From: Glycocaulis profundi
Lineage (GTDB): Bacteria; Pseudomonadota; Alphaproteobacteria; Caulobacterales; Maricaulaceae
Reading direction: 5' to 3'
Assembly (NCBI GenBank): GCA_007050995.1
Contig: VJOU01000003.1
Span: 62,001 to 126,000 of the forward strand
Length of the DNA stretch: 64,000 nucleotides
The notes under the pieces are model-generated. The model did no database searches, had not been told where the DNA came from, and worked only from the letters and a program-made list of their open reading frames with translations. Every line of letters starts with the position of its first letter. The stretch's first letter is position 1. Made by a program: the position numbers and the translations under genes. Below, piece by piece: positions 1 through 64,000 of this stretch.

Positions 1-454
1 GGTCGAGCCGGTCGAACGGATTCGATGCGAAAGCCAGAAAGCCGAAGAACAGCGTCTGCAAAAGCCCTTGGAAGCTCACCGCCCGGCTGCGCATGGCCGG
101 CTCTCGCGGACCGACCCGCGCCAGCCCCAGCCCGAACACCGCCAGCAGCAGGCACCACAGCAGCATCGAGCCTTCATGCCCGCCCCAGGCGCCCGCGATC
201 TTGTAGACCAGCGGCTTGTCCACGTGCGAATGGCCCGCGACATAGGCGATGGTGAAGTCCGACTGCACGAAGGCGATGATCAGCAGGAGAAAGGCCAGCC
301 CTGCGCTCGCCACGGCGGCTTCGGCCGCGGCCCGGCCCGCCCTCGTCCATCCCTCCAGCCCGCCATGATCGGCGCCCCGCCAGGCGAGGACCATCTGGGC
401 CAGCGAGGCGATGAAGGCCAGCGCGACCAGGAAGCGTCCGGCTTCGGCGATCAT
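1..454 (-). CDS. ccmF: Cytochrome c-type biogenesis protein CcmF (N-terminal part)
   Basis: This is the first ~151 residues of CcmF, the large membrane protein of the heme-cytochrome c ligation machinery (system I). The C-terminal part runs off the window edge. The translation has a hydrophobic N-terminus and the family motifs SHVDKPLVYKIAGAWGGHEG, MLLW and ASNPFDRL near the cut. The ATG at 454 overlaps the ccmE stop codon as ATGA, so it is translationally coupled as the fourth gene of a run that starts with the DUF938 methyltransferase. No defect is visible in the part present. Confidence 0.93.
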   Translation of the reverse strand, partial: MIAEAGRFLVALAFIASLAQMVLAWRGADHGGLEGWTRAGRAAAEAAVASAGLAFLLLIIAFVQSDFTIAYVAGHSHVDKPLVYKIAGAWGGHEGSMLLWCLLLAVFGLGLARVGPREPAMRSRAVSFQGLLQTLFFGFLAFASNPFDRLD

Positions 455-972
455 CCGACCGGGTCCTCCGCCGCGGGCGGAACCGCGGGGCCGCGATACA
501 GATTGCCCGAGGCCTCGATGCGGTCGCCGCCATAGCCCTCGTCGTCCATGCTCAGGCCCGACTGGCGCAGCGCCTCGGCCACCTCGGGCGGCATGTAGGT
601 CTCGTCATGCTTGGCCAGCACGCGGTCGGCGGTGAACACGCCCATCTCCCCGAACAGGCCCTCGGCCACGATCCCCTGCCCCTCGCGGAACAGATCGGGC
701 AGCGATCCGGCGTATTCGATGCGGATGTCCCCGCGCCCGTCGGTGACGGTGAAGTTCGCCCCGCCCTCGCCAGGACGGTCGACCGAGCCATGCACCACCA
801 GCCCGCCCACGCGCACGCGCTGGCCCGGCTGGGGCGGGTTCTCGCTCACCATCGACGGTGAGTAGAAGAAGACCATCGTGTCGCGCAGGGCAACGCCCGC
901 CAGCGTGGCGGCCAGCGCCAGCACCACGGCGCCTGAAGCGATGATCCACAAGCGGCGGCGCGCCTTGATCAT
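451..972 (-). CDS. ccmE: Cytochrome c maturation heme chaperone CcmE
   Basis: 173 aa, the usual CcmE length. CcmE carries heme covalently in the periplasm and hands it to the CcmF/H ligase. One N-terminal membrane anchor (about residues 8-28) precedes an OB-fold domain. The heme-binding histidine is His122 in AKHDETYMPPE, with the conserved Tyr126 four residues on. The C-terminal tail is low in structure. It overlaps ccmI upstream and ccmF downstream by four bases each (ATGA), so the three are made as one unit. Confidence 0.97.
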   Translation of the reverse strand: MIKARRRLWIIASGAVVLALAATLAGVALRDTMVFFYSPSMVSENPPQPGQRVRVGGLVVHGSVDRPGEGGANFTVTDGRGDIRIEYAGSLPDLFREGQGIVAEGLFGEMGVFTADRVLAKHDETYMPPEVAEALRQSGLSMDDEGYGGDRIEASGNLYRGPAVPPAAEDPVG

Positions 973-1925
973 GTCTCGCTGTCCTCGTTCGTTCCCAGCG
1001 CCGTTTCCAGCGCCGTGATGATCGCCTCGGCGCCTGCATCGGCGCCGAAACGGCTCCTGGCTTGTGTCAGGGCGGAGCGGGCGGCGTCCGGCTCGCCGGT
1101 CATGGCGCGCACCCGCGCCAGCGTCATCCAGCCGGACAGGTCGTCGGGATCATCCTGCAGACGGGCTTCAAGCCCGCCGATCATCCCGTCGACCATGGCG
1201 TCGGTATCATCGGGGTCGGCGTCCGCGAAGGGGGCTGCGTCATCTTCGCTCACCGGCCCGCCCTGCGGACGCGACAGAAGATCCGCCGCGCGCGAGGCGA
1301 TGGCCTGGCCGAACGGGTCGCCCGGCTCCAGCCGCCCCACGATCCCCGCCCAGCGTTCGGCCGCCGTCTCCCGGTCGCCGGCGTCATAGGCCGCCGCGCC
1401 CAGGAAGAAGGCCGGTTCGGGCAGATCGGGATCGGCGGAGGCCGCCGCCAGGAAGGCCCGCTCGGCCTCGGGCGTGACCTGCCCCTCGTTCAGCGCCACC
1501 AGCGACTGGCCCAGATCGCTCATCACCCGCGGATCGGCCTCGATCCGCAGCGAGCGCTCCATCATCGCCACGCCTTCCAGATGCCGGTCTGTGCGCGACA
1601 GGAACCGGCCCAGCATGGCCTGGGCCTGCGCGTCGTCGGGATTGCGCCGGGCGATGGAGCGCAGCCGCTCCTCCTGCTCGGGCAGGGTCAGGGTTTCGGG
1701 CTCGGCCTCGGCCAGCCGCCGCTCGACCTCGGTGTACGGCCGCCCCTCCAGCCCCGGCGATCCGCCGACGAGATACGCGCCCAGCGCGCCCAGCGCGATC
1801 AGCGCGGCGATCCCGAACGCGGCCAGCCGCATGAACGGCCCCGTCGCCCCCTTCGCCAGCGGCGAGGCGATATAGAGCGCGCCCACCATGCCGATGAGCG
1901 CGATGACCACGGCGAACACGATCAT
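969..1925 (-). CDS. ccmI: c-type cytochrome biogenesis protein CcmI (CycH)
   Basis: 318 aa. CcmI holds apocytochrome c for the heme ligase. Two membrane helices (about 1-20 and 33-54) flank a short loop. They are followed by a periplasmic TPR region (about 85-230) with repeats such as NPDDAQAQAMLGRFL and DPRVMSDLGQSLVAL, and then a weaker second helical-repeat region near 240-310. The start ATG overlaps the stop of the DUF938 gene and the stop overlaps the ccmE start. The order DUF938-ccmI-ccmE-ccmF supports the call. Confidence 0.93.
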   Translation of the reverse strand: MIVFAVVIALIGMVGALYIASPLAKGATGPFMRLAAFGIAALIALGALGAYLVGGSPGLEGRPYTEVERRLAEAEPETLTLPEQEERLRSIARRNPDDAQAQAMLGRFLSRTDRHLEGVAMMERSLRIEADPRVMSDLGQSLVALNEGQVTPEAERAFLAAASADPDLPEPAFFLGAAAYDAGDRETAAERWAGIVGRLEPGDPFGQAIASRAADLLSRPQGGPVSEDDAAPFADADPDDTDAMVDGMIGGLEARLQDDPDDLSGWMTLARVRAMTGEPDAARSALTQARSRFGADAGAEAIITALETALGTNEDSET

Positions 1926-2557
1926 GCGCGCCTCCGCCAGACGGTGATGAGATTGTTGGCGGGCATCCCGGCCCGCTCGACGCGCTCCAGACCGAGCCTC
2001 GCGTCCAGATCGGCCAGCGCGCGCACGCCCCAGCGCGGATCGCGCCGCTTCAGACTGGCGTCGAACTCCAGATTGGACGGCGCGGTGGCCTCGCCTTCGA
2101 GGAATGGCCCGTACAGGATCAGCTCACCGCCCGGCGTCAGCACTTCCGCCGCGCCCGCGAACAGCCCCTCGCAGGCTTCCCACGGCGCGATATGGATCAT
2201 GTTCGCGCAGAACACCGCCTCGACCGGCCCCAGACCGTCCGCCCAGCCCGCCTTGATCGTGTCGACGTCCAGCGCGGGCGCGATGCGGCCCGCGGCGTCT
2301 TCCGCCCAGCCGTCGACGCTCGCCCGGCTGGCCGCGTCGGGATCGCTGGGCCGCCAGTCCAGATCAGGCCGCGCGGTCACGCAGGCCAGCGCGTGTTCGC
2401 CCGTGCCGCTGGCAATCTCCAGAACCCGCGCGCCCTCGGGCAGCCGTGCGGCCAGCGCCGCGGCGATCACGTCCCGGTTCCGCCCCGCGCTGGGCGAGGA
2501 CAGGCGCGCGCCGGTCGCGGCGCGGTCTTCAAGCGCGATGGGAGCCTTGCTCGTCAT
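1922..2557 (-). CDS. DUF938 SAM-dependent methyltransferase
   Basis: 211 aa from the ATG at 2557. The open frame extends far upstream, but that part overlaps the next gene and has no family match. DUF938 proteins are class I SAM-dependent methyltransferase-like; their substrate is not known to me. The N-terminus carries the family pattern SSPSAGRNRDVIAAAL and a SAM-binding motif I, LEIASGTGEHA, at about residues 46-56. CANMIHIAPW and GGELILYGPF are further family signatures. It is the first gene of a tightly overlapping run into ccmI, so co-expression with cytochrome c maturation is likely, but a functional link is inference. Confidence 0.88.
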   Translation of the reverse strand: MTSKAPIALEDRAATGARLSSPSAGRNRDVIAAALAARLPEGARVLEIASGTGEHALACVTARPDLDWRPSDPDAASRASVDGWAEDAAGRIAPALDVDTIKAGWADGLGPVEAVFCANMIHIAPWEACEGLFAGAAEVLTPGGELILYGPFLEGEATAPSNLEFDASLKRRDPRWGVRALADLDARLGLERVERAGMPANNLITVWRRRA

Positions 2558-2598
2558 GGCCCCGTAGATAGAGCCCGCAGCGCTCCGAATGAAGGGAT

Positions 2599-3933
2599 TT
2601 ACGCGGCTCCGGCTGCGGCGGTGCGGCGCAGGAGCAGGTCCGCGCCCTCCGCATCGTCCAGCTCGACGAGGAAACCGGCCAGATCGTTCAGCCTCTTGCG
2701 GGCGTCCTTGGGCGCCTGCCCGCGCCTCACGCCCTCCAGCAGGCTGTCCGCGGTCAGGTCGATCCGCCGCTGAATCGCGGCCAGCACGTCGGCATGGGCG
2801 CCCGCCGCCGCGGCCCGGCCCGCATCGTCCCGGGCGAGGATGAGAAAACGGCACAAGGCGCGCAGGCGCGCGGCGGGCGCCTCGCCGTCCTCCACCGTCA
2901 TCAGCCGCCAGCGCGGCGCGGGCCTGCGCGGGTCGGGTGCGACCACGTCTAGCACCCGGATGGCGCTGGCGTGAATTTCGTCCATCTGGGCGGAGGCCCG
3001 CGCCCTGAGCGCCACCAGCTGACGCCCCCAGGGCCCGTCCTTGCGGATGCCGATCTCCCGGGCCATCCCGGCGGTGGCTTCGGCGAACCGGCGCAGCGCG
3101 GCCGCCGCCGACATCGCGTCCTCGGCCGTCTGGGGCGGATCGGCGAAGCCGTCCAGCCACCACGAGGCGTCCTCCAGCAGCGCCTCCCCCACGGTGTTCA
3201 GGTCCGTGCCCGCCAGCAGCAGATCGTCCCGGCGCAGGCTCAGCCGCTCGAACACGCGCAGCAATCGCCAGGGCGCCTCCATGCGCGCCATGACCATGTG
3301 AAAGAACCACGGCGCGGCGTCCGGCGCGGCCTCGCACAGCGCCTCATAGCGCCCTGAAAGCTCCTCGGCCATCGACGGTCCAATGGTCTCTATCCTGTCG
3401 GGAATCCCCTTGAGCGCCTCAGACAGCGGCCCCGCCCCGCGCAGGATGGCGCAGACGTCTCGCACCGCGCCGAAATCGCTCACCCCCAGCCTGCGCCGGA
3501 TCAGCCGCCCGGCTCTGGGATCGTCCTCGTCCGCCTCGAGCGCGATCAGGATGGCCGCCGCTCCGGCAGCCCGCGCCTCGTCCAGCGCGGCGTCAGGCCC
3601 CTTGCGGGCGATCCCAGCCGCCACCGGGTCGAGATCGGATTTCAGCCACGCCCACAGCCCCGCGATCAGCGAGGGCGGCGCCTGGGCTCTGGAGGGGCGT
3701 GTCAGGGCGGGATCGCCGGACAGGGGCGCGACGGGCGCGAAGAAGCGCGCGCGGGCCGCGTCGTCCTCTGCGGTTATGTCGCCGAGCAGCGCGCTGATGA
3801 GCGGATCGCCGCTGGCCTGCGCGAGCCTGCCGGCCATGCCCTCGGGCAGGCCGGCGAGCAGCGCTTTCAGACGCGCGATCTTGTCAGGCGCGAGCATCCC
3901 GTTTCCCATCGGCCCGAAGCCCCTGGGGACCAT
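2599..3933 (-). CDS. Conserved hypothetical protein, helical
   Basis: 444 aa; I do not recognise the family. The composition is rich in Ala, Arg, Leu and Asp with long predicted helices. There is no signal peptide, membrane segment or cysteine cluster. Several Met codons near the start (3933, 3909, 3897) make the exact N-terminus uncertain. It is separated from the histidine kinase gene upstream by only 16 bases and from the DUF938 gene by 41, so it probably belongs to the same transcript. Codon use matches its neighbours. It is soluble and presumably cytoplasmic; no function is proposed. Confidence 0.72.
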   Translation of the reverse strand: MVPRGFGPMGNGMLAPDKIARLKALLAGLPEGMAGRLAQASGDPLISALLGDITAEDDAARARFFAPVAPLSGDPALTRPSRAQAPPSLIAGLWAWLKSDLDPVAAGIARKGPDAALDEARAAGAAAILIALEADEDDPRAGRLIRRRLGVSDFGAVRDVCAILRGAGPLSEALKGIPDRIETIGPSMAEELSGRYEALCEAAPDAAPWFFHMVMARMEAPWRLLRVFERLSLRRDDLLLAGTDLNTVGEALLEDASWWLDGFADPPQTAEDAMSAAAALRRFAEATAGMAREIGIRKDGPWGRQLVALRARASAQMDEIHASAIRVLDVVAPDPRRPAPRWRLMTVEDGEAPAARLRALCRFLILARDDAGRAAAAGAHADVLAAIQRRIDLTADSLLEGVRRGQAPKDARKRLNDLAGFLVELDDAEGADLLLRRTAAAGAA

Positions 3934-3949
3934 TTCGCGCCCGCGCCGG

Positions 3950-5356
3950 TTAATGACCGGTTGCCGCGCGCCCGGCCGGAAGCACCAGCCTGGCGCCCAG
4001 ACCGCCCAGACGGCTCTCGCTCAGGATCAGATCCCCGTCATACGCCCGCGCCAGATCGCTCACGATGGACAGGCCGAACCCGTCGCCCGGCGCCCGCTCG
4101 TCCAGCCGCACCCCGCGGCCCAGCGCCTGCTCGCGCGCCGCCTCGTCCAGCCCCGGCCCGTCATCGTCCACGCTGATCTCCAGCCGCCCCGCGTCATTGA
4201 GCCGGGCGGCGACCTGTATCCGGCTGGTCGCCCATTTGCAGGCATTGTCCATCAGGTTGCCGGTCAGTTCCTCGAGGTCCTGCCGCTCGCCACGGAAGGT
4301 CAGGTCCGGCTCGCATTTCCAGTCAAGCTGCACGCGCCGCCGGGCGTGTATCTTGCGCAGCGTCCGGCCCAGATCGTCCAGCACCGGCTCGACGGGCGTG
4401 CGCGCGCCGATGGCTCGCGCGTTCGCCGCCGCCCGCGCCCGGCGCAGGTGATGCTCCACCTGCGCGTTCATCGCCGCGGTCTGCTTGCGGGTCATCTCCG
4501 CCAGCGGGCCGGTGGCGTTGCGCGCCTCGTTGGACAGCACCGTGATGGGGGTTTTCAGCGCGTGGGCGAGATTGCCCACATGGGTCCTCGCCCGCTCGAC
4601 CACCTGCCTTGAGTGGTCCAGCAGGGCGTTCAGCTCCGTCGCCAGCGGCAGCAGCTCGGCCGGGTAGGCACCCGTGACGCGCTCGGCGTCCCCGTCGCGC
4701 ACCCGCGCCACCTCCCGGCCCATGCGGATCACCGGATCGAGGCCCACGCGCACCTGCACCACGATCCCCGCCGCCAGCAGGATGGCGAATCCGCCCAGCA
4801 GCGCGCCCGCGATGAGCGCGAAGTTCAGCACCCGCCGGTCGGCAGGCCGGCTGTCCTCGGCGGCCACGATCATCACCGGCGCGGTCATGTCGGGCAGGCG
4901 CACCGCCCGGGCCAGCAGCCGCAGCGGCTCGCCGTCCGGCCCCTCGCCCGCCCCGCTGACCGGATCGCCCGACGCGCCCAGCGCCTGATCGGCCAGCCCC
5001 GCGTCGATTTCGATCAGCTCGTCCCACAGCGAGCGCGAACGGGCCATCACCTCGCCGTCCGCGGTGTCCACGATCTGCCAGTAACGTCCGGAGAAAACCT
5101 GCTCGTAGCGCGGATCAGGCGGCTCGCGCTCGACCACGATCCCCTCGCCATTGTCGATCTCGGCGCTGGCCAGCAGGAATTCGGCGACCCCGGCCAGCCG
5201 GTCGTCCAGATCGGTCATCACCGTCTGGCGGAACAGGGCGGTCAGCGAGATCGCGCCCACCACGAGCAGAAGCGCCGCCCAGGCCAGCGCGAGCAGGCTC
5301 AGGCGGCGGACCAGCGAGCCGCGTCGCTGGAGGGGGGACGGCGGCTCGGCGCTCAC
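3950..5356 (-). CDS. Sensor histidine kinase (PhoQ-like, OmpR-partner class)
   Basis: 468 aa. Two membrane helices (about 22-43 and 178-203) bracket a ~135-residue periplasmic sensor domain, followed by HAMP-like and DHp regions. The phosphoacceptor is His265 in GNLAHALKTPITVL. The ATP-binding domain has the N box NLMDNACKW (about 367-375), the G1 box DDDGPGL (398-404) and the G2 box GDGFGLSIV. The H-box form is typical of PhoQ-like kinases. It starts with GTG and overlaps the response regulator stop as GTGA, giving a coupled pair. The signal sensed is unknown; Mg2+ or cationic-peptide sensing would be only analogy. Confidence 0.93.
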   Translation of the reverse strand: MSAEPPSPLQRRGSLVRRLSLLALAWAALLLVVGAISLTALFRQTVMTDLDDRLAGVAEFLLASAEIDNGEGIVVEREPPDPRYEQVFSGRYWQIVDTADGEVMARSRSLWDELIEIDAGLADQALGASGDPVSGAGEGPDGEPLRLLARAVRLPDMTAPVMIVAAEDSRPADRRVLNFALIAGALLGGFAILLAAGIVVQVRVGLDPVIRMGREVARVRDGDAERVTGAYPAELLPLATELNALLDHSRQVVERARTHVGNLAHALKTPITVLSNEARNATGPLAEMTRKQTAAMNAQVEHHLRRARAAANARAIGARTPVEPVLDDLGRTLRKIHARRRVQLDWKCEPDLTFRGERQDLEELTGNLMDNACKWATSRIQVAARLNDAGRLEISVDDDGPGLDEAAREQALGRGVRLDERAPGDGFGLSIVSDLARAYDGDLILSESRLGGLGARLVLPAGRAATGH

Positions 5357-6042
5357 CCTGTCTTCGCGTCGGTTCCGGCCTCGACCGGATCCGTCAGGCG
5401 GTAGCCCAGCCCGCGGACCGTCTCGATCCGCTCAGGCCCGATCTTCTTGCGCAGCCGTCCCACGAACACCTCGATGGTGTTGGAGTCCCGGTCGAAGTCC
5501 TGATCGTAGATGTGCTCGACCAGTTCGGTGCGCGAGATCACCCGGTCGCAGTGGTGCATCATGTAGCTCAGGATGCGGAATTCATGGCTGGTCAGCTTGA
5601 CCAGCTGGCCGCCCACGAACACCCGCGCCCCGCGCGTGTCCAGCGACAGATCGCCCATCTCCAGGGTCGAGCTGGCATGGCCCGCCGCCCGCCGGGTCAG
5701 CGCCCGAAGGCGCGCCAGCAGCTCTTCGGGATGGAAAGGCTTGGTCAGATAGTCGTCCGCGCCCGCGTCGAACCCGGCGACCTTCTCGCTCCAGCGGTCG
5801 CGGGCTGTCAGGATCAGCACGGGAAAGTCCCGGCCCGCCTGCCGCCAGCGCTCCAGAACGCTCACCCCGTCCAGCCGGGGCAGGCCCAGGTCCAGCACCA
5901 CCGCGTCATAGGGCTCGGTGTCGCCCATGAACCAGCCATCCTCGCCGTCATCGGCGGTGTCCACCGCATACCCGGCATGGTCCAGCACGTCCTTGAGCTG
6001 GCGCTGCAGGTCGGCGTCGTCTTCAACGATCAGCGCGCGCAT
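5353..6042 (-). CDS. OmpR/PhoP-family response regulator
   Basis: 229 aa. The receiver domain (1-115) carries the acidic pair at residues 8-9, the phosphoacceptor Asp51 in VVLDLGLP and Lys101 in YLTKPF. The winged-helix DNA-binding domain (about 127-222) ends in the family pattern EVFVGRLRKKIG and ETVRGLGYRL. It overlaps the kinase gene by four bases and lies 12 bases after the PepSY gene, so PepSY, regulator and kinase form one operon. Targets cannot be read from the window. Confidence 0.95.
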   Translation of the reverse strand: MRALIVEDDADLQRQLKDVLDHAGYAVDTADDGEDGWFMGDTEPYDAVVLDLGLPRLDGVSVLERWRQAGRDFPVLILTARDRWSEKVAGFDAGADDYLTKPFHPEELLARLRALTRRAAGHASSTLEMGDLSLDTRGARVFVGGQLVKLTSHEFRILSYMMHHCDRVISRTELVEHIYDQDFDRDSNTIEVFVGRLRKKIGPERIETVRGLGYRLTDPVEAGTDAKTG

Positions 6043-6054
6043 GGCCTCGCTCCT

Positions 6055-6381
6055 CTACCTGGCCGACATGATGCGGCCGGTGCGCGCATCCACGCGCACG
6101 TCGATCCTGTTGCCGTTGCGGTCCAGAATCCGCACCACGTAATGGGGGGAGCCCGTGCGCATCAGCTGGGTGTCGAGCACCTGCGCGCCGGGATACTGGC
6201 GGCGCACCGCGTTGATCGCGTCGCGCGCGGGCATCACGTCGCCCGACTGGCGCGCGTCCCGGGCCTCGTCCGCCGAATAGCGCGAGCGCGGGTCGAAGCG
6301 CTGGCCCGCGTCCGCGGCCTCGGCCATCGGCTGGAATGCCAGCGCGGCGAGCGCGGCGCATATGAGAAGGGCTCGTTTCAT
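6055..6381 (-). CDS. PepSY domain exported protein
   Basis: 108 aa using the ATG at 6381, which puts a clean signal peptide (MKRALLICAALAALAF, cleavage near AEA-A) at the N-terminus. A longer frame begins at 6432 without a sensible leader. The mature part is a single PepSY fold ending in YVVRILDRNGNRIDVRVDARTGRIMSAR, the usual PepSY C-terminal signature. Small periplasmic PepSY proteins often sit beside PhoPQ-like pairs, as here. A modulatory role for the kinase is an inference from position. Confidence 0.88.
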   Translation of the reverse strand: MKRALLICAALAALAFQPMAEAADAGQRFDPRSRYSADEARDARQSGDVMPARDAINAVRRQYPGAQVLDTQLMRTGSPHYVVRILDRNGNRIDVRVDARTGRIMSAR

Positions 6382-6458
6382 GCGTGCAATGTGCGCCCTG
6401 CGTGCTGAACGCGTTCTGAACGACTGCTGCATCCCCCGTTCACCCCTGCAGTCCGTCT

Positions 6459-7364
6459 TCAGACGGTGTAACGCTTGCGGGGGTCATAGGATGCAGGCGG
6501 GGTCCAGTCCTCCACCAGCTTCTCCAGCGCCGGGTCGTCCAGCGGCACGTCGATCATCAGCCGGATGATCTGGTCGCCCCTCTTGCCGTCCCGGTCCGCG
6601 ATCCCCTTGCCCCGCAGCCTCAGCTGGGCGCCCGAATTGGCCCCCGCCGGCACGTTGACCTCCACCATGCCGTCCACGGTGGGCGCCCGCACCTTGCCGC
6701 CGAACAGGGCTTCTTTCAACGTTATGGGAAGATCGAGTCGTATGTCCCTGCCCTCGCGGCGGAAAAAGGCGTGGGACTTCACCCCCACCTCCAGCAGCAG
6801 CGAGCCGTCCGGCCCGCCCCGCTGGCCGGGCATGCCTTGGCCTTTCAGGCGCAGCACCTGACCGTCTTCCACCCCCGCCGGGATGGTCGCTTCCACCGTC
6901 CGCCCGTCCGTCAGCGAGACCCGGCGCTTGGCGCCCTTGGCCATCTCCGCGAAAGACACCTCCACCCGCTGCCTTATGTCCGCGCCCCGCATGGGCGCGG
7001 GACGGCGTCGCTGGCCGCGGCCGGCTTCGGCGAACAGGTCGGAGAAGATGTCGCCCAGATCCTCGAACCGGCCATGAGCGGCCCGGTCTCCCGGACCGGC
7101 GCCGGGGCCGGGGCGGGAGCGGAAATGGAATTGCGGGCGCTCGCGTCCCTCCGCGTCGATCTCGCCGCGGTCGAACTTGGCCCGCTTCTCGGGATCGGAC
7201 AGCAGCTTGAACGCCGCCGTGACCTGCTTGAAGCGCTCCTCGGCCGCCTTGTCGTCCGGGCGCGCGTCGGGGTGCAGGCTTTTGGCGAGCTTGCGATAGG
7301 CCTTGCGGATCTCGTCGGCCGAGGCGGACTTCGCCACCCCCAGAATCGAATACGGATCAGTCAT
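6459..7364 (-). CDS. DnaJ-class co-chaperone (CbpA type)
   Basis: 301 aa. It has an N-terminal J domain with the HPD motif at residues 31-33, a Gly/Pro/Arg linker (about 75-125) and two C-terminal beta-sandwich substrate-binding domains (VEATIPAGVEDGQVLRLKGQG, then VEVNVPAGANSGAQLRLRGKG). The CXXCXGXG zinc-finger repeats of DnaJ itself are missing, so it belongs to the CbpA/DjlA-like class rather than the main DnaJ. It would stimulate DnaK ATPase activity. The stop is followed within ~80 bases by the PepSY start; a shared transcript is possible. Confidence 0.93.
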   Translation of the reverse strand: MTDPYSILGVAKSASADEIRKAYRKLAKSLHPDARPDDKAAEERFKQVTAAFKLLSDPEKRAKFDRGEIDAEGRERPQFHFRSRPGPGAGPGDRAAHGRFEDLGDIFSDLFAEAGRGQRRRPAPMRGADIRQRVEVSFAEMAKGAKRRVSLTDGRTVEATIPAGVEDGQVLRLKGQGMPGQRGGPDGSLLLEVGVKSHAFFRREGRDIRLDLPITLKEALFGGKVRAPTVDGMVEVNVPAGANSGAQLRLRGKGIADRDGKRGDQIIRLMIDVPLDDPALEKLVEDWTPPASYDPRKRYTV

Positions 7365-7427
7365 CTCGGATCGGTCTTTAGCAGTCCTGCGATCAACTGG
7401 CGATCCGCCGCATCCGGCGCAAGCGCA

Positions 7428-10400
7428 TCAGAACGCGAGGCCGACCCGCGCCTCCCGTCCGAGGCCCGCGGTTTCAGACACCTGCGCCACCGCCCAGACC
7501 GCCCCGTCGAGGTCTTCGGGCAGCTCTGCATCGGCGATCTCCAGCCAGGAATTTTCAACGGACCACGATCCCAGCTCCGCCCCCTCGCCGTCGATCGCCT
7601 GCACCCGGTAACGCTCGGACGCCTCGCCCAACGGAACTTCGCCATAACCCCAGCCATCGCCGCCGACCCGGGTCCGCCGCACCCATGACAGGCGCCAGCC
7701 CTCCGCCAGCCGCGCCGCCTTCAGATGCACCGGAGACAGCGGCCTCAACTCCGCCTGCCACCAGACCGCCTCCACCGTCCGCGCCGCAATGTCCGACACG
7801 TCCCGCCCGCGAGGAACCGCGACGACGTTCAACGCCTCGCCCGCCTCCGCGTCCCGCACCGGCAGCACCGCCTCCTCCCCCGTCAGCACCACGACACGCG
7901 CGCCCGCAGGCGCCCCCTCCGCCGGGCTCCCGCCCAGCCCGCGCAGCAGCTCGCTCAGCCGCCACAGCCTCGGCGCCTCCAGCTCGGCCCGGGCGAAGCC
8001 GATCACCTCCCAGCCCGCCTCGCCCTCGACCGCCAACAGGTTCGCCCCCGCCAGCGCGCTGCGCGCCTCCACGCTCTCCAGCGCGCCTGAATACAGCCGC
8101 ACCGCCACCGCGCCCGCCCGGTCCCAGCGTCCCTCCGGCCCTGGAGCCAGCGGCGCGGTCAGCTCGCCCATCACCGAAGGCCGGGCGATCTCCGCGCGCG
8201 CTTCCAGCAGGTCCGCCTCCGCCCCCGCATGAACCGTCAGCGGCCCCGGCCAGGGATCGGACCAGGCGGCCAGCACCAGCCCGCCCCGCGCCTCGCCATC
8301 CTCCAGCCCCCTCGGCAGGTCCAGACACGCCAGCACGGGCCGCACAGGCGCGGGCGGGCCTTCGGGGTCGGCCACCCCGCTGTCCGGCCCCGCCACGGAC
8401 GCGCTCCGTCCCGACGCCCCCGCCAGCGCCGCCTCCCGGCTCGCCAGCCCGTCCAGCGCCCCGATCCGCCACACCCCGTCCGCTCCGCCCGACGTGACGA
8501 CCACGTCGCCCGCCTCCAGAAACGACAGCGACGGCGGCAGGGTCAGCGTCAGTCCGTCCCCGTCCGCCAGCGCCCCGGCCAGAACGCCCCGCGCCCAGTC
8601 CTGCGCCAGCGACGCGTCGGCCAGCACCGGCGCGGACACCTCGATCCGCCCCTCCACCTGCCCGTCCAGCCCCAGCGCGTGGGCCATCCCGCCGCGATAA
8701 TCCCCGCCGTCCTCCACGAAGCCGACCCGCGCCGCCTTCGGCGCCTCGGCCAGCGGACGCCGCGACAGCTCCCACACCGGCCCGCCGCCCTCACGCATAG
8801 CGTTATTGAGATCGACCGCCGCATCCGCGCGTGTCCGTCGCGGCAGCGCCGCCGTCCCGTCCGCCCGGTCGATCAGATCGAACCCGAACAGCCCGGACAG
8901 CTCGCCCAGAACATCGCGCGCGCGCCGGGGCCGCTCGATCACGAACCCGGCCAGCACACCCTCCAGCCCCTCGGTCAGCACCGGCGCCAGCCCCGCGCGG
9001 GCGCACACGTCCTCCACCACGGCGGCCAGCGGGCTCTGCCCCGCCCGGCCCGTCAGCCAGTGGCCCAGCCGCCAGTTCTCGCCGTCCTTCCAGACATCGC
9101 CGCGGGCCGGGAACTCCGGGTAGGGCCGCGCGTCCCAGGTCCACACATGGCACAGCGACAGGTCCAGCATCGGCCCGCCATAGACCGGCGAGACCGGATT
9201 GCGCCCGCCCTCGGGGCTCCAGTGATCGAGCAGCGCCTCCACATAACGCCGCTGCATCAGGTCGTCCCTGCGGCCATTGGAATGATGCGGCGCGAAGCTC
9301 TCCGAGCTTTTCGGATCGATGAAAACGTTCGGCTGGTTCGCCCCCTTGTCCACCGCCGGGCAGCCCAGCTCGATGAAGGCCACCGGCTTGGATCGCGGAA
9401 TCCACGCGGTGGGCTGGCTCATCCGTTCGCCGCCGATCCGATCGTGATGGGCGTTCTGCCACCAGCCGCGCAGGTCCTTGTAGCGCCACACCCACGGCTC
9501 GCCGTGCTCCCCGTCCGTGATCGGGGTGCGGGTCTGGGCCTGCCGGTCCGCCGCGCTGGCATAGAACCAGTCATGGCCCTCCCCGCCCTCCACATTGGCG
9601 CCCAGATACTCGCGCTCGTAGATCGAGGCCGCCCCGGCCAGCGCGTCCAGATGCCCCGCCCCGTCGCGCCAGTCGCTCAGCGGCGCGTACCAGTCGATGC
9701 CCACGAAATCGATCTGAGGGTCCGCCCACAGCGGATCGAGGTGGAAGAACCGGTCTCCGTTCCCCGGCGCGTGGCCGGAATATTCCGACCAGTCCGCCGC
9801 GTAGGAGAGCCGCGTCCCCGGCCCCAGCAGCGCCCGGCACTGCCCCGCCAGCGTCCGCAAGGCTTCCACGGCGGGAAAACTGTTCTCCGCTCCCATGACC
9901 CGGGTCAGCTCACGCATCTCCGAGCCGATCAGGAAGGCGTCCACGCCCCCCGCCGCGGCCGCCAGCGCGGCGTGATGAAGGATGAAGCGGCAGAACCGCC
10001 AGTCCTCCGGCCCGCCATAGCCCACGCCATCATCCGAAACCTCGAAGTCGGACGCCTGCGCCTGCCCGAAGAACTCCGCCACCTGTTCTTCCGCCGCCGT
10101 GCTCCCGTCCGGGCTCCCCGCCATGCCCGGCGCCGGGTGGCAGGTGATCCGCCCCCGCCAGGGGAACGCCGCCTGCTCCGCCCCGCCATAAGGATCGGCG
10201 AGATCGTTGCCCGGCGGCACGTTCATCAGGATGAAGGGATAGAGCGCCACCTTCATCCCACGCCGCTTGAACTCCCGGATCAGGCCGATCACCGTCTCGT
10301 CGGACGGGGTGCCGCCAGAGGCCGGTCCGCCCTCGGACTGGCTGACCAGACGCGCGCTCTGCCGGTCCAGCCCCGCCGCCCGCCATTCCAGAGGCCGCGT

Positions 10401-11252
10401 GGTCTTGGTCCGCGTCTCCACCCCGGGCACGACCTCGCACGCCCCGCACCGCAGGTCCGTCCCCATCCACGCCGTCACCAGCGCCACCGACCGGCAGTTC
10501 GGCAGCCGCGCCTCCAGATCGTCCAGCGCCGCCATCACGTCGCTGTCCGCGCGCAGGGTGTGCACGTTCTCCGCGATCTCCCGGCCCGGCCCCGCCTCGC
10601 GCGTCACCGGCCCTGTCGCATAGGCGAACTCGCCCGACGCGGGGATCAGGCACACCCCTTCGATCAGCTCTTCCATGCGCGGCCCCGACCCGCCGACGGG
10701 CGCGATCACCTCGAAGCTCAGCGACGGAATCCGCGCGCCGTATTCGTCCAGCGGAAAGTCCTCGAACACCGCATAGGCCAGCCCCCGATGGCCCGGCACC
10801 CGCCCCGCCCCCTCCACCGCCTCGATCAGCGGGTCGGGCTGCTGGTCTTCGGTGCCCAGATGAACCCGCATGTTCGCCCTCGACAGGTCCAGCTCCGCCC
10901 CGTTCGCCCACACCCGCCCGATGCCTGAGATCGGCCCCTCGGCGATGCCCACCGCGAAGCTCACCGAATACGAATAGCTCACCGTGGACGGCCCGCCGCC
11001 CTTGCCGCCCGTGCGCTCGCGCCGCTCGTGCTCCTTGAACCGCGCCGCCCAGATCACCTGCCCGGCGACCCGCATCCGGCCATAGACGATGGGAATGCCC
11101 GCCCCTTGCGTGGAGGTCTGCACCTCCAGCTCCGAATGCCGCGGCCCCGTCTGCCGGTCGCGCGCGAACAGCCCGCCGATCAGCCCCTGGGCCAGTCCCA
11201 GCGCCATTCCCCCTGCGAACCGCGCCCCCGCGGCCAGCGTCATCTCCGCCAT
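7428..11252 (-). CDS. g15: GTA gp15, baseplate megatron / host-specificity protein
   Basis: 1274 aa, close to the ~1300 aa of the RcGTA protein. The N-terminal part (about 1-200) is the phage-tail-like region starting with a glycine-rich hydrophobic stretch. The central part (about 210-650) has the GTA TIM-barrel-like domain, with patterns such as DWSEYSGHAPGNGDRFFHLDP and WYAPLSDWRDG. The C-terminal part is the phage tail beta-rich domain. In RcGTA this is the large trimeric tip protein that contacts the recipient cell. It appears intact, and starts 3 bases after the g14 stop. It is the last gene of the cluster. Confidence 0.95.
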   Translation of the reverse strand: MAEMTLAAGARFAGGMALGLAQGLIGGLFARDRQTGPRHSELEVQTSTQGAGIPIVYGRMRVAGQVIWAARFKEHERRERTGGKGGGPSTVSYSYSVSFAVGIAEGPISGIGRVWANGAELDLSRANMRVHLGTEDQQPDPLIEAVEGAGRVPGHRGLAYAVFEDFPLDEYGARIPSLSFEVIAPVGGSGPRMEELIEGVCLIPASGEFAYATGPVTREAGPGREIAENVHTLRADSDVMAALDDLEARLPNCRSVALVTAWMGTDLRCGACEVVPGVETRTKTTRPLEWRAAGLDRQSARLVSQSEGGPASGGTPSDETVIGLIREFKRRGMKVALYPFILMNVPPGNDLADPYGGAEQAAFPWRGRITCHPAPGMAGSPDGSTAAEEQVAEFFGQAQASDFEVSDDGVGYGGPEDWRFCRFILHHAALAAAAGGVDAFLIGSEMRELTRVMGAENSFPAVEALRTLAGQCRALLGPGTRLSYAADWSEYSGHAPGNGDRFFHLDPLWADPQIDFVGIDWYAPLSDWRDGAGHLDALAGAASIYEREYLGANVEGGEGHDWFYASAADRQAQTRTPITDGEHGEPWVWRYKDLRGWWQNAHHDRIGGERMSQPTAWIPRSKPVAFIELGCPAVDKGANQPNVFIDPKSSESFAPHHSNGRRDDLMQRRYVEALLDHWSPEGGRNPVSPVYGGPMLDLSLCHVWTWDARPYPEFPARGDVWKDGENWRLGHWLTGRAGQSPLAAVVEDVCARAGLAPVLTEGLEGVLAGFVIERPRRARDVLGELSGLFGFDLIDRADGTAALPRRTRADAAVDLNNAMREGGGPVWELSRRPLAEAPKAARVGFVEDGGDYRGGMAHALGLDGQVEGRIEVSAPVLADASLAQDWARGVLAGALADGDGLTLTLPPSLSFLEAGDVVVTSGGADGVWRIGALDGLASREAALAGASGRSASVAGPDSGVADPEGPPAPVRPVLACLDLPRGLEDGEARGGLVLAAWSDPWPGPLTVHAGAEADLLEARAEIARPSVMGELTAPLAPGPEGRWDRAGAVAVRLYSGALESVEARSALAGANLLAVEGEAGWEVIGFARAELEAPRLWRLSELLRGLGGSPAEGAPAGARVVVLTGEEAVLPVRDAEAGEALNVVAVPRGRDVSDIAARTVEAVWWQAELRPLSPVHLKAARLAEGWRLSWVRRTRVGGDGWGYGEVPLGEASERYRVQAIDGEGAELGSWSVENSWLEIADAELPEDLDGAVWAVAQVSETAGLGREARVGLAF

Positions 11253-11255
11253 CGC

Positions 11256-11702
11256 TCAGTCCTCCGTGTCTGGAAACACCGCCGCGGCCGCCGCCCGGCG
11301 CCGCCACCACGGCCCCAGCGCCGTCTCGCACACCGCCCGGCCCTGCCAGGCGTGGATGATCCGTTCAGGTGCGCTCAGGATCGCGCAGTGCTTGACCGGA
11401 GACCCCGCCCGCGCCCGGAACAGCAGCACGTCTCCGGGGCGCGCCGCTTCGGGCGCGATCAGCGTCATGTGCCGCCTCGCCGCCTCCAGCAGCGTCTCCC
11501 GCCCCCGCCGCTCGGCCCAGTCGGGGGTGTAGGGCGGCGGCGCCTCGGGCTCTGCGCCGCGCACCGCCCGCCACACCCCGCGCACCAGCCCCAGGCAGTC
11601 CGTCCCGGCCCCCTTCGCGCTGGCCTGATGGACGTAAGGCGTCCCGATCCAGTCGCGCGCCTCGGCGATCACGCGCGCCCGCAGGAGGCTCGGACAGGTC
11701 AT
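11256..11702 (-). CDS. g14: GTA gp14, NlpC/P60 tail peptidase
   Basis: 148 aa. The NlpC/P60 fold carries the catalytic cysteine Cys36 in GTDCLGLVRGVW and the catalytic histidine His105 in PVKHCAIL. The N-terminal ARDWIGTPYVHQAS is typical of GTA and lambda-like tail peptidases. In RcGTA this protein sits in the tail tip and probably opens peptidoglycan during DNA entry. It overlaps the g13 stop by four bases and is followed at once by g15. Both active-site residues are kept, so nothing suggests decay of this gene. Confidence 0.95.
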   Translation of the reverse strand: MTCPSLLRARVIAEARDWIGTPYVHQASAKGAGTDCLGLVRGVWRAVRGAEPEAPPPYTPDWAERRGRETLLEAARRHMTLIAPEAARPGDVLLFRARAGSPVKHCAILSAPERIIHAWQGRAVCETALGPWWRRRAAAAAVFPDTED

Positions 11703-12550
11703 CGCCGGCCCCCGTCCCGCCGCGCCTCGCTGCCCGCATGGCGCAGCAGCACGTCATTGCCCGGCATGTGAGGACATCCGCGGAAGTTGATGAAATTGCC
11801 GAACTTCTCCCGACAGGTATCCGCCCGCCCGTCGCACCCTGCGATGATTTCGAAACTCTCGCCCGGCTGCGGCGCCCGGCGGGCGGCGCCGTCCAGCTCC
11901 ACCCGCCCCGGCTCATGGACGGCCACCCGCGCCTCGCCCCCGCTCCAGACGATCCGCCCTCGCGCGAACCAGCCCGGCGTGAAGCCCTCCAGCCCCGTCA
12001 CGGCCAGCGCCCCGCCCTCCGCCTCGCTCACCGTGCCCGCCCCGCGCCAGGCCGCATCGCTCAGGTCGACGCCGCAGCGCCCGTCGCCCAGCTCCGCGTC
12101 GCAGGCCCGCGCGAACACCCGCCCGATCACCCGGTCCAGCCTCGCGCCCGGCCCCGCCAGGTCCGCGGTGAAGCCCGACGGCCCCCGCCGCACCTGCGCG
12201 ATCTCCCCGGTGAAGGCCCGCCAGAACAGGTCCGGCTCGCTCCAGTCCGTCCGCAGGATCTCCACCCGCGCGCCGTCCCACAGCCCCGCATCCACGTCCT
12301 CGGGCGTGATCCGGTCCGAACTCAGCGCCCCGAACGCCGCGCCCCGCGCGGGCGCCCCCGCCTCGTTTCTCAGCGGCGCGGGCGACAGCTCGCTGGACAG
12401 CTCGAACGCCGTCCCGTCCGCGCTCACGGCCCGGTCATGGTCGGTGAAGCCGAACACCTGCCCGTCCCGGCGCGTCACCCGCCAGCACCAGCACAGCGTC
12501 GTCGCGCCCGACTCCAGGCGCGCTTGAAGTTCAGGATGAATGGGGATCAC
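11699..12550 (-). CDS. g13: GTA gp13, DUF2163 hub protein with Fe-S cysteine set
   Basis: 283 aa, starting at GTG 12550 behind a GAGGAGG ribosome site. It is a DUF2163 tail hub protein related to lambda gpL. The C-terminal half has Cys150, Cys159, Cys239 and Cys246. The 9- and 7-residue spacings inside the two pairs are those of the cysteines that hold the [4Fe-4S] cluster in lambda gpL, as I recall it. A fifth cysteine (Cys259) lies in NFRGCPHMPG. The gene appears intact. The intrinsic terminator of the inserted SRPBCC gene ends only 27 bases before its start. Confidence 0.93.
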   Translation of the reverse strand: MIPIHPELQARLESGATTLCWCWRVTRRDGQVFGFTDHDRAVSADGTAFELSSELSPAPLRNEAGAPARGAAFGALSSDRITPEDVDAGLWDGARVEILRTDWSEPDLFWRAFTGEIAQVRRGPSGFTADLAGPGARLDRVIGRVFARACDAELGDGRCGVDLSDAAWRGAGTVSEAEGGALAVTGLEGFTPGWFARGRIVWSGGEARVAVHEPGRVELDGAARRAPQPGESFEIIAGCDGRADTCREKFGNFINFRGCPHMPGNDVLLRHAGSEARRDGGRR

Positions 12551-12576
12551 GCCCGCCTCCTCGGTCGGCAGAAACG

Positions 12577-12601
12577 AAAAACCCCGGCCAGATGGCCGGG
12601 G
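12577..12601 (-). terminator. Intrinsic terminator after the SRPBCC insert, upstream of g13
   Basis: On the minus strand, an 8-bp GC-rich stem (arms 12594-12601 and 12582-12589, loop 12590-12593) is followed by five T residues (12581-12577). It lies 26 bases after the stop of the SRPBCC gene and about 27 bases before the g13 start codon, so it interrupts the GTA message between g12 and g13. Confidence 0.8.
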
Positions 12602-12627
12602 CGGAAAAGCTCAGCGATGAAAGTGGC

Positions 12628-13191
12628 TTATTCGGAAAAGGCGCCGCAGGGCTCGCGCGGCGCGCGGTGGCATCCCGCCTCCACATAGGGCTTGAGCCGC
12701 GCCTCGATGAAGTGCCGCCACACGCCCTCGACCACGCCCGCGACCTCGGCATCCACTTCCCCGGCCATCGCCAGCTCCACGGTGAAGGCGGTCGCACCGT
12801 CCCGGTCCTCCAGCATCCAGCTCGTGACCATGTCGAAGGCGTAGCCCGACAGGCCCAGCGGCCCCTGCATGCGCAGCGCGCTGGGCCGGCTGACATAGAT
12901 CACCGTCGCGTGCAGCGCCCCGTCATCGCTGCCCTCGCGGAAGCGCTCATAGAACTGCCCCCCGAAGGCGGGCTCGATGACCAGCTCGGCGGGGTTCTCG
13001 GCGAAGGAATGGTCCCACCACCCCGTCACGTCGCCGGTGGCCGCGCCGAAGACCTCTTCGCGCGAAGCGTCGATCTCGATGGTGAAGCTCGCGCGGTATC
13101 CCTGGGGCGTGAACCCTCTCGGTCCCGCGCCGGGGCGCGCGTCTGCGGCCTGGGCCAGGGCGGCGGCGCTGAGCACTGTGACGAGGATCAT
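12628..13191 (-). CDS. Secreted SRPBCC-family protein inserted in the GTA cluster
   Basis: 187 aa with a short signal-like N-terminus (MILVTVLSAAALAQA). The mature part is a START/AHSA1-like SRPBCC domain: FTIEIDASREEVFGAATGDVTGWW near residues 36-60, then an anti-parallel beta region and a long C-terminal helix (about 150-175). SRPBCC proteins bind hydrophobic ligands; the ligand here is unknown. It is not part of the canonical RcGTA set, yet sits between g12 and g13 on the same strand and ends in its own terminator. Its base composition is like its neighbours. I read it as an acquired passenger gene. Confidence 0.82.
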   Translation of the reverse strand: MILVTVLSAAALAQAADARPGAGPRGFTPQGYRASFTIEIDASREEVFGAATGDVTGWWDHSFAENPAELVIEPAFGGQFYERFREGSDDGALHATVIYVSRPSALRMQGPLGLSGYAFDMVTSWMLEDRDGATAFTVELAMAGEVDAEVAGVVEGVWRHFIEARLKPYVEAGCHRAPREPCGAFSE

Positions 13192-13234
13192 GACCCGACT
13201 CCCTGAAAACTCTTTGCAATCTCGCGCGCGCCGC

Positions 13235-13857
13235 TCAGGTCTGTCCAGCCTGAAGCCGGACCTCGATCAGCGGCACGCTGGCCGCCTGCCCCGCCTCGAA
13301 CCCGTCCAGCGCCAGTTCCAGCCGGTCGGTGTCGAACCGCGCAGGCGTGTCGAACAGATAGCCCGCCGTGATCTCCGCGCCAGCCTCCGGCGCGAAATCG
13401 AGAACCGCCGCCCCGTTCTCCAGCGAAACCGCCGCCTCCACCCCGTCCACCGCCACCCGCACCGTCCCCGGCACGGGCAGCGCGATGGCCCGCTCATAGG
13501 CGTCCGGCCCGGCGCCATAGCGCTTGATCAGGGCAAAGACCGTCCGCGTCCCGACCCGCTGATCGCCCGGTCCCGGCTCAACGGACGGCGCGCAGGACCT
13601 GTGATCGAGCGGGTCGCGGAACCGGAAAGCGTAGAGAGACGACCGCGCCTTGCTTCGAAAAACGCGACTAGATCGGAAAGTTCGTCCGCTGACCGCACCC
13701 CCGGCCCCGCGTCCCAGCGCCTGCGCGAATCCGCCCACGGACTGTTGCGCTCCTCCCGGCCCGAGGCCAGCTCGACCACCTCGGTCAGCCTTTCCGGCCC
13801 GCCCCGCGCGCCGAAGCCCGGCGCGAAGGGGAATGTCACGTCATGAAATCCGCTCAA
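13235..13857 (-). pseudogene. g12: GTA gp12 (DUF2460 distal tail protein), frameshifted
   Basis: The N-terminal half reads from TTG 13857 (overlapping the g11 stop as TTGA) through GFHDVTFPFAPGFGARGG to LVAFFEARRGRL. The C-terminal half continues in another frame from LYAFRFRDPLD to the stop at 13235. The family has one continuous junction, FFEARRGR-LYAFRF. On the minus strand the join reads CGTCTCTCTAC where CGTCTCTAC would keep the frame, so one extra TC unit (near 13633-13639) breaks the gene. The total of 623 bases is two over a multiple of three; removing the unit gives 206 aa, the normal length. No slippery heptamer is visible. A sequencing error remains possible. Confidence 0.85.
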
Positions 13858-14357
13858 AGCTGTCCGCTCCCCTGCCTGACCGCGCGGGCCACCGCCGCCG
13901 CGATCTGATTGTGCGACCGCCGCGCCGCCGCGCCCGCATCGCCGCCGCCCGCGTTTATCGTCACGTTGACCACCGCAGCGCCGCCCGCGGGCGTGATCCC
14001 GCCCGACCGGCCCGGCGTGAAAATCTCCGGCCCCCGCTCCCCCACCAGATAGCGCTCACCGCCCAGAACCGGCCCGCCTTCGGCCCGCGCGCCGATCACG
14101 GCGCCCGCGCCGGAAAACGCAGACGAAAGAAGACCTTCCAGCGGTCTTGTCACCGCCTGCTCGACGGCCAGCCGCGCCAGCGAGCCCAGCATGCTCTCCA
14201 CCATCCGCTCCATGGACAGCGCCCCGCTCCGGCCCGCCCGTTCCATGGAATCGGAGATGGATCGCGCCGCCGTCTCGAACGCCGCGCCCACCCGGTCCGC
14301 CGCCTCTTCGGCGGACTGCGTCGCGCCCTCCATCCCGTCCTCGCTCCAGCCCGTCAT
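13854..14357 (-). CDS. g11: GTA gp11, short tape-measure protein
   Basis: 167 aa from the ATG at 14357, which has GGAG seven bases before it. Upstream in-frame starts (14393, 14459) lie inside or next to the 94-bp repeat and are not credible. The protein has a helical middle (about 20-90) and ends with the family pattern EGGPVLGGERYLVGERGPEIFTP followed by a Gly/Ala-rich stretch, as in phage tail tape-measure C-termini. RcGTA gp11 is ~220 aa, so this copy is short at the N-terminus, perhaps because the repeat entered there. It sets tail length in intact GTAs. Confidence 0.82.
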   Translation of the reverse strand: MTGWSEDGMEGATQSAEEAADRVGAAFETAARSISDSMERAGRSGALSMERMVESMLGSLARLAVEQAVTRPLEGLLSSAFSGAGAVIGARAEGGPVLGGERYLVGERGPEIFTPGRSGGITPAGGAAVVNVTINAGGGDAGAAARRSHNQIAAAVARAVRQGSGQL

Positions 14358-14388
14358 GCCCGCTCCAATCTCCCCTTCACCAAACCCC

Positions 14389-14482
14389 GTCATCCCGGCC
14401 AAGCGCGTCAGCGCGCCGAGCCGGGACCTCGCCGCATGCATCCAGAGGTCCCGGATCACGCCTGCGGCGCGTCCGGGATGAC
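14389..14482. repeat. Palindromic interspersed repeat, copy 1 (94 bp)
   Basis: The element is bounded by the perfect inverted ends GTCATCCCGG and CCGGGATGAC, with nested inner palindromes (CCGGGACCTC against GAGGTCCCGG). It shares its ends and most inner blocks with copy 2 at 20270-20359. It fills the space between g10.1 and g11. Confidence 0.85.
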
Positions 14483-14486
14483 TGGA

Positions 14487-14663
14487 TCAGGGCTCGTCCG
14501 GATGCGCCGTCATCAGCCGCGCCAGTTCATCCCGCCCCGGCGGCGCGTCCCCGGCCCCGCCCGCCAGCGCCCGCCATTCGGCCACGCTCAGCTCCCAGAA
14601 CGCGCGTGGGCTCAGGCCCAGCCGCACCGCCAGCCTCAGCCAGCCCGCCCAGCGCGGGCTCAC
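14487..14663 (-). CDS. g10.1: GTA gp10.1, small tail assembly chaperone-like protein
   Basis: 58 aa from GTG 14663, which overlaps the g10 stop as GTGA. The sequence shows SPRWAGWLRLAVRLGLSPRAFWELSVAEWRAL and ends RDELARLMTAHPDEP. This matches the RcGTA-type small protein (TIGR02216-like, rcc01693) that always lies between g10 and the tape measure. Its stop is five bases before the repeat element. The role is presumed by analogy with phage tail assembly chaperones. No defect is visible. Confidence 0.87.
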   Translation of the reverse strand: MSPRWAGWLRLAVRLGLSPRAFWELSVAEWRALAGGAGDAPPGRDELARLMTAHPDEP

Positions 14664-14944
14664 GCGAACGCCCGCTCGAAGGCCAGCGCCACCGCCCGCG
14701 CCGCCTCGCCCGGCGCCACCTTCAGCGCGACCGGATCGACCGCCTCGCCCCCGCCTTTCGCCAGCGCGCCCAGCACCAGCGCCAGATCCGCCGCCCTCAT
14801 CCGCCTCAGCCGGGCGCCCAGCGCCTCGAGGCCCTCCGCGCCCAGCCCGCTCTCGATCTCGGCCAGCGCGCCCAGCGTCAGGCACAGCGTCACCGTGCGC
14901 CCGCCCGCCTCCAGCGCCACCTCGCCCCGCTCGGCGTTCGCCAT
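14660..14944 (-). CDS. g10: GTA gp10, tail assembly protein
   Basis: 94 aa from the ATG at 14944, with AGGAG twelve bases upstream. The alternative ATG at 14971 has no ribosome site. The sequence begins ANAERGEVALEAGGRT, contains LCLTLGALAEIESGLG and a mainly helical C-terminus, as in the GTA family protein between the major tail protein and the small chaperone gp10.1. It overlaps gp10.1 by four bases. Upstream, the order to g9 is broken by a plus-strand lipoprotein gene. Confidence 0.88.
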   Translation of the reverse strand: MANAERGEVALEAGGRTVTLCLTLGALAEIESGLGAEGLEALGARLRRMRAADLALVLGALAKGGGEAVDPVALKVAPGEAARAVALAFERAFA

Positions 14945-14980
14945 CGCGCGTCTCCTGTCCGTGTTGTTCATGATTGCCCG

Positions 14981-15008
14981 TTGCGCCGTTCCGCGCGTTG
15001 TCTAGGCT
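14981..15008 (+). promoter_or_regulatory. Possible promoter of the inserted lipoprotein gene
   Basis: A TTGCGC -35-like element (14981-14986) and a TAGGCT -10-like element (15003-15008) are 16 bases apart, about 32 bases before the lipoprotein start. It is a weak match judged by eye only. Confidence 0.25.
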
Positions 15009-15040
15009 TCACGCCGAGGCCAATCAGGGGACCGACACTC

Positions 15041-15238
15041 ATGCGCTATCTTTTCGCCGCCGCCCTCGTCCTGCCGCTCGCCGCCTGCGCGGGCATGTTC
15101 GAGGACGACATCGCCGAGCGCTGTCAGGGTCTGGAAGACCCGGTGCAGCAGCAGGAATGCTACGAAATGCTCGAGGCCGAACGCGCCGCGCGCGAAGCCC
15201 AGGGCGCCCAGCAGCCCGGCCCGGAAATGCCTCAGTAG
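15041..15238 (+). CDS. Small lipoprotein inserted between GTA g9 and g10
   Basis: 65 aa, opposite in direction to the GTA genes. The signal peptide MRYLFAAALVLPLAAC ends in the lipobox LAAC with Cys16 as the lipidated residue. The rest is short, acidic and helical with two more cysteines (Cys29 and Cys40), and ends in a Gln/Pro-rich tail. AGGGGA stands 11 bases before the ATG. No such gene exists in the canonical RcGTA cluster. Its stop is one base from the g9 stop (convergent). Function unknown. Confidence 0.8.
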   Translation: MRYLFAAALVLPLAACAGMFEDDIAERCQGLEDPVQQQECYEMLEAERAAREAQGAQQPGPEMPQ

Positions 15239-15239
15239 G

Positions 15240-15647
15240 TCAGACCGGCTCGAATTCGAGCCGTCCGGCCGAGGCCAGCGAGATCGAGTAGGCCGCTTCC
15301 CCGTCATGGCGCCCGGAATATTCCAGCGCCGTGACCAGGAACGGCCCCTCGATCCGCCCGAAATCGGGCACCACCAGGCAGAAGCGCGGCGCGGCCTGGT
15401 CGAAGAAGACCTGCCGAATGCGCGCGTCCGCCTCCGAGTCCACGAAAATCCCCGCCCCGGTCACGCTCGCCGAGCGCACACCCGCGCCCGCGATCAGCTC
15501 GCGCCACCGTCCGGGGCTGTCCGCGTGGGTGGCGTCCACCGTCCGCGCGTTCAGCGAGATCGTCTTCGCCCGCAGCCCCGCCACGGTGACGAGCCCCGCC
15601 CCGTCCTCGATCTTCAGCAGCATGTCCCTGCCGGCCTGAGCCGCCAT
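15240..15647 (-). CDS. g9: GTA gp9, major tail protein (TP901-1 family)
   Basis: 135 aa. The N-terminal pattern AAQAGRDMLLKIEDGAG and the later ISLNARTVDATHADSPGRWREL are typical of the TP901-1-like major tail protein that builds the GTA tail tube. AAGGAGAG precedes the start. The gene is full length. The intrinsic terminator of the 59-aa gene upstream ends only about 20 bases before its start, leaving no room for a promoter in between. An 18-bp perfect palindrome (15246-15263) lies in its 3' end. Confidence 0.93.
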   Translation of the reverse strand: MAAQAGRDMLLKIEDGAGLVTVAGLRAKTISLNARTVDATHADSPGRWRELIAGAGVRSASVTGAGIFVDSEADARIRQVFFDQAAPRFCLVVPDFGRIEGPFLVTALEYSGRHDGEAAYSISLASAGRLEFEPV

Positions 15648-15664
15648 CGCCCTCTCCTTCGCGC

Positions 15665-15696
15665 AAAGAAAAAGCCGCCCGGCGAGCCGGGCGGCT
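15665..15696 (-). terminator. Intrinsic terminator after the 59-aa gene, upstream of g9
   Basis: On the minus strand, a 10-11-bp stem (arms 15686-15696 and 15673-15683) is followed by TTTTTC TTT (15673-15665). It sits 29 bases after the stop of the 59-aa gene and about 18 bases before the g9 start, with the g9 ribosome site directly behind it. Confidence 0.85.
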
Positions 15697-15724
15697 GAAA
15701 CGTGTCATCAGTTCACGATGGGCG

Positions 15725-15904
15725 TCAGCGGCAGCGATGGCCCTCGACGGTCACCGACCGCACATTGCCTTCACCGCAGGTCTCGACGGCCTTCCCCGCC
15801 ATCGATGCGACCCGCGCGCTGTCCTTCAGCCCCATTCCCATCAGTCCGGCCGCGGCCAGAGTCAGTCCCACGCCGATCATCGCGATCATCCTGGCCGGTT
15901 TCAT
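15725..15904 (-). CDS. 59-aa membrane/secreted small protein
   Basis: 59 aa, from an ATG at 15904 behind a GGGAGG ribosome site. The N-terminal ~26 residues (KPARMIAMIGVGLTLAAAGL) form a signal peptide or membrane anchor. The remaining part is short, with two cysteines in ETCGEGNVRSVTVEGHRCR at the C-terminus, which could pair in the periplasm. It lies between the g8 remnant and g9, is not part of the canonical GTA set, and is followed directly by its own terminator. I do not recognise the family. Confidence 0.7.
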   Translation of the reverse strand: MKPARMIAMIGVGLTLAAAGLMGMGLKDSARVASMAGKAVETCGEGNVRSVTVEGHRCR

Positions 15905-16021
15905 GATCCCTCCCGATCATCAGCCGCCCCGTCATGCGAGGCCGGTCGCTGGGCCGGGCAGCATGACCCACCGGTCTGCGGGGTCAACGCCCGCGCCCGA
16001 CTTTTCCACAATCCGGGGTAA

Positions 16022-16390
16022 TCACGCCGTCCGCTCCAGCAGCGCCCGCACCCGCACCACGCCGCCCATGGTCCGTCCGTTCCCGCTCTCAAACGCGTCC
16101 GAGTAGACGACCCGGCACATCACTGCGCGCCAGCCTCCGCCTGCGATCTCCGCTCCGTGCAGCGCCTCGCGCACCGCCCCGACCGCCGCGCGCAGGCCCT
16201 CCCGGTCCTCCGCCCGCGCCCGGATCAGCAGCGTCAGCCGGTGATCGACCAGCCCCGCCCCGTCCGCGTCGAAGGGCTCCGTCCGGCTCCGCCCGCAGGC
16301 CAGCCAGGGGAAGGCCGCCCCGCCCGGCGGCGCGTCCGCCGCGCCAGAGCTGAACAGATCAGGGCCAGCGGCCCTGAAAAGTGAGCGCTC
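16022..16390 (-). pseudogene. g8: GTA gp8 (DUF3168 tail terminator) remnant without a start
   Basis: The minus frame reads AAFPWLACGRSRTEPFDAD, DHRLTLLIRARAED and ends GGVVRVRALLERTA at a TGA (16022-16024); this matches the DUF3168 tail-terminator family of GTAs. The N-terminal ~20-30 residues and any ATG, GTG or TTG start are missing. The frame runs back without interruption to the TAG stop of the capsid gene (16391-16393), so capsid and g8 are in frame with a single amber codon between them. The neck genes g6 and g7, which normally lie here, are absent. A deletion from the g5/g6 junction into g8 explains all this. Confidence 0.85.
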
Positions 16391-17602
16391 CTACCCTTCC
16401 GCGAACTTCAGAAGCTTGATCGCCTTGAAGTCCTGCACGCCGCCGCCCACACGTTTGGTGGTGTAGAACAGCACGTAGGGCTTGGCGCTGTAGGGGTCGC
16501 GCAGCACCTCGATCCCCTGCCGGTCGACCACCAGATAGCCGCGGCGGAAATCGCCGAACGCGATGGCGGTCTGGCCGACGCCGATATCGGGCATGTCCTC
16601 GGCTTCGGTGACCGGATAGCCCATCAGCGAAGCCTCCGCGCCCGCCTCCAGCGCCGGCCGCCACAGATAATTGCCGTCCGCGTCCTTCAGCCTGCGGATG
16701 CGGCTGACCGTCTGGCGGTTCATCACGAACCGCCCATTGGCGCGATAGGCCGCCGCCGGGGCGTAGATCAGCTCGATCAGGGCGTCCGCGGGGTCGTCGG
16801 CGGCGAAATCGCCCTCCGCCCCCGTCACCACATGGCCCAGCTCGCCCCAGCCTTCGGTCCCGTCCGGCTCGGTCGGGTAGCTCAGGAAGCCCCTGGGCTT
16901 GTCCGCGCCGTCGCCGCTGACGAAGGCCTTGCCCTCGGCCTCGGCGAACACGTCGCGCACCTCCTCGGCCAGCCAGCGGTCCACGTCCACCAGCGCGTCG
17001 TCCAGAATGGCCGGCGTCGCGGCGGGCATGGCGTAGAGCTCGCCCACCGGATAGGCCTCCAGCGCAAGCTGGGGCGTGGCGCTCTCGGTGCGCGGCCCCG
17101 TCTCGGCGGTCCAGCTCGCGGTCAGCCCGCCCAGGCTGACCGGCTTGCGGAACGTGTGGCTGGTGGTCTGGCGCACCGTGGCGATGGCGCGGATGGGCGA
17201 GACCTCCGCCAGCATCCGGCTGATCAGCGCCTCGGTCTCGGGCGGGGCGACATAGCCGCCGTCCGGCCCGCTTCCGCCCGACAGCGCCTTGGCCTCCAGC
17301 CCCGCCTCGCCGCGGCGCATGTAGGCGGCGAAGGCGGACTTGCCCTCGCCCGGCGCGTCGCCGCCCAGCGCGGGCCGGCCCGCCTCCAGCACCATCCGGT
17401 CCAGCGCCGCCTTCTGCCGGGTCAGGGCCGCGTCGATGCGCCCGACCTTCTCCTCCAGCAGGGCGTCCGCCGCCCCCTTCGCCTCGATCTCCTCGAGCCG
17501 CCGGTCATTGGCGTCCTTGAAGCTCTCGAAGGCGCACAGCATCTCGGCCATCGCCTGTCGCGCGCCGGTGTCCGGCGCGGCCGTCTTGGTTTCACGCGTC
17601 AT
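16391..17602 (-). CDS. g5: GTA gp5, HK97-type major capsid protein
   Basis: 403 aa, full length. An N-terminal coiled-coil scaffold-like region (about 15-100) precedes the HK97 fold, with SGGSGPDGGYVAPPETEALISRML-like and SPIRAIATVRQTTSHTFRKP-like stretches, and ends AYSAK-type and VQDFKAIKLLKFAEG. GTA maturation cuts off the N-terminal region with gp4. The last codon is followed by TAG and, in frame, by the g8 remnant. TAGGAG overlapping the stop looks like the ribosome site of the lost g6. Confidence 0.96.
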   Translation of the reverse strand: MTRETKTAAPDTGARQAMAEMLCAFESFKDANDRRLEEIEAKGAADALLEEKVGRIDAALTRQKAALDRMVLEAGRPALGGDAPGEGKSAFAAYMRRGEAGLEAKALSGGSGPDGGYVAPPETEALISRMLAEVSPIRAIATVRQTTSHTFRKPVSLGGLTASWTAETGPRTESATPQLALEAYPVGELYAMPAATPAILDDALVDVDRWLAEEVRDVFAEAEGKAFVSGDGADKPRGFLSYPTEPDGTEGWGELGHVVTGAEGDFAADDPADALIELIYAPAAAYRANGRFVMNRQTVSRIRRLKDADGNYLWRPALEAGAEASLMGYPVTEAEDMPDIGVGQTAIAFGDFRRGYLVVDRQGIEVLRDPYSAKPYVLFYTTKRVGGGVQDFKAIKLLKFAEG

Positions 17603-17653
17603 GGAAAGTCCCTCTTCCCGCCTGTTGAAATGATTGATGGTTCTTCCGGCCCG

Positions 17654-18094
17654 TCAGGCCGGTTCCAGCACGCGCAGCCGCGCGGCCTGGAGCATGGGGA
17701 AGGTCACGATGGACACCTCCCACAGATCGAGTTCGAGCAGCTCCCGCCCGCCGCCGGGCCGGGGTTTCGCGCGCACGGTCCTGAACCCGATGGACAGCCC
17801 GTCCACCGCGCCCTGGCCCACCAGCCCCGCCGCCGCCCGCCCGCGCGGTCCGGCGTCCAGTATCCGCCCCCGCACGAACAGGCCCCGCCCGTCCTCGCGG
17901 ATCTCGTCCCACACGCCCACCGGCTCGCCCGCGTCGTGCTGGAACAGCATCCTCACGCCCTTCGAGCCCCGCCGGATCAGGCTGGCGGCGAAGGCGCCGG
18001 GCCGGACCACGTCCCCCGACCCGTCCGCCGCGCCGAACACGCTGGCATGCCCGGCCACCTCGAGCGCCCCGCCCGAGCCGTCATCGGTCCGCAT
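17654..18094 (-). CDS. g4: GTA gp4, HK97-family prohead protease
   Basis: 146 aa from the ATG at 18094, behind GGGGAG. The fold is the herpesvirus/HK97 prohead protease. Conserved pieces are EVAGHASVFG near residue 12 (no catalytic role assigned), MLFQHDAGEPVGVW with the likely catalytic His near residue 53, GLSIGFR with the likely catalytic Ser near 99, and LLELDLWEVSIVTFPM. It matures the capsid. It lies 51 bases from the capsid gene. The terminator of the g3.5-position gene ends about 23 bases before its start. Confidence 0.93.
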   Translation of the reverse strand: MRTDDGSGGALEVAGHASVFGAADGSGDVVRPGAFAASLIRRGSKGVRMLFQHDAGEPVGVWDEIREDGRGLFVRGRILDAGPRGRAAAGLVGQGAVDGLSIGFRTVRAKPRPGGGRELLELDLWEVSIVTFPMLQAARLRVLEPA

Positions 18095-18116
18095 CGGCCG
18101 ATCTCCCCTGTGTTGG

Positions 18117-18147
18117 AAAAGAAAAGGGCGGGGATCGCTCCCCGCCC
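18117..18147 (-). terminator. Intrinsic terminator after the g3.5-position gene, upstream of g4
   Basis: On the minus strand, a 9-bp stem (arms 18139-18147 and 18126-18134, loop 18135-18138) is followed by TTTTCTTTT (18125-18117). It begins four bases after the stop of the 81-aa gene. It is the third such hairpin inside the cluster. Confidence 0.8.
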
Positions 18148-18150
18148 GCC

Positions 18151-18396
18151 TCACCCGTCGCCCAGCCGGCGCTCGATCCGGTCGAGCGCGGCGCGCGTGT
18201 GCGCGGCGTGCTCCTCCAGCCGCGCCATGCGCTCGTTGACCGGCCCCATCGCCTCCACCCGCGCCTCCAGATGCCGGATGCGCTCGCCCGTCGCCCCCGC
18301 CCAGATCAGCGCTCCGGCCGTCTGCAGCGCGATGGCCACCACCACGCCCAGCGTCACCTGACGCTCGAACCGCCACCCCGTGTCCCGCTCGCTCAT
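18151..18396 (-). CDS. Small membrane coiled-coil protein at the g3.5 position
   Basis: 81 aa. It has a membrane helix (about 13-34, VTLGVVVAIALQTAGALIW) and then a heptad-like helical segment (EARVEAMGPVNERMARLEEH and onwards). It occupies the place of orfg3.5 in RcGTA, between portal and protease, and a small gene of this kind is common there; similarity to a specific g3.5 protein cannot be claimed. Its own terminator follows at once, so it shares the passenger-gene layout of two others in the cluster. Confidence 0.72.
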   Translation of the reverse strand: MSERDTGWRFERQVTLGVVVAIALQTAGALIWAGATGERIRHLEARVEAMGPVNERMARLEEHAAHTRAALDRIERRLGDG

Positions 18397-18599
18397 GTCT
18401 TCCCTCCGATGAAAATACTCACCTCGTTGTGACCTGGGCTGGGAGAATCCGCCTTTGAACAGATCGAGTTATGCTTCGCATTCACCGCCTGTTCGCAACA
18501 TGGCTGAATCCATTCCCTCAGTTTCCACTTGCTCTTTGCCGGTTTCCGCCAACTCTGTGCGCGCCATGCTTGATGGCGTCCCGCGCCGAGGAGGCGTCG

Positions 18600-18977
18600 A
18601 TGAAAGCCGCATTGATCTCAGGACTGACCGCGCTCTGCCTGCTCGCCCCGGCCGCTTCGGCTCTGGACGAGCATCCTTTCGCCCTGGCCATCGGCAACAC
18701 GATGGTGGGCACGTATGAGACCGGCGAGGTGGTCTCCGTCTCGTTCCATGCCGACGGCACCACCTCCATGGTCTTCCCCGACGGCTCCCCGCACACCGGC
18801 CACTGGATGGCCAATGAGCGGTATTTCTGCCTCGTCAACGACGCGGAAGACATCGACCTGGCCGACCGTATCCGCTGCGAGGAGAACCACACCGCCGGCA
18901 AGGCTCTGGGCGAGTCCTGGACCCAGACCGACAGCTACGGGTCCACGGTCGAAGTCGTGGTCAACGAAGGTCACTGA
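18600..18977 (+). CDS. Secreted 125-aa protein inserted between GTA g3 and g3.5
   Basis: 125 aa from the ATG at 18600, with GAGGAGG seven bases upstream; longer in-frame starts give no leader. The signal peptide is KAALISGLTALCLLAPAASA, then a small beta-rich domain with GNTMVGTYETGEVVSVSFHA, GHWMANERYFCLV and two cysteines. It is read against the GTA genes and its last seven bases overlap the 3' end of the portal gene. It is absent from the canonical cluster. The pattern recalls small lipocalin-like or DUF995-type secreted proteins (GTW...Y-like), but I do not assign a family. Confidence 0.78.
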   Translation: MKAALISGLTALCLLAPAASALDEHPFALAIGNTMVGTYETGEVVSVSFHADGTTSMVFPDGSPHTGHWMANERYFCLVNDAEDIDLADRIRCEENHTAGKALGESWTQTDSYGSTVEVVVNEGH

Positions 18978-20122
18978 CCCGGCGCGGCGGCTTCCAGTCC
19001 CAGAAGCCGCCGTTTCTCCGCGTCGGAGAGGAAGTCCGCCTCTCCCACCCGCTTCCAGCGCGTCATGCGCTCATCGCCCAGCGCGCTGACGGCGTCCTCG
19101 TCCACGTGCAGCCCCGCTTCGCCGGGCAGCCAGGCCGACAGCCACCCGCCCAGCGCCGCCGCCGTATTGCGCGCCAGCGGCAGCACCGTCTGGCGGTAGA
19201 AGGCGTGGTTGGCCTCGCGATAGTTCGAATAGGTGTTGTCCCCGGGCAGCCCCAGCAGCATGGGCGGCACGCCGAAGGCCAGCGCGATTTCGCGCGCCGC
19301 CTCCCGCCGCGCCTCGATGAAGTCCATCTCCGCAGGCGTCAGGCTCATCGGCTTCCAGTCCAGCCCGCCTTCCAGCAGCAGGGGCCGTCCCGCGTTCGCC
19401 GCGCCTGAATGCAGGGTCTCCAGCTCGGCCTTCAGCCGGTCGAACTGATCCTCGCTGAGCCGCGCCTCGCCCCCGTCCCGGCCCGTGACCACCAGCGCGC
19501 CCGAAGGCCGCGCCGCGTTGTCCAGCAGCGCCTTGGCCCAGGCCCCGCCCGCGTTGTGGACGTCCACCGCTCGCCCCGCGGCCTCCAGCGGCGGCAGGCC
19601 GTAATGATCGTCGGACGGGTTGAAGAGGCGCATGTGCAGCACGGGGCTGCGCCCGGTCGCCCGGTCGCGATGCAGCACCCGCCGCGTCTCGCCCGAGCGG
19701 TATTCCCAGCCATCCGCCCAGCCGCGCGGTCCGGGCAGCACCCGCACCCGGTCGGGGCGCAGCGCGAAGATCGCCGCCGGCCCCTCCATCCCCTCGGCCA
19801 GTTCCAGATAGGCGTTGCCCGCCACCTGAAGATGCCCGTGGAACATCTCCATCAGCTCACAGCCCGTCTGGTCGGGGTTGGGCCGGGCCAGCAGCCCCCG
19901 CATCGCCTCCCCCGCCCGCCCCTCGCCGTCGGCCACCAGCGGCGCCGCCGCGGCGGCCTCCGCGATCAGGCGCACACAGCGATGGGCCACCGCGTTGCGG
20001 CCATACCCCTCGCGGGCCAGCGCGCCATAGTCGCGCGCCGTCCACCCCGCCCGGGGCGCCCAGTTCATGGCCACGACCCGTCCCGCGGCCTTGCGCTCAA
20101 GGCCGAGCCATCGTTTCAGCAT
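18971..20122 (-). CDS. g3: GTA gp3, HK97-family portal protein
   Basis: 383 aa, the full length of GTA portals. Features include VAHRCVRLIAEAAAAAPL near 45, LLARPNPDQTG, HLQVAGNAYLEL, a VLHMRLFNPSDDHYGLPPLEAA segment near 165-185, and IALAFGVPPMLLGLPGDNTYSNYREA near 290-315, all typical of HK97 portals. The portal ring passes DNA and joins head to neck. It appears intact. Its 3' end overlaps the inserted plus-strand gene by 7 bases. Confidence 0.95.
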   Translation of the reverse strand: MLKRWLGLERKAAGRVVAMNWAPRAGWTARDYGALAREGYGRNAVAHRCVRLIAEAAAAAPLVADGEGRAGEAMRGLLARPNPDQTGCELMEMFHGHLQVAGNAYLELAEGMEGPAAIFALRPDRVRVLPGPRGWADGWEYRSGETRRVLHRDRATGRSPVLHMRLFNPSDDHYGLPPLEAAGRAVDVHNAGGAWAKALLDNAARPSGALVVTGRDGGEARLSEDQFDRLKAELETLHSGAANAGRPLLLEGGLDWKPMSLTPAEMDFIEARREAAREIALAFGVPPMLLGLPGDNTYSNYREANHAFYRQTVLPLARNTAAALGGWLSAWLPGEAGLHVDEDAVSALGDERMTRWKRVGEADFLSDAEKRRLLGLEAAAPGQ

Positions 20123-20269
20123 CCCGCTGTTTCCTTCTTTCAGATGTCAGATCGCGGACGGCCCCCGAAAAGCCAGTCCGTGAACCGTTTCCTCCCCCTG
20201 CAGGGGGAGCGGCGCGGAACCGAAGCCGCGCAGCGGCTGAGGCCAGAGAAAAAGAAAAAACCCTCCCCC

Positions 20270-20359
20270 GTCATCCCGGCCAAGCGGAGCGCAGAGCCGG
20301 GACCTCGTGCAGGAGAACCACGCGGTCCCGGATCAGCCCTGCGGGCCGTCCGGGATGAC
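20270..20359. repeat. Palindromic interspersed repeat, copy 2 (90 bp)
   Basis: Ends GTCATCCCGG and CCGGGATGAC, as in copy 1 at 14389-14482, with the shared inner blocks CCAAGCG, GAGCCGGGACCTC and GGTCCCGGATC. It lies in the 254-base gap between the portal and terminase genes. That gap also holds a CCCCCTGCAGGGGG palindrome (near 20193-20206) and an A-rich tract (20249-20260). Confidence 0.85.
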
Positions 20360-20376
20360 GGTGGGAGGGACCGCTT

Positions 20377-21645
20377 TCACAAAACCCGCACCCGCGGCTC
20401 CGCTCCAGCGTCGGTCAGCGCGGCCAGCGCCCAGACCAGCGCGTCCACGCGGTCGGGGCTGCCGGTGAAGTCCGGCGCGCCGAACCCGCACATCTGGTCT
20501 TCCAGCGCTGGACTCCGCACCGCGTGGCGCACCCGCCCGGCGGCATACAGCGCCGCGGCCGGCTCGGCCCTGGCCCTTTTGCCCCGGCTGGCATGGACCA
20601 GCCGCACCGGCAGGCCGGGACACGCCGCCTGCAGCACCGCGCGCACCATCTCCCCGCCCTGGTTGGCTTCGGCGATCACCCGGTCGGCGTCATGGACTTC
20701 GAACGCCGCCGCCACCGCCAACGCCCAGCCCTCGGGCCGGGCGGACAGCGAGCGGTCGGCCAGCACGGCGAACCGCGCCGCCCGGCCCCGGCCTTCCGCG
20801 CCCGCCACGATGATCCCGCATTCATCCCCCGTCGCGCTGGCGGGCGGGTCGACCGCCACCACCACCCGTTCAGGCTCGAAACCGGGCAGGCCCAGCGCCG
20901 CGTCGACCATCTCCCGTGTCCACAGCGCGCCTTCGGGGTCCTCGATCAGAGCGCCTTCCAGCTCCTGCCGGGCCAGCCGCGAGGCGCCATAGGCGGCCGT
21001 CATGGCCTCGATGAAGCCCGGCGCCAGATTGTCCGCATTCTCCGCCGTCGCCGCCCGCGTCGTCACCACGCCCGGCCCGGCCAGCAGGCGTTTGAGCGCC
21101 GGGATGGGCCGCGGCGTGGTGGTGATCATCAGCCGCGGATCGGCCCCCAGCCGCAGTCCCATCCTCAGCGTGTCCAGCGTCGCCTGCGGATGGCGCCACG
21201 CGGCGAACTCGTCCGCCCAGGCCGCGTCGAACTGCGGCCCGCGCAGCCCCTCGGGGTCTTCGCCCGAGAAACAGTGCGCCACCGCCCCGCACGGCCAGAC
21301 CAGCCGCCGCCGCGAGGGCTCGAAGCGCGGCGTCTCCGCCGCCATCCCCACGTTCAGCAGGCCCGACGCCCCCTCCACCATCACCTCGCGGACATCCGCC
21401 TGCCCCGCCCCGATCAGGGCGATGCGCCTCTTTCCCGCCTTCACCTGCGCGCGCACCCATTCGGCCCCGGCCCGGGTCTTGCCCGCGCCGCGCCCGCCCA
21501 GAAACACCCAGACCCGCCAGCCGCCCTGAGGGGGCAGCTGGGCGGGCCGGGCGTACAGGCTCCAGGCCGAATGGGCGTTCAGCGCCTCAACCGGACTGAG
21601 CTGCGGCGCGAGCGGCAATTTCGGATCGAACACGCGCCTGGACAT
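20377..21645 (-). CDS. g2: GTA gp2, terminase large subunit
   Basis: 422 aa from the ATG at 21645; a longer frame opens at 21684 but lies deep inside g1. The ATPase domain has Walker A GGRGAGKTRAGAEW (about residue 50) and Walker B/adaptor region FDAAWADEFAAW. The C-terminal RNase H-like nuclease shows VVAVDPPAS, IAEANQGGEMVR and GSPDRVDALVWAL. In RcGTA it packages host DNA by headfuls. It overlaps g1 by 59 bases. The gene looks complete, so packaging capacity is not the part lost here. Confidence 0.95.
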   Translation of the reverse strand: MSRRVFDPKLPLAPQLSPVEALNAHSAWSLYARPAQLPPQGGWRVWVFLGGRGAGKTRAGAEWVRAQVKAGKRRIALIGAGQADVREVMVEGASGLLNVGMAAETPRFEPSRRRLVWPCGAVAHCFSGEDPEGLRGPQFDAAWADEFAAWRHPQATLDTLRMGLRLGADPRLMITTTPRPIPALKRLLAGPGVVTTRAATAENADNLAPGFIEAMTAAYGASRLARQELEGALIEDPEGALWTREMVDAALGLPGFEPERVVVAVDPPASATGDECGIIVAGAEGRGRAARFAVLADRSLSARPEGWALAVAAAFEVHDADRVIAEANQGGEMVRAVLQAACPGLPVRLVHASRGKRARAEPAAALYAAGRVRHAVRSPALEDQMCGFGAPDFTGSPDRVDALVWALAALTDAGAEPRVRVL

Positions 21646-22012
21646 AGTCTTCGATCTCCTCCAGCACCTGTTCCAGCGCCGCATCGCTCATCGACATGGC
21701 TTCGAGCCGTTCGCGCCGCCGCTGCGCCTCCAGCGCCTCTCCGGCGCGCACCACCGCGCTCACCGCCCTGGCCTGCCGTTCCGCCTCCCCCGCTTCGCCC
21801 CGCGCCAGCGCCGACAGCGCCGGCTCAAGCCGCGGGTCGTCACACCCCGGTCCGGCGAACACCATGTCCTCGCCCAGCACCCGCCGGGCCGCGTTCAGGC
21901 TCTCGCGCAGATAGCTCACCCCCATCCCATGACGCTTGGAGAGGCCCTCGAGGCTCGCCCCCGCCCGCCACGCCGCATAGATCGCCCGCCAGGGCGTGTT
22001 CTCTTTTCCCAT
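21587..22012 (-). CDS. g1: GTA gp1, terminase small subunit
   Basis: 141 aa from the ATG at 22012 (GAAGGGA nine bases upstream); an earlier in-frame ATG at 22066 adds a low-quality N-terminus. The N-terminal pattern GKENTPWRAIYAAWRAGASLEGLSKRHGM has a helix-turn-helix, and an acidic/helical C-terminal region follows (about 75-135). In RcGTA the small terminase lacks strong sequence specificity, which gives random packaging. It is the first gene of the cluster. The 143-base gap upstream has only weak promoter-like elements. Confidence 0.87.
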   Translation of the reverse strand: MGKENTPWRAIYAAWRAGASLEGLSKRHGMGVSYLRESLNAARRVLGEDMVFAGPGCDDPRLEPALSALARGEAGEAERQARAVSAVVRAGEALEAQRRRERLEAMSMSDAALEQVLEEIEDYVQARVRSEIAARAAAQSG

Positions 22013-22155
22013 GTCTCGATCCCTTCTTCCCGACTGTGCCAATCCTAGCCCGGCCCAACCGTCCACCGGATTGAAAGCACAGACTTTTCAGCAAGCTGCG
22101 GCAGTATATGGGAATTTTTTCCTGAAACCGGGGGAGAGCGGAGGCGGCTGTCCCC

Positions 22156-22491
22156 TCAATCGCGTTCTTTTCCGCCCAGAGCCGCCAGCCGCGCGGGCAG
22201 ATCGGCGCGCGCATGGACGAAATCGGCGATGCTGACGGCATCGGCGGTCTGCACGAAAACGATGAAATGCATCCCGCAGCGCATGAACCGCAGATCTTCG
22301 GCGATGTCCGGCGCGAACAGCTCGCGGCAGCTCCGCGACAGGGCTGCGCCTTCGGCCAGCGACCGGCACGCCGCGATCAGCTCATCGCGATACGCATGCG
22401 CCTGCCTGTCGCCGAATGTCTGGCGGGTCCAGACCGCGATGGAAGACAATGACCGGGCCGCCCGGCGCGACAGCCGGACCTCACGCGCCAT
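22156..22491 (-). CDS. parE: RelE/ParE-family toxin
   Basis: 111 aa. The ParE fold is seen in VRLSRRAARSLSSIAVWTRQTFG, the central SLAEGAALSRSCRELFAPDIAEDLRFMRCGMHFIVFV and the C-terminal IADFVHARADLPARL. ParE toxins poison DNA gyrase. It overlaps the antitoxin stop as ATGA and lies 143 bases before GTA g1 on the same strand, so transcription could run from the TA pair into the GTA genes. The C-terminal IADFVHARADL matches the usual ILGVLHQRMDL-type end of the family. Confidence 0.9.
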   Translation of the reverse strand: MAREVRLSRRAARSLSSIAVWTRQTFGDRQAHAYRDELIAACRSLAEGAALSRSCRELFAPDIAEDLRFMRCGMHFIVFVQTADAVSIADFVHARADLPARLAALGGKERD

Positions 22492-22742
22492 CAGGACGCG
22501 GGACCGTCGAACGCCCTGCGGATCGCGTCTTCGGCCGTGCCGTCCGCGAACTCGCCCCGGCGGATCTGGTCCAGCCCCTCCAGCACGCCCGCCCGCGCCG
22601 CTTCAAACTCCGCCTCGTCCCGTTCGAGCAGGCGAAGCCCGGCCCTCAGCGCCTCGCTGGCGTTCTGGAACCGCCCCGAGCGGACCATCCGGTCCACCAG
22701 CGCGGACTGGGCATCGGTGAGCACCACGTTGCGCGTGACCAT
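22491..22742 (-). CDS. parD: ParD-like antitoxin
   Basis: 83 aa from the second of two adjacent ATG codons (22742), which puts AGGAGG five bases away; the first (22745) is too close to it. A ribbon-helix-helix N-terminus (VVLTDAQSALVDRMVRSGRFQNASEALRAGLRLLER) is followed by a helical toxin-binding tail ending IRRGEFADGTAEDAIRRAF. It would bind its own promoter and neutralise the ParE partner. The frame is open to 23054 upstream, but that part is GC-rich intergenic sequence. Confidence 0.9.
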   Translation of the reverse strand: MVTRNVVLTDAQSALVDRMVRSGRFQNASEALRAGLRLLERDEAEFEAARAGVLEGLDQIRRGEFADGTAEDAIRRAFDGPAS

Positions 22743-22745
22743 CAT

Positions 22746-23016
22746 CGCCTCCTGACCGTTGGCAATATATGCCAATTCACAGACCGTCGCCAGCCCATCT
22801 CGCCTCGTAAGAACGCGGGCGCCCGCGACAGCGGACCAGCAACCGGCGACGCAGCCGCCGCAAGCGCGAACGCGCGCCCGCAGCGAAGCGAGGATACCGA
22901 CCAAGCGGAGCGCGGGAGGACAGAAAGAAAACCGGGCCGAAGGCCCGCAAGGCCGACCGGCCGCCCGCGCCCATGCGCGGAAACCACCGAGCGCAGCGAG
23001 GAAGGACAGAGAAAAC
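22746..23016. other. GC-rich intergenic stretch with repeated short motifs
   Basis: 271 bases without a credible gene. Similar short blocks recur (AGCGAAGCGAGGA near 22881, GAGCGCAGCGAGGAAGGACAG near 22989, CGGAGCGCGGGAGGACAG near 22907). A terminator-like hairpin sits at 22935-22952 for the UPF0260 gene, reading on the minus strand. The remaining part shows nothing I can name. Confidence 0.5.
22925..22952 (-). terminator. Probable intrinsic terminator of the UPF0260 gene
   Basis: The minus strand forms GCGGGCC-TTC-GGCCCG followed by GTTTTCTTTC, about 65 bases after the stop at 23017. Confidence 0.65.
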
Positions 23017-23463
23017 CTACTCCTCCACCACGTAGTCCCCGTAATCGGCCTCATCCACGTCCGCCTCGGCGACCAGCGTGCCGTGCACGCCCATGCCCGC
23101 CTTGGCGGTCGAGTCAGGATCGCCGGTGACCAGCGGATGCCAGCGGGGCAGCCGCCGCCCCTCCGCGATCAGGCGGTAGGCGCAGGTGGACGGCATCCAG
23201 TGCAGCCCGGCCACGTTCTGCGGGGTCAGCTTCACGCAGTCGGGAACCCGCCGGTGCCGGTTCGCGTAGTCGGTGCACCGCACGGTCTGAAGGTCGAGCA
23301 GGCGGCATCCGATGCAGGTCCGCGCCACGCGCTCCTCGGGGTCGTCCTCGTCGATCAGGCTCACCACGCAGCACTTGCCGCACCCGTCGCACAGGGATTC
23401 CCATTCCGCTGCCGTCATCTCGGCGAGAGACTTGCGTTCGTGGAAGGGGCGCAGATCGTCCAT
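23017..23463 (-). CDS. UPF0260 / YcgN-family cysteine-cluster protein
   Basis: 148 aa. It carries the YcgN cysteine pattern: CDGCGKCC (residues 25-32), then CIGCRLLD near 50-57, CTDY near 63 and VPDCVKL near 73, which probably bind a metal or Fe-S cluster. The central HWMPSTCAYRLIAEGRRLPRWHPL and the tail VDEADYGDYVVEE are family hallmarks. The function is not established. It starts 84 bases from, and divergent to, the possible start of the PBP gene. Confidence 0.93.
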   Translation of the reverse strand: MDDLRPFHERKSLAEMTAAEWESLCDGCGKCCVVSLIDEDDPEERVARTCIGCRLLDLQTVRCTDYANRHRRVPDCVKLTPQNVAGLHWMPSTCAYRLIAEGRRLPRWHPLVTGDPDSTAKAGMGVHGTLVAEADVDEADYGDYVVEE

Positions 23464-23631
23464 CGCCTGATTTTAGCCGCCTTGATGGTCTCTTGAGAAC
23501 GCGTTCACTGTGATCGCGACGCAGACCGCCCGCCCTGGAGTTCCGCCCTGACCTTCCGCGCCGACATCGACGAGACCCCGAAAAGGAAAAGCCTGTGGGC
23601 GCGCCGCCCCGCGCTCGTCACCCTTGCGGGC

Positions 23632-25521
23632 GTGGCGGTCATCTTCCTGTCCGGCGCCCTGATCGCGGGGGCTGTGGGCTATCGCTGGGCCTTCCACGAC
23701 ATGCCCGCCATCCCCGAGGATTCGCGCGAGCTGTGGCGCGTGCGCATGGAGCCCACCGTCACGCTGCTGGACCGCGAGGGCGCGGTGCTGGCCGTGCGCG
23801 GCCCCCTTTACGGCCAGCCCGCCCGCCTGACCGAGCTGCCGCCCCACGTGCCGCGCGCCTTCCTGGCCATCGAGGACCAGCGCTTCTTCGAGCATGGCGG
23901 CGTGGACTGGACAGCGATGGTGCGCTCCTCGGTGGTCAATGTCCGCGCCGGGCGCACCCTGCAGGGCGGCTCGACCATCACCATGCAGCTGGTCAAGAAC
24001 CTCATCCTGACCCCGGAACGCACCCTCCAGCGCAAGCTGCAGGAGATGCGCATCGCGATGGCGCTTGAGGACCGGCTCTCCAAGCAGGAGATCCTCGAGC
24101 TCTATCTCAACCGCATCTATTTCGGCGAGCAGGCCTACGGGATCGAGGCCGCCGCCCGGCGCTATTTCGACAAGCCCGCCACCGAGCTGTCGCTTCAGGA
24201 GGCCGCCCTGCTGGCCGCCCTGCCCAAGGCGCCCTCCCGGCTCGCCCCCACCGACAATCTCGCCGAGGCCCAGGCCCGCGCCGCCATCGTGCTCAGGACG
24301 ATGCGCGACATCGGCTATATCGACGAGCTGGAATATCTGGTCGCCGTCTCCACCCAGGCCGAGCCCGTCGAGGGCGTGTTCGGTTCGGGCGACCACATGC
24401 GCTACGGCCACATCTTCTCCTACGCGGCCACCGAGACCGCCCGCGCGCTCGGCCCCGACCCGGACGTGAACGATCTGGTCATCGCCACCACCATCGACCG
24501 CGACATGCAGGCCGCCGCCGTCGAGGCCGTCCAGACCCGCATCGCCGACGAGGGCGAGGCGGTCAATGCTTCCGAAGCCGCCCTGATCGCGCTCGACCGC
24601 GACGGCTCGGTGCGCGCGGTGGTGGGCGGGATCGACTACGCCGCCAGCCAGTTCAACCGCGCCACCCAGGCCCGCCGCCAGCCGGGCTCCGCCTTCAAGC
24701 CGGTGGTCTATGCCGCCGCGCTGGAGGCCGGCTATTCGCCCTGGGACGTGTTCGACGACTCCCCCGTCGACATCGACGGCTGGACCCCGGGCAATTTCGG
24801 CGGCGGCTATCGCGGCCGCGTGACCATCGACGACGCCCTGAAACGCTCCATCAACACCGTCGCGGCCCGTGTCGGCATGGCCGTGGGCCTGCCCCAGGTG
24901 GTCGACATGGCCCGGCGGCTGGGCGTGGGCGGCGTGCTGCGCCCGGTCCCCTCCATAACGCTGGGCGCCTCGGAAACCCGGCTGGTGGACATCACCTCGG
25001 CCTATCTGGTCTTCGCCAACGACGGAAACCGGATTCCGCCCCACCTGATCACCGAAATCCGGTCGACCTCCGGCGAACTGGTCTGGGAGCGCCCCGAGGA
25101 CGAACCCGAGGCCGTGATCGACACCGAAGACGCCCGGACCATGTCCACCATGCTCCAGGCCGTGGTGCGCGAAGGCACCGGCACGGCGGCGCGCCTGCCC
25201 GACGGCCGGCCCGCCGCGGGCAAGACCGGCACCAGCCAGCAGAGCCGCGACGCCTGGTTCATCGGCTACACCGCCAACCTCGCCGCAGGTGTCTGGGTCG
25301 GCAATGACGACGACTCGCCCATGCGCAACGTCACGGGGGGCGGCCTGCCCGCCCGCATCTGGCACGACTTCATGGCCGCCGCCCACCAAGGCCTTGAAAT
25401 AGAACAGCTCGCCGCTCCCGCCCCCCGCACCCGCGACCCCCGCGAGGAACGCCTGGCCGCCTTCTACGGCGCCCTGTCCAACGATCTCGAAAACGCCCGC
25501 ACCGGCGCGGCCCACTACTAG
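23632..25521 (+). CDS. Class A penicillin-binding protein (PBP1A-like)
   Basis: 629 aa from the GTG given here. The glycosyltransferase domain has the catalytic glutamate in AIEDQRFFEHGG (Glu81) and QGGSTITMQLVKN. The transpeptidase domain has SAFK (Ser353), SIN and KTGTS. It builds and crosslinks peptidoglycan in the periplasm. GTG 23632 cuts into the membrane helix; the frame continues upstream through charged residues and a complete helix with only CTG codons (23548, 23593) as possible starts. CTG 23548 has GGAG seven bases before it and would give a normal N-terminus. The true start is therefore probably upstream. Confidence 0.92.
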   Translation: MAVIFLSGALIAGAVGYRWAFHDMPAIPEDSRELWRVRMEPTVTLLDREGAVLAVRGPLYGQPARLTELPPHVPRAFLAIEDQRFFEHGGVDWTAMVRSSVVNVRAGRTLQGGSTITMQLVKNLILTPERTLQRKLQEMRIAMALEDRLSKQEILELYLNRIYFGEQAYGIEAAARRYFDKPATELSLQEAALLAALPKAPSRLAPTDNLAEAQARAAIVLRTMRDIGYIDELEYLVAVSTQAEPVEGVFGSGDHMRYGHIFSYAATETARALGPDPDVNDLVIATTIDRDMQAAAVEAVQTRIADEGEAVNASEAALIALDRDGSVRAVVGGIDYAASQFNRATQARRQPGSAFKPVVYAAALEAGYSPWDVFDDSPVDIDGWTPGNFGGGYRGRVTIDDALKRSINTVAARVGMAVGLPQVVDMARRLGVGGVLRPVPSITLGASETRLVDITSAYLVFANDGNRIPPHLITEIRSTSGELVWERPEDEPEAVIDTEDARTMSTMLQAVVREGTGTAARLPDGRPAAGKTGTSQQSRDAWFIGYTANLAAGVWVGNDDDSPMRNVTGGGLPARIWHDFMAAAHQGLEIEQLAAPAPRTRDPREERLAAFYGALSNDLENARTGAAHY

Positions 25522-26435
25522 CAGCGCTCGGCGAACGCAGCAGGCAGCGCGTCCAGGAACAGCCGCACCGCCGGGATCAGGCCGCGGCGCGACGGGAAAA
25601 CCGCATGCGCCAGGCCGCAGGGCAGTTCGTGGCGGGGCAGCAGGGTCTCCAGCCGCCCGGCCTCGATGTCGTCCCGGACCACCATCATCGGCAGCTCGGT
25701 GATGCCCGCTCCGGCCAAGGCCGCCTGACGCAGGGTTTCCATGTCGTCCGTGATCAGCCGCGGCTCGTGGCGCGCCTGACTGACCACCCCGTCCGGCGCG
25801 GTCAGCAGGAAGACGTGCCCGCCCGCCCGACGGTCCATGTCCAGCGTCGGAAACCGCGCCAGATCCTCCGGTGTCTCCGGCCGTCCCAGCCGCTCGGCGA
25901 GCGCCGGGCTGGCCACGATGGCCGAGCGGTGCAGGCCCAGCCGCTTGAGCGTCAGGCCGGTGTCTTCCAGCGGCGGCTGGCGGACGCGGATCGCCAGATC
26001 GAAACCCTCCTCGATCACGTCCACCCGACGGCCTGTCGCCTCCACGCGCACACGCACCTTGGGGTGCTCGGTCATGAAGCTGGCGAGCATCGGCGCCAGC
26101 ACGCGTTCCGAGATCAGCACCGGACAGCTCACCCGCACGGTTCCCTGCGGCTCGGCGCGGGTCATCGCGATGGCGTCCTCGGCGGCCTGGGCTTCAGCGA
26201 GCATCGCCATGCAGTGACGGTGGAAGACCCGCCCCGCCTCGGTGACCGCGAAACTGCGGGTGGACCGATGGATGAGCGTCACGCCCAGCCGAGCCTCCAG
26301 CTCGGCCACCTTCCGGCTCAGCCTCGACTTGGGCACCCCGATCGCACGGCCCGCAGCCGCGAACCCGCCATGCTCGACCACCTGCGCGAACAGATGGAGC
26401 GCGTTCAGATCGGGCGAAGTCGCTGTTCCACTCAT
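25518..26435 (-). CDS. LysR-family transcriptional regulator
   Basis: 305 aa from the ATG at 26435; an upstream frame extension to 26504 overlaps the promoter region. The N-terminal winged helix is LNALHLFAQVVEHGGFAAAGRAIGVPKSRLSRKVAELEARLGV; the effector domain follows (about 90-300). The form is the CrgA/AaeR-like subgroup. It lies divergent to the azoreductase gene, its likely target, and a palindrome covers its start codon, suggesting autoregulation. Its 3' end overlaps the PBP stop by four bases (convergent). Confidence 0.93.
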   Translation of the reverse strand: MSGTATSPDLNALHLFAQVVEHGGFAAAGRAIGVPKSRLSRKVAELEARLGVTLIHRSTRSFAVTEAGRVFHRHCMAMLAEAQAAEDAIAMTRAEPQGTVRVSCPVLISERVLAPMLASFMTEHPKVRVRVEATGRRVDVIEEGFDLAIRVRQPPLEDTGLTLKRLGLHRSAIVASPALAERLGRPETPEDLARFPTLDMDRRAGGHVFLLTAPDGVVSQARHEPRLITDDMETLRQAALAGAGITELPMMVVRDDIEAGRLETLLPRHELPCGLAHAVFPSRRGLIPAVRLFLDALPAAFAERC

Positions 26436-26440
26436 GGAAC
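26425..26440. promoter_or_regulatory. Possible LysR operator (GTTCCA-N4-TGGAAC)
   Basis: A perfect 6-bp inverted repeat with a 4-base spacer overlaps the ATG of the LysR gene. A further GTTCCA half-site is at 26476-26481, on the side of the divergent azoreductase promoter. The position fits LysR autorepression and control of the neighbour. Confidence 0.5.
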
Positions 26441-26521
26441 ACACAGTGACGCAAATAGCCTCTACAGGCAATTCCGTTCCACCACTAGATCGAACGCCTG
26501 ACACAGCCTCAGGAGTCCGCC

Positions 26522-27145
26522 ATGAATCTGCTTCACATCGACTCGTCCGTGCTGGGCGACGCCTCCGCCTCCCGCCAGCTCTCCGCCGCCATCGCGCAGG
26601 CGCTGACTGAGACGCGCGGCGATGGCCAGACCGTCTATCGCGATCTGGCCGCGGACGCGCCGGGCCATCTGGACGGCGACGTCCTGCAGGCGCTGGGCGG
26701 CGACGTGGCTGACCTCTCAGAGGCCCAGAAACGCGAGCGTGCCTTCACCGACGCCCTGATCGAGGAATTCCTCGCCGCGGACGTCGTGGTCATCGGCGCG
26801 CCCATGTATAATTTCGCCATCCCCACCCAGCTCAAGGCCTGGCTCGACCGCCTCGCCCAGGCGGGCCGGACCTTCCGCTACACCGAAGCGGGCGCGGTGG
26901 GTCTGGCGGGCGGGAAGACCGTCTATGTCGCTTCCTCGCGCGGCGGGAAATATTTCGGCACCGAGGCCGAAGCCGCCATGGACCATCAGGAAGCCTATCT
27001 GAAGGCCATCCTGGGCTTCTTCGGCATCACCGACGTCCGCGTCATCCGCGCGGAAGGGCTGGCCATGGGCGACGAGGCCCGCGCGGCGGGGCTGGACGCG
27101 GCGGCCGCCCAGATCGCGAAACTGTCGGTCCGCAAAGCGGCCTAG
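26522..27145 (+). CDS. azoR: FMN-dependent NADH azoreductase
   Basis: 207 aa. It is a flavodoxin-like quinone/azo reductase: MNLLHIDSSVLGDASASRQL at the N-terminus binds FMN phosphate, APMYNFAIPTQLKAWLDRL (about 98-116) is the family signature, and SRGGKYFG follows near 139. It reduces quinones and azo compounds with NADH in two-electron steps. AGGAG stands before the ATG. The adjacent divergent LysR gene is the probable regulator. Confidence 0.95.
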   Translation: MNLLHIDSSVLGDASASRQLSAAIAQALTETRGDGQTVYRDLAADAPGHLDGDVLQALGGDVADLSEAQKRERAFTDALIEEFLAADVVVIGAPMYNFAIPTQLKAWLDRLAQAGRTFRYTEAGAVGLAGGKTVYVASSRGGKYFGTEAEAAMDHQEAYLKAILGFFGITDVRVIRAEGLAMGDEARAAGLDAAAAQIAKLSVRKAA

Positions 27146-27978
27146 GAGGACGGCTTGTCCGAGCTGAGCGCCCGTCTCAGCTCGGTCATCTCCTCGCGCA
27201 TCGCCTTCACCTCGGCCAGCATCTCGGCCCGCTCGTCATGGGCCGCCTTCTCCCGGGCGTCCTCCTCGGCGAAGTGCTTCGACTGCAGCGAGTCCACGAT
27301 CACGGCGATGAACAGGTTGAGCACCGCGAAGCTGGTCAGCACGATGAAGCCGACGAAGAACAGCCACGCCATCGGGTGCTCGGCGATCACCGGCCGGGCC
27401 ACGCCCATCGACCAGCTCTCCAGCGTCATGATCTGGAACAGGGTGAAGGCCGACGCCCCCAGATCATCGAAGAACTCGGGGTGCGTGCCGGAGAACAGCT
27501 TCGACGCCATCACCGCCGAGACATAGAAGATCAGGCCCAGCACCATCATGATGGCGCCCATGCCGGGGATGGCCTTCATCAGCGCCTCGACCACCTTGCG
27601 CATCTCGGGCACCACCGAGAACAGCCGGAACAGGCGCAGCACCCTCAGCGCCCGCAGAACCGTGAACGGCCCCGCCGCGGGCATCAGCGACAGGGTCACC
27701 ACGATCAGATCGAACCAGTTCCAGCCCGACCGGAAGAACCGCACCCGCCACGCGATCAGCTTGAGGATCAGCTCCACCACGAACACGCCGATCACCACCC
27801 GGTCGGCGACGGCGAGAACCGCCTGCACGTTCGCGGGCAGATCATAGGTCTCCAGCCCCAGCATGGCCGCGTTCACCAGGATCAGCCCGGTGATGAAATT
27901 GCGGAAGGCGGCGCTTTCCACGAAGCGGGTCAGCCAGCCGCTCTCGGTCGTGTCCGCCTGGGCGTCCTGAACGGCCAT
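27142..27978 (-). CDS. Bacterial voltage-gated sodium channel (NavBac type)
   Basis: 278 aa from the ATG at 27978 (NaChBac is 274 aa); a frame extension to 28047 is possible but less likely. Six membrane helices are seen. S4 has arginines every third residue (Arg109, 112, 115 and 118 in VLRALRVLRLFRLF). The pore has the selectivity sequence TLESW at 185-189, the sodium-selective NavBac signature. A charged C-terminal coiled coil (about 236-272) is the tetramer-forming tail. As one 6TM unit it works as a homotetramer in the inner membrane. Marine bacteria use such channels in Na+ and pH homeostasis and motility. Confidence 0.94.
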   Translation of the reverse strand: MAVQDAQADTTESGWLTRFVESAAFRNFITGLILVNAAMLGLETYDLPANVQAVLAVADRVVIGVFVVELILKLIAWRVRFFRSGWNWFDLIVVTLSLMPAAGPFTVLRALRVLRLFRLFSVVPEMRKVVEALMKAIPGMGAIMMVLGLIFYVSAVMASKLFSGTHPEFFDDLGASAFTLFQIMTLESWSMGVARPVIAEHPMAWLFFVGFIVLTSFAVLNLFIAVIVDSLQSKHFAEEDAREKAAHDERAEMLAEVKAMREEMTELRRALSSDKPSS

Positions 27979-28082
27979 GGGGCCCTCTGTCTCTTGCAAG
28001 ATGGGTGATGCGGCGTGAGAGTTAGCCATCACGGCGGCGGCGCGCAACGCTCCGCCTGCTGCAACCTCGCCGCCGGACCGCC

Positions 28083-28475
28083 ATGATCCTCGCTTCCCTG
28101 ATCGCCGCTCTCGCCCTGTCCGCTCAGCCCGCCGGGCCGGTCACGGAGAATCACGAGCGCCGCGGCCCGGTCATCGCCCGTCTCGATGGCGCGCCCGGGG
28201 AGAGCTGGCGCGCCTGCCAGACCGCCTGCGGCGTGAACGAAAGCTGCCGTTCCTGGACCTGGCGCGCCGCCGGTCCCGCCCGCTGCGAGCTTCTGGGCAG
28301 CGCCCCCGCGGCCACCCCCTGGCCCGGCGCTGTGACCGGCGCGAAGACCCGCGTGATCTCAGGCGGCGTGGAACGCCTCGACCCCGGCAGCCGCCCGCCC
28401 GGCGACATTCCGGACGTCTGGCGCGGCGGCGCCCTGCCCCTGCGCACCGACCGGCTGGACGGCGGACCGGACTGA
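28083..28475 (+). CDS. Small secreted PAN/Apple-like protein
   Basis: 130 aa. A short N-terminal signal segment (ILASLIAALALSAQPA) is followed by a PAN-like core: SWRACQTACGVNESCRSWTWRAAGPARCELLG, with the four-cysteine arrangement of minimal PAN modules, which bind proteins or carbohydrates. The tail after residue ~90 is Pro/Gly-rich. It lies divergent to the channel gene with 100 bases between them. Function unknown. Confidence 0.75.
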   Translation: MILASLIAALALSAQPAGPVTENHERRGPVIARLDGAPGESWRACQTACGVNESCRSWTWRAAGPARCELLGSAPAATPWPGAVTGAKTRVISGGVERLDPGSRPPGDIPDVWRGGALPLRTDRLDGGPD

Positions 28476-28608
28476 GCAGCCGTCAACCCCGCGTTAACCA
28501 CCTTATCGCGAGGCCTCTTCCGCAGCGCGGCGAACGCGTCCCTGAATAGGCTTTGTTTACCGAACTCCACCTATGGTTCGCGCGCGTCGATGCGTGCGGG
28601 GGTCGTTC

Positions 28609-29694
28609 ATGTCCACATCCAATACGTTGAGCCGTCTGTCCGAGCTGGCCAAGGAGAAGTCCTCCGAGCGCCGGCGCGAACTGATGCGCCAGGTCACTGA
28701 TCTGTTCTTCGAATCCCCGCCCGCCGAGGGCAGCCCTCTGCAGGGCCAGTTCGACGGCATCCTGAGCGCCATCGCGCAGGAAACCGCCGCGGACGCCAGG
28801 CGCGAGCTTTCCGACCGCTTCGCGGACGCCGCCCAGGCGCCGCGCGGCCTGATCATGCAGCTCGCCCGCGACGCCATCGAGGTCGCCCGCCCCATCCTCG
28901 AGCGCTCCGCCCGCCTGAACGAGGACGACCTGCTCCGCATCGTCCACGAGAAGGGCGAAGCGCACATGCGCGCCATCTCCGGCCGTGCGGTGGTGCCCGA
29001 GAAGGTTTCCGAGATCATCGTGGAGAAGGGCGACGACCACACCGTGGCCAGGCTCGTCGGCAACGAGGGCGCCCAGCTCTCGCGCGCCGCCCACGAGACG
29101 GTGGCGAAACGCGCCGAGACCAGTCCGGTCCTGCAGGCGCCCCTCGCCCAGCGCTCCGACACCCCGCCCGACCTCCTGCACGACCTGATGATGGTGGTGG
29201 AGACCTCCCTGCGCGAGCGGATCATGAGCCGGTTCGAGGCCATGGAGGACGGCGCGGTCGAGGCCGCGCTCGCCGCCTCCCGCGCCCGGCTGGAGAAGCG
29301 CCTGAGCGAAGACAGGGACATCGCCGAGGCCCGCAAGTGGATCCAGCAGCGCCAGCTCCGCAAGGAGCTCGACGGCGCCCTTCTGGCCCGCCTGCTGCGC
29401 GAGCGCGAGACGGTGAAGTTCTGCGTGGGCTTCGCCGAGCTGACGGGGCTGGACTATCACGCCGCCCGCCGCGCGGTGGAGCACGAGGACATCGACCTGC
29501 TCGCTCTGGTCTGCAAGGCCAGCGGCTTCGACCGGGCGATCTTCGTCACCTTCGCGGTGCTGCGCTCGGGCGCGAAGTCCGACGGCATGGCCCAGGCCCG
29601 CGAGATGGGCCAGCTTTACGACGGCATCGACCCCGAGGCGGCCCAGCGCACCCTGCGCTTCTGGCGCATGCGCAAGGAGATGGCCGCGGCCTGA
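28609..29694 (+). CDS. DUF2336 protein (first of two)
   Basis: 361 aa from the ATG at 28609. It is all-helical, with repeated segments: LARDAIEVARPILERSARLNEDDLLRIV, then repeats of the form VPEKVSEIIVEKGDDHTVARLVGNEGAQLS, and a C-terminal block ending in LRFWRMRKEM. The DUF2336 family is almost limited to Alphaproteobacteria and its function is not settled. A paralogue is encoded at 48582-49670. GTTAACC lies upstream, but it is not a full CtrA box. Confidence 0.88.
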   Translation: MSTSNTLSRLSELAKEKSSERRRELMRQVTDLFFESPPAEGSPLQGQFDGILSAIAQETAADARRELSDRFADAAQAPRGLIMQLARDAIEVARPILERSARLNEDDLLRIVHEKGEAHMRAISGRAVVPEKVSEIIVEKGDDHTVARLVGNEGAQLSRAAHETVAKRAETSPVLQAPLAQRSDTPPDLLHDLMMVVETSLRERIMSRFEAMEDGAVEAALAASRARLEKRLSEDRDIAEARKWIQQRQLRKELDGALLARLLRERETVKFCVGFAELTGLDYHAARRAVEHEDIDLLALVCKASGFDRAIFVTFAVLRSGAKSDGMAQAREMGQLYDGIDPEAAQRTLRFWRMRKEMAAA

Positions 29695-29705
29695 TCGCCG
29701 TGAAT

Positions 29706-29733
29706 TTGCGGCTTTGTCCGCCCCGCTTTATCT
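29706..29733 (+). promoter_or_regulatory. Possible mntR promoter
   Basis: TTGCGG (29706-29711) and TTATCT (29728-29733) are 16 bases apart, about 30 bases before the mntR start. Confidence 0.35.
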
Positions 29734-29763
29734 AGAGGGGCACGAAGAGAGTCGCTCACGCCC

Positions 29764-30192
29764 ATGACCCTGCCCGATCCTGAAGACCACGCCCGCCGCT
29801 TCGCCCGGGTGCGCGCCGCGCACCAGACCGAGCTGGCAGAGGACTACGTGGAGATGATCGCCGACCTGATCGCCGAGCAGGGCGAGGCGCGCGGCGCCGA
29901 TCTGGCCGCCCGCTTCGGCGTCACCGCCGCGACCGTCGCCAACACCCTGGCCCGGCTCAAGCGCGACGGGCTGGTCGAGATGAAGCGCTACCGCTCCATC
30001 TTCCTGACCGGCGAAGGCGAAGCCATGGCCCGCCGGTCCCGCGAGCGGCACCATGCCGTGGTCGCCTTCCTGCTGGCGCTGGGCGTCAGTCAGGAGACGG
30101 CCGATCTGGACGCCGAGGGGCTGGAGCATCACCTCAGCGACGAGACGCTGGAGCGCATGCGCGCCTTCACCGCCGCGCGCGCCGCCGAATAG
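29764..30192 (+). CDS. mntR: Manganese-responsive regulator MntR
   Basis: 142 aa. It aligns with E. coli MntR along its length: RVRAAHQTELAEDYVEMIADLI, a winged helix with GADLAARFGVTAATVANTLARLKRDGLVEM, FLTGEGEAMARRSRERHHAVVAFLLALGVS and the metal-site/dimer part DAEGLEHHLSDETLERM. It represses Mn2+ uptake genes when Mn2+ is high. No transporter gene lies beside it, so its targets are elsewhere. It precedes pepN on the same strand by 67 bases. Confidence 0.95.
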   Translation: MTLPDPEDHARRFARVRAAHQTELAEDYVEMIADLIAEQGEARGADLAARFGVTAATVANTLARLKRDGLVEMKRYRSIFLTGEGEAMARRSRERHHAVVAFLLALGVSQETADLDAEGLEHHLSDETLERMRAFTAARAAE

Positions 30193-30259
30193 CCGCCAGC
30201 GCCATTGAGCCCGGCGTCCGCCCGGCCTAACTGTCAGACCTCACGCCGCTCAGCGAGGA

Positions 30260-32851
30260 ATGACGCGCTTCATGGTCAAGCTCTCCGACTACCGCCCCGC
30301 CGCCTTCCACGTCGATGAAGTCGAGCTCGATTTCGACCTCCACCCCCAGCGCACGCGGGTGAAAAGCCGCTTCACGGCTCAGCGTCAGGCCGGCGGCCCG
30401 CTGACGCTGGACGGCGAGGGCCTGACGCTGGTCTCCATCGCCATGAACGGCGAGACGCTGGGCGACGGCGCCTACACGGTGGACGGCGACCGGCTCGTCA
30501 TCGCGGACGCCCCCGACACCGCCGCGCTGGAGATCGAGGTCGAGATCGACCCGTCCGCCAACACCGCGCTGATGGGGCTCTACCTCTCGGGCGGCCGCTT
30601 CTGCACCCAGTGCGAGGCCCAGGGCTTCCGAAAGATCACCTGGTTCCTCGACCGCCCCGACGCGCTCAGCCGCTATACGGTCCGGGGCGAGGCGGACAGG
30701 GCGGACTATCCCACCCTGCTGGCGAACGGCGACCGGATCGAGGGAGGCGATCTGGACGGCGGGCGGCACTACGCGGTGTTCCGCGACCCCTTCCCCAAGC
30801 CCAGCTACCTGTTCGCGCTCGTCGCCGGGCGGTTCGACACCATCGAGGACCGTTTCACCACCATGAGCGGAAAGGACGTGCGCCTGGCCGTCCACGTCGA
30901 TCCGGGCGACGCGGAGCGGGCCTGGTTCGCGATGGACTCCCTCAAGCGCTCTATGAAGTGGGACGAGACCGCCTTCCGTCGCGAATACGATCTGGGCGAG
31001 TTCCACATCGTCGCGGTGCGCGACTTCAATTTCGGCGCGATGGAGAACAAGGGGCTGAACATCTTCAACTCCTCGCTCCTGCTGGCGGACGCCGCCACGG
31101 CCACCGATGCGGACTTCCTCAATGTCGAGCGCGTGGTCGCCCACGAATACTTCCACAACTGGACGGGCAACCGGATCACCCTGCGCGACTGGTTCCAGCT
31201 CTGCCTGAAGGAGGGCCTGACCGTCTTCCGCGATCAGGAGTTCACCGCCGACGAGCGCTCGCGCCCGCTCCAGCGCATCGCGGACGTGGAATCGCTCCGC
31301 GCGGTCCAGTTCCCCGAGGATCGCGGCCCGCTGGCCCACCCGCCCCGGCCGCCCGAATACGAGACCATCGACAATTTCTACACCGCCACGGTCTACAACA
31401 AGGGCGCCGAGGTGGTCCGCGTCCTGCGCGAGGTGGTCGGCCCTGACGCCTTCGAAACCGGCATGCAGCGCTATTTCGACGAGTGCGACGGCAAGGCCGC
31501 CACGCTGGAGGATTTCGTGGGCGCCTTCGCCGCCGAGAGCGGCAAGGACCTCGCCCCCTTCTTCGGCTGGTACACCCAGGCCGGCACCCCGAAGATCGCC
31601 GCGCGCCACGTCTGGGACGCCGCGGCCGGCACGCTGACGCTCACCGTCACACAGGCCAACCCCGCCACGCCGGGCCAGCCGGACAAGCGCCCTCTGCCCG
31701 TGCCGCTGCGGATCGGCTTCATCGACGCGTCCGGCCGCGAGCTCGCCGCCCGGCTGGACGGCCATGAGGCGACCGAGCACCGCGTCATCCTCGACACCGC
31801 AGAGCGGATCTTCGTCTTCGAGGGCCTCAGCGCCGAGCCGGTCCCCGCCATCCTGCGCGGTTTCAACGCGCCGGTGGCGCTCGATCCGGGTCTGAACGCG
31901 GACCAGCGCCTGATCCAGATGGCTCATGACCCGGACGCCTTCACCCGCTGGGACGCGGGCCAGTCTCTGCTGTCGGACGCCATCATCGCCCGCGCCGAGG
32001 GCCGGTCTCAGGACGGCCCGGCGCTCGACCGCATCGCCGCCGCACTGGCCGCCGAGCTCGACCGCGCCGCCGAAGACCCCGGCTTCGCCGCCCGCGCCCT
32101 GCGCGCGCCGGGCCTCGGCCTTCTGATCCAGCAGGCGGACACGCCCGACCCCGAAGCCCTGTTCCAGTCCCGCAAGGCCGTCCGCGCCCATCTCGCCGAG
32201 GCGCTGCGGGACCGGCTCGCCGCCGTGCTGAACGGCCCCCGCGCGGACGCCGCCGACACCAGCCCGGAAGCCATGGGCCGCCGCGCCCTGTCCGCCGCCG
32301 CGCTGGACCTCGTCGCGGCCACGGGCGAGTCCGCCCCGCTCAAGACCGCCTTCGACGCGGCGGGCGGGATGACCGAGACCATGGCCGCGCTGGGCGCGCT
32401 GGCCCAGATCGGCGGCCCGGCCTTCGCCGAGGCGCTGGAGGCCTTCCACGCGCGTTGGCAGGACAATCCGCTGGTGATGGACAAGTGGTTCCAGGTCCAG
32501 GCCATGAGCCCGCTGGAGGGCGCGCCCGCGCGCATGAGGGCGCTGGCCGATCACCCGCTCTTCACCCTGTCCAACCCCAACCGCGCCCGCGCGCTCTACG
32601 GCGCGTTCGCCGCGGGCAATCCGCGCCATTTCCACGCCGCGGACGGGTCGGGCTACGATCTCGTGGCCGAGGCCATCGGAAAGCTGGACAAGGCCAACCC
32701 CATGACCGCAGCCCGGCTGGTGCGCGCCTTTGAAAGCTGGAAGCGCTTCGACGAAGGCCGTCAGGGCAAGGCGAAGGCCGCGCTCGAACGCCTCAAGGCG
32801 GACGGTATCTCGACCAACCTCAAGGAAATGGTCGACCGCACGCTGGGCTGA
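30260..32851 (+). CDS. pepN: Aminopeptidase N (M1 family)
   Basis: 863 aa from 30260; an internal ATG (30272) is an alternative start. It has the M1 substrate motif GAMEN (about residue 259) and the zinc motif HEYFHNWTGNR (about 295) with the downstream Glu about 18 residues on. The E. coli PepN type is shown by KMRDPKPSYLFALVAG-like GRFDTIEDRF and SNPNRARALYGAFAAGNP near the C-terminus. It removes N-terminal residues from peptides in the cytoplasm. No defect is seen. Confidence 0.97.
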   Translation: MTRFMVKLSDYRPAAFHVDEVELDFDLHPQRTRVKSRFTAQRQAGGPLTLDGEGLTLVSIAMNGETLGDGAYTVDGDRLVIADAPDTAALEIEVEIDPSANTALMGLYLSGGRFCTQCEAQGFRKITWFLDRPDALSRYTVRGEADRADYPTLLANGDRIEGGDLDGGRHYAVFRDPFPKPSYLFALVAGRFDTIEDRFTTMSGKDVRLAVHVDPGDAERAWFAMDSLKRSMKWDETAFRREYDLGEFHIVAVRDFNFGAMENKGLNIFNSSLLLADAATATDADFLNVERVVAHEYFHNWTGNRITLRDWFQLCLKEGLTVFRDQEFTADERSRPLQRIADVESLRAVQFPEDRGPLAHPPRPPEYETIDNFYTATVYNKGAEVVRVLREVVGPDAFETGMQRYFDECDGKAATLEDFVGAFAAESGKDLAPFFGWYTQAGTPKIAARHVWDAAAGTLTLTVTQANPATPGQPDKRPLPVPLRIGFIDASGRELAARLDGHEATEHRVILDTAERIFVFEGLSAEPVPAILRGFNAPVALDPGLNADQRLIQMAHDPDAFTRWDAGQSLLSDAIIARAEGRSQDGPALDRIAAALAAELDRAAEDPGFAARALRAPGLGLLIQQADTPDPEALFQSRKAVRAHLAEALRDRLAAVLNGPRADAADTSPEAMGRRALSAAALDLVAATGESAPLKTAFDAAGGMTETMAALGALAQIGGPAFAEALEAFHARWQDNPLVMDKWFQVQAMSPLEGAPARMRALADHPLFTLSNPNRARALYGAFAAGNPRHFHAADGSGYDLVAEAIGKLDKANPMTAARLVRAFESWKRFDEGRQGKAKAALERLKADGISTNLKEMVDRTLG

Positions 32852-32875
32852 TCGGAGACGGCGGCGGGCGGAGCG

Positions 32876-34119
32876 TCAGTCGCTCTGCTCGCTGCCGTCC
32901 GAGTTCTCGCCCCGCGCCGCGATCTCGGGCACGCTCTGCTCGGCCTCGATGGCCTTGCCAGAATGGCGGCGCACCACCGGCGGCTCGAACACCTCAACCC
33001 CGTCGTCCATGTACACGCTGGTGGAGGGGAAGGCGAAGCCGGTCCCGGCCTCTTCCACGATCTTCTTGACCTCGAAGGCCAGTTCCTCCTTCAGCTCCAG
33101 CCACTCGCCCCAGTTGGTCGTGTAGGTGAAGCAGTAGAGCAGGTAGTCGATCGAGGACGGCCCGAAGCTGTCCACCCGCATGAAGGTCGCCACCTCCGGC
33201 GGCTTGGCGAAGCCGGGATGGTTCAGGACGAATTCGAGCACCTTGTCGCGGATGTATTGAAGCTGGCTGGTGGTGGTCTTGTATTCCACCCCGATCATCC
33301 AGCGGATGCGGCGATGGGTCATCCGGGTGAAGTTGGTCACCGGATTGTCCGCCAGCGCCGAGTTCGGCACGTAGACCGGGCTGCGGTCGAAGCGGCGGAT
33401 CAGGGTGGAGCGGAAATTGATCTTCTCCACCGTGCCCTCGACCACCCCGTCCACCAGGATCCACTCGCCCGGCAGGAAGCGCTTCTCGGTCAGGACCAGC
33501 AGGCCCGCGATCAGGTTCTTGAACAGATCCTGCGCGCCCAGGCCCACCGCCACGCCGAACAGGCCCAGGCCCGCCACGATGGGCGCCACCGGTATGCCCC
33601 ACACCTGCAGCAGCGCCGCCGCGCCCACGATGATGAACAGGATGCGCAGCGTCTTCGCCAGCCAGTCGATCAGCACCGGCGTCAGCGCCCGCTTGAGCGG
33701 CTCGAGCAGGTGCGCGACCGGCGTGACGGCGTTGTGCAGCGCCCAGAAGATGGCGATCACGATCAGCGAGCGCACGATCTGGATGCCCATGCCCTGACCG
33801 GCGGGCTCGTCCAGCCCCATGATCCGCACGGCGAAGTAAACGCCCACGATGATCGGGATCAGCTTGATCGGCCCGGCGACGGCGGTCAGCACCTTGTCGT
33901 CCAGCACCGTCTTGGTCTTGTCGGTCTGGCGGCGCAGGAAGCCCACGATGATCTTGCCGAACAGGCCCCGGAAGCCGAAGGCGATCAGCAGGACGACCAC
34001 CGCCAGCAGCGCGTCGCCCACGTTGAAGCCCAGAAAGCTGGTCTCCCACACCTCCACGGTGATCGCCCACAGCGACTGGACCGTTTCCTCGAGGCCGTTC
34101 TCCGGTGTCGCGGGCGTGG

Positions 34120-34123
<4 letters not shown>
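32876..34123 (-). CDS. MscS-family mechanosensitive channel
   Basis: 415 aa from the ATG at 34123, which overlaps the RF3 stop as ATGA. Four to five membrane helices span about 30-220. The pore-helix region GLGLFGVAVGLGAQDLFKNLIAGLLVLTEKRFLPGEWI is the MscS signature, followed by the beta domain (VDGVVEGTVEKINFRSTLIR) and a C-terminal alpha/beta domain. The tail is acidic. It releases solutes on osmotic downshock. The nearby choline/betaine operon fits an osmotically challenged habitat. Confidence 0.94.
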
Positions 34124-35718
<1,595 letters not shown>

Positions 35719-35719
35719 G

Positions 35720-35748
35720 AAAAGGTCCCGTGATGTTCGCCACGGGAC
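35720..35748 (-). promoter_or_regulatory. Hairpin with U-run in the prfC leader
   Basis: On the minus strand, arms 35741-35748 and 35725-35732 form an 8-bp stem (GTCCCGTG/CACGGGAC, loop 35733-35740), followed by CTTTTC and the prfC ATG. The GGGA ribosome site is in the 3' arm. It may be the terminator of the 135-aa gene upstream, an attenuator of prfC, or both. Confidence 0.55.
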
Positions 35749-35786
35749 TAGCGAACGGGGGCCGCCCGCGCAAGCGCGAGGGGGTG

Positions 35787-36194
35787 TCAGGCCCGCATGC
35801 GTTCTGGCGCCTGGGACCAGACGGTCATGTTCACCGCATGGCTGGACAACCGGCCCATGGACTGCAGCTCGCGAAGCTGGTGCATGGCGACCAGCGAAAC
35901 CGAGGCGAGCCGGATCTGCACGTCCATCGGCGTGCGCGCGCCCTCGGGCGACACCGCCAGCAGGGCGTTCGCGTCCTCGGTCTTCCACCCGATCAGGGCG
36001 GCCAGGAACAGCGCCTTGTCCGGATCGGTCCGGGCGACGTGCTGGTTCTCGAAGATCATCTCACGCAGCAGCTTGACCGACTTGCCGACGGTCAGCCTGT
36101 GCAGATCCTCAGGCGCGATGTCCGCGCGCGCGCCCAGCGCCGTGGTGCGCGGATCGCCCAGATCGAACACGACATCATTGAAAAGAAACAGCAT
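35787..36194 (-). CDS. Conserved hypothetical protein, 135 aa
   Basis: 135 aa; not recognised. It starts LFLFNDVVFDLGD and is mostly helical, with IAPEDLHRLTVGKSVKLLREMIFEN and a second helix block ALFLAALIGWKTEDANALLAV. There is no signal peptide or membrane segment. The C-terminus ends NMTVWSQAPERMRA. It stands alone between prfC and the DUF1491 gene on the minus strand. Codon use matches its neighbours, which supports a real gene. No function is proposed. Confidence 0.72.
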   Translation of the reverse strand: MLFLFNDVVFDLGDPRTTALGARADIAPEDLHRLTVGKSVKLLREMIFENQHVARTDPDKALFLAALIGWKTEDANALLAVSPEGARTPMDVQIRLASVSLVAMHQLRELQSMGRLSSHAVNMTVWSQAPERMRA

Positions 36195-36241
36195 GGCTGC
36201 GACTGCTCCGACCCATCAGGCGCCACATTACGCGGCTCCGG

Positions 36242-36583
36242 TTAAGACTTCTCAATCGGCTCGGTAAGGAAGTGTCGACCATCGCGGTCCTCGATCTCGA
36301 CCACCCACAGGTCGGGATCGTCCTCCAGCCGGCGCGCCACGTAGCCCGCTGCGCGCTCAGGCTCAACCGGTCCCGGCCCCAGCGGTTCCATCCAGACCCG
36401 CGCGCCTTCGAAATCGCGCGCGCCCGCATACAGGCGGACCATGCCCACCATGTCGGACGCGCGCACGAGCACGCAGCCCGCGTCAGGGTCCCCGCGCTTC
36501 ACGAGATAGAAGGCCGCGCCGCCCCCCTCGGCCCGCCAGCGCAGGGCGTCCACCCAGATTCGTGTTTTCAGTTCCGCGTCCAT
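36242..36583 (-). CDS. DUF1491 family protein
   Basis: 113 aa. It matches DUF1491: LKTRIWVDALRWR at the N-terminus, YLVKRGDPDAGCVLVRAS, FEGARVWMEPLG and the C-terminal EDDPDLWVVEIEDRDGRHFL. The family is alphaproteobacterial and of unknown function. It is small, soluble and complete. The divergent BcsB-like gene starts 57 bases away, with a CtrA-like box in between. Confidence 0.88.
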   Translation of the reverse strand: MDAELKTRIWVDALRWRAEGGGAAFYLVKRGDPDAGCVLVRASDMVGMVRLYAGARDFEGARVWMEPLGPGPVEPERAAGYVARRLEDDPDLWVVEIEDRDGRHFLTEPIEKS

Positions 36584-36607
36584 TGCCTTTTACGGCCCGC
36601 TCATTGC

Positions 36608-36622
36608 TTAATAAGTCGTTAA
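36608..36622 (+). promoter_or_regulatory. CtrA-like box TTAA-N7-TTAA before the BcsB-like gene
   Basis: TTAATAAGTCGTTAA is a perfect match to the Caulobacter CtrA consensus TTAA-N7-TTAA. It ends 17 bases before the start codon of the BcsB-like gene, just upstream of its CAGGAG ribosome site, and 25 bases from the divergent DUF1491 start. Confidence 0.5.
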
Positions 36623-36639
36623 GAAATCAGGAGCGTTCC

Positions 36640-38187
36640 ATGCTGGCACGGATCGGGCTCAAGGGCCTCGCCTTAATCGCCGCCCTCGCCTTCGCCCCCG
36701 CCGCCGCGTCAGAGGACGCGGTGGAAGCCTCCGGCCCGTCCGCCCGCTCCGAGGAGCGCAGCCTGTCCACGCTGGCCGCCTCCTCCCACGACCTCACCGC
36801 ATCCTCGCCTGAAATCCGCATACCCTTCACCATCGCGCCCGGCGCCGATCCGCAGGGCGTCGAGCTGATCCTTTCGGCCACGCCCCGCGCCCCGCGCTCG
36901 GGCGGTCTCATCGAGGTCGCGGTCAACGGCGCCCAGCCGGTGGTCCTCGCCCCCCGCGCCGAACCGTTCGAGGCGCGCTTCGCGCTGTTCTCCGACCAGC
37001 TCCGCGCCGGAGAGAACGAGCTGGTGCTGCGTTTCGTGGACGAGGGCCGGGAGGGCTGGCGCGTCCTGCCCGCCCAGTCGCGCCTGCGCGTCAGCGCCGC
37101 CCCTGCCGCCCGTCCCGGCGATCTGGCCGCGTTCGAGGCCGAGCTCGCCGCCGAATACGCAGCCCCGCGCCGGGTCTTCATCGAGGCCGCGGGCGATCCG
37201 GGGCTGGAGGCCATGATCGCTCAGGGTCTCGCCCTGCGCATGGGCGCCATGCCGATCATCGTCGCCGATCCGGGTCTGGCCGAGATCACCGTCGCGGCCT
37301 CCGTCGCGGACATTCCCGCCTCGGCGCGGCTCGAAGAGGGCGGCAGGCTGGTCCTGTCCGCGCCCGACGCCACAGCGCTCGCCGGACTTACCCGCGCTTT
37401 CGCCTCCCGCCGCTTCGCCTCGGACGCCGCCGAAGAAAGCCTCGAAACCCTGCTCGACGGCCCAGCCCTGGCCCTGTTGCCCGAGACCGGCGCGGCCCGG
37501 GGTGACCGCCTCGCCGCGCTGGCGCTGGGCGGCGCGCCCTTCGGCGAGGCCCATGGCGCGGACGCCGCCGTCATCGTCACCGCCCACACCGCCGAGGATC
37601 GCGCCGCGGCCCTGTCCGTGCTCGCCCGCGCGGCCCTGGCGTCGGGCTCCGCCTGGACCCAGGCGTGGTTCGGGACCGAGGTCTCCGCCATCCCCGAAGG
37701 CCGTGACGCTCTGGCCATCGGCCCGCTGGCGGACATCGATCCCGCACTCACCCGTCACGCCCCGCCCGAAATGCGCGCCGCGGTCCGCGCCGCCGAGGCC
37801 CGCCTGCCCCGCCGTCCCAGCCGGTTCAGCACCGCCGCCCACGCCAGCGAGCCCGGCGCGCCCGCCCTGGCGGGCCTTGCCGCCGCCTGGCCGGGCGCCG
37901 ACGGCCGGGCGATCGCTCTCATCTCCGCGCCAGAAGGCGCCGATTTCGCCCGCGCCGCGCGCCGTCTCGCCCATTCCAGCCTGTGGCTGGACCTCACCGG
38001 CTCGGCGGCGATGTGGGACGGGCGGGCGGTGGTCGCCTTCACCGCGGGCGGCGAGGCCCCCGCCGGCTTCAACCTGAGAGAGGCTTTCGGCGACCATGGC
38101 CGCCTGATCGCCCTGATCTTCTTCGCCCTGTCCGTGCTCCTGCTGCTGGGCGGCGCCGTAAACCGCCGGTCAACGCCCGCGCGCTAG
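36640..38187 (+). CDS. BcsB-like cellulose synthase periplasmic subunit
   Basis: 515 aa from the ATG at 36640 (CAGGAG seven bases before it). The signal peptide is followed by a beta-rich carbohydrate-binding-like domain (EIRIPFTIAPGADPQGVELILS, then FALFSDQLRAGENELVLRF) and flavodoxin-like parts (about 160-440). A C-terminal membrane helix (about 484-505) anchors it. This is the BcsB layout, though shorter than enterobacterial BcsB (~780 aa). No bcsA synthase lies nearby in the window, so it may serve another polysaccharide system. Function by analogy only. Confidence 0.72.
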   Translation: MLARIGLKGLALIAALAFAPAAASEDAVEASGPSARSEERSLSTLAASSHDLTASSPEIRIPFTIAPGADPQGVELILSATPRAPRSGGLIEVAVNGAQPVVLAPRAEPFEARFALFSDQLRAGENELVLRFVDEGREGWRVLPAQSRLRVSAAPAARPGDLAAFEAELAAEYAAPRRVFIEAAGDPGLEAMIAQGLALRMGAMPIIVADPGLAEITVAASVADIPASARLEEGGRLVLSAPDATALAGLTRAFASRRFASDAAEESLETLLDGPALALLPETGAARGDRLAALALGGAPFGEAHGADAAVIVTAHTAEDRAAALSVLARAALASGSAWTQAWFGTEVSAIPEGRDALAIGPLADIDPALTRHAPPEMRAAVRAAEARLPRRPSRFSTAAHASEPGAPALAGLAAAWPGADGRAIALISAPEGADFARAARRLAHSSLWLDLTGSAAMWDGRAVVAFTAGGEAPAGFNLREAFGDHGRLIALIFFALSVLLLLGGAVNRRSTPAR

Positions 38188-38196
38188 CATGGGGGC

Positions 38197-39063
38197 ATGT
38201 CGTCCCTCGCCGCCGCCTTCGCAGCCCTGACCCTCGCCGCCTCCGCCCAAGGCGATCCCTTCGCCATGCGCGTGGGCGCCGCGGCGCTGGACGACGCCTG
38301 CGGCGGTCTCAGCGCGGGCGAGCGCGCCGCGCTGGAGTCGGGACTGGCCCAGTCGCGCCGCGAGCATCTGCGCCGGGGCGTGGGCGGCAGCGATCTGATC
38401 GGCTGGGAGGCCCGCGTGCGCGACGACGCCGCCGCGATCCCGTGCGGCTCTGAACAGGCCGAAGCCGTCTTCGCGACCATCCGCACGGCCTACCGGGCCT
38501 GGCTGGCCCAGCCGGGGGCGGACTATCCCGGCCCGCGCCGGAGCTGGACCGTGGACCGCCTCGCAGGCGAGGACCGGCCCTGGAGCGTGCGGCAGGAGAC
38601 GACGGACGCCCGCTTCGGCCTCGCGATGACGGGAAACCAGGCCACCGCGCTTCTGGCGGGCCGCTCCGACACCCCGCCCGCTTCGGCGGCGCTCGTCATC
38701 CGCGACACGGCGCGCGCGCCGCGCCCGGTGGACGCCACCGCAGGCGGGCTGCTGCCCCCGCCCGGCGGGGAGCCTCTGGCCGCCTGGGGTCCGCCCTCGG
38801 GGCGCGAGGCCCGCTGGTGGGCGAACGGGTCGCATCCGGGCTCGGCATCCGCCTACGCGCCCGAGGGCGAGGGCCGGGCCTATGCCTTCGCCTTCCCCGC
38901 CACCGCGCTCGAAGCGCTGGCCGAGCTTGAGCCGCGCGAGGCCGCGCGCATCGATCTTCACGCCCGCGACGGCACGCGCATCGGGTCTGTCTGGATGGAG
39001 GCCGGGCTGCTGCGCTCCGCTCTGGACTTCGCCTCTGCGGGCGAACCGGCGGCGTCGCGCTAG
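38197..39063 (+). CDS. Secreted hypothetical protein, 288 aa
   Basis: 288 aa with a signal-like N-terminus (SSLAAAFAALTLAASAQG). Two cysteines near residues 32 and 86 could form a disulfide. The rest is mixed alpha/beta with no family I can name. It starts nine bases after the BcsB-like stop, so the two are probably one operon and may act together in the periplasm. The last four bases overlap the stop of the convergent kinase gene. Confidence 0.75.
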   Translation: MSSLAAAFAALTLAASAQGDPFAMRVGAAALDDACGGLSAGERAALESGLAQSRREHLRRGVGGSDLIGWEARVRDDAAAIPCGSEQAEAVFATIRTAYRAWLAQPGADYPGPRRSWTVDRLAGEDRPWSVRQETTDARFGLAMTGNQATALLAGRSDTPPASAALVIRDTARAPRPVDATAGGLLPPPGGEPLAAWGPPSGREARWWANGSHPGSASAYAPEGEGRAYAFAFPATALEALAELEPREAARIDLHARDGTRIGSVWMEAGLLRSALDFASAGEPAASR

Positions 39064-40532
39064 CTGTTCGAGGCTTTCTGGGCCTCGGCGTCGGGACGAG
39101 AGATCGTCTCGCCCGCGCTCTGGGCCATGCGGATCTGCTCGCGCACGCCCATGGCCGGGGTCAGGGGCTGAACCTCGCCGGTGCGGATCACGGGCATGCG
39201 GATGGTCACCGTGGTGCCCTCGCCCGGCGCGCTTTCAATCTGCATCGAACCGCCATGCATCCGAGCCAGCGCCGAGACCAGGCTCAGGCCCAGGCCCGTG
39301 CCGCGTTCGTCGCTCTCCTGGCCCGAGCGGGTCTGCAGGTAGGGCGTGCCCAGCCGTTCGATCTCGCCCGCGGAGATGCCCTGTCCGGTGTCGCCCACCG
39401 CGATGACCAGCTCACCGCCGTTCGCCCGCGCCAGAACCGCCACCACGCCGCCCTCGGGGGTGAACTTGATGGCGTTCGACAGCAGGTTCAGCAGGATCTG
39501 GCGCAGGGCCTTGCGGTCGGCCTCGACCTCCAGCGGCTCGTCGCCCAGATCGGTGCTCAGTGTCAGGCCCCGGTCCTCGGCGCGCAGGCGGACCAGCTTG
39601 GCCGTGGTCTCCGCCACGTCGCGCGCGTCGAAGCTCTCCACCGCCAGCTCATAGCGGTCGGCCTCGATCTTGGACATGTCCAGCACGTCCCCGATCAGGT
39701 CGAGCAGGTGCACTCCGCTTTCATGGATCAGATCGGCGTATTCGGCGTAGCGCGCGGGCATTGGCCCGAACAGGCGCTGCTTCATCAGGTCGGAGAAGCC
39801 GATGATGGCGTTGAGCGGCGTGCGCAGCTCATGGCTCATCGCGGCGAGGAATTCAGATTTGGACTGGCTGGCCATGACCGCTTCGTCGCGCTCGCGCTCC
39901 AGCCGGGCGATCTCCGCGTCATCGCGGGGCGCGGATGCGCCCGCGGCATAGTCCGCCACGTAATCGCGCGCCGCCGCGGCCTCGGCCGCCGAGCTCTCCG
40001 CCGCGCTGCGGAAGGCGATGGCCAGCGCGAAGGCCGACGCGGCCATGTGCAGCGCCGCGGCCGCCGACAGGGCCAGCCCGGCTTCGGCCGCGCCGCCCGG
40101 CGCCACGCCCGGCCCGGCCAGCGAGAACACCACCAGCACCACCGCCGCGATCAGGTTGGCGAAGGCCGACAGCCCCGCCGTCTTCAGCGCCCCGCAGGCC
40201 GCCAGGGCCAGAGGCCCGGCGAAGAACACCGCCAGCGCCAGCGACAGCACTGATCCGGTCATCCCCGCCGCGGCCAGACCCGGCGCGGCCCAGGCCAGAG
40301 CGAGCGCCAGCCGCGCGCCCGCGGACGCCTCGGCGCGATCCGCCAGCACCAGACCCAGCACGCCGGGCAGCAGCACAGCCGCCCACACCACGGCCATGAC
40401 GGGCGAGGCAGGCGTGAAGAAGAGATGACACGCAAGCCCCGCCGCCGCGGCCAGTCCCAGCCACGCGCCATGCAGCGCCCGCGCCCCGAAAGGCGCGAAT
40501 ACAGAGGCCGGAGCGGACGAAATCTGCGTCAT
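39060..40532 (-). CDS. DivJ/PleC/PdhS-family sensor histidine kinase
   Basis: 490 aa from the ATG at 40532; an upstream extension to 40775 is not credible. Six or more membrane helices fill about 20-185, then a short linker. The DHp domain has FLAAMSHELRTPLNAIIGFSDLM, and the FGPMPARYAEYADLIHESGVHLLDLIGDVLDMSKIEA stretch is typical of the DivJ/PleC group. The catalytic domain has NLLSNAIKFTPEGG and GTGLGLSLV. A multi-pass N-terminus without PAS resembles DivJ, which phosphorylates DivK at the stalked pole. The exact orthology is not proven. Confidence 0.88.
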   Translation of the reverse strand: MTQISSAPASVFAPFGARALHGAWLGLAAAAGLACHLFFTPASPVMAVVWAAVLLPGVLGLVLADRAEASAGARLALALAWAAPGLAAAGMTGSVLSLALAVFFAGPLALAACGALKTAGLSAFANLIAAVVLVVFSLAGPGVAPGGAAEAGLALSAAAALHMAASAFALAIAFRSAAESSAAEAAAARDYVADYAAGASAPRDDAEIARLERERDEAVMASQSKSEFLAAMSHELRTPLNAIIGFSDLMKQRLFGPMPARYAEYADLIHESGVHLLDLIGDVLDMSKIEADRYELAVESFDARDVAETTAKLVRLRAEDRGLTLSTDLGDEPLEVEADRKALRQILLNLLSNAIKFTPEGGVVAVLARANGGELVIAVGDTGQGISAGEIERLGTPYLQTRSGQESDERGTGLGLSLVSALARMHGGSMQIESAPGEGTTVTIRMPVIRTGEVQPLTPAMGVREQIRMAQSAGETISRPDAEAQKASNS

Positions 40533-40585
40533 GCGAGGTTCCCGAATCGGACGCCATGCGTCACCCGCACGGTCCTCCCGCGCCG

Positions 40586-40600
40586 TTAACAACTTCTGAA
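40586..40600. promoter_or_regulatory. Near-consensus CtrA box (TTAA-N7-TGAA), upstream of the DivJ-like gene
   Basis: One mismatch to TTAA-N7-TTAA, 54 bases before the kinase start. A GAATC (GANTC, CcrM) site overlaps its end at 40598-40602. Confidence 0.35.
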
Positions 40601-40659
40601 TCGGCTTGGTGCCCGTCCCGCGCCGTCCCGGCAGCTCAGGTGAAAGGGTTGCCGCGGCA

Positions 40660-40674
40660 TTAACCAAAGGTGAA
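40660..40674. promoter_or_regulatory. Second near-consensus CtrA box (TTAA-N7-TGAA)
   Basis: Same one-mismatch form as the box at 40586, in the same 229-base divergent region, 88 bases before the 336-aa secreted protein gene. Confidence 0.35.
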
Positions 40675-40761
40675 GCTGTGTGACGCAATTTGGGTGCCTT
40701 GGAGCTGGCGCCGATTGCAGGCATCATCGCTCGCACGCAACGCCCTGTCTGGAGAGATGGA

Positions 40762-41772
40762 ATGACGTTAGCCACCTGGTTGATCGCTGCGGCGCTCGCG
40801 GCAGGCGCTCAGGGCGCCCCTGACGGATCGGACACTGCCGAGGCCGCGCCCCAACCCACGCTGAGCCTTCAGGCTCCCGTGGCCGATCCCCGTCAGGCGG
40901 GCCTTCTCAGCCGCGCGGGCACCTATGCCGCCTTCCATGAGGACGTGGACGCCGCCGCCCGCCGCCCCCTGCTGTCGGGCGTGGATCTCGACGACACCAT
41001 GGACGCTCTGGCCGCCTACTACAGCGACGACCGGCTGGTGGACGCCCAGATCGCCTATGCCGCGCTGATCGCGGCCCAGCATCCCGAATACATCGACGCG
41101 GTGCGCTCGGTGGCGGACTATTACGGCGCGGACGCGGTGGGCCGCGGCATCATCAACGATCCGCTTTACATCACCGGCTTCATGGGCACCCAGGAAGCCT
41201 CTGCCAGCGTGGTCAACGCCATCTCCACCGACGTGCGCCAGATTCACGAGGTCGGAAACCGCTATCGCCAGGCCTCCTACGACCTTCAGGCCGAAGCCTG
41301 GGCTCAGGCCCGCGCCCGCGACCGGGCCGAGCGGCTGACCTCAATCGAGACCGCCTCCTCGCGCGTGACGGTCCAGTTCCAGTCTGAGCGCCCCACCGGC
41401 GCGATCACCGCGCGCAACGGCTCGCTGGCCTCCGCCTCGGCGCTCTACACGGGCAACGCGCCGTCCTCCGCGCCTCTGCCAGATCTGGCCCTGACGGTGG
41501 GCGAGGCCGCGCTGCAGCCCGACGAGCGGCGCACCAGCCGCATCCTGTCGGTCGCGGCCCTGAACGCGATCCATTCGGGCGACATGGACGTGATGGACGC
41601 CCTGCTCAACGAGCCCACCGTGCAGCGCTGCATCAACTGGGCGCGGCTGGACCTGAACCAGTGCGTCGCGGCGGGCCACTTCAAGTATGAAGACGCCTAC
41701 TGCATCGCCGAGCATGCCCTGCTGGACGTGGCCCGTTGCCTGACCGCGGCCCAGCCCGCCATGTCGAACTAG
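40762..41772 (+). CDS. Secreted hypothetical protein, 336 aa
   Basis: 336 aa from the ATG at 40762 (GGAG just before it). A signal peptide (TLATWLIAAALAAGAQG) is followed by helical segments, including ALAAYYSDDRLVDAQIAYAALIAAQHPEYIDAV. Four cysteines lie in the C-terminal 60 residues. I do not recognise the family. It shares a promoter region with the DivJ-like kinase and two CtrA-like boxes, which hints at cell-cycle expression. Its 3' end overlaps the betA stop by four bases (convergent). Confidence 0.75.
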   Translation: MTLATWLIAAALAAGAQGAPDGSDTAEAAPQPTLSLQAPVADPRQAGLLSRAGTYAAFHEDVDAAARRPLLSGVDLDDTMDALAAYYSDDRLVDAQIAYAALIAAQHPEYIDAVRSVADYYGADAVGRGIINDPLYITGFMGTQEASASVVNAISTDVRQIHEVGNRYRQASYDLQAEAWAQARARDRAERLTSIETASSRVTVQFQSERPTGAITARNGSLASASALYTGNAPSSAPLPDLALTVGEAALQPDERRTSRILSVAALNAIHSGDMDVMDALLNEPTVQRCINWARLDLNQCVAAGHFKYEDAYCIAEHALLDVARCLTAAQPAMSN

Positions 41773-43466
41773 GCTTTCCGCCTTTCCGGCTCCCCGGTTC
41801 TCTGGCGCGTCTCCCATGCGGGGGCGCTCCAGGCCGGGGCGCTTGATGCCGCCAGCGGCCCGCGGCCCAGCACATGGTCCGCGCCCTTCTCTCCGATCAT
41901 GATCGTGGGCGCGTTGATGTTGCCGTTGGTCAGCGTCGGCATGATCGAGGAATCGATCACCCGCAGTCCCTCCACCCCATGCACCCGGCATTCAGGGTCG
42001 ACCACCGCCATGGCGTCGGTCCCCATCCGGCACGTGCCCGCGGGGTGGTAGGCCGTCTCTGACTTCTCCGCCACGAAGGCGTCGATCTCGTCGTCGGTGC
42101 GCACGTCCTCGCCGGGCATCACCTCCTCGCCCCGATAGGGGTCGAAGGCGGGCTGGGCGAAGATCTCCCGGGTCAGCCGCACCGCGTCGCGATAGGCCTG
42201 CCGGTCGCTCTCTTCGCTCAGATAATTGAACACCAGACGCGGATGCTCGCGCGGGTCCGACGATTTCAGCGTCACCGCGCCCCGGCTGGCGGGCTTGTTG
42301 TGGCCCACATGGGCCTGGAAGCCCGGTCCGTCCACCGCGCTCGACCCGTCATAGGCGATCGCCCCGGCCAGGAAGTGATACTGGATGTCGGGCCATTTCA
42401 GCCCGGCCTTAGAGCGGATATAGCCGTTGGATTCGAAATGGTTGGTCGCCCCCAGCCAGTCGCGGAAGAACAGCCAGCGCGCGCCGATAAGCGCCTGCCC
42501 GATCGGGTTCAGCCAGCCATTCAGGGTGATCTTCTGCGTGCAGCGGTGCTGGACCCAGACCTCCAGATGGTCCTGCAGGTTCTGGCCCACGCCGGGCAGG
42601 TCGTGGATCACCTCGATGCCGTGCTCGTTCAGGTGCGCGGCCGGGCCGATCCCCGACAGCATCAGCAGCTTGGGCGAGTTGAACGCGCTGGCCGACAGGA
42701 TCACCTCCCTGCGCGCCTTCACGCGCCGGGTCTCGCCGCCCTTCTCGTACTGAACGCCCACGGCGCGCTTGCCCTCGAAAATCACTTTCGTGGTCAGGGC
42801 GTGCATCTCGATGTCGAGATTGTCCCGCTTGAGCGCCGGGGTCAGATAGGCCACCGCCGTCGAGCAGCGGATGCCGTCGCGCACGGTCATGTCCATGCGC
42901 GAGAAGCCTTCCTGACGCTCGCCGTTATAGTCCTCGCTGGTCCCGTAGCCCGCCTGCCGGCCCGCTTCGATGAAGGCCCGGTAGAGCGGGTTCTTCATCC
43001 CCCGCCCGTTGCAGACGCCCAGAGGCCCGTCCGCGCCACGATAATCATCCGCGCCATAGATGCAGTCCTCGGCGCGCTTGAAATAGGGGAGCACCGAGGC
43101 GTAGTCCCATCCGGCAGCGCCATGCTCGGCCCACTCGTCGAAATCGCCCGCGCAGCCGCGCACATAGACCAGCCCGTTGATCGAGGACGAGCCCCCGATC
43201 ACCTTGCCGCGGGCATGATGGAGCTTGCGCCCCGCCACCCCCGGCTCGGCCTCGGCATGGAAGCCCCAGTCGAACTTCTCCTTGCCCATGGGAATGGAGA
43301 AGGCGGTGGGCATGCGGATGAAGATCGAATTGTCCTTACCGCCGTATTCGAGGACCAGAACCGTGTTCTTTCCGTCCTCGCTCAGCCGGTCGGCCAGCAC
43401 GCTGCCCGCCGAACCGGCGCCCACCACGACATAGTCCGCCTCGCGATCCCAGGACTGTGTGCTCAT
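41769..43466 (-). CDS. betA: Choline dehydrogenase (GMC oxidoreductase)
   Basis: 565 aa. The FAD-binding [15 protein letters not shown] (about 17-31), GMC signature [21 protein letters not shown], the second signature [15 protein letters not shown] and the C-terminal [22 protein letters not shown] with the active-site histidine are all present. It oxidises choline to betaine aldehyde at the membrane. It overlaps the betT stop by four bases. No betB or betI gene is in the window. Length agrees with BetA. Confidence 0.94.
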
Positions 43467-45535
43467 TCTCCGCGCTCCTTGCTCGACGCGCCTTCAGTGT
43501 TCTCGTCCGGCATGGGTATCCGCCCGCCCTCGGCTTCGGCCTGGGCGTGCAGGAACTGCATGTGCCGTTCGAAGTGATCCAGGATGTCCTCGATGAGCTG
43601 GGCTTTGGTGTAGCCGGTCAGGTCATAGCCCTGGCTGCCCTCGAACAGATGGGCCTCCAGCCGGTAATAGGCCGAGCTCGCCGCCTGGGGCCGCCGCACG
43701 AAGGCGGGCATGGTGTACGCCACCGGCTGGACCTCGTAGGTGAAGTCCTGCCCGCCCTCGATGTCGACGTTCAGGCGGACCCACGGATCGTCGCCCGATG
43801 ACTCTTCGATGGCGGCGGGGAAGCCGCGCTCCTTGAGCACTTCGGAGATGTCCTCCATCGCCGGGCGCGCGGTCTTTTCGAGGAATTTCAGCGCCTCGGA
43901 CCGGCTGGGGAAGGTCGTCGCCCGCGCCAGACGCCGCCGCCAGCCGTCATGAGCAGGGCGGTCGCCGCCCATGCGGCCCGACAGATAACCCGACAGCGCG
44001 GCCTGGTGGGCGTCGGCCTTGCGGCCCTCCACCTGCAGGGCCTTGAACAGCCCGAACATCATCATGAACAGCACGATGGAGAAGGGCAGCCCCATCACAA
44101 CGACCGCGCTCTGCAGCGCCTCCAGCCCCCCTGCGAACAGCAGGGCCAGGGTCAGAAGACCGATGATCGCGGCCCACATGATCCGCATCCATGCAGGCGC
44201 GTCCGAATTGGGATTGCGCAGTATGGAGGTGAAGTTCGACAGCACCAGAGAGCCGGAGTCCCCCGAGGTGATGAAGAACACGATGGCCAGCACCGTGATC
44301 GCCACCGTCGTGATCGCCGTCCAGGGCAGCTGCTCCATGAACAGGTAGATCGCCGACCCGGGGTCTTCGACCGCCGCAGTGCCGAACGCGTCCGCGCCGT
44401 CCCGGACCAGTTCGATGGCCGAATTGCCCATCACCGACATCCAGAACATCATGAAGACCAGCGGCAGGATCAGCGTGCCCGCCACGAACTCGCGGATGGT
44501 CCGGCCCCGCGAGATGCGCGCCAGGAACAGGCCCACGAAGGGACCCCACGCGATCCACCAGGCCCAGAAGAAGATGGTCCAGGCGTTCAGCCAGTCGTCA
44601 GGCCGGTCATGGGCGTAGGTCTCGAAGGACAGCGGCACGAAGCCCGACAGATAGTCGCCCGCATTGGTGACCAGCGCGTTCAGCAGGAAGGCGGTCTGCC
44701 CGGCGAACAGCACGAACAGCACCACCGCCAGAGCCAGCAGCATGTTGAACTCCGACAGCCGCCGGATGCCACGCTCCACGCCCGTGGCCGCCGAGATTGC
44801 CGCGAACACGACGATGACGGTGGCCAGCGCGGCCTGCGTCCACACGGTCTCGGGAACACCGAACATGTAGTCGAGGCCGAAATTGAGCTGGATGATCCCG
44901 ATCCCGAGGCTGGTGGCGATCCCGAACACGGTGCCAAGCACCGCGGCGATGTCCACCACGTCGCCGATCGGGCCGTATATGCGCTTGCCGAAGATGGGGA
45001 AGAGCGCCGAGCGGATCGTCAGCGGCAGGCCGTGGCGGAAGCTGAAGAAGGCCAGCGTCATCCCCACCAGCGTATAGATGCCCCAGCCCGACAGACCCCA
45101 GTGCAGGAAGGTGTACTGAAGCGCGCGGCGCGCGTCCTCGACACCCTCGCCGCTGGCGCCGGGCGCGTCGAAGAACTGAGTGACCGGCTCGGAGACGCAG
45201 AAGAACAGAAGGTCGATGCCGATGCCGGCAGAGAACAGCATCGCCGCCCATGTCAGCGTGCCGAATTCAGGCCGTGAATGGTCCGGCCCCAGCCGGATCG
45301 AGCCGTATCGCGAGACCGCGATCACGATCACGAAGACCAGATAGGCCACCACCGCGATGAAGTAGAACCAGCCGAACGTGTCGGATATCCACGTCACCGC
45401 CGCGCCGATCGCCGCTTCGGCGGCGTCCGAGAACACCATCGCCCAGATCGCGAACGCCGCGATGCCGAAGGCGGAGATGCTGAAAACGACCGGGTTGATC
45501 CGGTCGCGCTGATCTTTCGTGTCCGTCTGGCTCAT
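43463..45535 (-). CDS. betT: BCCT-family choline/betaine transporter
   Basis: 690 aa, with about 12 membrane helices (about 15-520) and a long cytoplasmic C-terminal regulatory domain, as in BetT. The BCCT signature region FFWAWWIAWGPFVGLFLARISRGRTIREFV is near 325-355. The tail (about 540-690) includes RLEAHLFEGSQGYDLTGYTKAQ. It drives choline uptake on the proton or sodium gradient. It overlaps betA and follows the porin gene by 11 bases, so the three form one uptake and oxidation operon. Confidence 0.95.
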   Translation of the reverse strand: MSQTDTKDQRDRINPVVFSISAFGIAAFAIWAMVFSDAAEAAIGAAVTWISDTFGWFYFIAVVAYLVFVIVIAVSRYGSIRLGPDHSRPEFGTLTWAAMLFSAGIGIDLLFFCVSEPVTQFFDAPGASGEGVEDARRALQYTFLHWGLSGWGIYTLVGMTLAFFSFRHGLPLTIRSALFPIFGKRIYGPIGDVVDIAAVLGTVFGIATSLGIGIIQLNFGLDYMFGVPETVWTQAALATVIVVFAAISAATGVERGIRRLSEFNMLLALAVVLFVLFAGQTAFLLNALVTNAGDYLSGFVPLSFETYAHDRPDDWLNAWTIFFWAWWIAWGPFVGLFLARISRGRTIREFVAGTLILPLVFMMFWMSVMGNSAIELVRDGADAFGTAAVEDPGSAIYLFMEQLPWTAITTVAITVLAIVFFITSGDSGSLVLSNFTSILRNPNSDAPAWMRIMWAAIIGLLTLALLFAGGLEALQSAVVVMGLPFSIVLFMMMFGLFKALQVEGRKADAHQAALSGYLSGRMGGDRPAHDGWRRRLARATTFPSRSEALKFLEKTARPAMEDISEVLKERGFPAAIEESSGDDPWVRLNVDIEGGQDFTYEVQPVAYTMPAFVRRPQAASSAYYRLEAHLFEGSQGYDLTGYTKAQLIEDILDHFERHMQFLHAQAEAEGGRIPMPDENTEGASSKERGE

Positions 45536-45546
45536 GGTCCCCTCCC

Positions 45547-46278
45547 TCAGAATCCGACTGAAACGCCGGCGACCAGCGCGCCGACATCGCCCGGCGCCGC
45601 CAGATCGGGGCGCACCCCGTCCGCGTCATGCCAGCGCAGATCGAACGTGAAGGCCTGCCAGGCCTTCGACACGCCGATGTCGTAATAGGTGAAGTCCTGG
45701 CCGGGCAGGCCCGGCTGGTCGTCGAACCACTGGCGGCCCAGCGTGCCGGACACCGAGAAATCATTCGGAAGCGCCCATTCGGCCGTGCCGTCGAACGACA
45801 CCGAGGACACGCCGGGGAAGAAGTCGTCGCCGAAATAATCGTCCGAATAGCCCAGCCGCCCGGTCACCGTGACGTCCTGGAAGCCGTAGGACAGCGCGGC
45901 GTAGGCTTCCCAGTAATCCAGGCTCGCCTCCGCGCCGGGATACAGGAAGAAGGCCAGCCCCAGATCGATGTCGAAACCAGTCTCGCCCAGCGGCGCTGCA
46001 AAACCGAAATACGGCCCCGTCTCCAGCCAGTTGCCGTCTCCGCCCGCATCGGTGTTCGAGCCCCAGACGCCGACATAGACCCCGCTGGCGTGCGTCCAGC
46101 TCAGATCCCCCTGCAGGGCCGGATCGCCGCTGGTCTGGGAGATGCCGCGATACATGTACTGGCTGACGAGGCTGAGTTCGCCTGAAAGTTCGCCGCCGAG
46201 AAATTCCTGCGCTCCGGCTTGAGGCGCAGGAATCGCGGCCGCCATGACCAGTGCCGATGAAAGGATCGCGCGCTTCAT
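45547..46278 (-). CDS. TorF-family putative outer-membrane porin
   Basis: 243 aa from the ATG at 46278, giving signal peptide KRAILSSALVMAAAIPAPQAGAQ. The mature part matches TIGR02001/TorF: ELSLVSQYMYRGISQTSGDPALQG, YVGVWGSN, YWEAYAALSYGFQDVTVTGRLGYSDDYFG, with alternating beta strands ending in Phe, as outer-membrane barrels do. As the first gene of the betT-betA operon it may let choline through the outer membrane; this is inference from context. Confidence 0.87.
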   Translation of the reverse strand: MKRAILSSALVMAAAIPAPQAGAQEFLGGELSGELSLVSQYMYRGISQTSGDPALQGDLSWTHASGVYVGVWGSNTDAGGDGNWLETGPYFGFAAPLGETGFDIDLGLAFFLYPGAEASLDYWEAYAALSYGFQDVTVTGRLGYSDDYFGDDFFPGVSSVSFDGTAEWALPNDFSVSGTLGRQWFDDQPGLPGQDFTYYDIGVSKAWQAFTFDLRWHDADGVRPDLAAPGDVGALVAGVSVGF

Positions 46279-46540
46279 GAACGCCTCTTTTCTTGATTTC
46301 ACAGACCCGTTCCGGCGCAGGCACGGATGCAGGTTTCGTTACTGAAGATGTTCATTGGAACGTGCGGCGCCGTGATACGATCCGTCTTCGGCCACATTTC
46401 CGGCGCCTTTGCCGCGCCGGTCCCGCCATTCATCATTAACGGCGCATACACCATGACAGGGGAATCCGCTGGAACACCTGCCCGTGTGAGGCGTATTCAG
46501 AACGCTGGGGCCGTATGGGCCCTGCAATGGTGCAGCGACA

Positions 46541-46861
46541 ATGATGTTCCTTCTGCGCGCCCTGTTCTGGATGGCCGTCGTCGCCATCTTCGTGCCGCCC
46601 GGATTCTCCGGGCTGGGAACGCTGTTCGCCGACGACGCGCGCGAGATCATCGCCCCTGCCGCCGAAACCGCCTCCGCCCGCGTGGAGACCGAAACGGCCC
46701 TGTTCTGCGACGGCGCGCCAGAGCTTTGCGAGACGTTGGACAACACCCGCGCGGTGGCGGGCCTGCTGGGCGGCGTGGCCGCTGTCGAAGCTGAAAACTG
46801 GCTGCATGCCCGGCTCGGCGCGCCCGCCTCTGAGGCGCCCGCCGAAGACGGCGAGAGCTGA
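46541..46861 (+). CDS. Small membrane-anchored hypothetical protein
   Basis: 106 aa, with two adjacent ATG codons at the start. An N-terminal helix (FLLRALFWMAVVAIFVPPGF) could be a membrane anchor or uncleaved leader, as in DUF5330-like proteins. Two cysteines (FCDGAPELC, about 55-63) lie in the exported part. The tail is acidic. The ribosome site is weak. The gene lies 43 bases before sufE on the same strand. A family assignment would be a guess. Confidence 0.62.
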   Translation: MMFLLRALFWMAVVAIFVPPGFSGLGTLFADDAREIIAPAAETASARVETETALFCDGAPELCETLDNTRAVAGLLGGVAAVEAENWLHARLGAPASEAPAEDGES

Positions 46862-46904
46862 CCCCGGCCTTGCCCCGCGGCCTCCGGGCCGCTACCTGAC
46901 GGCC

Positions 46905-47318
46905 ATGACCGTTCAGAACGATATCGACGCCCTCGTGGATGAATTCGATCTGCTCGACGACTGGGAGCAGCGCTACCGTCATCTCATCGATCTGGGCCAG
47001 GAGATGGATCCCCTGCCCGAGGCCGAGAAGACCGAGGCCAGCAAGGTGAAGGGCTGCGTCAGCCAGGTCTGGCTGGTGATGGACCGCGAGGGCGAGGCGC
47101 TCGTCATCCGCGGCGACAGCGACGCCCACATCGTCAAGGGGTTGGTCGCCCTGCTCGTCCGGCTCTACTCGGGCCGCAGCCCCGGCGAGATCACCGCCAT
47201 CGACCCCCGCGCCGTGCTCTCGCGCATCGGTCTGGCCGAACACCTTTCACCCCAACGCTCCAACGGCCTGTCCTCCATGGTCGCCCGCATCCGCGAGGAA
47301 GCCGCCCAGGCGGCCTAG
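46905..47318 (+). CDS. sufE: SufE-family sulfur acceptor
   Basis: 137 aa. It has the SufE features DWEQRYRHLIDLGQEMDPLPEAEK and the sulfur-accepting cysteine in KVKGCVSQVWLV (Cys47), followed by GLVALLVRLYSGRSPGEI and the C-terminal GLAEHLSPQRSNGLSSM. It takes persulfide from a cysteine desulfurase (SufS) for Fe-S cluster assembly. The suf operon itself is not in the window. Its end overlaps the convergent DUF6456 gene. Confidence 0.95.
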   Translation: MTVQNDIDALVDEFDLLDDWEQRYRHLIDLGQEMDPLPEAEKTEASKVKGCVSQVWLVMDREGEALVIRGDSDAHIVKGLVALLVRLYSGRSPGEITAIDPRAVLSRIGLAEHLSPQRSNGLSSMVARIREEAAQAA

Positions 47319-48085
47319 AACGGGTCAGCCACTCTGCCGGGCGTCTTCATCCGGTAATGGATCGCCAGCCGCTCCAGCGCGAGCCTGAGCGCGTGCATGC
47401 CGCTGCGCTCGGGCCAGCCCAGTTCCCGCTCCGCCGCGCCCATGCCTGTCTCGCGCAGGCAGACATTGACCAGCAGGCGATCCAGCCCCGGCCCCGCCGC
47501 GGCCAGCGCGTCCATCACGCGGGTTCGCGCGTCCGCCATCCTGTCAGGGACCGCAGCCGGGTCGCGCGGGCCCCGCCCCGTCCGGCCCATGGGCGGACGC
47601 GTCCAGTCGCTCGTCACCGGGCTTCTGAGCGCCGAGGCGTCGTAATCGGCACGCAGCTTTTCGCCCGCCGCCGCATGGACCGGCTCGATCAGGGCGGGCC
47701 GTCCCGCAGCGGGCTTCGCATATCGCGCCAGCGGGGACTGGGAGAGGTTCGCGGCCAGCTCCCGGATCACCCCGTCCGGGTCGATGACCGGCTTCACGCC
47801 GATCTCGTCATGCTGCTCGGAAAACTCCCGCTCCGGCGCCGCGCGTTCACGCCTCAGGCGCGCCCGCCCCGCTTCGGTGATGACGATCCCCGCCGCGCCC
47901 GGCTCGACCAGCCCCGAACTCAAAGCATCCGCGACCTGACGCGGGCTGGCGATGGCGAAGGGCCTGCGCCGCCGGTCCGGCCCGTCATAGACCCCGTGCC
48001 CCGCCCGGCCCGCGGGCAGCGGCGCGAGAAACCGTCCCGGCTTGTCCAGCCGGACGAGCCAGCTCAGCTCCGCGCGCGCCGTCAT
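47315..48085 (-). CDS. DUF6456 domain protein
   Basis: 256 aa. The C-terminal half has the DUF6456 pattern (KLRADYDASALRSPVTSDWTRP, VMDALAAAGPGLDRLLVNVCLRETGMGAAERELGWP and LRLALERLAIHYRM). The N-terminal part is a short helix-rich or winged-helix-like region (ASPRQVADALSSGLVEPGAAG). DUF6456 proteins are alphaproteobacterial and of unknown function. It overlaps the DnaA-domain-IV gene by four bases, which suggests the two work together. Confidence 0.85.
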   Translation of the reverse strand: MTARAELSWLVRLDKPGRFLAPLPAGRAGHGVYDGPDRRRRPFAIASPRQVADALSSGLVEPGAAGIVITEAGRARLRRERAAPEREFSEQHDEIGVKPVIDPDGVIRELAANLSQSPLARYAKPAAGRPALIEPVHAAAGEKLRADYDASALRSPVTSDWTRPPMGRTGRGPRDPAAVPDRMADARTRVMDALAAAGPGLDRLLVNVCLRETGMGAAERELGWPERSGMHALRLALERLAIHYRMKTPGRVADPF

Positions 48086-48450
48086 GCCCGCCCTCCGGTC
48101 TCCACGGGGTCGGGCGCGGTCTTCAGACAGGCCTCCAGAAGGTCCAGACGAGCGTCGAAGTCCGGGTCATCGCGCCGATCCTCGACCCTGTGACAGGCGT
48201 GGGCCGCCGTCGAACGGTCCCGCCCGAAGGCCTGGGCCACCCGCGCCATGGGCAGACCGAAGGCCACATGCGCCAGATACATCGACACGTGCCGCGCCAG
48301 CGAAGCCTCAGCCGAGCGCCGCGTCGCCGACACCACCTCCTCAAGCTCCACCCCGAAGGCATAGGCCGTCACCTGGCTGGCCAGCCTCACCCGCGCCCTG
48401 TCCGCCTGCGTCCTGTCGTTCCACTCTCCGCCCACGATCCAATCCTCCAT
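48082..48450 (-). CDS. DnaA domain IV-like helix-turn-helix protein
   Basis: 122 aa. The core (about 60-100) resembles the DNA-binding domain IV of DnaA: LARHVSMYLAHVAFGLPMARVAQAFGRDRSTAAHACHRVED, with the RDRSTAAHAC stretch in place of DnaA's RDHSTVLHAC. The ATPase domain is lacking. Such proteins could compete with DnaA at DnaA boxes or act as transcription factors. The gene overlaps the DUF6456 gene. The target sites are unknown. Confidence 0.85.
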   Translation of the reverse strand: MEDWIVGGEWNDRTQADRARVRLASQVTAYAFGVELEEVVSATRRSAEASLARHVSMYLAHVAFGLPMARVAQAFGRDRSTAAHACHRVEDRRDDPDFDARLDLLEACLKTAPDPVETGGRA

Positions 48451-48581
48451 TCGTGCGTCTCCGACCCCTAGAATAGGATCACGGGCACCGTATGAGGATA
48501 ATATTCCTACTTCAGGATCGCAACGTTAAGGCCAGGAAGGCGGCAACCGGAGAGCGCTGGCCTGTCTGAAGGGGGATAGCG

Positions 48582-49670
48582 TCAGAGCGAAAGGCGGAAA
48601 GACCAGTCCCAATAGCGCAGCACGGTCTGCGCCTTGTCCACCGACAGCGTGTCGAACACGAGCTGTCCGTGCTCGACGGCGATGGGGCTCGCATCCCGGC
48701 CCGGCAGCCCCATCAGCATGTGGTAATGCTGGCGGCTCATGCCCGTCGCCTTGGTCATCACCGCCAGAGGCTCGCCGCCGAAATCGTCCAGCATCCGCTC
48801 CAGCAGCCCCGGCTGGATCTGCGCCAGGCGGCAGATTTCGTCGGCGAGCGCATGGGTCACGCCGCGACGGGACGCGGTCTCCACCGCGCCCTCCAGCCCG
48901 CCATAGACCGAACCGTCATTGGCGGCCCGGTCGCGCTGGCGCCGGTCAATATAGGCCAGCACCCGGCCGGTCATCTCGTCGGGCTCGGCCTCCTGCGCGG
49001 CCATGGGGAACACATCCGCGGCCGCGTCCTGCAGCACCGCCCGCGCCACCGCGAACCGGTCGAGGATCTGCTTACGCTCCATGTGCCCGCAGTCCCAGAA
49101 CAGCGCGAAGGCCTGCGCGGGGCGCAGCTCGAAGCGACGGATCAGCAGCCGCGCGATCTCGGGGTTCTCCGCCGCGACCTGCATCAGCCGGTCCATGGTC
49201 TGGGGCGCCAGCAGCGCGCCTTCATTGCGCAGCAGCGCCATCAGCACGGGCTCGTCGCCCATCGCCACCAGCGCCGCGGTGACGGTCTCGCTGACCGCCT
49301 CGCGACGCGCCAGCGACAGCCGGTGCGCCACCGTGCCCTTGCGGGCGACCTCCATCCGGTCGAAATCGGTCAGGGCGTCCGAGCGCTCCAAGATCGGCTT
49401 GGCGATCTCGTACTCGTCGCAGGCCAGCCGCCGCAGCAGCGCGGCGGGCGCGTCCGCCTGCTGGGCCAGCCGCATCGCCACCTTCCGGCGCAGGCCCGGC
49501 TCGGCGGTGCGTAGCAGTTCTTCAAGCACGTCCGCGGTGATCCAGCGTTCGGCGGGGGCCACCTGGCTGGCGGGCAGGCACACGATGTCGGCCAGCCGGC
49601 GGGTCAGCAGATCGCGCGCGCTTCTCGCCTGCGGGGCGGGCGGGCTGTCGTTTGCGGCGGCGTCGGCCAT
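48582..49670 (-). CDS. DUF2336 protein (second of two)
   Basis: 362 aa, all-helical. Family features are RRLADIVCLPASQVAPAERW near the start, LRRLACDEYEIAKPILERSDALTD, and the C-terminal KAQTVLRYWDWSFRLSL. It is clearly a paralogue of the product at 28609-29694, though diverged. Function unknown. A 131-base gap separates it from the DnaA-HTH gene. It is divergent to msrB, with about 120 bases between. Confidence 0.88.
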   Translation of the reverse strand: MADAAANDSPPAPQARSARDLLTRRLADIVCLPASQVAPAERWITADVLEELLRTAEPGLRRKVAMRLAQQADAPAALLRRLACDEYEIAKPILERSDALTDFDRMEVARKGTVAHRLSLARREAVSETVTAALVAMGDEPVLMALLRNEGALLAPQTMDRLMQVAAENPEIARLLIRRFELRPAQAFALFWDCGHMERKQILDRFAVARAVLQDAAADVFPMAAQEAEPDEMTGRVLAYIDRRQRDRAANDGSVYGGLEGAVETASRRGVTHALADEICRLAQIQPGLLERMLDDFGGEPLAVMTKATGMSRQHYHMLMGLPGRDASPIAVEHGQLVFDTLSVDKAQTVLRYWDWSFRLSL

Positions 49671-49792
49671 GGCGCGGTCCCGTCGGTGTGGATCAGATCA
49701 CGGCCCACCATGGCGTGCCCTGCGTTAAGGAAAGGTGGGCGCCGCGCCCGGGTCCGCCCTATATCTCTCTGCCAGCCGCCCCGGAGCCCGTC

Positions 49793-50188
49793 ATGCCTCG
49801 CCTGTCCGCCGACCAGATCGCCACTCTCCGCCGGGACCTGCCCGAGGACGTGGAGGCCGTCGCCTTCCACGAAGGCACCGAGCGCCCCGGCTCCAGCCCC
49901 CTGAACGCGGAAAAACGCGCGGGCGTGTATCACTGCGCGGTCTGCGACGCCCCCCTGTTCGCGTCCGAAACCAAATACGAATCCGGGTCGGGCTGGCCCA
50001 GCTTCTACGCGCCCGTCGCCGACGACGCCTTCGAAACCAAGACCGATTTCCACCTTCTGGTCCCGCGCACCGAGTTTCACTGCGCCAATTGCGGCGCCCA
50101 TGGCGGCCATGTCTTCCCCGACGGGCCGCCGCCCACGGGCCGTCGCTGGTGCGCGAACGGCACGGTCCTGCGCTTCAAGCCCGCCTGA
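49793..50188 (+). CDS. msrB: Peptide-methionine (R)-S-oxide reductase MsrB
   Basis: 131 aa from the ATG at 49793. The zinc-binding pairs CAVC and CANC, the substrate region YESGSGWPSFYAPV and the resolving/catalytic C-terminal block RRWCANGTVLRF are present. The last differs a little from the usual RYCINSAALRF, and the active cysteine is at about residue 120. It repairs the R form of oxidised methionine. The N-terminus LSADQIATLRRDLPEDVEAVAFHEGTE is family-typical. No fused MsrA is seen. Confidence 0.92.
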   Translation: MPRLSADQIATLRRDLPEDVEAVAFHEGTERPGSSPLNAEKRAGVYHCAVCDAPLFASETKYESGSGWPSFYAPVADDAFETKTDFHLLVPRTEFHCANCGAHGGHVFPDGPPPTGRRWCANGTVLRFKPA

Positions 50189-50255
50189 ACGCCTTCATGC
50201 CGCATTAACCGACCCGGCCCAGCCTTGACCGCTCATGGGCGGGAGCGAGGACGGC

Positions 50256-51644
50256 ATGACGCAGGCCGTGGTGGTCGGAGCGGGACTGAAGGGCATCGCC
50301 GCGGCGCGCGCGCTGGCCCTTGAAGGCTGCCAGACCATCCTCGTCGACCCCGCCCCCCGGCTGGGCGGCGTGTACGCGACCATCCCCTGGGAGGGCTTCA
50401 GCCTAGACATCGGCCGCCACATCTTCCCCGGCGGCGTGCCCGCCACCGCCGTCCTGCAGGATCTCGCCGGCGCCCCCTTCCGCGAAGTCCGGCCCCGCGC
50501 CGCCTCGATCAGCTTCGGCTGCCGCACGCTTGACAGCGAACTGCCCGACTTCACCCACCTGGACGACGACGCCCGCGGCGCCCTGCTCGCCGACGTTCTC
50601 GACCATGCCGTCCGGGCCGGACCGGAAGCCGCCGCCCCGCCCTGCCCGCACCTGACCATGGCCGCCCAGCTCGAACACCGTTTCGGCGCCCGGGCCGCCG
50701 CCGCGCTGGCGCCGATGGCGGCGAAGATCCTTCAGGCAGATCCGGCGGAGATCAGCGGGCTGGGGCTGCTGCCCGCCCCCTTCACGCGCCTGCGGCTGGC
50801 CGACGACGAGACCACCGCCGCGCTCAAGCGGGTCCCCGCCTTCGACCGCGTGCTCCAGCAGATCAACCTCACCGGCTCGCCCTCGTCCGACCCCGCCCCC
50901 GCCCGCCATCTCTATCCCGCCTCGGGCGGCATGGGCGGCTTCGCCAGCGCCTGCGCCAAGCGGCTGGAGGAACTGGGCGTGGCGCTGGAGCTGGGCCGCA
51001 CGGTCCGCGCCCTGTCGCCAGGCGCCCGGGGCGGCCATCTGGTGCTGCTGGACGACGGACGCAGCCTGAGCCCCGACATCGTGGTCTGGACCTCCGGCGC
51101 GCCCGCGCTGGCCGGTCTGATGGGCCTCGACCCCGCGCCCATCGAGGCGGAGGCCCGGCCTGCGCCGATAGTGCTGTATTATTTCGACATTCCCGCCCAG
51201 GCCGCCACGGGCCTGAACTGGGTGTGGGACTTCGATCCCGATCACCTCGCCTTCCGCATCTCCGTGCCCAGCCTGATCGACCCCGCCAACGCGCCCGATG
51301 GCAGGCACTATGTCTGCGCGGAAGTTCCCGTGCCGCTGGACGGCCCGGTCTTCGCCGATCCCGCCGCCCATGCGCAGACCGTATGGGCCGAAGTCCACGC
51401 CGCAGGGATCGCCGCAGGACCGATGCCCGAGCGGTTCAGAACGATGAAGACCCCGGTGGCCTACCGCTCCTGCACCCCGGCATGGCGGGAGGCGCTCGTG
51501 CCGCTGCAAGAGCGCCTCGCCCGGCATGAAGGCCTTGAGATGACCGACGAGTTTCTGTTCGGCGCCGCGCCCAGCGTGCAGGAGGCCGCCCGTGCCGTCT
51601 CCACGGCTCTGGACGGCCCTTCCGCGGCCCGGCTCGCGGGCTGA
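50256..51644 (+). CDS. FAD-dependent amine oxidase/protoporphyrinogen oxidase-like protein
   Basis: 462 aa from the ATG at 50256, behind GAGCGAGG. The Rossmann FAD motif VVVGAGLKGIAAARALALEG is at the N-terminus, followed by PRLGGVYATIPWEGFSLDIGRHIFP, in the style of UDP-galactopyranose mutase/HemG-like flavoproteins. The C-terminal part has the FAD-closing FGAAPSVQEAARA. The substrate is unknown. No sugar or heme genes lie beside it to decide. Confidence 0.78.
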   Translation: MTQAVVVGAGLKGIAAARALALEGCQTILVDPAPRLGGVYATIPWEGFSLDIGRHIFPGGVPATAVLQDLAGAPFREVRPRAASISFGCRTLDSELPDFTHLDDDARGALLADVLDHAVRAGPEAAAPPCPHLTMAAQLEHRFGARAAAALAPMAAKILQADPAEISGLGLLPAPFTRLRLADDETTAALKRVPAFDRVLQQINLTGSPSSDPAPARHLYPASGGMGGFASACAKRLEELGVALELGRTVRALSPGARGGHLVLLDDGRSLSPDIVVWTSGAPALAGLMGLDPAPIEAEARPAPIVLYYFDIPAQAATGLNWVWDFDPDHLAFRISVPSLIDPANAPDGRHYVCAEVPVPLDGPVFADPAAHAQTVWAEVHAAGIAAGPMPERFRTMKTPVAYRSCTPAWREALVPLQERLARHEGLEMTDEFLFGAAPSVQEAARAVSTALDGPSAARLAG

Positions 51645-51778
51645 GCCGCCTGTATTCCTTGTAATGAATGGTTTTCGCTCTGGACCCCGGCGGCGTGCGG
51701 CGGGAAACTGGTCCCTTGGCTGATGCACGCCGCCTGAGCGCAGCCTTGCGCCTTGCGCGGCGGGATGAGGGGATGCAC

Positions 51779-54133
51779 ATGAACACGCTGAATGGCCGGG
51801 GCCTGCGCCCGGCGCTGCTGGGCGCTGCGGGCTTCGCCGCGCTGATGATCGCCGCCTGCGGGGAGCCGGCCGCCGAACCTGCCGCCGAGTCCCCCGCTGA
51901 GCCCCGGAATGAAGAGACCGCCGCCTCCATGGATGACCAGTCCGCCGCCACCGCCGCCGCGCCCCAGACCGATGCGGAGAACACGCTGATCGCCCGCGCG
52001 CTCGAGATCGAGCCCCCGGTGTCCGAACAGCGCCCCGTCGACATCGAGCAGGTGGGCCGCACTCGCACCGACGAATACCAGTGGCTCAAGGACGACCGCT
52101 GGCAGGAGGTCATGCGCGACACCTCCATCCTGGACGCGGATATCCGCGCCCATCTGGAAGCCGAAAACGCCTATTACGAAGCGGTGATGGCCCCTACCGA
52201 GGCGCTGCAGGAGACGCTTTATTCGGAGATGCGCGGCCGCATCAAGGAAGACGACTCCTCGGTTCCGTCCCGCGACGGCGAGTTCTTCTACTACATGCGC
52301 TATCGCGAGGGCGGCCAGTATCCGGTCTTCGCCCGTCGCCCCACAGGCGATGATGGCCTGATCTCGGGCGAAGAGCAGATCATTCTAGACGGCGACGCCG
52401 AGGCCGAGGGTTTGGAATACTACAATCTGCGCGCGGTCGAGCACTCGCCCGACCACCGCTATCTCGCTTATGCCGTCGACACCAACGGCTCGGAAATGTA
52501 CGAGGTCCGCGTCCGCGATCTCGACACCGGCGAGGACGTGGCCACCATCACCGAGGAGGGCTACGGCTCCATCGTGTGGGCCAACGACGCCTCCACCCTG
52601 TACTGGGTCTGGCGCGACGAGAACAGCCGCCCCCGCCGCCTCTACCGGCAGGCCTTCGACTCCGACGAGGCCGAGCTGGTCTATGAGGAGACCGATCCGG
52701 GCTTCTTCATGGGCGTGGGCAAGACTGACGGCGACACCTGGATCGTGCTGAGCACGTCGGCCCACACCACCAGCGAGATCCGCCTGTTCGACGCGAACGA
52801 CCCCGCCGCCGAGCCGATTCTGGTGGCCGAGCGCGAGACGGACGTGGAATACGACGTCACCGAAGCGGGCGGCCGCATCTTCATCCGCACCAATCTCGAC
52901 GGCGCGGTGGACTTCAAGCTGATGAGCGCCCCGCTGGACGACCCGCGCCGGGAGAACTGGGAGGAGTTCGCCCCTCACCGCCCCGGCACGCTGATGAACC
53001 GGGTGCTGGGCTTCGAGAACTGGCTGGTCCGGCTCGAAAGCACCAACGCCCTGCCACGCATCGTGATCCAGAACCTGGAGAGCGGCGAGGATCACGAGAT
53101 CGGCTTCGAGGAGGAGGCCTACTCACTGGGCGTCAGCGGCGGTTACGAATACGCCACCGACTCCCTGCGCTTCACCTATTCCAGCCCCTCCACGCCCAGC
53201 CAGACCTGGCAGTACGACATGACCAGCCGCGAGCGGGAGCTCCTGAAGGAACAGGAAATCCCCTCCGGCCATGACGCCGAGAACTATGTGGTCGAGCGGA
53301 TCAGCGTCGCCGCCCGCGACGGCGCCCAGGTGCCGGTGACCATCCTGCGCCACCGCGACACCCCGGTGGACGGCTCCGCCCCGCTCCTGCTCTACGGCTA
53401 CGGCTCGTACGGCATCTCGATGCCCGCCAGCTTCTCCACCTCGCGCCTGTCGCTGGTGGACCGGGGCATGATCTATGCCATCGCCCATATCCGCGGCGGC
53501 ATGGACAAGGGCTATCAGTGGTATCTGGACGGCAAGCTCGACCAGAAGACCAACACCTTCAACGACTTCGTCGACGCCGGCCGCGCGCTTGTCGATCAGG
53601 GCTACACATCCGAAGGGCGCATCGTGTCCCACGGCGGCTCGGCGGGCGGCCTGCTGGTCGGGGCGGCCATGAACCAGGACCCGGCTCTGTTCGCAGGCGT
53701 GATCGGGGACGTGCCCTTCGTGGACGTGCTCAACACCATGAGCGACGAGAGCCTGCCCCTGACCCCGCCCGAATGGCCTGAATGGGGCAACCCGCTGACC
53801 GACGAGGCGGCCTACGACTATATCCTGTCCTACAGCCCCTACGACCAGATCAGCGAACAGGACTATCCCCACCTGCTCGCCACGGGCGGCCTGACCGACC
53901 CGCGGGTGACCTACTGGGAGCCGGCCAAATGGGTGGCGCGCCTGCGCGACCATCGCACGGACGACGGTCTGACCCTGCTTCGCACCAATATGGGCGCGGG
54001 TCATGGCGGCGCCTCAGGACGCTTCGACTCCCTGCGCGAGCTGGCCCAGAACTACGCCTTCGCCCTCATGGCGGTGGGCCTGGCCGACGCGGAGGCGGAC
54101 GCCTCCGAACCGGCGGACACCCCCGCGCCGTAA
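51779..54133 (+). CDS. S9A prolyl oligopeptidase (oligopeptidase B-like) lipoprotein
   Basis: 784 aa from the ATG at 51779 (GAGGGG six bases upstream). The signal peptide ends in a lipobox (MIAAC), then a Glu/Ala/Pro-rich linker, an N-terminal beta-propeller (about 90-490) and a C-terminal alpha/beta hydrolase. The nucleophile is in GGSAGGLLVGAAM (about residue 620), with the Asp and His in the DPRVTYWEP and GAGHGGASGRF regions. It cleaves peptides after basic residues or proline. As a lipoprotein it should act in the periplasm or at the surface, unlike cytoplasmic PtrB. Confidence 0.93.
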   Translation: MNTLNGRGLRPALLGAAGFAALMIAACGEPAAEPAAESPAEPRNEETAASMDDQSAATAAAPQTDAENTLIARALEIEPPVSEQRPVDIEQVGRTRTDEYQWLKDDRWQEVMRDTSILDADIRAHLEAENAYYEAVMAPTEALQETLYSEMRGRIKEDDSSVPSRDGEFFYYMRYREGGQYPVFARRPTGDDGLISGEEQIILDGDAEAEGLEYYNLRAVEHSPDHRYLAYAVDTNGSEMYEVRVRDLDTGEDVATITEEGYGSIVWANDASTLYWVWRDENSRPRRLYRQAFDSDEAELVYEETDPGFFMGVGKTDGDTWIVLSTSAHTTSEIRLFDANDPAAEPILVAERETDVEYDVTEAGGRIFIRTNLDGAVDFKLMSAPLDDPRRENWEEFAPHRPGTLMNRVLGFENWLVRLESTNALPRIVIQNLESGEDHEIGFEEEAYSLGVSGGYEYATDSLRFTYSSPSTPSQTWQYDMTSRERELLKEQEIPSGHDAENYVVERISVAARDGAQVPVTILRHRDTPVDGSAPLLLYGYGSYGISMPASFSTSRLSLVDRGMIYAIAHIRGGMDKGYQWYLDGKLDQKTNTFNDFVDAGRALVDQGYTSEGRIVSHGGSAGGLLVGAAMNQDPALFAGVIGDVPFVDVLNTMSDESLPLTPPEWPEWGNPLTDEAAYDYILSYSPYDQISEQDYPHLLATGGLTDPRVTYWEPAKWVARLRDHRTDDGLTLLRTNMGAGHGGASGRFDSLRELAQNYAFALMAVGLADAEADASEPADTPAP

Positions 54134-54158
54134 GCGGCGTACATCGTGAAACGGCCTG

Positions 54159-54186
54159 CCGGCGGCGCTCACACGAGCGCCGCCGG
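54159..54186. terminator. Strong hairpin between convergent genes
   Basis: A perfect 12-bp stem (CCGGCGGCGCTC, loop ACAC) lies between the oligopeptidase stop (54133) and the TonB-like stop (54201). There is no U-run, so it may end transcription only partly. Confidence 0.55.
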
Positions 54187-54200
54187 TTCGCGTTCAGGCG

Positions 54201-54809
54201 TCAGTCCAGCGTGAAGACAATCTCCGTGGTCACCCCTGACGCCGCCACGCTGTGCGGGGCGAGCGCGGGGTCGGCCTCATGCCGCCAGCGGGCCACCGCC
54301 GCGGTGGCCGCCCGCGCGAAGCCCGCGCTGTCGCAGGCCAGCGCCTGGATGTTCGCGGTCGCGCCCGATCCCAGCACGTCGTACCGGACCGTGCAGCGCC
54401 CCTCGATGCCCATGGAAAGCTGCCGCGGCGGATAGGTCGGGGCGGCGCGGAACACGACGGCGCCGCTCTGAGGCGTGATGGATGGACGCATGTCCCCCAG
54501 AAGCGTCACGGGGCCCAGCCGCACCGGTCCCGTCTCGATCCGGCCCGGCCCCTCCACCGGACCGGCACGGTCGATCTCAAGCCTGACGGTTGGCGGAGGC
54601 TCCACCGCCTCAGGCAGCACCGGGTCCCGCGGGCCTCTGACCGGATCGATGTCCTCGACCGGCTTGGCCAAGAATATCTCGATGACCTCACGCGGTTCGG
54701 GAAGGACGGGCGCATCCGTCCGCGCCAGCACCGTCATCAGCAGGAAGAGCAGAATCGTCAGCCCCGCCGCAGCGGGGCTCCACATTGAAAAGCGCGCGAG
54801 ATCGTTCAT
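54201..54809 (-). CDS. TonB-like energy transducer (paralogue)
   Basis: 202 aa from the ATG at 54809. A membrane helix (about 15-30) is followed by a Pro-rich stretch (LPEPREVIEIF, PVEPP-type) and a C-terminal TonB-like domain: YPPRQLSMGIEGRCTVRYDVLGSG and ARWRHEAD. It is a second TonB beside the one in the large operon. It is separated from that operon by 209 bases and a bidirectional terminator, so it is expressed on its own. The outer-membrane receptor it serves is unknown. Confidence 0.82.
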   Translation of the reverse strand: MNDLARFSMWSPAAAGLTILLFLLMTVLARTDAPVLPEPREVIEIFLAKPVEDIDPVRGPRDPVLPEAVEPPPTVRLEIDRAGPVEGPGRIETGPVRLGPVTLLGDMRPSITPQSGAVVFRAAPTYPPRQLSMGIEGRCTVRYDVLGSGATANIQALACDSAGFARAATAAVARWRHEADPALAPHSVAASGVTTEIVFTLD

Positions 54810-54967
54810 GGCCGGACCTTCCTTCACGGAAAGAAGCCGCCCCCGCGGCCCGCCGCAAAGGCTGCCTCAGGTTGAACATGAACACAGCGTAATGTTTTGA
54901 TCAGGGCGAAAATGGGGCGATCCGTCCAACGGCGTTGAAAATCCCGCTCGCTCCCGCCCCAGACGAG

Positions 54968-54994
54968 AAAACCCCGGCACAGGGCCGGGGTTTT
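54968..54994. terminator. Bidirectional terminator after the TonB operon
   Basis: AAAACCCCGGC, loop ACAG, then GGCCGGGGTTTT: the stem is symmetric, with A/T runs on both sides. It lies 24 bases after the stop of the TPR gene on the minus strand. Confidence 0.8.
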
Positions 54995-55018
54995 CAGTCG
55001 CGCCGTCAAAGCGGCGTG

Positions 55019-56596
55019 TCAGGTGTCGGCATCCGCCGGCTCGTCCTCGGGATCGAGACCCGCCTCCTCGGCCTCGCCGCGGGCGAGCTGCTGGAGACGC
55101 GCCTGGGCCTGCTCGTCGGTCCAGCCGACCTCGCGATACTGCTGGCCATACTGGTTGAAGTAACCGCGGCAGCGCTCAGGGATCGAGATCCGCACCCGGC
55201 CCTGATCGTCCGCTTCACCCACGATGGTCGCGATGCGCCGCTCGCCTTCCGCGGTCAGGCGGCATTCGTCGATCAGCACCTGCTCGCGCTGACGGACCCG
55301 GCGGGCCTCGCCTTCGATCTGGCCTTCCACGAACTGGATCCAGCCATTGGCCTGAGTGCGCGACTGCGGAATCCGTGCGCCCTCGCGGAACGCCTGCAGC
55401 GCGCCGTCCAGATTGCCTTCGTTGAACCGCACCGTGCCCAGCAGGACCCAGGCTTCGCCAGGCTGGTTCAGACCGCCGCGGCTCAGCGCCTGCTCGAACG
55501 CGCGCTCGGCGTTCTCGAAGTCGTTGAGCTGGTAGTAGGCCTCGGCGAGCTGGAGCGAAGTCGTGCCATCGCCGGCCTGCTGCGCGATCTGGCGCAGAAC
55601 CGGGATGGCCCGCTCGAACTCGGCGGCCTGCCGCCACATGTTCGACAGCGTCCGCAGATTCTCCATGTTCCGCGCGATGCGGCCCGCATTCATTTCACGC
55701 TCGAGAATGGTGGCGCCGCGATAAGGATTTTCGAAATAGCTGTAGTACTGGACCAGACGAACGAGCTCGGATTCTTCACGGAACATGCCGTTCAGATACA
55801 TGAGCTTGTTGGCTTCGAAGGCCAACTGATCCTGCTCAGTCCTCGCCAGCAAGCTTGCAAGGTTCTGCCAGCCGGGGCGGCCGCCCGGAAAGGCGTTGAC
55901 CTGCTCGCGCGTGACACGAAGCTGGTCGCTGGGCCGGTCGAGCTCGTTGTAATAGACCAGCATCAGCTGGTAGTCGCTCTCCGCCTTGTTTTCCGCGCGT
56001 TCGTACCAGCGCTCAGCCCACTGCAAGCCATCGCTCCAGCGCTCGGCCACGGCATAGCCTTGAGCCAGAAGCCGCGCCAGATTGGTGTTGATTTCCGCGC
56101 CTTCACTGATCGCCGTCTCAAGTTCACGGAGCCCTTCGTCGATGCGATCGGTCGCGATGAGAAGCTGGCCGATATTGACCCGGAGCGCCGTGCGCTCCTC
56201 CCGCTCCATCACGTTGGGTCCAGCATCAAGAGCCGCACGGAAAGCGTTGATCGCTTCAGGCATGTTGTCGAGCTCGAAGAAGATCGAGCCTCGCACACGC
56301 TGGATCATCGAACGCTCGTAAGGGGTGGGATCCATCCCCAGCGCCCGGTTGAGGGTTTCCATCGCCTGCTGGAACTGTTCGTTGTCATTCTGCTCCAGCG
56401 CACGCTGGAAGACCTCGCCGACCCGGGCGGAGAAGGTGCGGTTCTCCTGCTGCTCCTCGCTGTCTTGATTCCGGTTCTGCCCCGAACGCTGGGCTTCGGC
56501 GGCGGGAAGCGCGGTGAAGGCGAGCGCGGCCACCAGGGCGAATGCGCTGGCGCCGCGAGCGAGAGGGCCGAAGCCGACTTGGAAGGGGCGGATCAT
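55019..56596 (-). CDS. TPR protein of the TonB2-type operon
   Basis: 525 aa with a signal peptide (ending AAEAQ) and TPR-like helical repeats along about 60-430 (for example AINAFRAALDAGPNVMEREERTALRVN and FENAERAFEQALSRGGLNQPGEAW). The acidic C-terminal tail ends PADADT. It should be periplasmic. TPR proteins end this kind of exb/ton operon in many bacteria; the role is probably to organise the complex, but this is not established. It begins 53 bases after the tonB stop. Confidence 0.85.
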   Translation of the reverse strand: MIRPFQVGFGPLARGASAFALVAALAFTALPAAEAQRSGQNRNQDSEEQQENRTFSARVGEVFQRALEQNDNEQFQQAMETLNRALGMDPTPYERSMIQRVRGSIFFELDNMPEAINAFRAALDAGPNVMEREERTALRVNIGQLLIATDRIDEGLRELETAISEGAEINTNLARLLAQGYAVAERWSDGLQWAERWYERAENKAESDYQLMLVYYNELDRPSDQLRVTREQVNAFPGGRPGWQNLASLLARTEQDQLAFEANKLMYLNGMFREESELVRLVQYYSYFENPYRGATILEREMNAGRIARNMENLRTLSNMWRQAAEFERAIPVLRQIAQQAGDGTTSLQLAEAYYQLNDFENAERAFEQALSRGGLNQPGEAWVLLGTVRFNEGNLDGALQAFREGARIPQSRTQANGWIQFVEGQIEGEARRVRQREQVLIDECRLTAEGERRIATIVGEADDQGRVRISIPERCRGYFNQYGQQYREVGWTDEQAQARLQQLARGEAEEAGLDPEDEPADADT

Positions 56597-56648
56597 GTCA
56601 ATGCTCCTGAGATCGCCGGGCGGGCGGACCCGCCCGGCTGCTCATAGG

Positions 56649-57266
56649 TTAGTTGTCGAGCTGGAAGTTGAATGAGCTCACGACGCCACGACGCCATTGA
56701 GCCACGCCATCCTCGACTCGCGGCTCGTAACGCCAGCGTTCGACCGCACGGATTGTGTCGCGCTCGAAGATGGAGTTGGAGCACCGAGTGATCCGGATGT
56801 TGGTCGGGTTACCCTCAGGCGTCACGTCGAAGGTGAACTCGCACTCGCCCTCAAGCCCCCGCTCGGCGGCCCGCATCGGATATTGCGGCGGAATCCGCAC
56901 CAGCGGCTGAGCGTCACGGTCGGAGACATCGAAGCTGACGTCTGCGCCCGAAAGCTGGGGCCGTTCGAACTCCGGGAGTCCGCCCACGACCGTCGACAGG
57001 CTCTCGGTCGGCTGGTCCGCCGCGGCCCGCTCGATCTGGGGCGGGGGAGGCGGAGGTTCAACCTGTTCGATTTCGTCCACGGTCACTTCGCGGATACGCG
57101 CCTGGACGTCTTCGACCTGCTCGTTGATGACGATCCGCAGATCTTCGCGCTCGTCAAAATTGAGTTCGGAGTCGTCGAAGATCAGAATCTGCATCAGCGT
57201 GAACAGCAGGAACGTGATCACCGCCGCGATCGGGATGCCGATGAGTAGCCTGATGAGACTGGCCAT
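56649..57266 (-). CDS. TonB-family protein (TonB2 type)
   Basis: 205 aa. One N-terminal membrane helix (SLIRLLIGIPIAAVITFLLF) is followed by an acidic linker (DSELNFDEREDLRIVINEQ), a Pro-rich run and the TonB domain: PPQYPMRAAERGLEGECEFTFDVTPEGNP, then ERDTIRAVERWRYEP. The short linker is typical of TonB2-type proteins that work with a DUF3450/TtpC partner. It lies 19 bases after the second ExbD gene. Confidence 0.93.
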   Translation of the reverse strand: MASLIRLLIGIPIAAVITFLLFTLMQILIFDDSELNFDEREDLRIVINEQVEDVQARIREVTVDEIEQVEPPPPPPQIERAAADQPTESLSTVVGGLPEFERPQLSGADVSFDVSDRDAQPLVRIPPQYPMRAAERGLEGECEFTFDVTPEGNPTNIRITRCSNSIFERDTIRAVERWRYEPRVEDGVAQWRRGVVSSFNFQLDN

Positions 57267-57285
57267 CGTCTTAGCCTCCTTCTAA

Positions 57286-57687
57286 TCAGCGCTCGGTGGA
57301 GATGGTCACGTCAATGTCCATCTGCATGAGCAAATCCTGAACGTCGAGCACGGTTCCAATCGGAGCGCCCTGATCGCCTTGGATCATCGCCTCCGCACGC
57401 GGATTCTGCTGGCGGAGCTGTTCGATCACGTTCCGGACCTGGTTCATCTGGTAGACCTGACGGTCGATCCAGATTTCATCATTCGCGGTCACCGCGACCA
57501 GGATTGTCGGCCGTTCCCGCTGGTCGAGTTCAGCGTCGGGACGCTGAACATCGACACCGGGCTCCTTCACGAACACGGCTGTCACGATGAAGAAGATCAG
57601 GAGGATGAACACGACGTCCAGCATGGGCGTCATGTTCAGCTCGGTATCTTCATCATCCGGGGCCGCGCGGCTTTGTCGGCGCGCCAT
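57286..57687 (-). CDS. ExbD/TolR-family protein (second copy)
   Basis: 133 aa, with one membrane helix in LNMTPMLDVVFILLIFFIVTAVFV, where the conserved Asp in MLDVV is needed for proton use. The periplasmic part (about 60-133) ends in DVQDLLMQMDIDVTISTER. It partners the first ExbD and the two ExbB proteins in the same operon. It is 21 bases after the first exbD. Confidence 0.95.
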   Translation of the reverse strand: MARRQSRAAPDDEDTELNMTPMLDVVFILLIFFIVTAVFVKEPGVDVQRPDAELDQRERPTILVAVTANDEIWIDRQVYQMNQVRNVIEQLRQQNPRAEAMIQGDQGAPIGTVLDVQDLLMQMDIDVTISTER

Positions 57688-57708
57688 GTGAATCTCCTTG
57701 CCTCGGGC

Positions 57709-58119
57709 CTAGTCCGAACCCGATCGATTGATTGAGACCGGAATGCTGTTCTGGTTCATCTCGTCCCACAGCTGAACGATGATCCCGTGACGGGCCTGAT
57801 CGTCCGGCTGCAGCAGAACCGCGGAGTTCGGCTGTTCGGCGCGGATGCGCGAAACGGCCGCCAGGACCCGGTCCGGAGTGGTGGATTCCTGATTGACGAA
57901 AACGTTCGAGTTGTCGTCGATCTGAACGAGGATCACCACGTTGTCCGTTTCGGGCGGCTCATCCGGCGTGGGCGGGGGTCGCATGTCGATCCCCTGCTCC
58001 TGCAGGAAGGTCGCGGTGACGATGAAGAAGATCAGCAGGATGAAAACGATGTCCAGCATCGGGGTCATGTTGACCTCGCCCTGGTCGTTCGGCTGCTTTT
58101 TGCGCCTTCTCATGGACAT
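57709..58119 (-). CDS. ExbD/TolR-family protein (first copy)
   Basis: 136 aa, with the same layout as its neighbour: VNMTPMLDIVFILLIFFIVTATFL holds the membrane helix and the proton-related Asp. A longer periplasmic part contains a Pro/Glu-rich stretch (DMRPPPTPDEPPE). The gene lies 3 bases after exbB. The two ExbD copies differ enough to be non-redundant, probably forming a heterodimer in the motor. Confidence 0.95.
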   Translation of the reverse strand: MSMRRRKKQPNDQGEVNMTPMLDIVFILLIFFIVTATFLQEQGIDMRPPPTPDEPPETDNVVILVQIDDNSNVFVNQESTTPDRVLAAVSRIRAEQPNSAVLLQPDDQARHGIIVQLWDEMNQNSIPVSINRSGSD

Positions 58120-58122
58120 GGA

Positions 58123-58641
58123 TCAATCCACCTCGAGTTCATCGGCCAGAACGTGCACGCGCTGTTTCGCCATGCGCTCGATCTGGTTGGAGAAGATCAG
58201 CCCCGAGAGCGCGGAGACCATGCCCGCCATGGTGGGAATGGTCGCCCGCGACACGCCGTCCGACATCGCCCGGGCATCGGACGATCCGGTCAGAGCCATC
58301 ACGTCGAACACCCCGATCATGCCGGTCACCGTCCCCAGCAGACCCATCAGCGGAGCGAGCGCGACCAGGGTCTTGATCAGCTCCACGTTCTGGTCGGCCT
58401 TCAGCTTCACCTCGGAGATGAGCTGATCCCGGACGGCGTGGGCGTACCAGGAATGGTGGTCCTTGCGGTCCCCCCATTCCCGGATGGCGCGGTTGGCCAC
58501 ACCCTTGTGAGCGAAAGCGAAGTACGCCAGCCGCTCCAGGATGAACGCCCACATCACGAAGGTCAGCAGCATGATCCAGGTCAGGATCGGGCCACCTCTC
58601 TCGAGGAACTCCTGCAGGCTCTGAAATGCGTCGCCTAGCAT
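58123..58641 (-). CDS. MotA/TolQ/ExbB-family proton channel (second, short copy)
   Basis: 172 aa, three membrane helices (about 17-38, 85-110 and 125-150). The ExbB signature VALAPLMGLLGTVTGMIGVFDVMA is near 91-114, followed by the third helix with TIPTMAGMVSALSGLIF. It is a minimal ExbB. It follows the long ExbB gene by 15 bases, and together with the ExbD pair it would form the stator-like motor that drives TonB. Confidence 0.95.
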   Translation of the reverse strand: MLGDAFQSLQEFLERGGPILTWIMLLTFVMWAFILERLAYFAFAHKGVANRAIREWGDRKDHHSWYAHAVRDQLISEVKLKADQNVELIKTLVALAPLMGLLGTVTGMIGVFDVMALTGSSDARAMSDGVSRATIPTMAGMVSALSGLIFSNQIERMAKQRVHVLADELEVD

Positions 58642-58656
58642 AGGAAGCTTCCTTTC

Positions 58657-60108
58657 TTAGACGCCGCGCTCTTCAGCGTGACGCGCCACGATGCCGGCCG
58701 CCTGCTCTTCCAGGGTCTGCTGCGCGCCGCGCGCGAAGCTGGCCGCGAAGGAGTGGATGAACAGGAGCGGGATGGCGGCGATCAGGCCCATCACGGTGGT
58801 CACCAGGGCCTCGGAGATGCCGCCCGCCATGATCTGCGGGTCGCCGGTGCCGAACAGGGTGATCTGGGTGAAGGTCCGGATCATGCCCGTCACGGTGCCC
58901 AGCAGGCCCAGCAGAGGCGCGATGGCCGCCGAGAGCTTCAGGAAGCTGAGGCCGAACTCGAGTTTCGGAGTCTCCCGCAGGATCGCCTCGTCGAGCTTGA
59001 GCTCGATGGTCTCGACCGGACGGTCGCGCACTTCCTCGTAGGTGAGCATGATGCGGCCGAGCGGGTTGGACTTCGACGCGGTCGACTTGCGCTTCTGGCC
59101 GTTGATGGCCGCGCTGGTCATCAGCAGCATGATCAGGCGGATGATCCCGAACAGCGCCGCGAAAATCAGCAGGCCGAGGATGATCTTGGCGACGATGCCG
59201 CCCTGTTCGAAGCGCTCATACAGGTTCGGAACGCTGCGATAAATGCCCAGCAGGGTGCCGCGCGAGGGATCGATCGGACCGGCGACGATTTCGCCCGGCT
59301 CCGCACGGGCCAGACGGCCGGCGGCATCGGTCAGACGCGCCGGAGGCTGGCGATCGAGAACGGCCAGACGGAAGCCCGCCAGACGGTTCTCAGGCGAAGA
59401 GGAATAGGACACGAACTGGTTGCCGCCATGAGTGGTGAAGGCGGAGAACGGACCGACCCGGGTGACCGGAACAGGCTGACCTTCGTTCAGGCCCAGAACG
59501 CGGGTGTTGAACGTCACCACTTCGCGCTGACCCTGCATCTCGTCCAGCATGGCCTGCCAGATCTGGTCAAGACCCTGGCGCTCGGGGAGCGTGCGGCTCT
59601 CAGCCAGCTGACGCAGCGGCTCGTGACGTCCCGGACGCTGGGCCGAGACCAGAGAGGCCTCGATCAGCGACGCGAATTCGCCAGCTTTCTGACGGGCGAG
59701 GCCGAACACTTCGCCGAACGCGCCCTGCTCCTGGCGGAGCTGGTTGTCGAGCTGCTGGATGCGGGCGTTGTTCTGTTCGAACCGCTCTTGGTTCTGAGCC
59801 GCGGCCGCTTCCAGCTGATTGAGCTGAGCGCGGGCCTGGGAAACCAGGTTGTTCTGCTGCTGCTCGTTCGCACGGAACTCCTGCAGCCGACGCTGATTGT
59901 CAGCCTGGGCGTCCCGGGCGTCGGAACGCACGCGATCGAGAAGCTGGGAAATCGAATTGACAGGCGAGATCGCCGGAGCGGCCTGCGTCTGCTGGGCCGG
60001 GGCCTGCTCTTCAGCGGCGCCGTTCTCCTCGTCCTCCTGGGCCCACGCCCCGGCGGTGAGTGACGCGCCGAGCGAGACGGCCGCGACAATCTTCATGAAC
60101 TTTTTCAT
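58657..60108 (-). CDS. TtpC-like ExbB with periplasmic coiled coil
   Basis: 483 aa. A signal peptide (AVSLGASLTAGAWA) is followed by a long coiled coil (about 60-150: EFRANEQQQNNLVSQARAQLNQLEAAAAQN) and a periplasmic domain. Three membrane helices follow in the C-terminal half with the ExbB signature PLLGLLGTVTGMIRTFTQI (about 409-427). This is the TtpC type known from the Vibrio TonB2 system. It is expected to pass force to TonB with the DUF3450 protein encoded just upstream. Confidence 0.93.
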   Translation of the reverse strand: MKKFMKIVAAVSLGASLTAGAWAQEDEENGAAEEQAPAQQTQAAPAISPVNSISQLLDRVRSDARDAQADNQRRLQEFRANEQQQNNLVSQARAQLNQLEAAAAQNQERFEQNNARIQQLDNQLRQEQGAFGEVFGLARQKAGEFASLIEASLVSAQRPGRHEPLRQLAESRTLPERQGLDQIWQAMLDEMQGQREVVTFNTRVLGLNEGQPVPVTRVGPFSAFTTHGGNQFVSYSSSPENRLAGFRLAVLDRQPPARLTDAAGRLARAEPGEIVAGPIDPSRGTLLGIYRSVPNLYERFEQGGIVAKIILGLLIFAALFGIIRLIMLLMTSAAINGQKRKSTASKSNPLGRIMLTYEEVRDRPVETIELKLDEAILRETPKLEFGLSFLKLSAAIAPLLGLLGTVTGMIRTFTQITLFGTGDPQIMAGGISEALVTTVMGLIAAIPLLFIHSFAASFARGAQQTLEEQAAGIVARHAEERGV

Positions 60109-60133
60109 CGCTATATTTCTCCGTCTCTGAGCG

Positions 60134-60901
60134 CTACTGGACGACCGGGCCAGGCAGCGGGGCCACGAACACTTCAGGCGTGGTCACTTCCTGGGCGATG
60201 CGCAGGGCGCGCTGGACGTTGTTGGCGTACTGGTTGGACAGCGGGCGCCACTCGAGATTGTCCGCAGTCATGATTTCCATCCGATCACGGATCATGCGGA
60301 TCATCGCGATGCGGCCGAAGCGAAGGATGTCGGCCTGCTCGGGGGTGCCGTCCACATCCACTTCTTCGGTGTAGGTGGCGAGGCCGCGACCGTACGAGGA
60401 TTCAATCTCGTAAGCGTTCAGGATCACGCGGTATTTCTCAGCCGGCGACACGTTCGCCTCGCCAAGGGTGCGCTCGAGATTGTCGAGCCGCGCGCGGCGC
60501 TGATCCGTCTGGAAAGGCAGGTCGCTCTCGATGAACTCCTCAAGACGGACATACATCTCGAGAAGCATGGGGGTCAGGTCGCGCTCGATGCCCGAAACGC
60601 GGTCGAGCTGAGCGGTGAGCTCCTCGATCTCGTTCTGCTGGGAGCGCAGGAACACCTGCTGCTGCTCGATGAAAATCCGCTGGTCCTCGGTCTGCTGACG
60701 CAGCGCGAGATACTGGCTCTCCAGGCTCGCGGTACGATCGGCGATGCCGTCGATCTGCTGCTGGGTCTGCGCGCCCTCTTGCGTGGATTGCTGGGCGGTC
60801 CGCAGCGCCTCGTCGAGCTGGGCGCTGGCAGCGCCCGCGGCCAGCGCCGCCATGGCGCCTGCCGCCAGCGACGTGCGGATCCATTTGGTGGTTTTCGACA
60901 T
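60134..60901 (-). CDS. DUF3450 periplasmic coiled-coil protein
   Basis: 255 aa from the ATG at 60901 (GAGGCGAGAG before it); a frame extension to 60913 is less likely. A signal peptide (ending ASAQ) is followed by a coiled coil (about 40-115, LRQQTEDQRIFIEQQQVFLRSQQNEIEELTAQ) and a helical domain ending EVFVAPLPGPVVQ. DUF3450 proteins are the usual first gene of TtpC-type TonB operons. This is the first gene of the seven-gene run on the minus strand down to 55019. Confidence 0.9.
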   Translation of the reverse strand: MSKTTKWIRTSLAAGAMAALAAGAASAQLDEALRTAQQSTQEGAQTQQQIDGIADRTASLESQYLALRQQTEDQRIFIEQQQVFLRSQQNEIEELTAQLDRVSGIERDLTPMLLEMYVRLEEFIESDLPFQTDQRRARLDNLERTLGEANVSPAEKYRVILNAYEIESSYGRGLATYTEEVDVDGTPEQADILRFGRIAMIRMIRDRMEIMTADNLEWRPLSNQYANNVQRALRIAQEVTTPEVFVAPLPGPVVQ

Positions 60902-61421
60902 CTCTCGCCTCACAGTAGCCGGCGCAGGTCATCCCGCGCGCTTCGGTTACTCTCAATGTTAGTCGACGTCGGCCGACATGGCCTCAGCCCCAAATAAACT
61001 TCGCGCGCGGGCCAGACGCCTAAGCGTCGCGACCGCACGGCCTCACACATCGGGACAGGGGGTGTTATGGTCGTTATTCCCCGTCACCACCGCGGCGTTG
61101 ATCGCCGTCTTGTCGTTCAGGTTTTCAGAGCGCTCTTCCGGCGTCTGTTCGGAACGCTAGCACCGGGCTGACGCGACGATCAACCGCGGATGCAGCGGCA
61201 TGCGCACTAAACATGCAGCGACCTCAGGTGTCTAGCGACCGCGTTTGAAGGTTTCGAGACAAGCGCGGATCAGGCGCAACCGCCTTCTACGCCAGATTCA
61301 TCATTGGCGAAGAACAGACGGACAGGCCCCATCGCAGGCCACCGATGACGCTTGTGTGAGATCGCGCGCCGCGACGCAGGGCCATATGGGCCGGGCGACA
61401 TATTCTTTCGATCAGGGAGGA
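60902..61421. other. 520-base gene-free region upstream of the TonB operon
   Basis: No credible gene is seen; short open frames here (for example 60978-61160, plus) lack a ribosome site and family pattern. It must hold the TonB-operon promoter near its left end, but no clear -35/-10 pair stands out. The right end holds the 3' flank of the tRNA-Gln gene. No structured RNA is recognised. Confidence 0.5.
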
Positions 61422-61496
<75 letters not shown>

Positions 61497-61661
61497 GCAG
61501 GGCCCGGCGTCTCGCGCCGAGGCCGCGGTAGATAGCCCGGTCTTTCCGCCGATGCAACGCCCTCCTGCAACGCGCCGCACAGGCTTTTTCAGCACATGCT
61601 CAAAGCCCCATCGGAGCGCTTGTGCGGCGAGCGGGGCTCCGATATAAGCCGCGGCTCGGTT

Positions 61662-61738
61662 CGGAGTATAGCTCAGCCTGGTAGAGCACCGTCTTCGGGA
61701 GGCGGGGGTCGCAAGTTCGAATCTTGCTACTCCGACCA
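61662..61738 (+). tRNA. tRNA-Pro (anticodon CGG)
   Basis: 77 nt with encoded CCA (61736-61738). Acceptor CGGAGTA/TACTCCG, D arm AGCTCAGCCTGGTAGAGC, anticodon loop TTCGGGA (anticodon CGG), and T arm AAGTTCGAATCTT are in place, with discriminator A. It stands 135 bases before sppA on the same strand. Confidence 0.97.
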
Positions 61739-61873
61739 TCTTAATTCTCGGGCGTCCCGGCCCCGATGTTACTTCGCCTTCATACCGCACCGCCGCCCTC
61801 GACCGCGGATGGGCCGCGCACTAATGTCTCCGCGACGCGCGGACATGCGCGAATTCCTGCGAGGCGAAGTTTA

Positions 61874-63673
61874 ATGAAACAGTTCTGGATCACCCTGTTC
61901 GGTTCGATACTGGGCGTGGTCATCGGCGCGATCCTGACGGGCGTGCTGTTCGTGGTCCTGATCGGGGCGCTGATCGCCTCGGCGGTGGACGGCGCGCGCA
62001 GCGAGGCGGCCTCGCGCATGCCCGCGGGCGACCTGGTGCTGGAGATCGACCTGCGCGCCCCGCGGCTGGACCAGCGCGGACGCAGCCCCTTCGCCTTCGC
62101 CGACCCGCTCTCGCTGACCGACATCGTGGCCACCCTGGAGCGCGCCTCGCGCGACGACCGGGTCAAGGGCCTGCTGGTGCGCGCCAACGAGTTCGGCATG
62201 GCGCCGGGCCAGGCCGAGGAGATGCGCGCCGCCTTCGCCCGCTTCTCCGAATCGGGCCGGTTCGTCATCGCCCACGCCCAGGGCTTCGAGGGCACGGGAA
62301 TCACCAACTATTTCGCCGTCTCCGGCGCCGACGAGATCTGGCTGCAGGACACCGCCACCTTCTCGGCCACGGGCCTGGCCACCGAGACCCTGTTCCTGGG
62401 CGGCCTGTTCGAGCAGTTCGACGCGGTCCCTGAATTCCTGCAGTTCTACGAGTACAAGAACGCGGCCAACACCTACACCGAGCGCGACTTCACCGAGGCG
62501 CACCGCGAGGCCACCCTCTCCTACCTGACCTCCATCTTCGACACCGCCATCGCCGCCTCCGCCGAGAGCCGGGGCATGCAGGCCGCGCAGATGGAGAGCC
62601 TGATCACGTCCGGCCCCTACAACGCCGAGGCCGCCCTGGTGGCGGGCCTGGTGGACATGCTGGGCCAACCCGCCGCCGCGCGCATGGCCGCGCTGGAGCG
62701 CGCAGGCGACGGCTCCGGACTGGTGGAGATCGAGCAGTATCACCGTCAGCAGACCCAGGGCCCCGCCCGGCGCACGAACGACCCGGTCATCGCCATCGTC
62801 GGCGGACAGGGGCCCATCGTGACCGGTTCGGGCGATGCGGGCTTCGGCGGCGGCGAAATGATCGGCGGCGACTTTCTGGCCGACGCCATCGACGAGGCCG
62901 CGGACTCCGATTCGGTGCGCGCCATCGTCATGCGGATCGACAGCCCCGGCGGCTCGGCCATCGCCTCCGACCAGGTCTGGGACGCGGTGGTCCGCGCCCG
63001 GCAGGCCGGCAAGCCGGTCGTCGTTTCCATGGGCTCGGTCGCCGCTTCGGGCGGCTATTACGTCGCCGCGCCCGCCGACCTGATCGTGGCGAACGCCACC
63101 ACCATCACGGGCTCCATCGGGGTGCTGGCGGGCAAGGTGGTGATTGCGGGCACGCTCGACCGGGTGGGCGTGAACATCGAACCCCTCGCGGTGGGCGGCG
63201 AGTACGTCACCGCCTATTCGGGCCAGCAGACCTGGACCGAGAGCCAGCGCGAGGCTTACACCGCGATGGCCGAAGGCATCTATGCGGACTTCACCGGCAA
63301 GGTCGCCGAAGGCCGCCAGCTTCCCCTCGATCAGGTTCAGGAGGTCGCCCGCGGGCGGGTCTGGACCGGCGCTCAGGCGCTCGAACTGGGACTGGTGGAC
63401 AGGATCGGCGGCCTGCACGAGGCCATCGACGCGGCCCGCGAGCTGGCCGGCATCGAAACCGATCAGGCCGTGAGCCTGCGGACCTTCCCGCGTCAGCCCA
63501 CCCCGCTGGAAGCCTTCCAGCGCCTGTTCGGCATCTCGGCGGAAGGGGCTCAGGCCGCCGCCCGTCTGGGCGTGCTGATGGACCTGCCCGAAATCGCCGC
63601 CGCCATCGAGGCGCGCCAGGAGGCCTCCCGGCCGGGCGTCCGCCTGCAGGCGGTCGACCCCCTGCCCCGGTAA
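61874..63673 (+). CDS. sppA: Signal peptide peptidase SppA (protease IV, 67K type)
   Basis: 599 aa from the ATG at 61874 (GAGGCGAAG upstream). A membrane helix (about 8-40) anchors two tandem S49 domains. The catalytic Lys is near 195 in YEYKNAANTY, and the Ser near 391 in SMGSVAASGGYYVA, as in E. coli SppA (Lys209/Ser409). It digests cleaved signal peptides in the membrane. The frame is open back to 61766 but that part overlaps the tRNA flank. A strong terminator follows. Confidence 0.96.
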   Translation: MKQFWITLFGSILGVVIGAILTGVLFVVLIGALIASAVDGARSEAASRMPAGDLVLEIDLRAPRLDQRGRSPFAFADPLSLTDIVATLERASRDDRVKGLLVRANEFGMAPGQAEEMRAAFARFSESGRFVIAHAQGFEGTGITNYFAVSGADEIWLQDTATFSATGLATETLFLGGLFEQFDAVPEFLQFYEYKNAANTYTERDFTEAHREATLSYLTSIFDTAIAASAESRGMQAAQMESLITSGPYNAEAALVAGLVDMLGQPAAARMAALERAGDGSGLVEIEQYHRQQTQGPARRTNDPVIAIVGGQGPIVTGSGDAGFGGGEMIGGDFLADAIDEAADSDSVRAIVMRIDSPGGSAIASDQVWDAVVRARQAGKPVVVSMGSVAASGGYYVAAPADLIVANATTITGSIGVLAGKVVIAGTLDRVGVNIEPLAVGGEYVTAYSGQQTWTESQREAYTAMAEGIYADFTGKVAEGRQLPLDQVQEVARGRVWTGAQALELGLVDRIGGLHEAIDAARELAGIETDQAVSLRTFPRQPTPLEAFQRLFGISAEGAQAAARLGVLMDLPEIAAAIEARQEASRPGVRLQAVDPLPR

Positions 63674-63693
63674 ACGGAGCCGGAACTGAACTG

Positions 63694-63727
63694 AAAAGGC
63701 CCGCCGGATCACCCGGCGGGCCTTTTT
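63694..63727. terminator. Bidirectional terminator after sppA
   Basis: AAAAGGCCCGCCGG, loop ATCAC, then CCGGCGGGCCTTTTT: a 10-bp GC stem plus A/T pairs. It serves sppA on the plus strand and the convergent DUF3667 gene on the minus strand. Confidence 0.88.
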
Positions 63728-63733
63728 CATGGT

Positions 63734-64000
63734 TCAGATCGACATCGCCCCGAGCGCGAAGGCGATGCCCAGCCCGATCGACAGCATAATGAAATAGAGG
63801 AAGTCGAGGGTCAGGGTGCGGACCACCGAGCTGAACCGCCCGCGCCCGTAGGTCACCCGGTGGATGCGGTACAGATAGGCGTTCGAATAGATCAGCAGCC
63901 CCACGCTGACCCACCACCAGCCCACCACCATCGCCGCCAGCACGCCCAGCGACATGGCGAAGAACAGCGCCGCGTGGAAATGCAGCGACACGATCAGGTG
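63734..64000 (-). CDS. DUF3667 membrane protein (C-terminal part)
   Basis: The last ~88 residues of a protein whose start lies beyond the window. Three hydrophobic segments are seen, with HLIVSLHFHAALFFA near the cut and YRIHRVTYGRGRFSSVVRTLTLDFLYF later. This matches the C-terminus of DUF3667 membrane proteins, which have an N-terminal zinc ribbon (not visible here). The frame is open to the window edge, so the ATG at 63991 is probably not the real start. Function unknown. Confidence 0.72.
   Translation of the reverse strand, partial: HLIVSLHFHAALFFAMSLGVLAAMVVGWWWVSVGLLIYSNAYLYRIHRVTYGRGRFSSVVRTLTLDFLYFIMLSIGLGIAFALGAMSI

Follow-up and report, generated by a model that had tools for sequence, protein, structure and literature searches.

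Four genes that interrupt a GTA cluster in the window, i.e., the whole 64-kb stretch of DNA analysed, are probably moron-like passengers, and the pattern across the lineage makes it likely that certain joints between GTA genes, above all gp8-gp9, are cargo slots. Phage morons such as bor and lom of lambda are small autonomous genes, often for envelope proteins. Like phage morons, the passengers are small, separate structural genes that are direct neighbours in relatives and often encode envelope proteins, and those in the sense orientation often have their own terminator. Unlike phage morons, they have as carrier a domesticated GTA without preferential packaging of its own genes, the antisense passengers have no terminator, and toxin-antitoxin pairs are frequent cargo. 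Among the open-licence literature matches listed, no description of such a passenger set in GTA clusters was found.

The window cluster, in a genome assigned to the Maricaulaceae, resembles the RcGTA-type clusters of Rhodobacter capsulatus and Caulobacter crescentus in its gp2-gp15 core set and order and in its homologous capsid, portal and tail proteins. It differs in that no gp7 match was obtained in its group of six genera, in the presence of cargo at fixed joints, and in that the window copy is broken. The four ORFs of the preliminary description were confirmed in position and strand (Table 1), as was their placement between GTA genes, the flanks being gp12/gp13, gp10/gp9, gp9/gp8 remnant and x3.5/portal by Pfam or homology. 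The order from gp2 to gp15 is kept and most of the genes are there. Neither gp6 nor gp7 was found in the cluster: gp6 is missing between the gp8 remnant and the capsid gene, and a search of the whole window genome gave no gp6 match, a weak answer, being empty and having no positive control. Further, about 35 N-terminal codons of gp8 are missing, and a 2-nt frameshift interrupts gp12. The cluster is clearly broken, and it is unlikely that this copy yields particles packaging random host DNA. The passengers are still open although gp6 has been lost. The x3.5 gene, which has a terminator behind it, was considered as a fifth insert and ruled out, being present in 76 of 80 family GTA clusters. The toxin-antitoxin pair upstream of gp1 matched the Pfam families ParD_antitoxin (5e-11) and ParE_toxin (2e-10). 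No Rfam match exceeded the gathering threshold in the four clusters that were searched; there was a single weak anti-hemB match within the window.

Table 1. Coordinates of GTA genes, inserts and associated elements in the window.
Feature	Position	Strand	Remarks
GTA gp15	7428..11252	-	homology and synteny with relatives
GTA gp14	11256..11702	-	homology/synteny search of relatives
GTA gp13	11699..12550	-	homology/synteny search of relatives
Terminator-like hairpin	12581..12602	-	directly 3' of SRPBCC gene; 9-bp stem and T run
SRPBCC/AHSA1-like protein, 187 aa	12628..13191	-	gp12-gp13 joint, sense to GTA
GTA gp12 (DUF2460)	13235..13857	-	Pfam; frameshifted, two overlapping frames
GTA gp11, tape measure	13854..14459	-	Pfam Tape_meas_lam_C
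GTA gp10	14660..14971	-	homology/synteny search of relatives
Lipoprotein, 65 aa	15041..15238	+	antisense passenger, gp9-gp10 joint
GTA gp9, tail tube	15240..15647	-	Pfam Phage_tail_2, E 8e-43
Slot terminator ahead of gp9	15673..15696	-	10-bp stem and T run
59-aa ORF, hydrophobic N-terminus	15725..15904	-	gp8-gp9 slot, sense insert
GTA gp8 remnant (Tail_completion_gp17)	16022..16384	-	first ~35 codons missing
GTA gp5, major capsid protein	16391..17602	-	72-74% identity to same-genus clusters
GTA gp4, prohead protease	17654..18097	-	homology/synteny search of relatives
x3.5, 81 aa	18151..18396	-	regular family GTA cluster member
Secreted protein, 125 aa	18600..18977	+	antisense passenger between portal and x3.5
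GTA gp3, portal	18971..20122	-	homology/synteny search of relatives
GTA gp2, large terminase	20377..21684	-	homology/synteny search of relatives
ParD (22491-22742) and ParE (22156-22491) toxin-antitoxin pair	22156..22742	-	just upstream of gp1

The joints were compared across 80 GTA clusters of the family. In a group of six genera including Maricaulis (clade A, 38 clusters), delimited after seeing the data, passengers were found in 32 of the 38 clusters and only at certain joints; these survey counts lack phylogenetic independence, some of the passenger calls are doubtful (e.g., in L056, a 52-aa fragment of a gp6 that is split), and some filled joints have no called gene. Filled joints were capsid-gp6 (15/35), gp8-gp9 (16/36), gp12-gp13 (10/34), TerL-portal (9/35), portal-protease (8/37) and gp9-gp10 (5/34). 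No cargo was found in the six genera at protease-capsid (0/38), gp6-gp8 (0/35), gp10-gp11 (0/34), gp11-gp12 (0/34), gp13-gp14 (0/33) or gp14-gp15 (0/33). The joints holding the window inserts are short in relatives, with the flanking genes adjacent there: gp8-gp9 is 31 nt and gp9-gp10 is 9 nt in the same-genus cluster L034; the portal-x3.5 gap spans 14-20 nt within the genus and from -7 to 60 nt in those family clusters that were measured. The gp12-gp13 gap is longer within the genus, at 102-318 nt, but 8-16 nt in several Maricaulis. From species to species, the same joints are filled or closed. The family comparison that the preliminary description had called for did not find each gene at its joint in every relative; presence is patchy, and the inserts were therefore rejected as lineage-wide GTA genes.

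The gp8-gp9 joint behaves as a slot, which is filled by DUF4760 proteins, by toxin-antitoxin pairs or, in the window, by the 59-aa peptide; unrelated cargo occupies the same slot in different species. A terminator was present at 16 of 16 filled versus 1 of 20 unfilled gp8-gp9 joints, terminators at short joints included. The window's stem-loop ahead of gp9 recurs in the same or nearly the same form ahead of gp9 in 13 other filled loci, behind unrelated cargo; the motif has a single copy in the window and 13 across the other 37 clusters (605 kb), with none in 126 kb of other chromosomal loci. The joint is filled in 0 of 39 cases in the family's other genera, and in class-wide clusters outside the family it is short in all 19 measured of 20; there, other joints, including protease-capsid, are long in some clusters.

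The preliminary description treated the inserts as one set, which did not hold, as the SRPBCC and lipoprotein genes are shared with relatives at the same joints and those for the 59-aa and 125-aa products were seen at none of the joints in the 80 family clusters. The SRPBCC gene occupies the gp12-gp13 joint in nine relatives. In all, relatives of it occur in 24 other family genomes (25/137 with the window genome; E <= 1e-10), lying outside the GTA cluster, as far as seen, in 15 of the 25; all 13 of the non-GTA regions fetched were without any GTA gene. The other five genomes of the genus lack it. A CCCCGG..CCGGGG-T hairpin like the SRPBCC terminator was found in L045, L053, L055 and L060, and a similar one in L052, where the SRPBCC gene is absent. 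In G088 the gene is split over two frames, so passengers decay too. The protein appears to belong to the SRPBCC/AHSA1 superfamily, given a modelled helix-grip fold (mean pLDDT 73.6) and a Pfam AHSA1 score just below cut-off (E 3.3e-4; 21.3 bits versus 22.1); the best Foldseek PDB matches were COXG, Aha1 and START-type proteins, with TM by query of 0.33-0.55 among the matches listed. The SRPBCC tree is too poorly resolved to show the direction of movement between chromosome and GTA.

The lipoprotein gene has the same gp9-gp10 joint and the same antisense orientation in eight relatives, a kinship missed by plain tblastn. Its relatives lie in eight other family genomes, seven of which match by construction because they are rows of the search alignment; nine of the ten strong matches in the family are in the GTA gp9-gp10 joint, eight of the nine being rows of the query alignment. 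An HMM built without the window lipoprotein ranked the window copy first of 1117 window ORFs (E 3.5e-4), and the lipobox Cys16, Cys28 and Cys40 are invariant in eight sequences. Pairs of both SRPBCC and lipoprotein genes have dN below dS. The 125-aa gene, which overlaps the portal 3' end by 7 nt, has relatives in 3 of the 136 other family genomes; these are weak (E 2e-6 to 1e-3) and have a similar N-terminus and core. The 59-aa ORF, with a low coding score and no tblastn match in the 80 family clusters, is the least certain gene of the four.

It had been proposed that all four products are exported or anchored. This was borne out in part: judged by eye, the lipobox (LAAC) and the signal peptide of the 125-aa protein are canonical, and the 59-aa product has a hydrophobic N-terminus, but the hydrophobic SRPBCC N-terminus has no basic residue, and fewer than half of the nine GTA-borne SRPBCC copies pass a stricter crude export rule, although the window copy does. 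By this same crude rule, 50 of 77 surveyed passengers versus 31 of 149 flanking genes are exported or membrane proteins. Export as the defining trait had to be given up, toxin-antitoxin pairs being common cargo in relatives. GC content was 62.0% for passengers, 68.3% for core genes, 63.8% for flanking genes and 65-71% for the window inserts.

In the survey, 18 of 42 sense passengers and 0 of 35 antisense passengers had their own terminator; elsewhere the rate was 24/548 for core genes and 8/149 for flanking genes. Both sense inserts of the window, SRPBCC and the 59-aa ORF, have a terminator, and none was found for the two antisense inserts, the lipoprotein and 125-aa genes. This pattern fits moron logic. 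The moron reading of the preliminary description is thus partly upheld, by the short joints in relatives, the mostly exported or membrane-bound passengers and the sense terminators, but antisense passengers, having no terminator, miss the strict definition. Promoter evidence is thin. A promoter-like score was reached by 14 of 77 passengers, 10 of 548 core genes and 19 of 149 flanking genes, i.e., more often than in core genes, which are mostly operon-internal, yet hardly more than in ordinary genes. Among the window inserts only the 59-aa ORF reached it, with a weak TTGACC-16-CATGCT upstream.

Judged by their toxin and antitoxin domains, the cargo of relatives appears to include type II toxin-antitoxin gene pairs. 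Like HicAB, DUF4258-MqsA, TacAT and ParDE, these are adjacent or overlapping pairs with toxin or antitoxin Pfam domains; unlike the usual modules, they lie inside GTA operons. L036 has DUF4258 with an HTH protein whose MqsA-like similarity is below the MqsA cut-offs, L035 a HicB-like antitoxin with a partner that is HicA-like to the eye only, L181 and L191 TacA with GNAT, and L155 ParE with RHH. GTA clusters hold 6 of 9 matches to the MqsA-like antitoxin and 9 of 25 to DUF4760. The close species L035 and L036 (core dS 0.16-0.35) have similar flanks and different gp8-gp9 cargo, a HicB-like pair versus the DUF4258-MqsA-like pair. Raised divergence beside the slot was considered as a trace of recombination; it was seen in some pairs, e.g., L061/L065, with dS of 0.96 in gp8 versus 0.36 in gp6 and 0.52 in gp9, but was not steady and was therefore not used as proof. 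Purifying selection acts on the core genes of clusters that bear cargo, with dN/dS of 0.03-0.51, mostly below 0.35, in nine species pairs; passenger values were 0.08-0.38.

We suggest that each passenger would be transcribed independently as long as the GTA is silent, and that a sense passenger would need a terminator so that its transcription stays out of the downstream tail genes, an antisense one needing none. On induction of the GTA, a processive GafZ-type anti-termination complex would read through the passenger terminators, and the cluster could thereby tolerate cargo. Cargo exchange would run through homologous recombination within the conserved GTA genes on either side. The window's own GTA machinery has decayed, with the passengers remaining open. 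According to passages of PMC11150451, GafZ anti-termination in the C. crescentus GTA passes terminators inside the cluster. The systems would be alike in having terminators inside a GTA operon that need read-through, but the CcGTA terminator in those passages follows the first gene and is regulatory, whereas Maricaulis-group terminators follow cargo genes. Passages of PMC11409702 describe genes inserted at certain loci among the head-tail genes of RcGTA-related phages; those insertions are in phage genomes, and the present ones in GTA clusters of bacteria, where there are slots and the cargo recurs.

The inserts might instead be ordinary accessory GTA members, i.e., parts of the particle or of release, or helpers, kept for GTA function. 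SRPBCC and lipoprotein do keep joint and orientation across species and have dN < dS, and the lipoprotein is almost confined to GTA clusters. Against this stand the patchy SRPBCC distribution, mostly non-GTA and absent from the other same-genus genomes, the unrelated cargo in one slot, the open passengers in a cluster without gp6 and the frequent terminators of sense passengers, and we consider this explanation improbable. The preliminary description also offered a decaying locus as landing space, with cluster decay first and neutral insertions after. The broken window cluster and the two inserts found at no joint of 80 relatives would suit it. For SRPBCC and lipoprotein it already runs counter to the data, and it is contradicted by L045, L048, L055 and L060, in which all core genes are readable and yet SRPBCC sits at the same joint. 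Further, all 15 core genes (gp7 excluded) are readable in one frame in 21 of the 38 clade-A clusters, contig ends cutting several of the rest, and 19 of these 21 carry passengers; core genes are under purifying selection, and the 6 of 12 joints never found with cargo are unexpected for neutral insertion into a dead locus. A dying locus is thus quite unlikely. Least probable of the three is that the small ORFs are chance ORFs or annotation noise. Spurious ORFs do abound in high-GC DNA, and the 59-aa ORF has neither a homologue in the 80 clusters nor a good coding score, but SRPBCC and lipoprotein have conserved homologues and the 125-aa protein its three weak relatives.

Returning to the moron-like passengers, since the same joints hold other cargo in relatives, these domesticated viruses may also serve as carriers of exchangeable host genes. 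In a broader and rather doubtful extension, Maricaulis-group GTA clusters would be cargo platforms with fixed slots, resident terminators made harmless by processive anti-termination, and exchangeable genes for host benefit or addiction, the toxin-antitoxin pairs and DUF4760 making locus loss costly. If so, GTA loci would have a reason to persist independent of gene transfer. Embedded cargo, toxin-antitoxin pairs above all, is a testable candidate for guarding the locus against deletion. Cargo alone would not keep the particle genes working, as exemplified by the window, where the cargo is open and particle genes are broken. The slots predict anti-termination in the Maricaulis-group lineage and provide a natural system in which to watch cargo exchange at one joint between close species.

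A phage origin of the cargo found no support in viral-contig scans, which work best at close relatives: no relative came up with DUF4760 as query, the MqsA-like protein matched six times, weakly and over its HTH part, and the SRPBCC query gave two contigs, both GTA clusters and one the window's own. The DUF4760 tree has very long branches; of the 12 non-GTA regions offered to it, 10 yielded a row, while L320 and L324 dropped out. A tiny gene made of EGT(S/N)R repeats lies ahead of the gene for the DUF4760 membrane protein, and the two are possibly an undescribed defence or toxin-antitoxin system. In the toxin-antitoxin cassettes of L036, L050 and L053, the palindrome TATCACGGTGATA lies ahead of the toxin gene.

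The window, from a 3.6-Mb draft genome, contains an RcGTA-type head-tail cluster whose genes beside the inserts were named by Pfam or homology: gp12 (DUF2460), gp9 (Phage_tail_2), gp11 (tape measure), a gp8 remnant (Tail_completion_gp17), capsid, portal and others. The preliminary description held that four exported, moron-like passenger genes sit at joints between these core genes, and all four ORFs were confirmed (see table). The cluster is broken: gp8 is without about its first 35 codons, two extra bases shift the frame of gp12, and a same-genus gp6 query, in a search run without a positive control, found no match anywhere in the genome. An IMG/VR viral contig (L235, IMGVR_UViG_2889428501_000002) is identical to an 11.2-kb stretch of the decayed cluster; because it is probably the same assembly, it gives no independent check of the gp12 frameshift.

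Features of the window, and cargo of the gp8-gp9 slot in clade-A clusters
Feature	Place	Cluster	Window position	Strand
RcGTA-type head-tail cluster		window	22066 to 7428	minus
ParDE toxin-antitoxin pair	directly upstream of gp1, beyond the cluster proper	window	22156-22742	minus
125-aa secreted protein	portal-x3.5 joint	window	18600-18977	plus
59-aa ORF	gp8-gp9 slot	window	15725-15904	minus
65-aa lipoprotein	gp9-gp10 joint	window	15041-15238	plus
SRPBCC protein	gp12-gp13 joint	window	12628-13191	minus
Weak anti-hemB match	over the SRPBCC terminator	window	12574-12668	minus
DUF4760 proteins (8 of 16 filled slots)	gp8-gp9 slot	L032, L033, L040, L045, L051, L059, L062, L065		
HicB-like toxin-antitoxin pair	gp8-gp9 slot	L035		
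DUF4258 + MqsA-like antitoxin	gp8-gp9 slot	L036, L038, L044, L050, L053		
Membrane proteins	gp8-gp9 slot	L039		

A capsid protein search matched 100 of 137 genomes of the family, inferred to be Maricaulaceae, with the window's own included, and 80 cluster regions from the other genomes, several running off contig ends, were compared. Core genes were placed with HMMs built from the surveyed clusters and the remaining genes with a home-made caller. Clade A (genera g1, to which the window belongs, g7, g12 or Maricaulis, g14, g15 and g19; 38 clusters with the window) was delimited after the data were seen, and the grouping is not based on a species tree. A joint was called filled when it exceeded the group's 10th percentile by more than 300 nt.

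Comparison of the family's clusters showed that the SRPBCC and lipoprotein genes are shared with some relatives at the same joints. The SRPBCC gene was present in 25 of the 137 genomes; it occupies gp12-gp13 in the window itself, 8 of the 80 clusters, genome G090 and L234, a GTA cluster from a viral-contig collection, and is split over two frames in genome G088. In the other 15 genomes, mostly Maricaulis, it is found elsewhere, with no GTA gene in any of the 13 such regions fetched. Its tree did not resolve the direction of the gene's move; its structure model has a helix-grip fold. The weak Rfam anti-hemB match over its terminator (29.6 bits; gathering score 49.5) is probably the hairpin alone. 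For the lipoprotein, plain tblastn missed relatives that gene calls and an HMM recovered: of 10 strong family matches, nine (the window and eight genomes) are antisense at gp9-gp10 and one is a second copy elsewhere in genome G092. Eight of these nine copies are rows of the search HMM itself; an HMM built without the window lipoprotein ranked the window copy first among 1117 window ORFs (E 3.5e-4). The 125-aa protein has weak relatives in three genomes, and the joint it opens, between portal and the regular small gene x3.5, is -7 to 60 nt long in the rest of the family's measured clusters. A tblastn search of the 80 family clusters gave no relative of the 59-aa ORF.

The moron reading was upheld in part, and the pattern extends to the relatives' clusters. 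The rival suggestion, that a decaying locus merely offers landing space, would suit the broken window cluster, but as the cause of insertion it was rejected for the shared inserts, SRPBCC and lipoprotein. At least one called passenger (50 aa or longer) was found in 32 of 38 clade-A clusters, and passengers were present in 19 of the 21 with all 15 core genes readable (75% or more in one frame); contig ends truncate some of the remaining 17, and others, with the window among them, show gaps or low coverage in a core gene. Core dN/dS was 0.03-0.51, mostly below 0.35, in nine species pairs, and passenger dN/dS was 0.08-0.38 in nine comparisons. Insertions among head-tail genes occur in phages related to RcGTA, according to PMC11409702, there in phage genomes and here in bacterial GTA clusters. 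None of the matches listed for open-licence full text on GTA clusters, DUF4760 and the EGTxR motif describes passengers, or toxin-antitoxin pairs, within a GTA cluster, and term look-up in PMC10883770, PMC6821227, PMC9836097 and PMC13236601 gave no mention of them. According to PMC6209664, the persistence of GTAs requires another benefit.

Joint lengths in clade A varied widely. Filled joints were capsid-gp6 (15/35), gp8-gp9 (16/36), gp12-gp13 (10/34, with no clear gene there in clusters L035 and L040), TerL-portal (9/35), portal-protease (8/37) and gp9-gp10 (5/34). Never filled were protease-capsid (0/38), gp6-gp8 (0/35), gp10-gp11, gp11-gp12 (both 0/34), gp13-gp14 and gp14-gp15 (both 0/33). 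Orientation was nearly fixed per joint: passengers were sense at gp8-gp9 (22 of 24) and gp12-gp13 (8 of 8), and antisense at gp9-gp10 (9 of 10) and capsid-gp6 (19 of 21, with a gp6 piece as one of the two exceptions). In the other family genera (41 clusters, genus g4 left out), none of 39 gp8-gp9 joints and none of 37 gp12-gp13 joints was filled, and 17 of 21 called extra genes lay between TerL and portal. The two g4 clusters carry cargo at further joints, protease-capsid among them. A wider set of 71 further named loci, for the most part from Rhizobiales and Parvularculaceae, had gp8-gp9 filled in 16 of 66; 15 of these 16 joints hold an antisense gene resembling one MFS family (by eye; Pfam confirms one, L140), and two loci (L181 and L191) have a TacA-GNAT pair there. 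At gp9-gp10, locus L155 carries a ParE/RHH pair, and further joints were also long, e.g., gp10-gp11 in 24 of 62. Among 20 class-wide clusters, none of 19 measured gp8-gp9 joints reached 300 nt (maximum 231), and capsid-gp6, portal-protease, gp12-gp13 or gp14-gp15 was long in some. The joint pattern is therefore lineage-specific.

Toxin-antitoxin pairs occupy 6 of the 16 filled gp8-gp9 slots of clade A. A terminator-like hairpin was present in all 16 filled gp8-gp9 joints versus 1 of 20 unfilled ones; counting only hairpins no more than 140 nt from gp9, the figures were 14 of 16 versus 1 of 20. Irrespective of cargo, these 14 hairpins are a GCCGCC/GGCGGC-T element 26-53 nt ahead of gp9, replaced by ACCGCC/GGCGGT or a mixed form in three clusters from Maricaulis; a two-sided change at one stem pair, in two sequences, lends slight support. 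The motif GCCGCC..GGCGGC-TTTT is not common background: the other clade-A clusters have 13 copies in 605 kb and the 64-kb window has one, at the slot, but 13 chromosomal regions elsewhere, 126 kb in all, have none. Clusters L035 and L036 belong to one genus; their core dS is 0.16-0.35 and their flanks match at 83-100% across 60-nt windows, and they have the same slot terminator but differ in toxin-antitoxin cargo. At gp12-gp13, a terminator accompanies 6 of the 10 filled joints, and one cluster (L052) has it without SRPBCC. The cargo favours GTA clusters: 6 of 9 family matches of the MqsA-like antitoxin are in them, one (L059, Maricaulis) at TerL-portal, and 9 of 25 DUF4760 matches are in the gp8-gp9 joint, eight in fetched clusters and one (genome G077) judged by position. 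In a tree the six GTA-borne antitoxins form one group apart from two copies elsewhere, the ninth, weak match being left out.

By a crude hydropathy rule, 50 of 77 passengers of clade A and g4 are exported or membrane proteins versus 31 of 149 flanking genes, or, by family, 29 of 41 versus 15 of 42 (p = 0.002). Promoter-like sites accompany 14 of 77 passengers, 10 of 548 core genes and 19 of 149 flanking genes. A terminator lies at most 110 nt downstream of 18 of 42 sense and 0 of 35 antisense passengers, 24 of 548 core genes (11 being the capsid gene) and 8 of 149 flanking genes. Cargo may be transcribed on its own; sense cargo without a terminator would then read into the tail genes in GTA-off cells, a terminator behind it would stop this, and antisense cargo would need none. 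The asymmetry of 18/42 versus 0/35 fits this model, with the caution that antisense genes may leave no room for a terminator; the window's two antisense inserts abut or overlap the next gene, with no space for one. GTA transcription would then have to pass the cargo terminators in its operon, perhaps by GafZ-type read-through as in C. crescentus, where GafZ carries transcription past terminators in the GTA cluster (PMC11150451). The likeness to CcGTA is in terminators within the cluster.

No HMM match to gp7 was found in the 38 clade-A clusters (six genera; some clusters cut short), and gp6 and gp8 adjoin or overlap; the particle task of gp7 must be done otherwise, or clade-A GTAs differ. At TerL-portal in genera g2, g3, g5, g6, g11, g16 and g17, a 143-aa family is a regular extra gene, with a DUF2726 protein in part of them. 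The capsid-gp6 joint (L051, L064, L066, L067, L069, L070 and other clusters) has small antisense membrane proteins, six in Maricaulis forming one family and others occurring in g7; two Maricaulis proteins tested had no Pfam match. A sense terminator-like hairpin in this joint, found in 14 of 37 clusters of clade A and g4 and 18 of 41 of the other genera, is perhaps an attenuator setting capsid dose.

A perfect palindrome, TATCACGGTGATA, precedes the DUF4258 toxin gene in clusters L036, L050 and L053, and is likely an autoregulatory operator; L038, L044 and L059 have related cassettes with a one-base variant of it, judged by eye. Upstream of DUF4760 in the slots of L033, L045, L051, L062 and L065 is a very short ORF encoding EGT(S/N)R repeats (e.g., MKFCQTNIEGTSRIEGTSR); a terminator-like hairpin follows it, and its third codon positions vary silently as judged by eye. 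L032, L040 and L059 carry DUF4760 without this ORF. Across 4.7 Mb of fetched loci, some of which overlap, the double motif plus stop occurred at six distinct places, all GTA clusters. A viral-contig scan for the pattern gave two contigs, L242 and L243, the latter a cluster record already in the set. The EGT(S/N)R ORF and DUF4760 possibly form an undescribed two-gene system.
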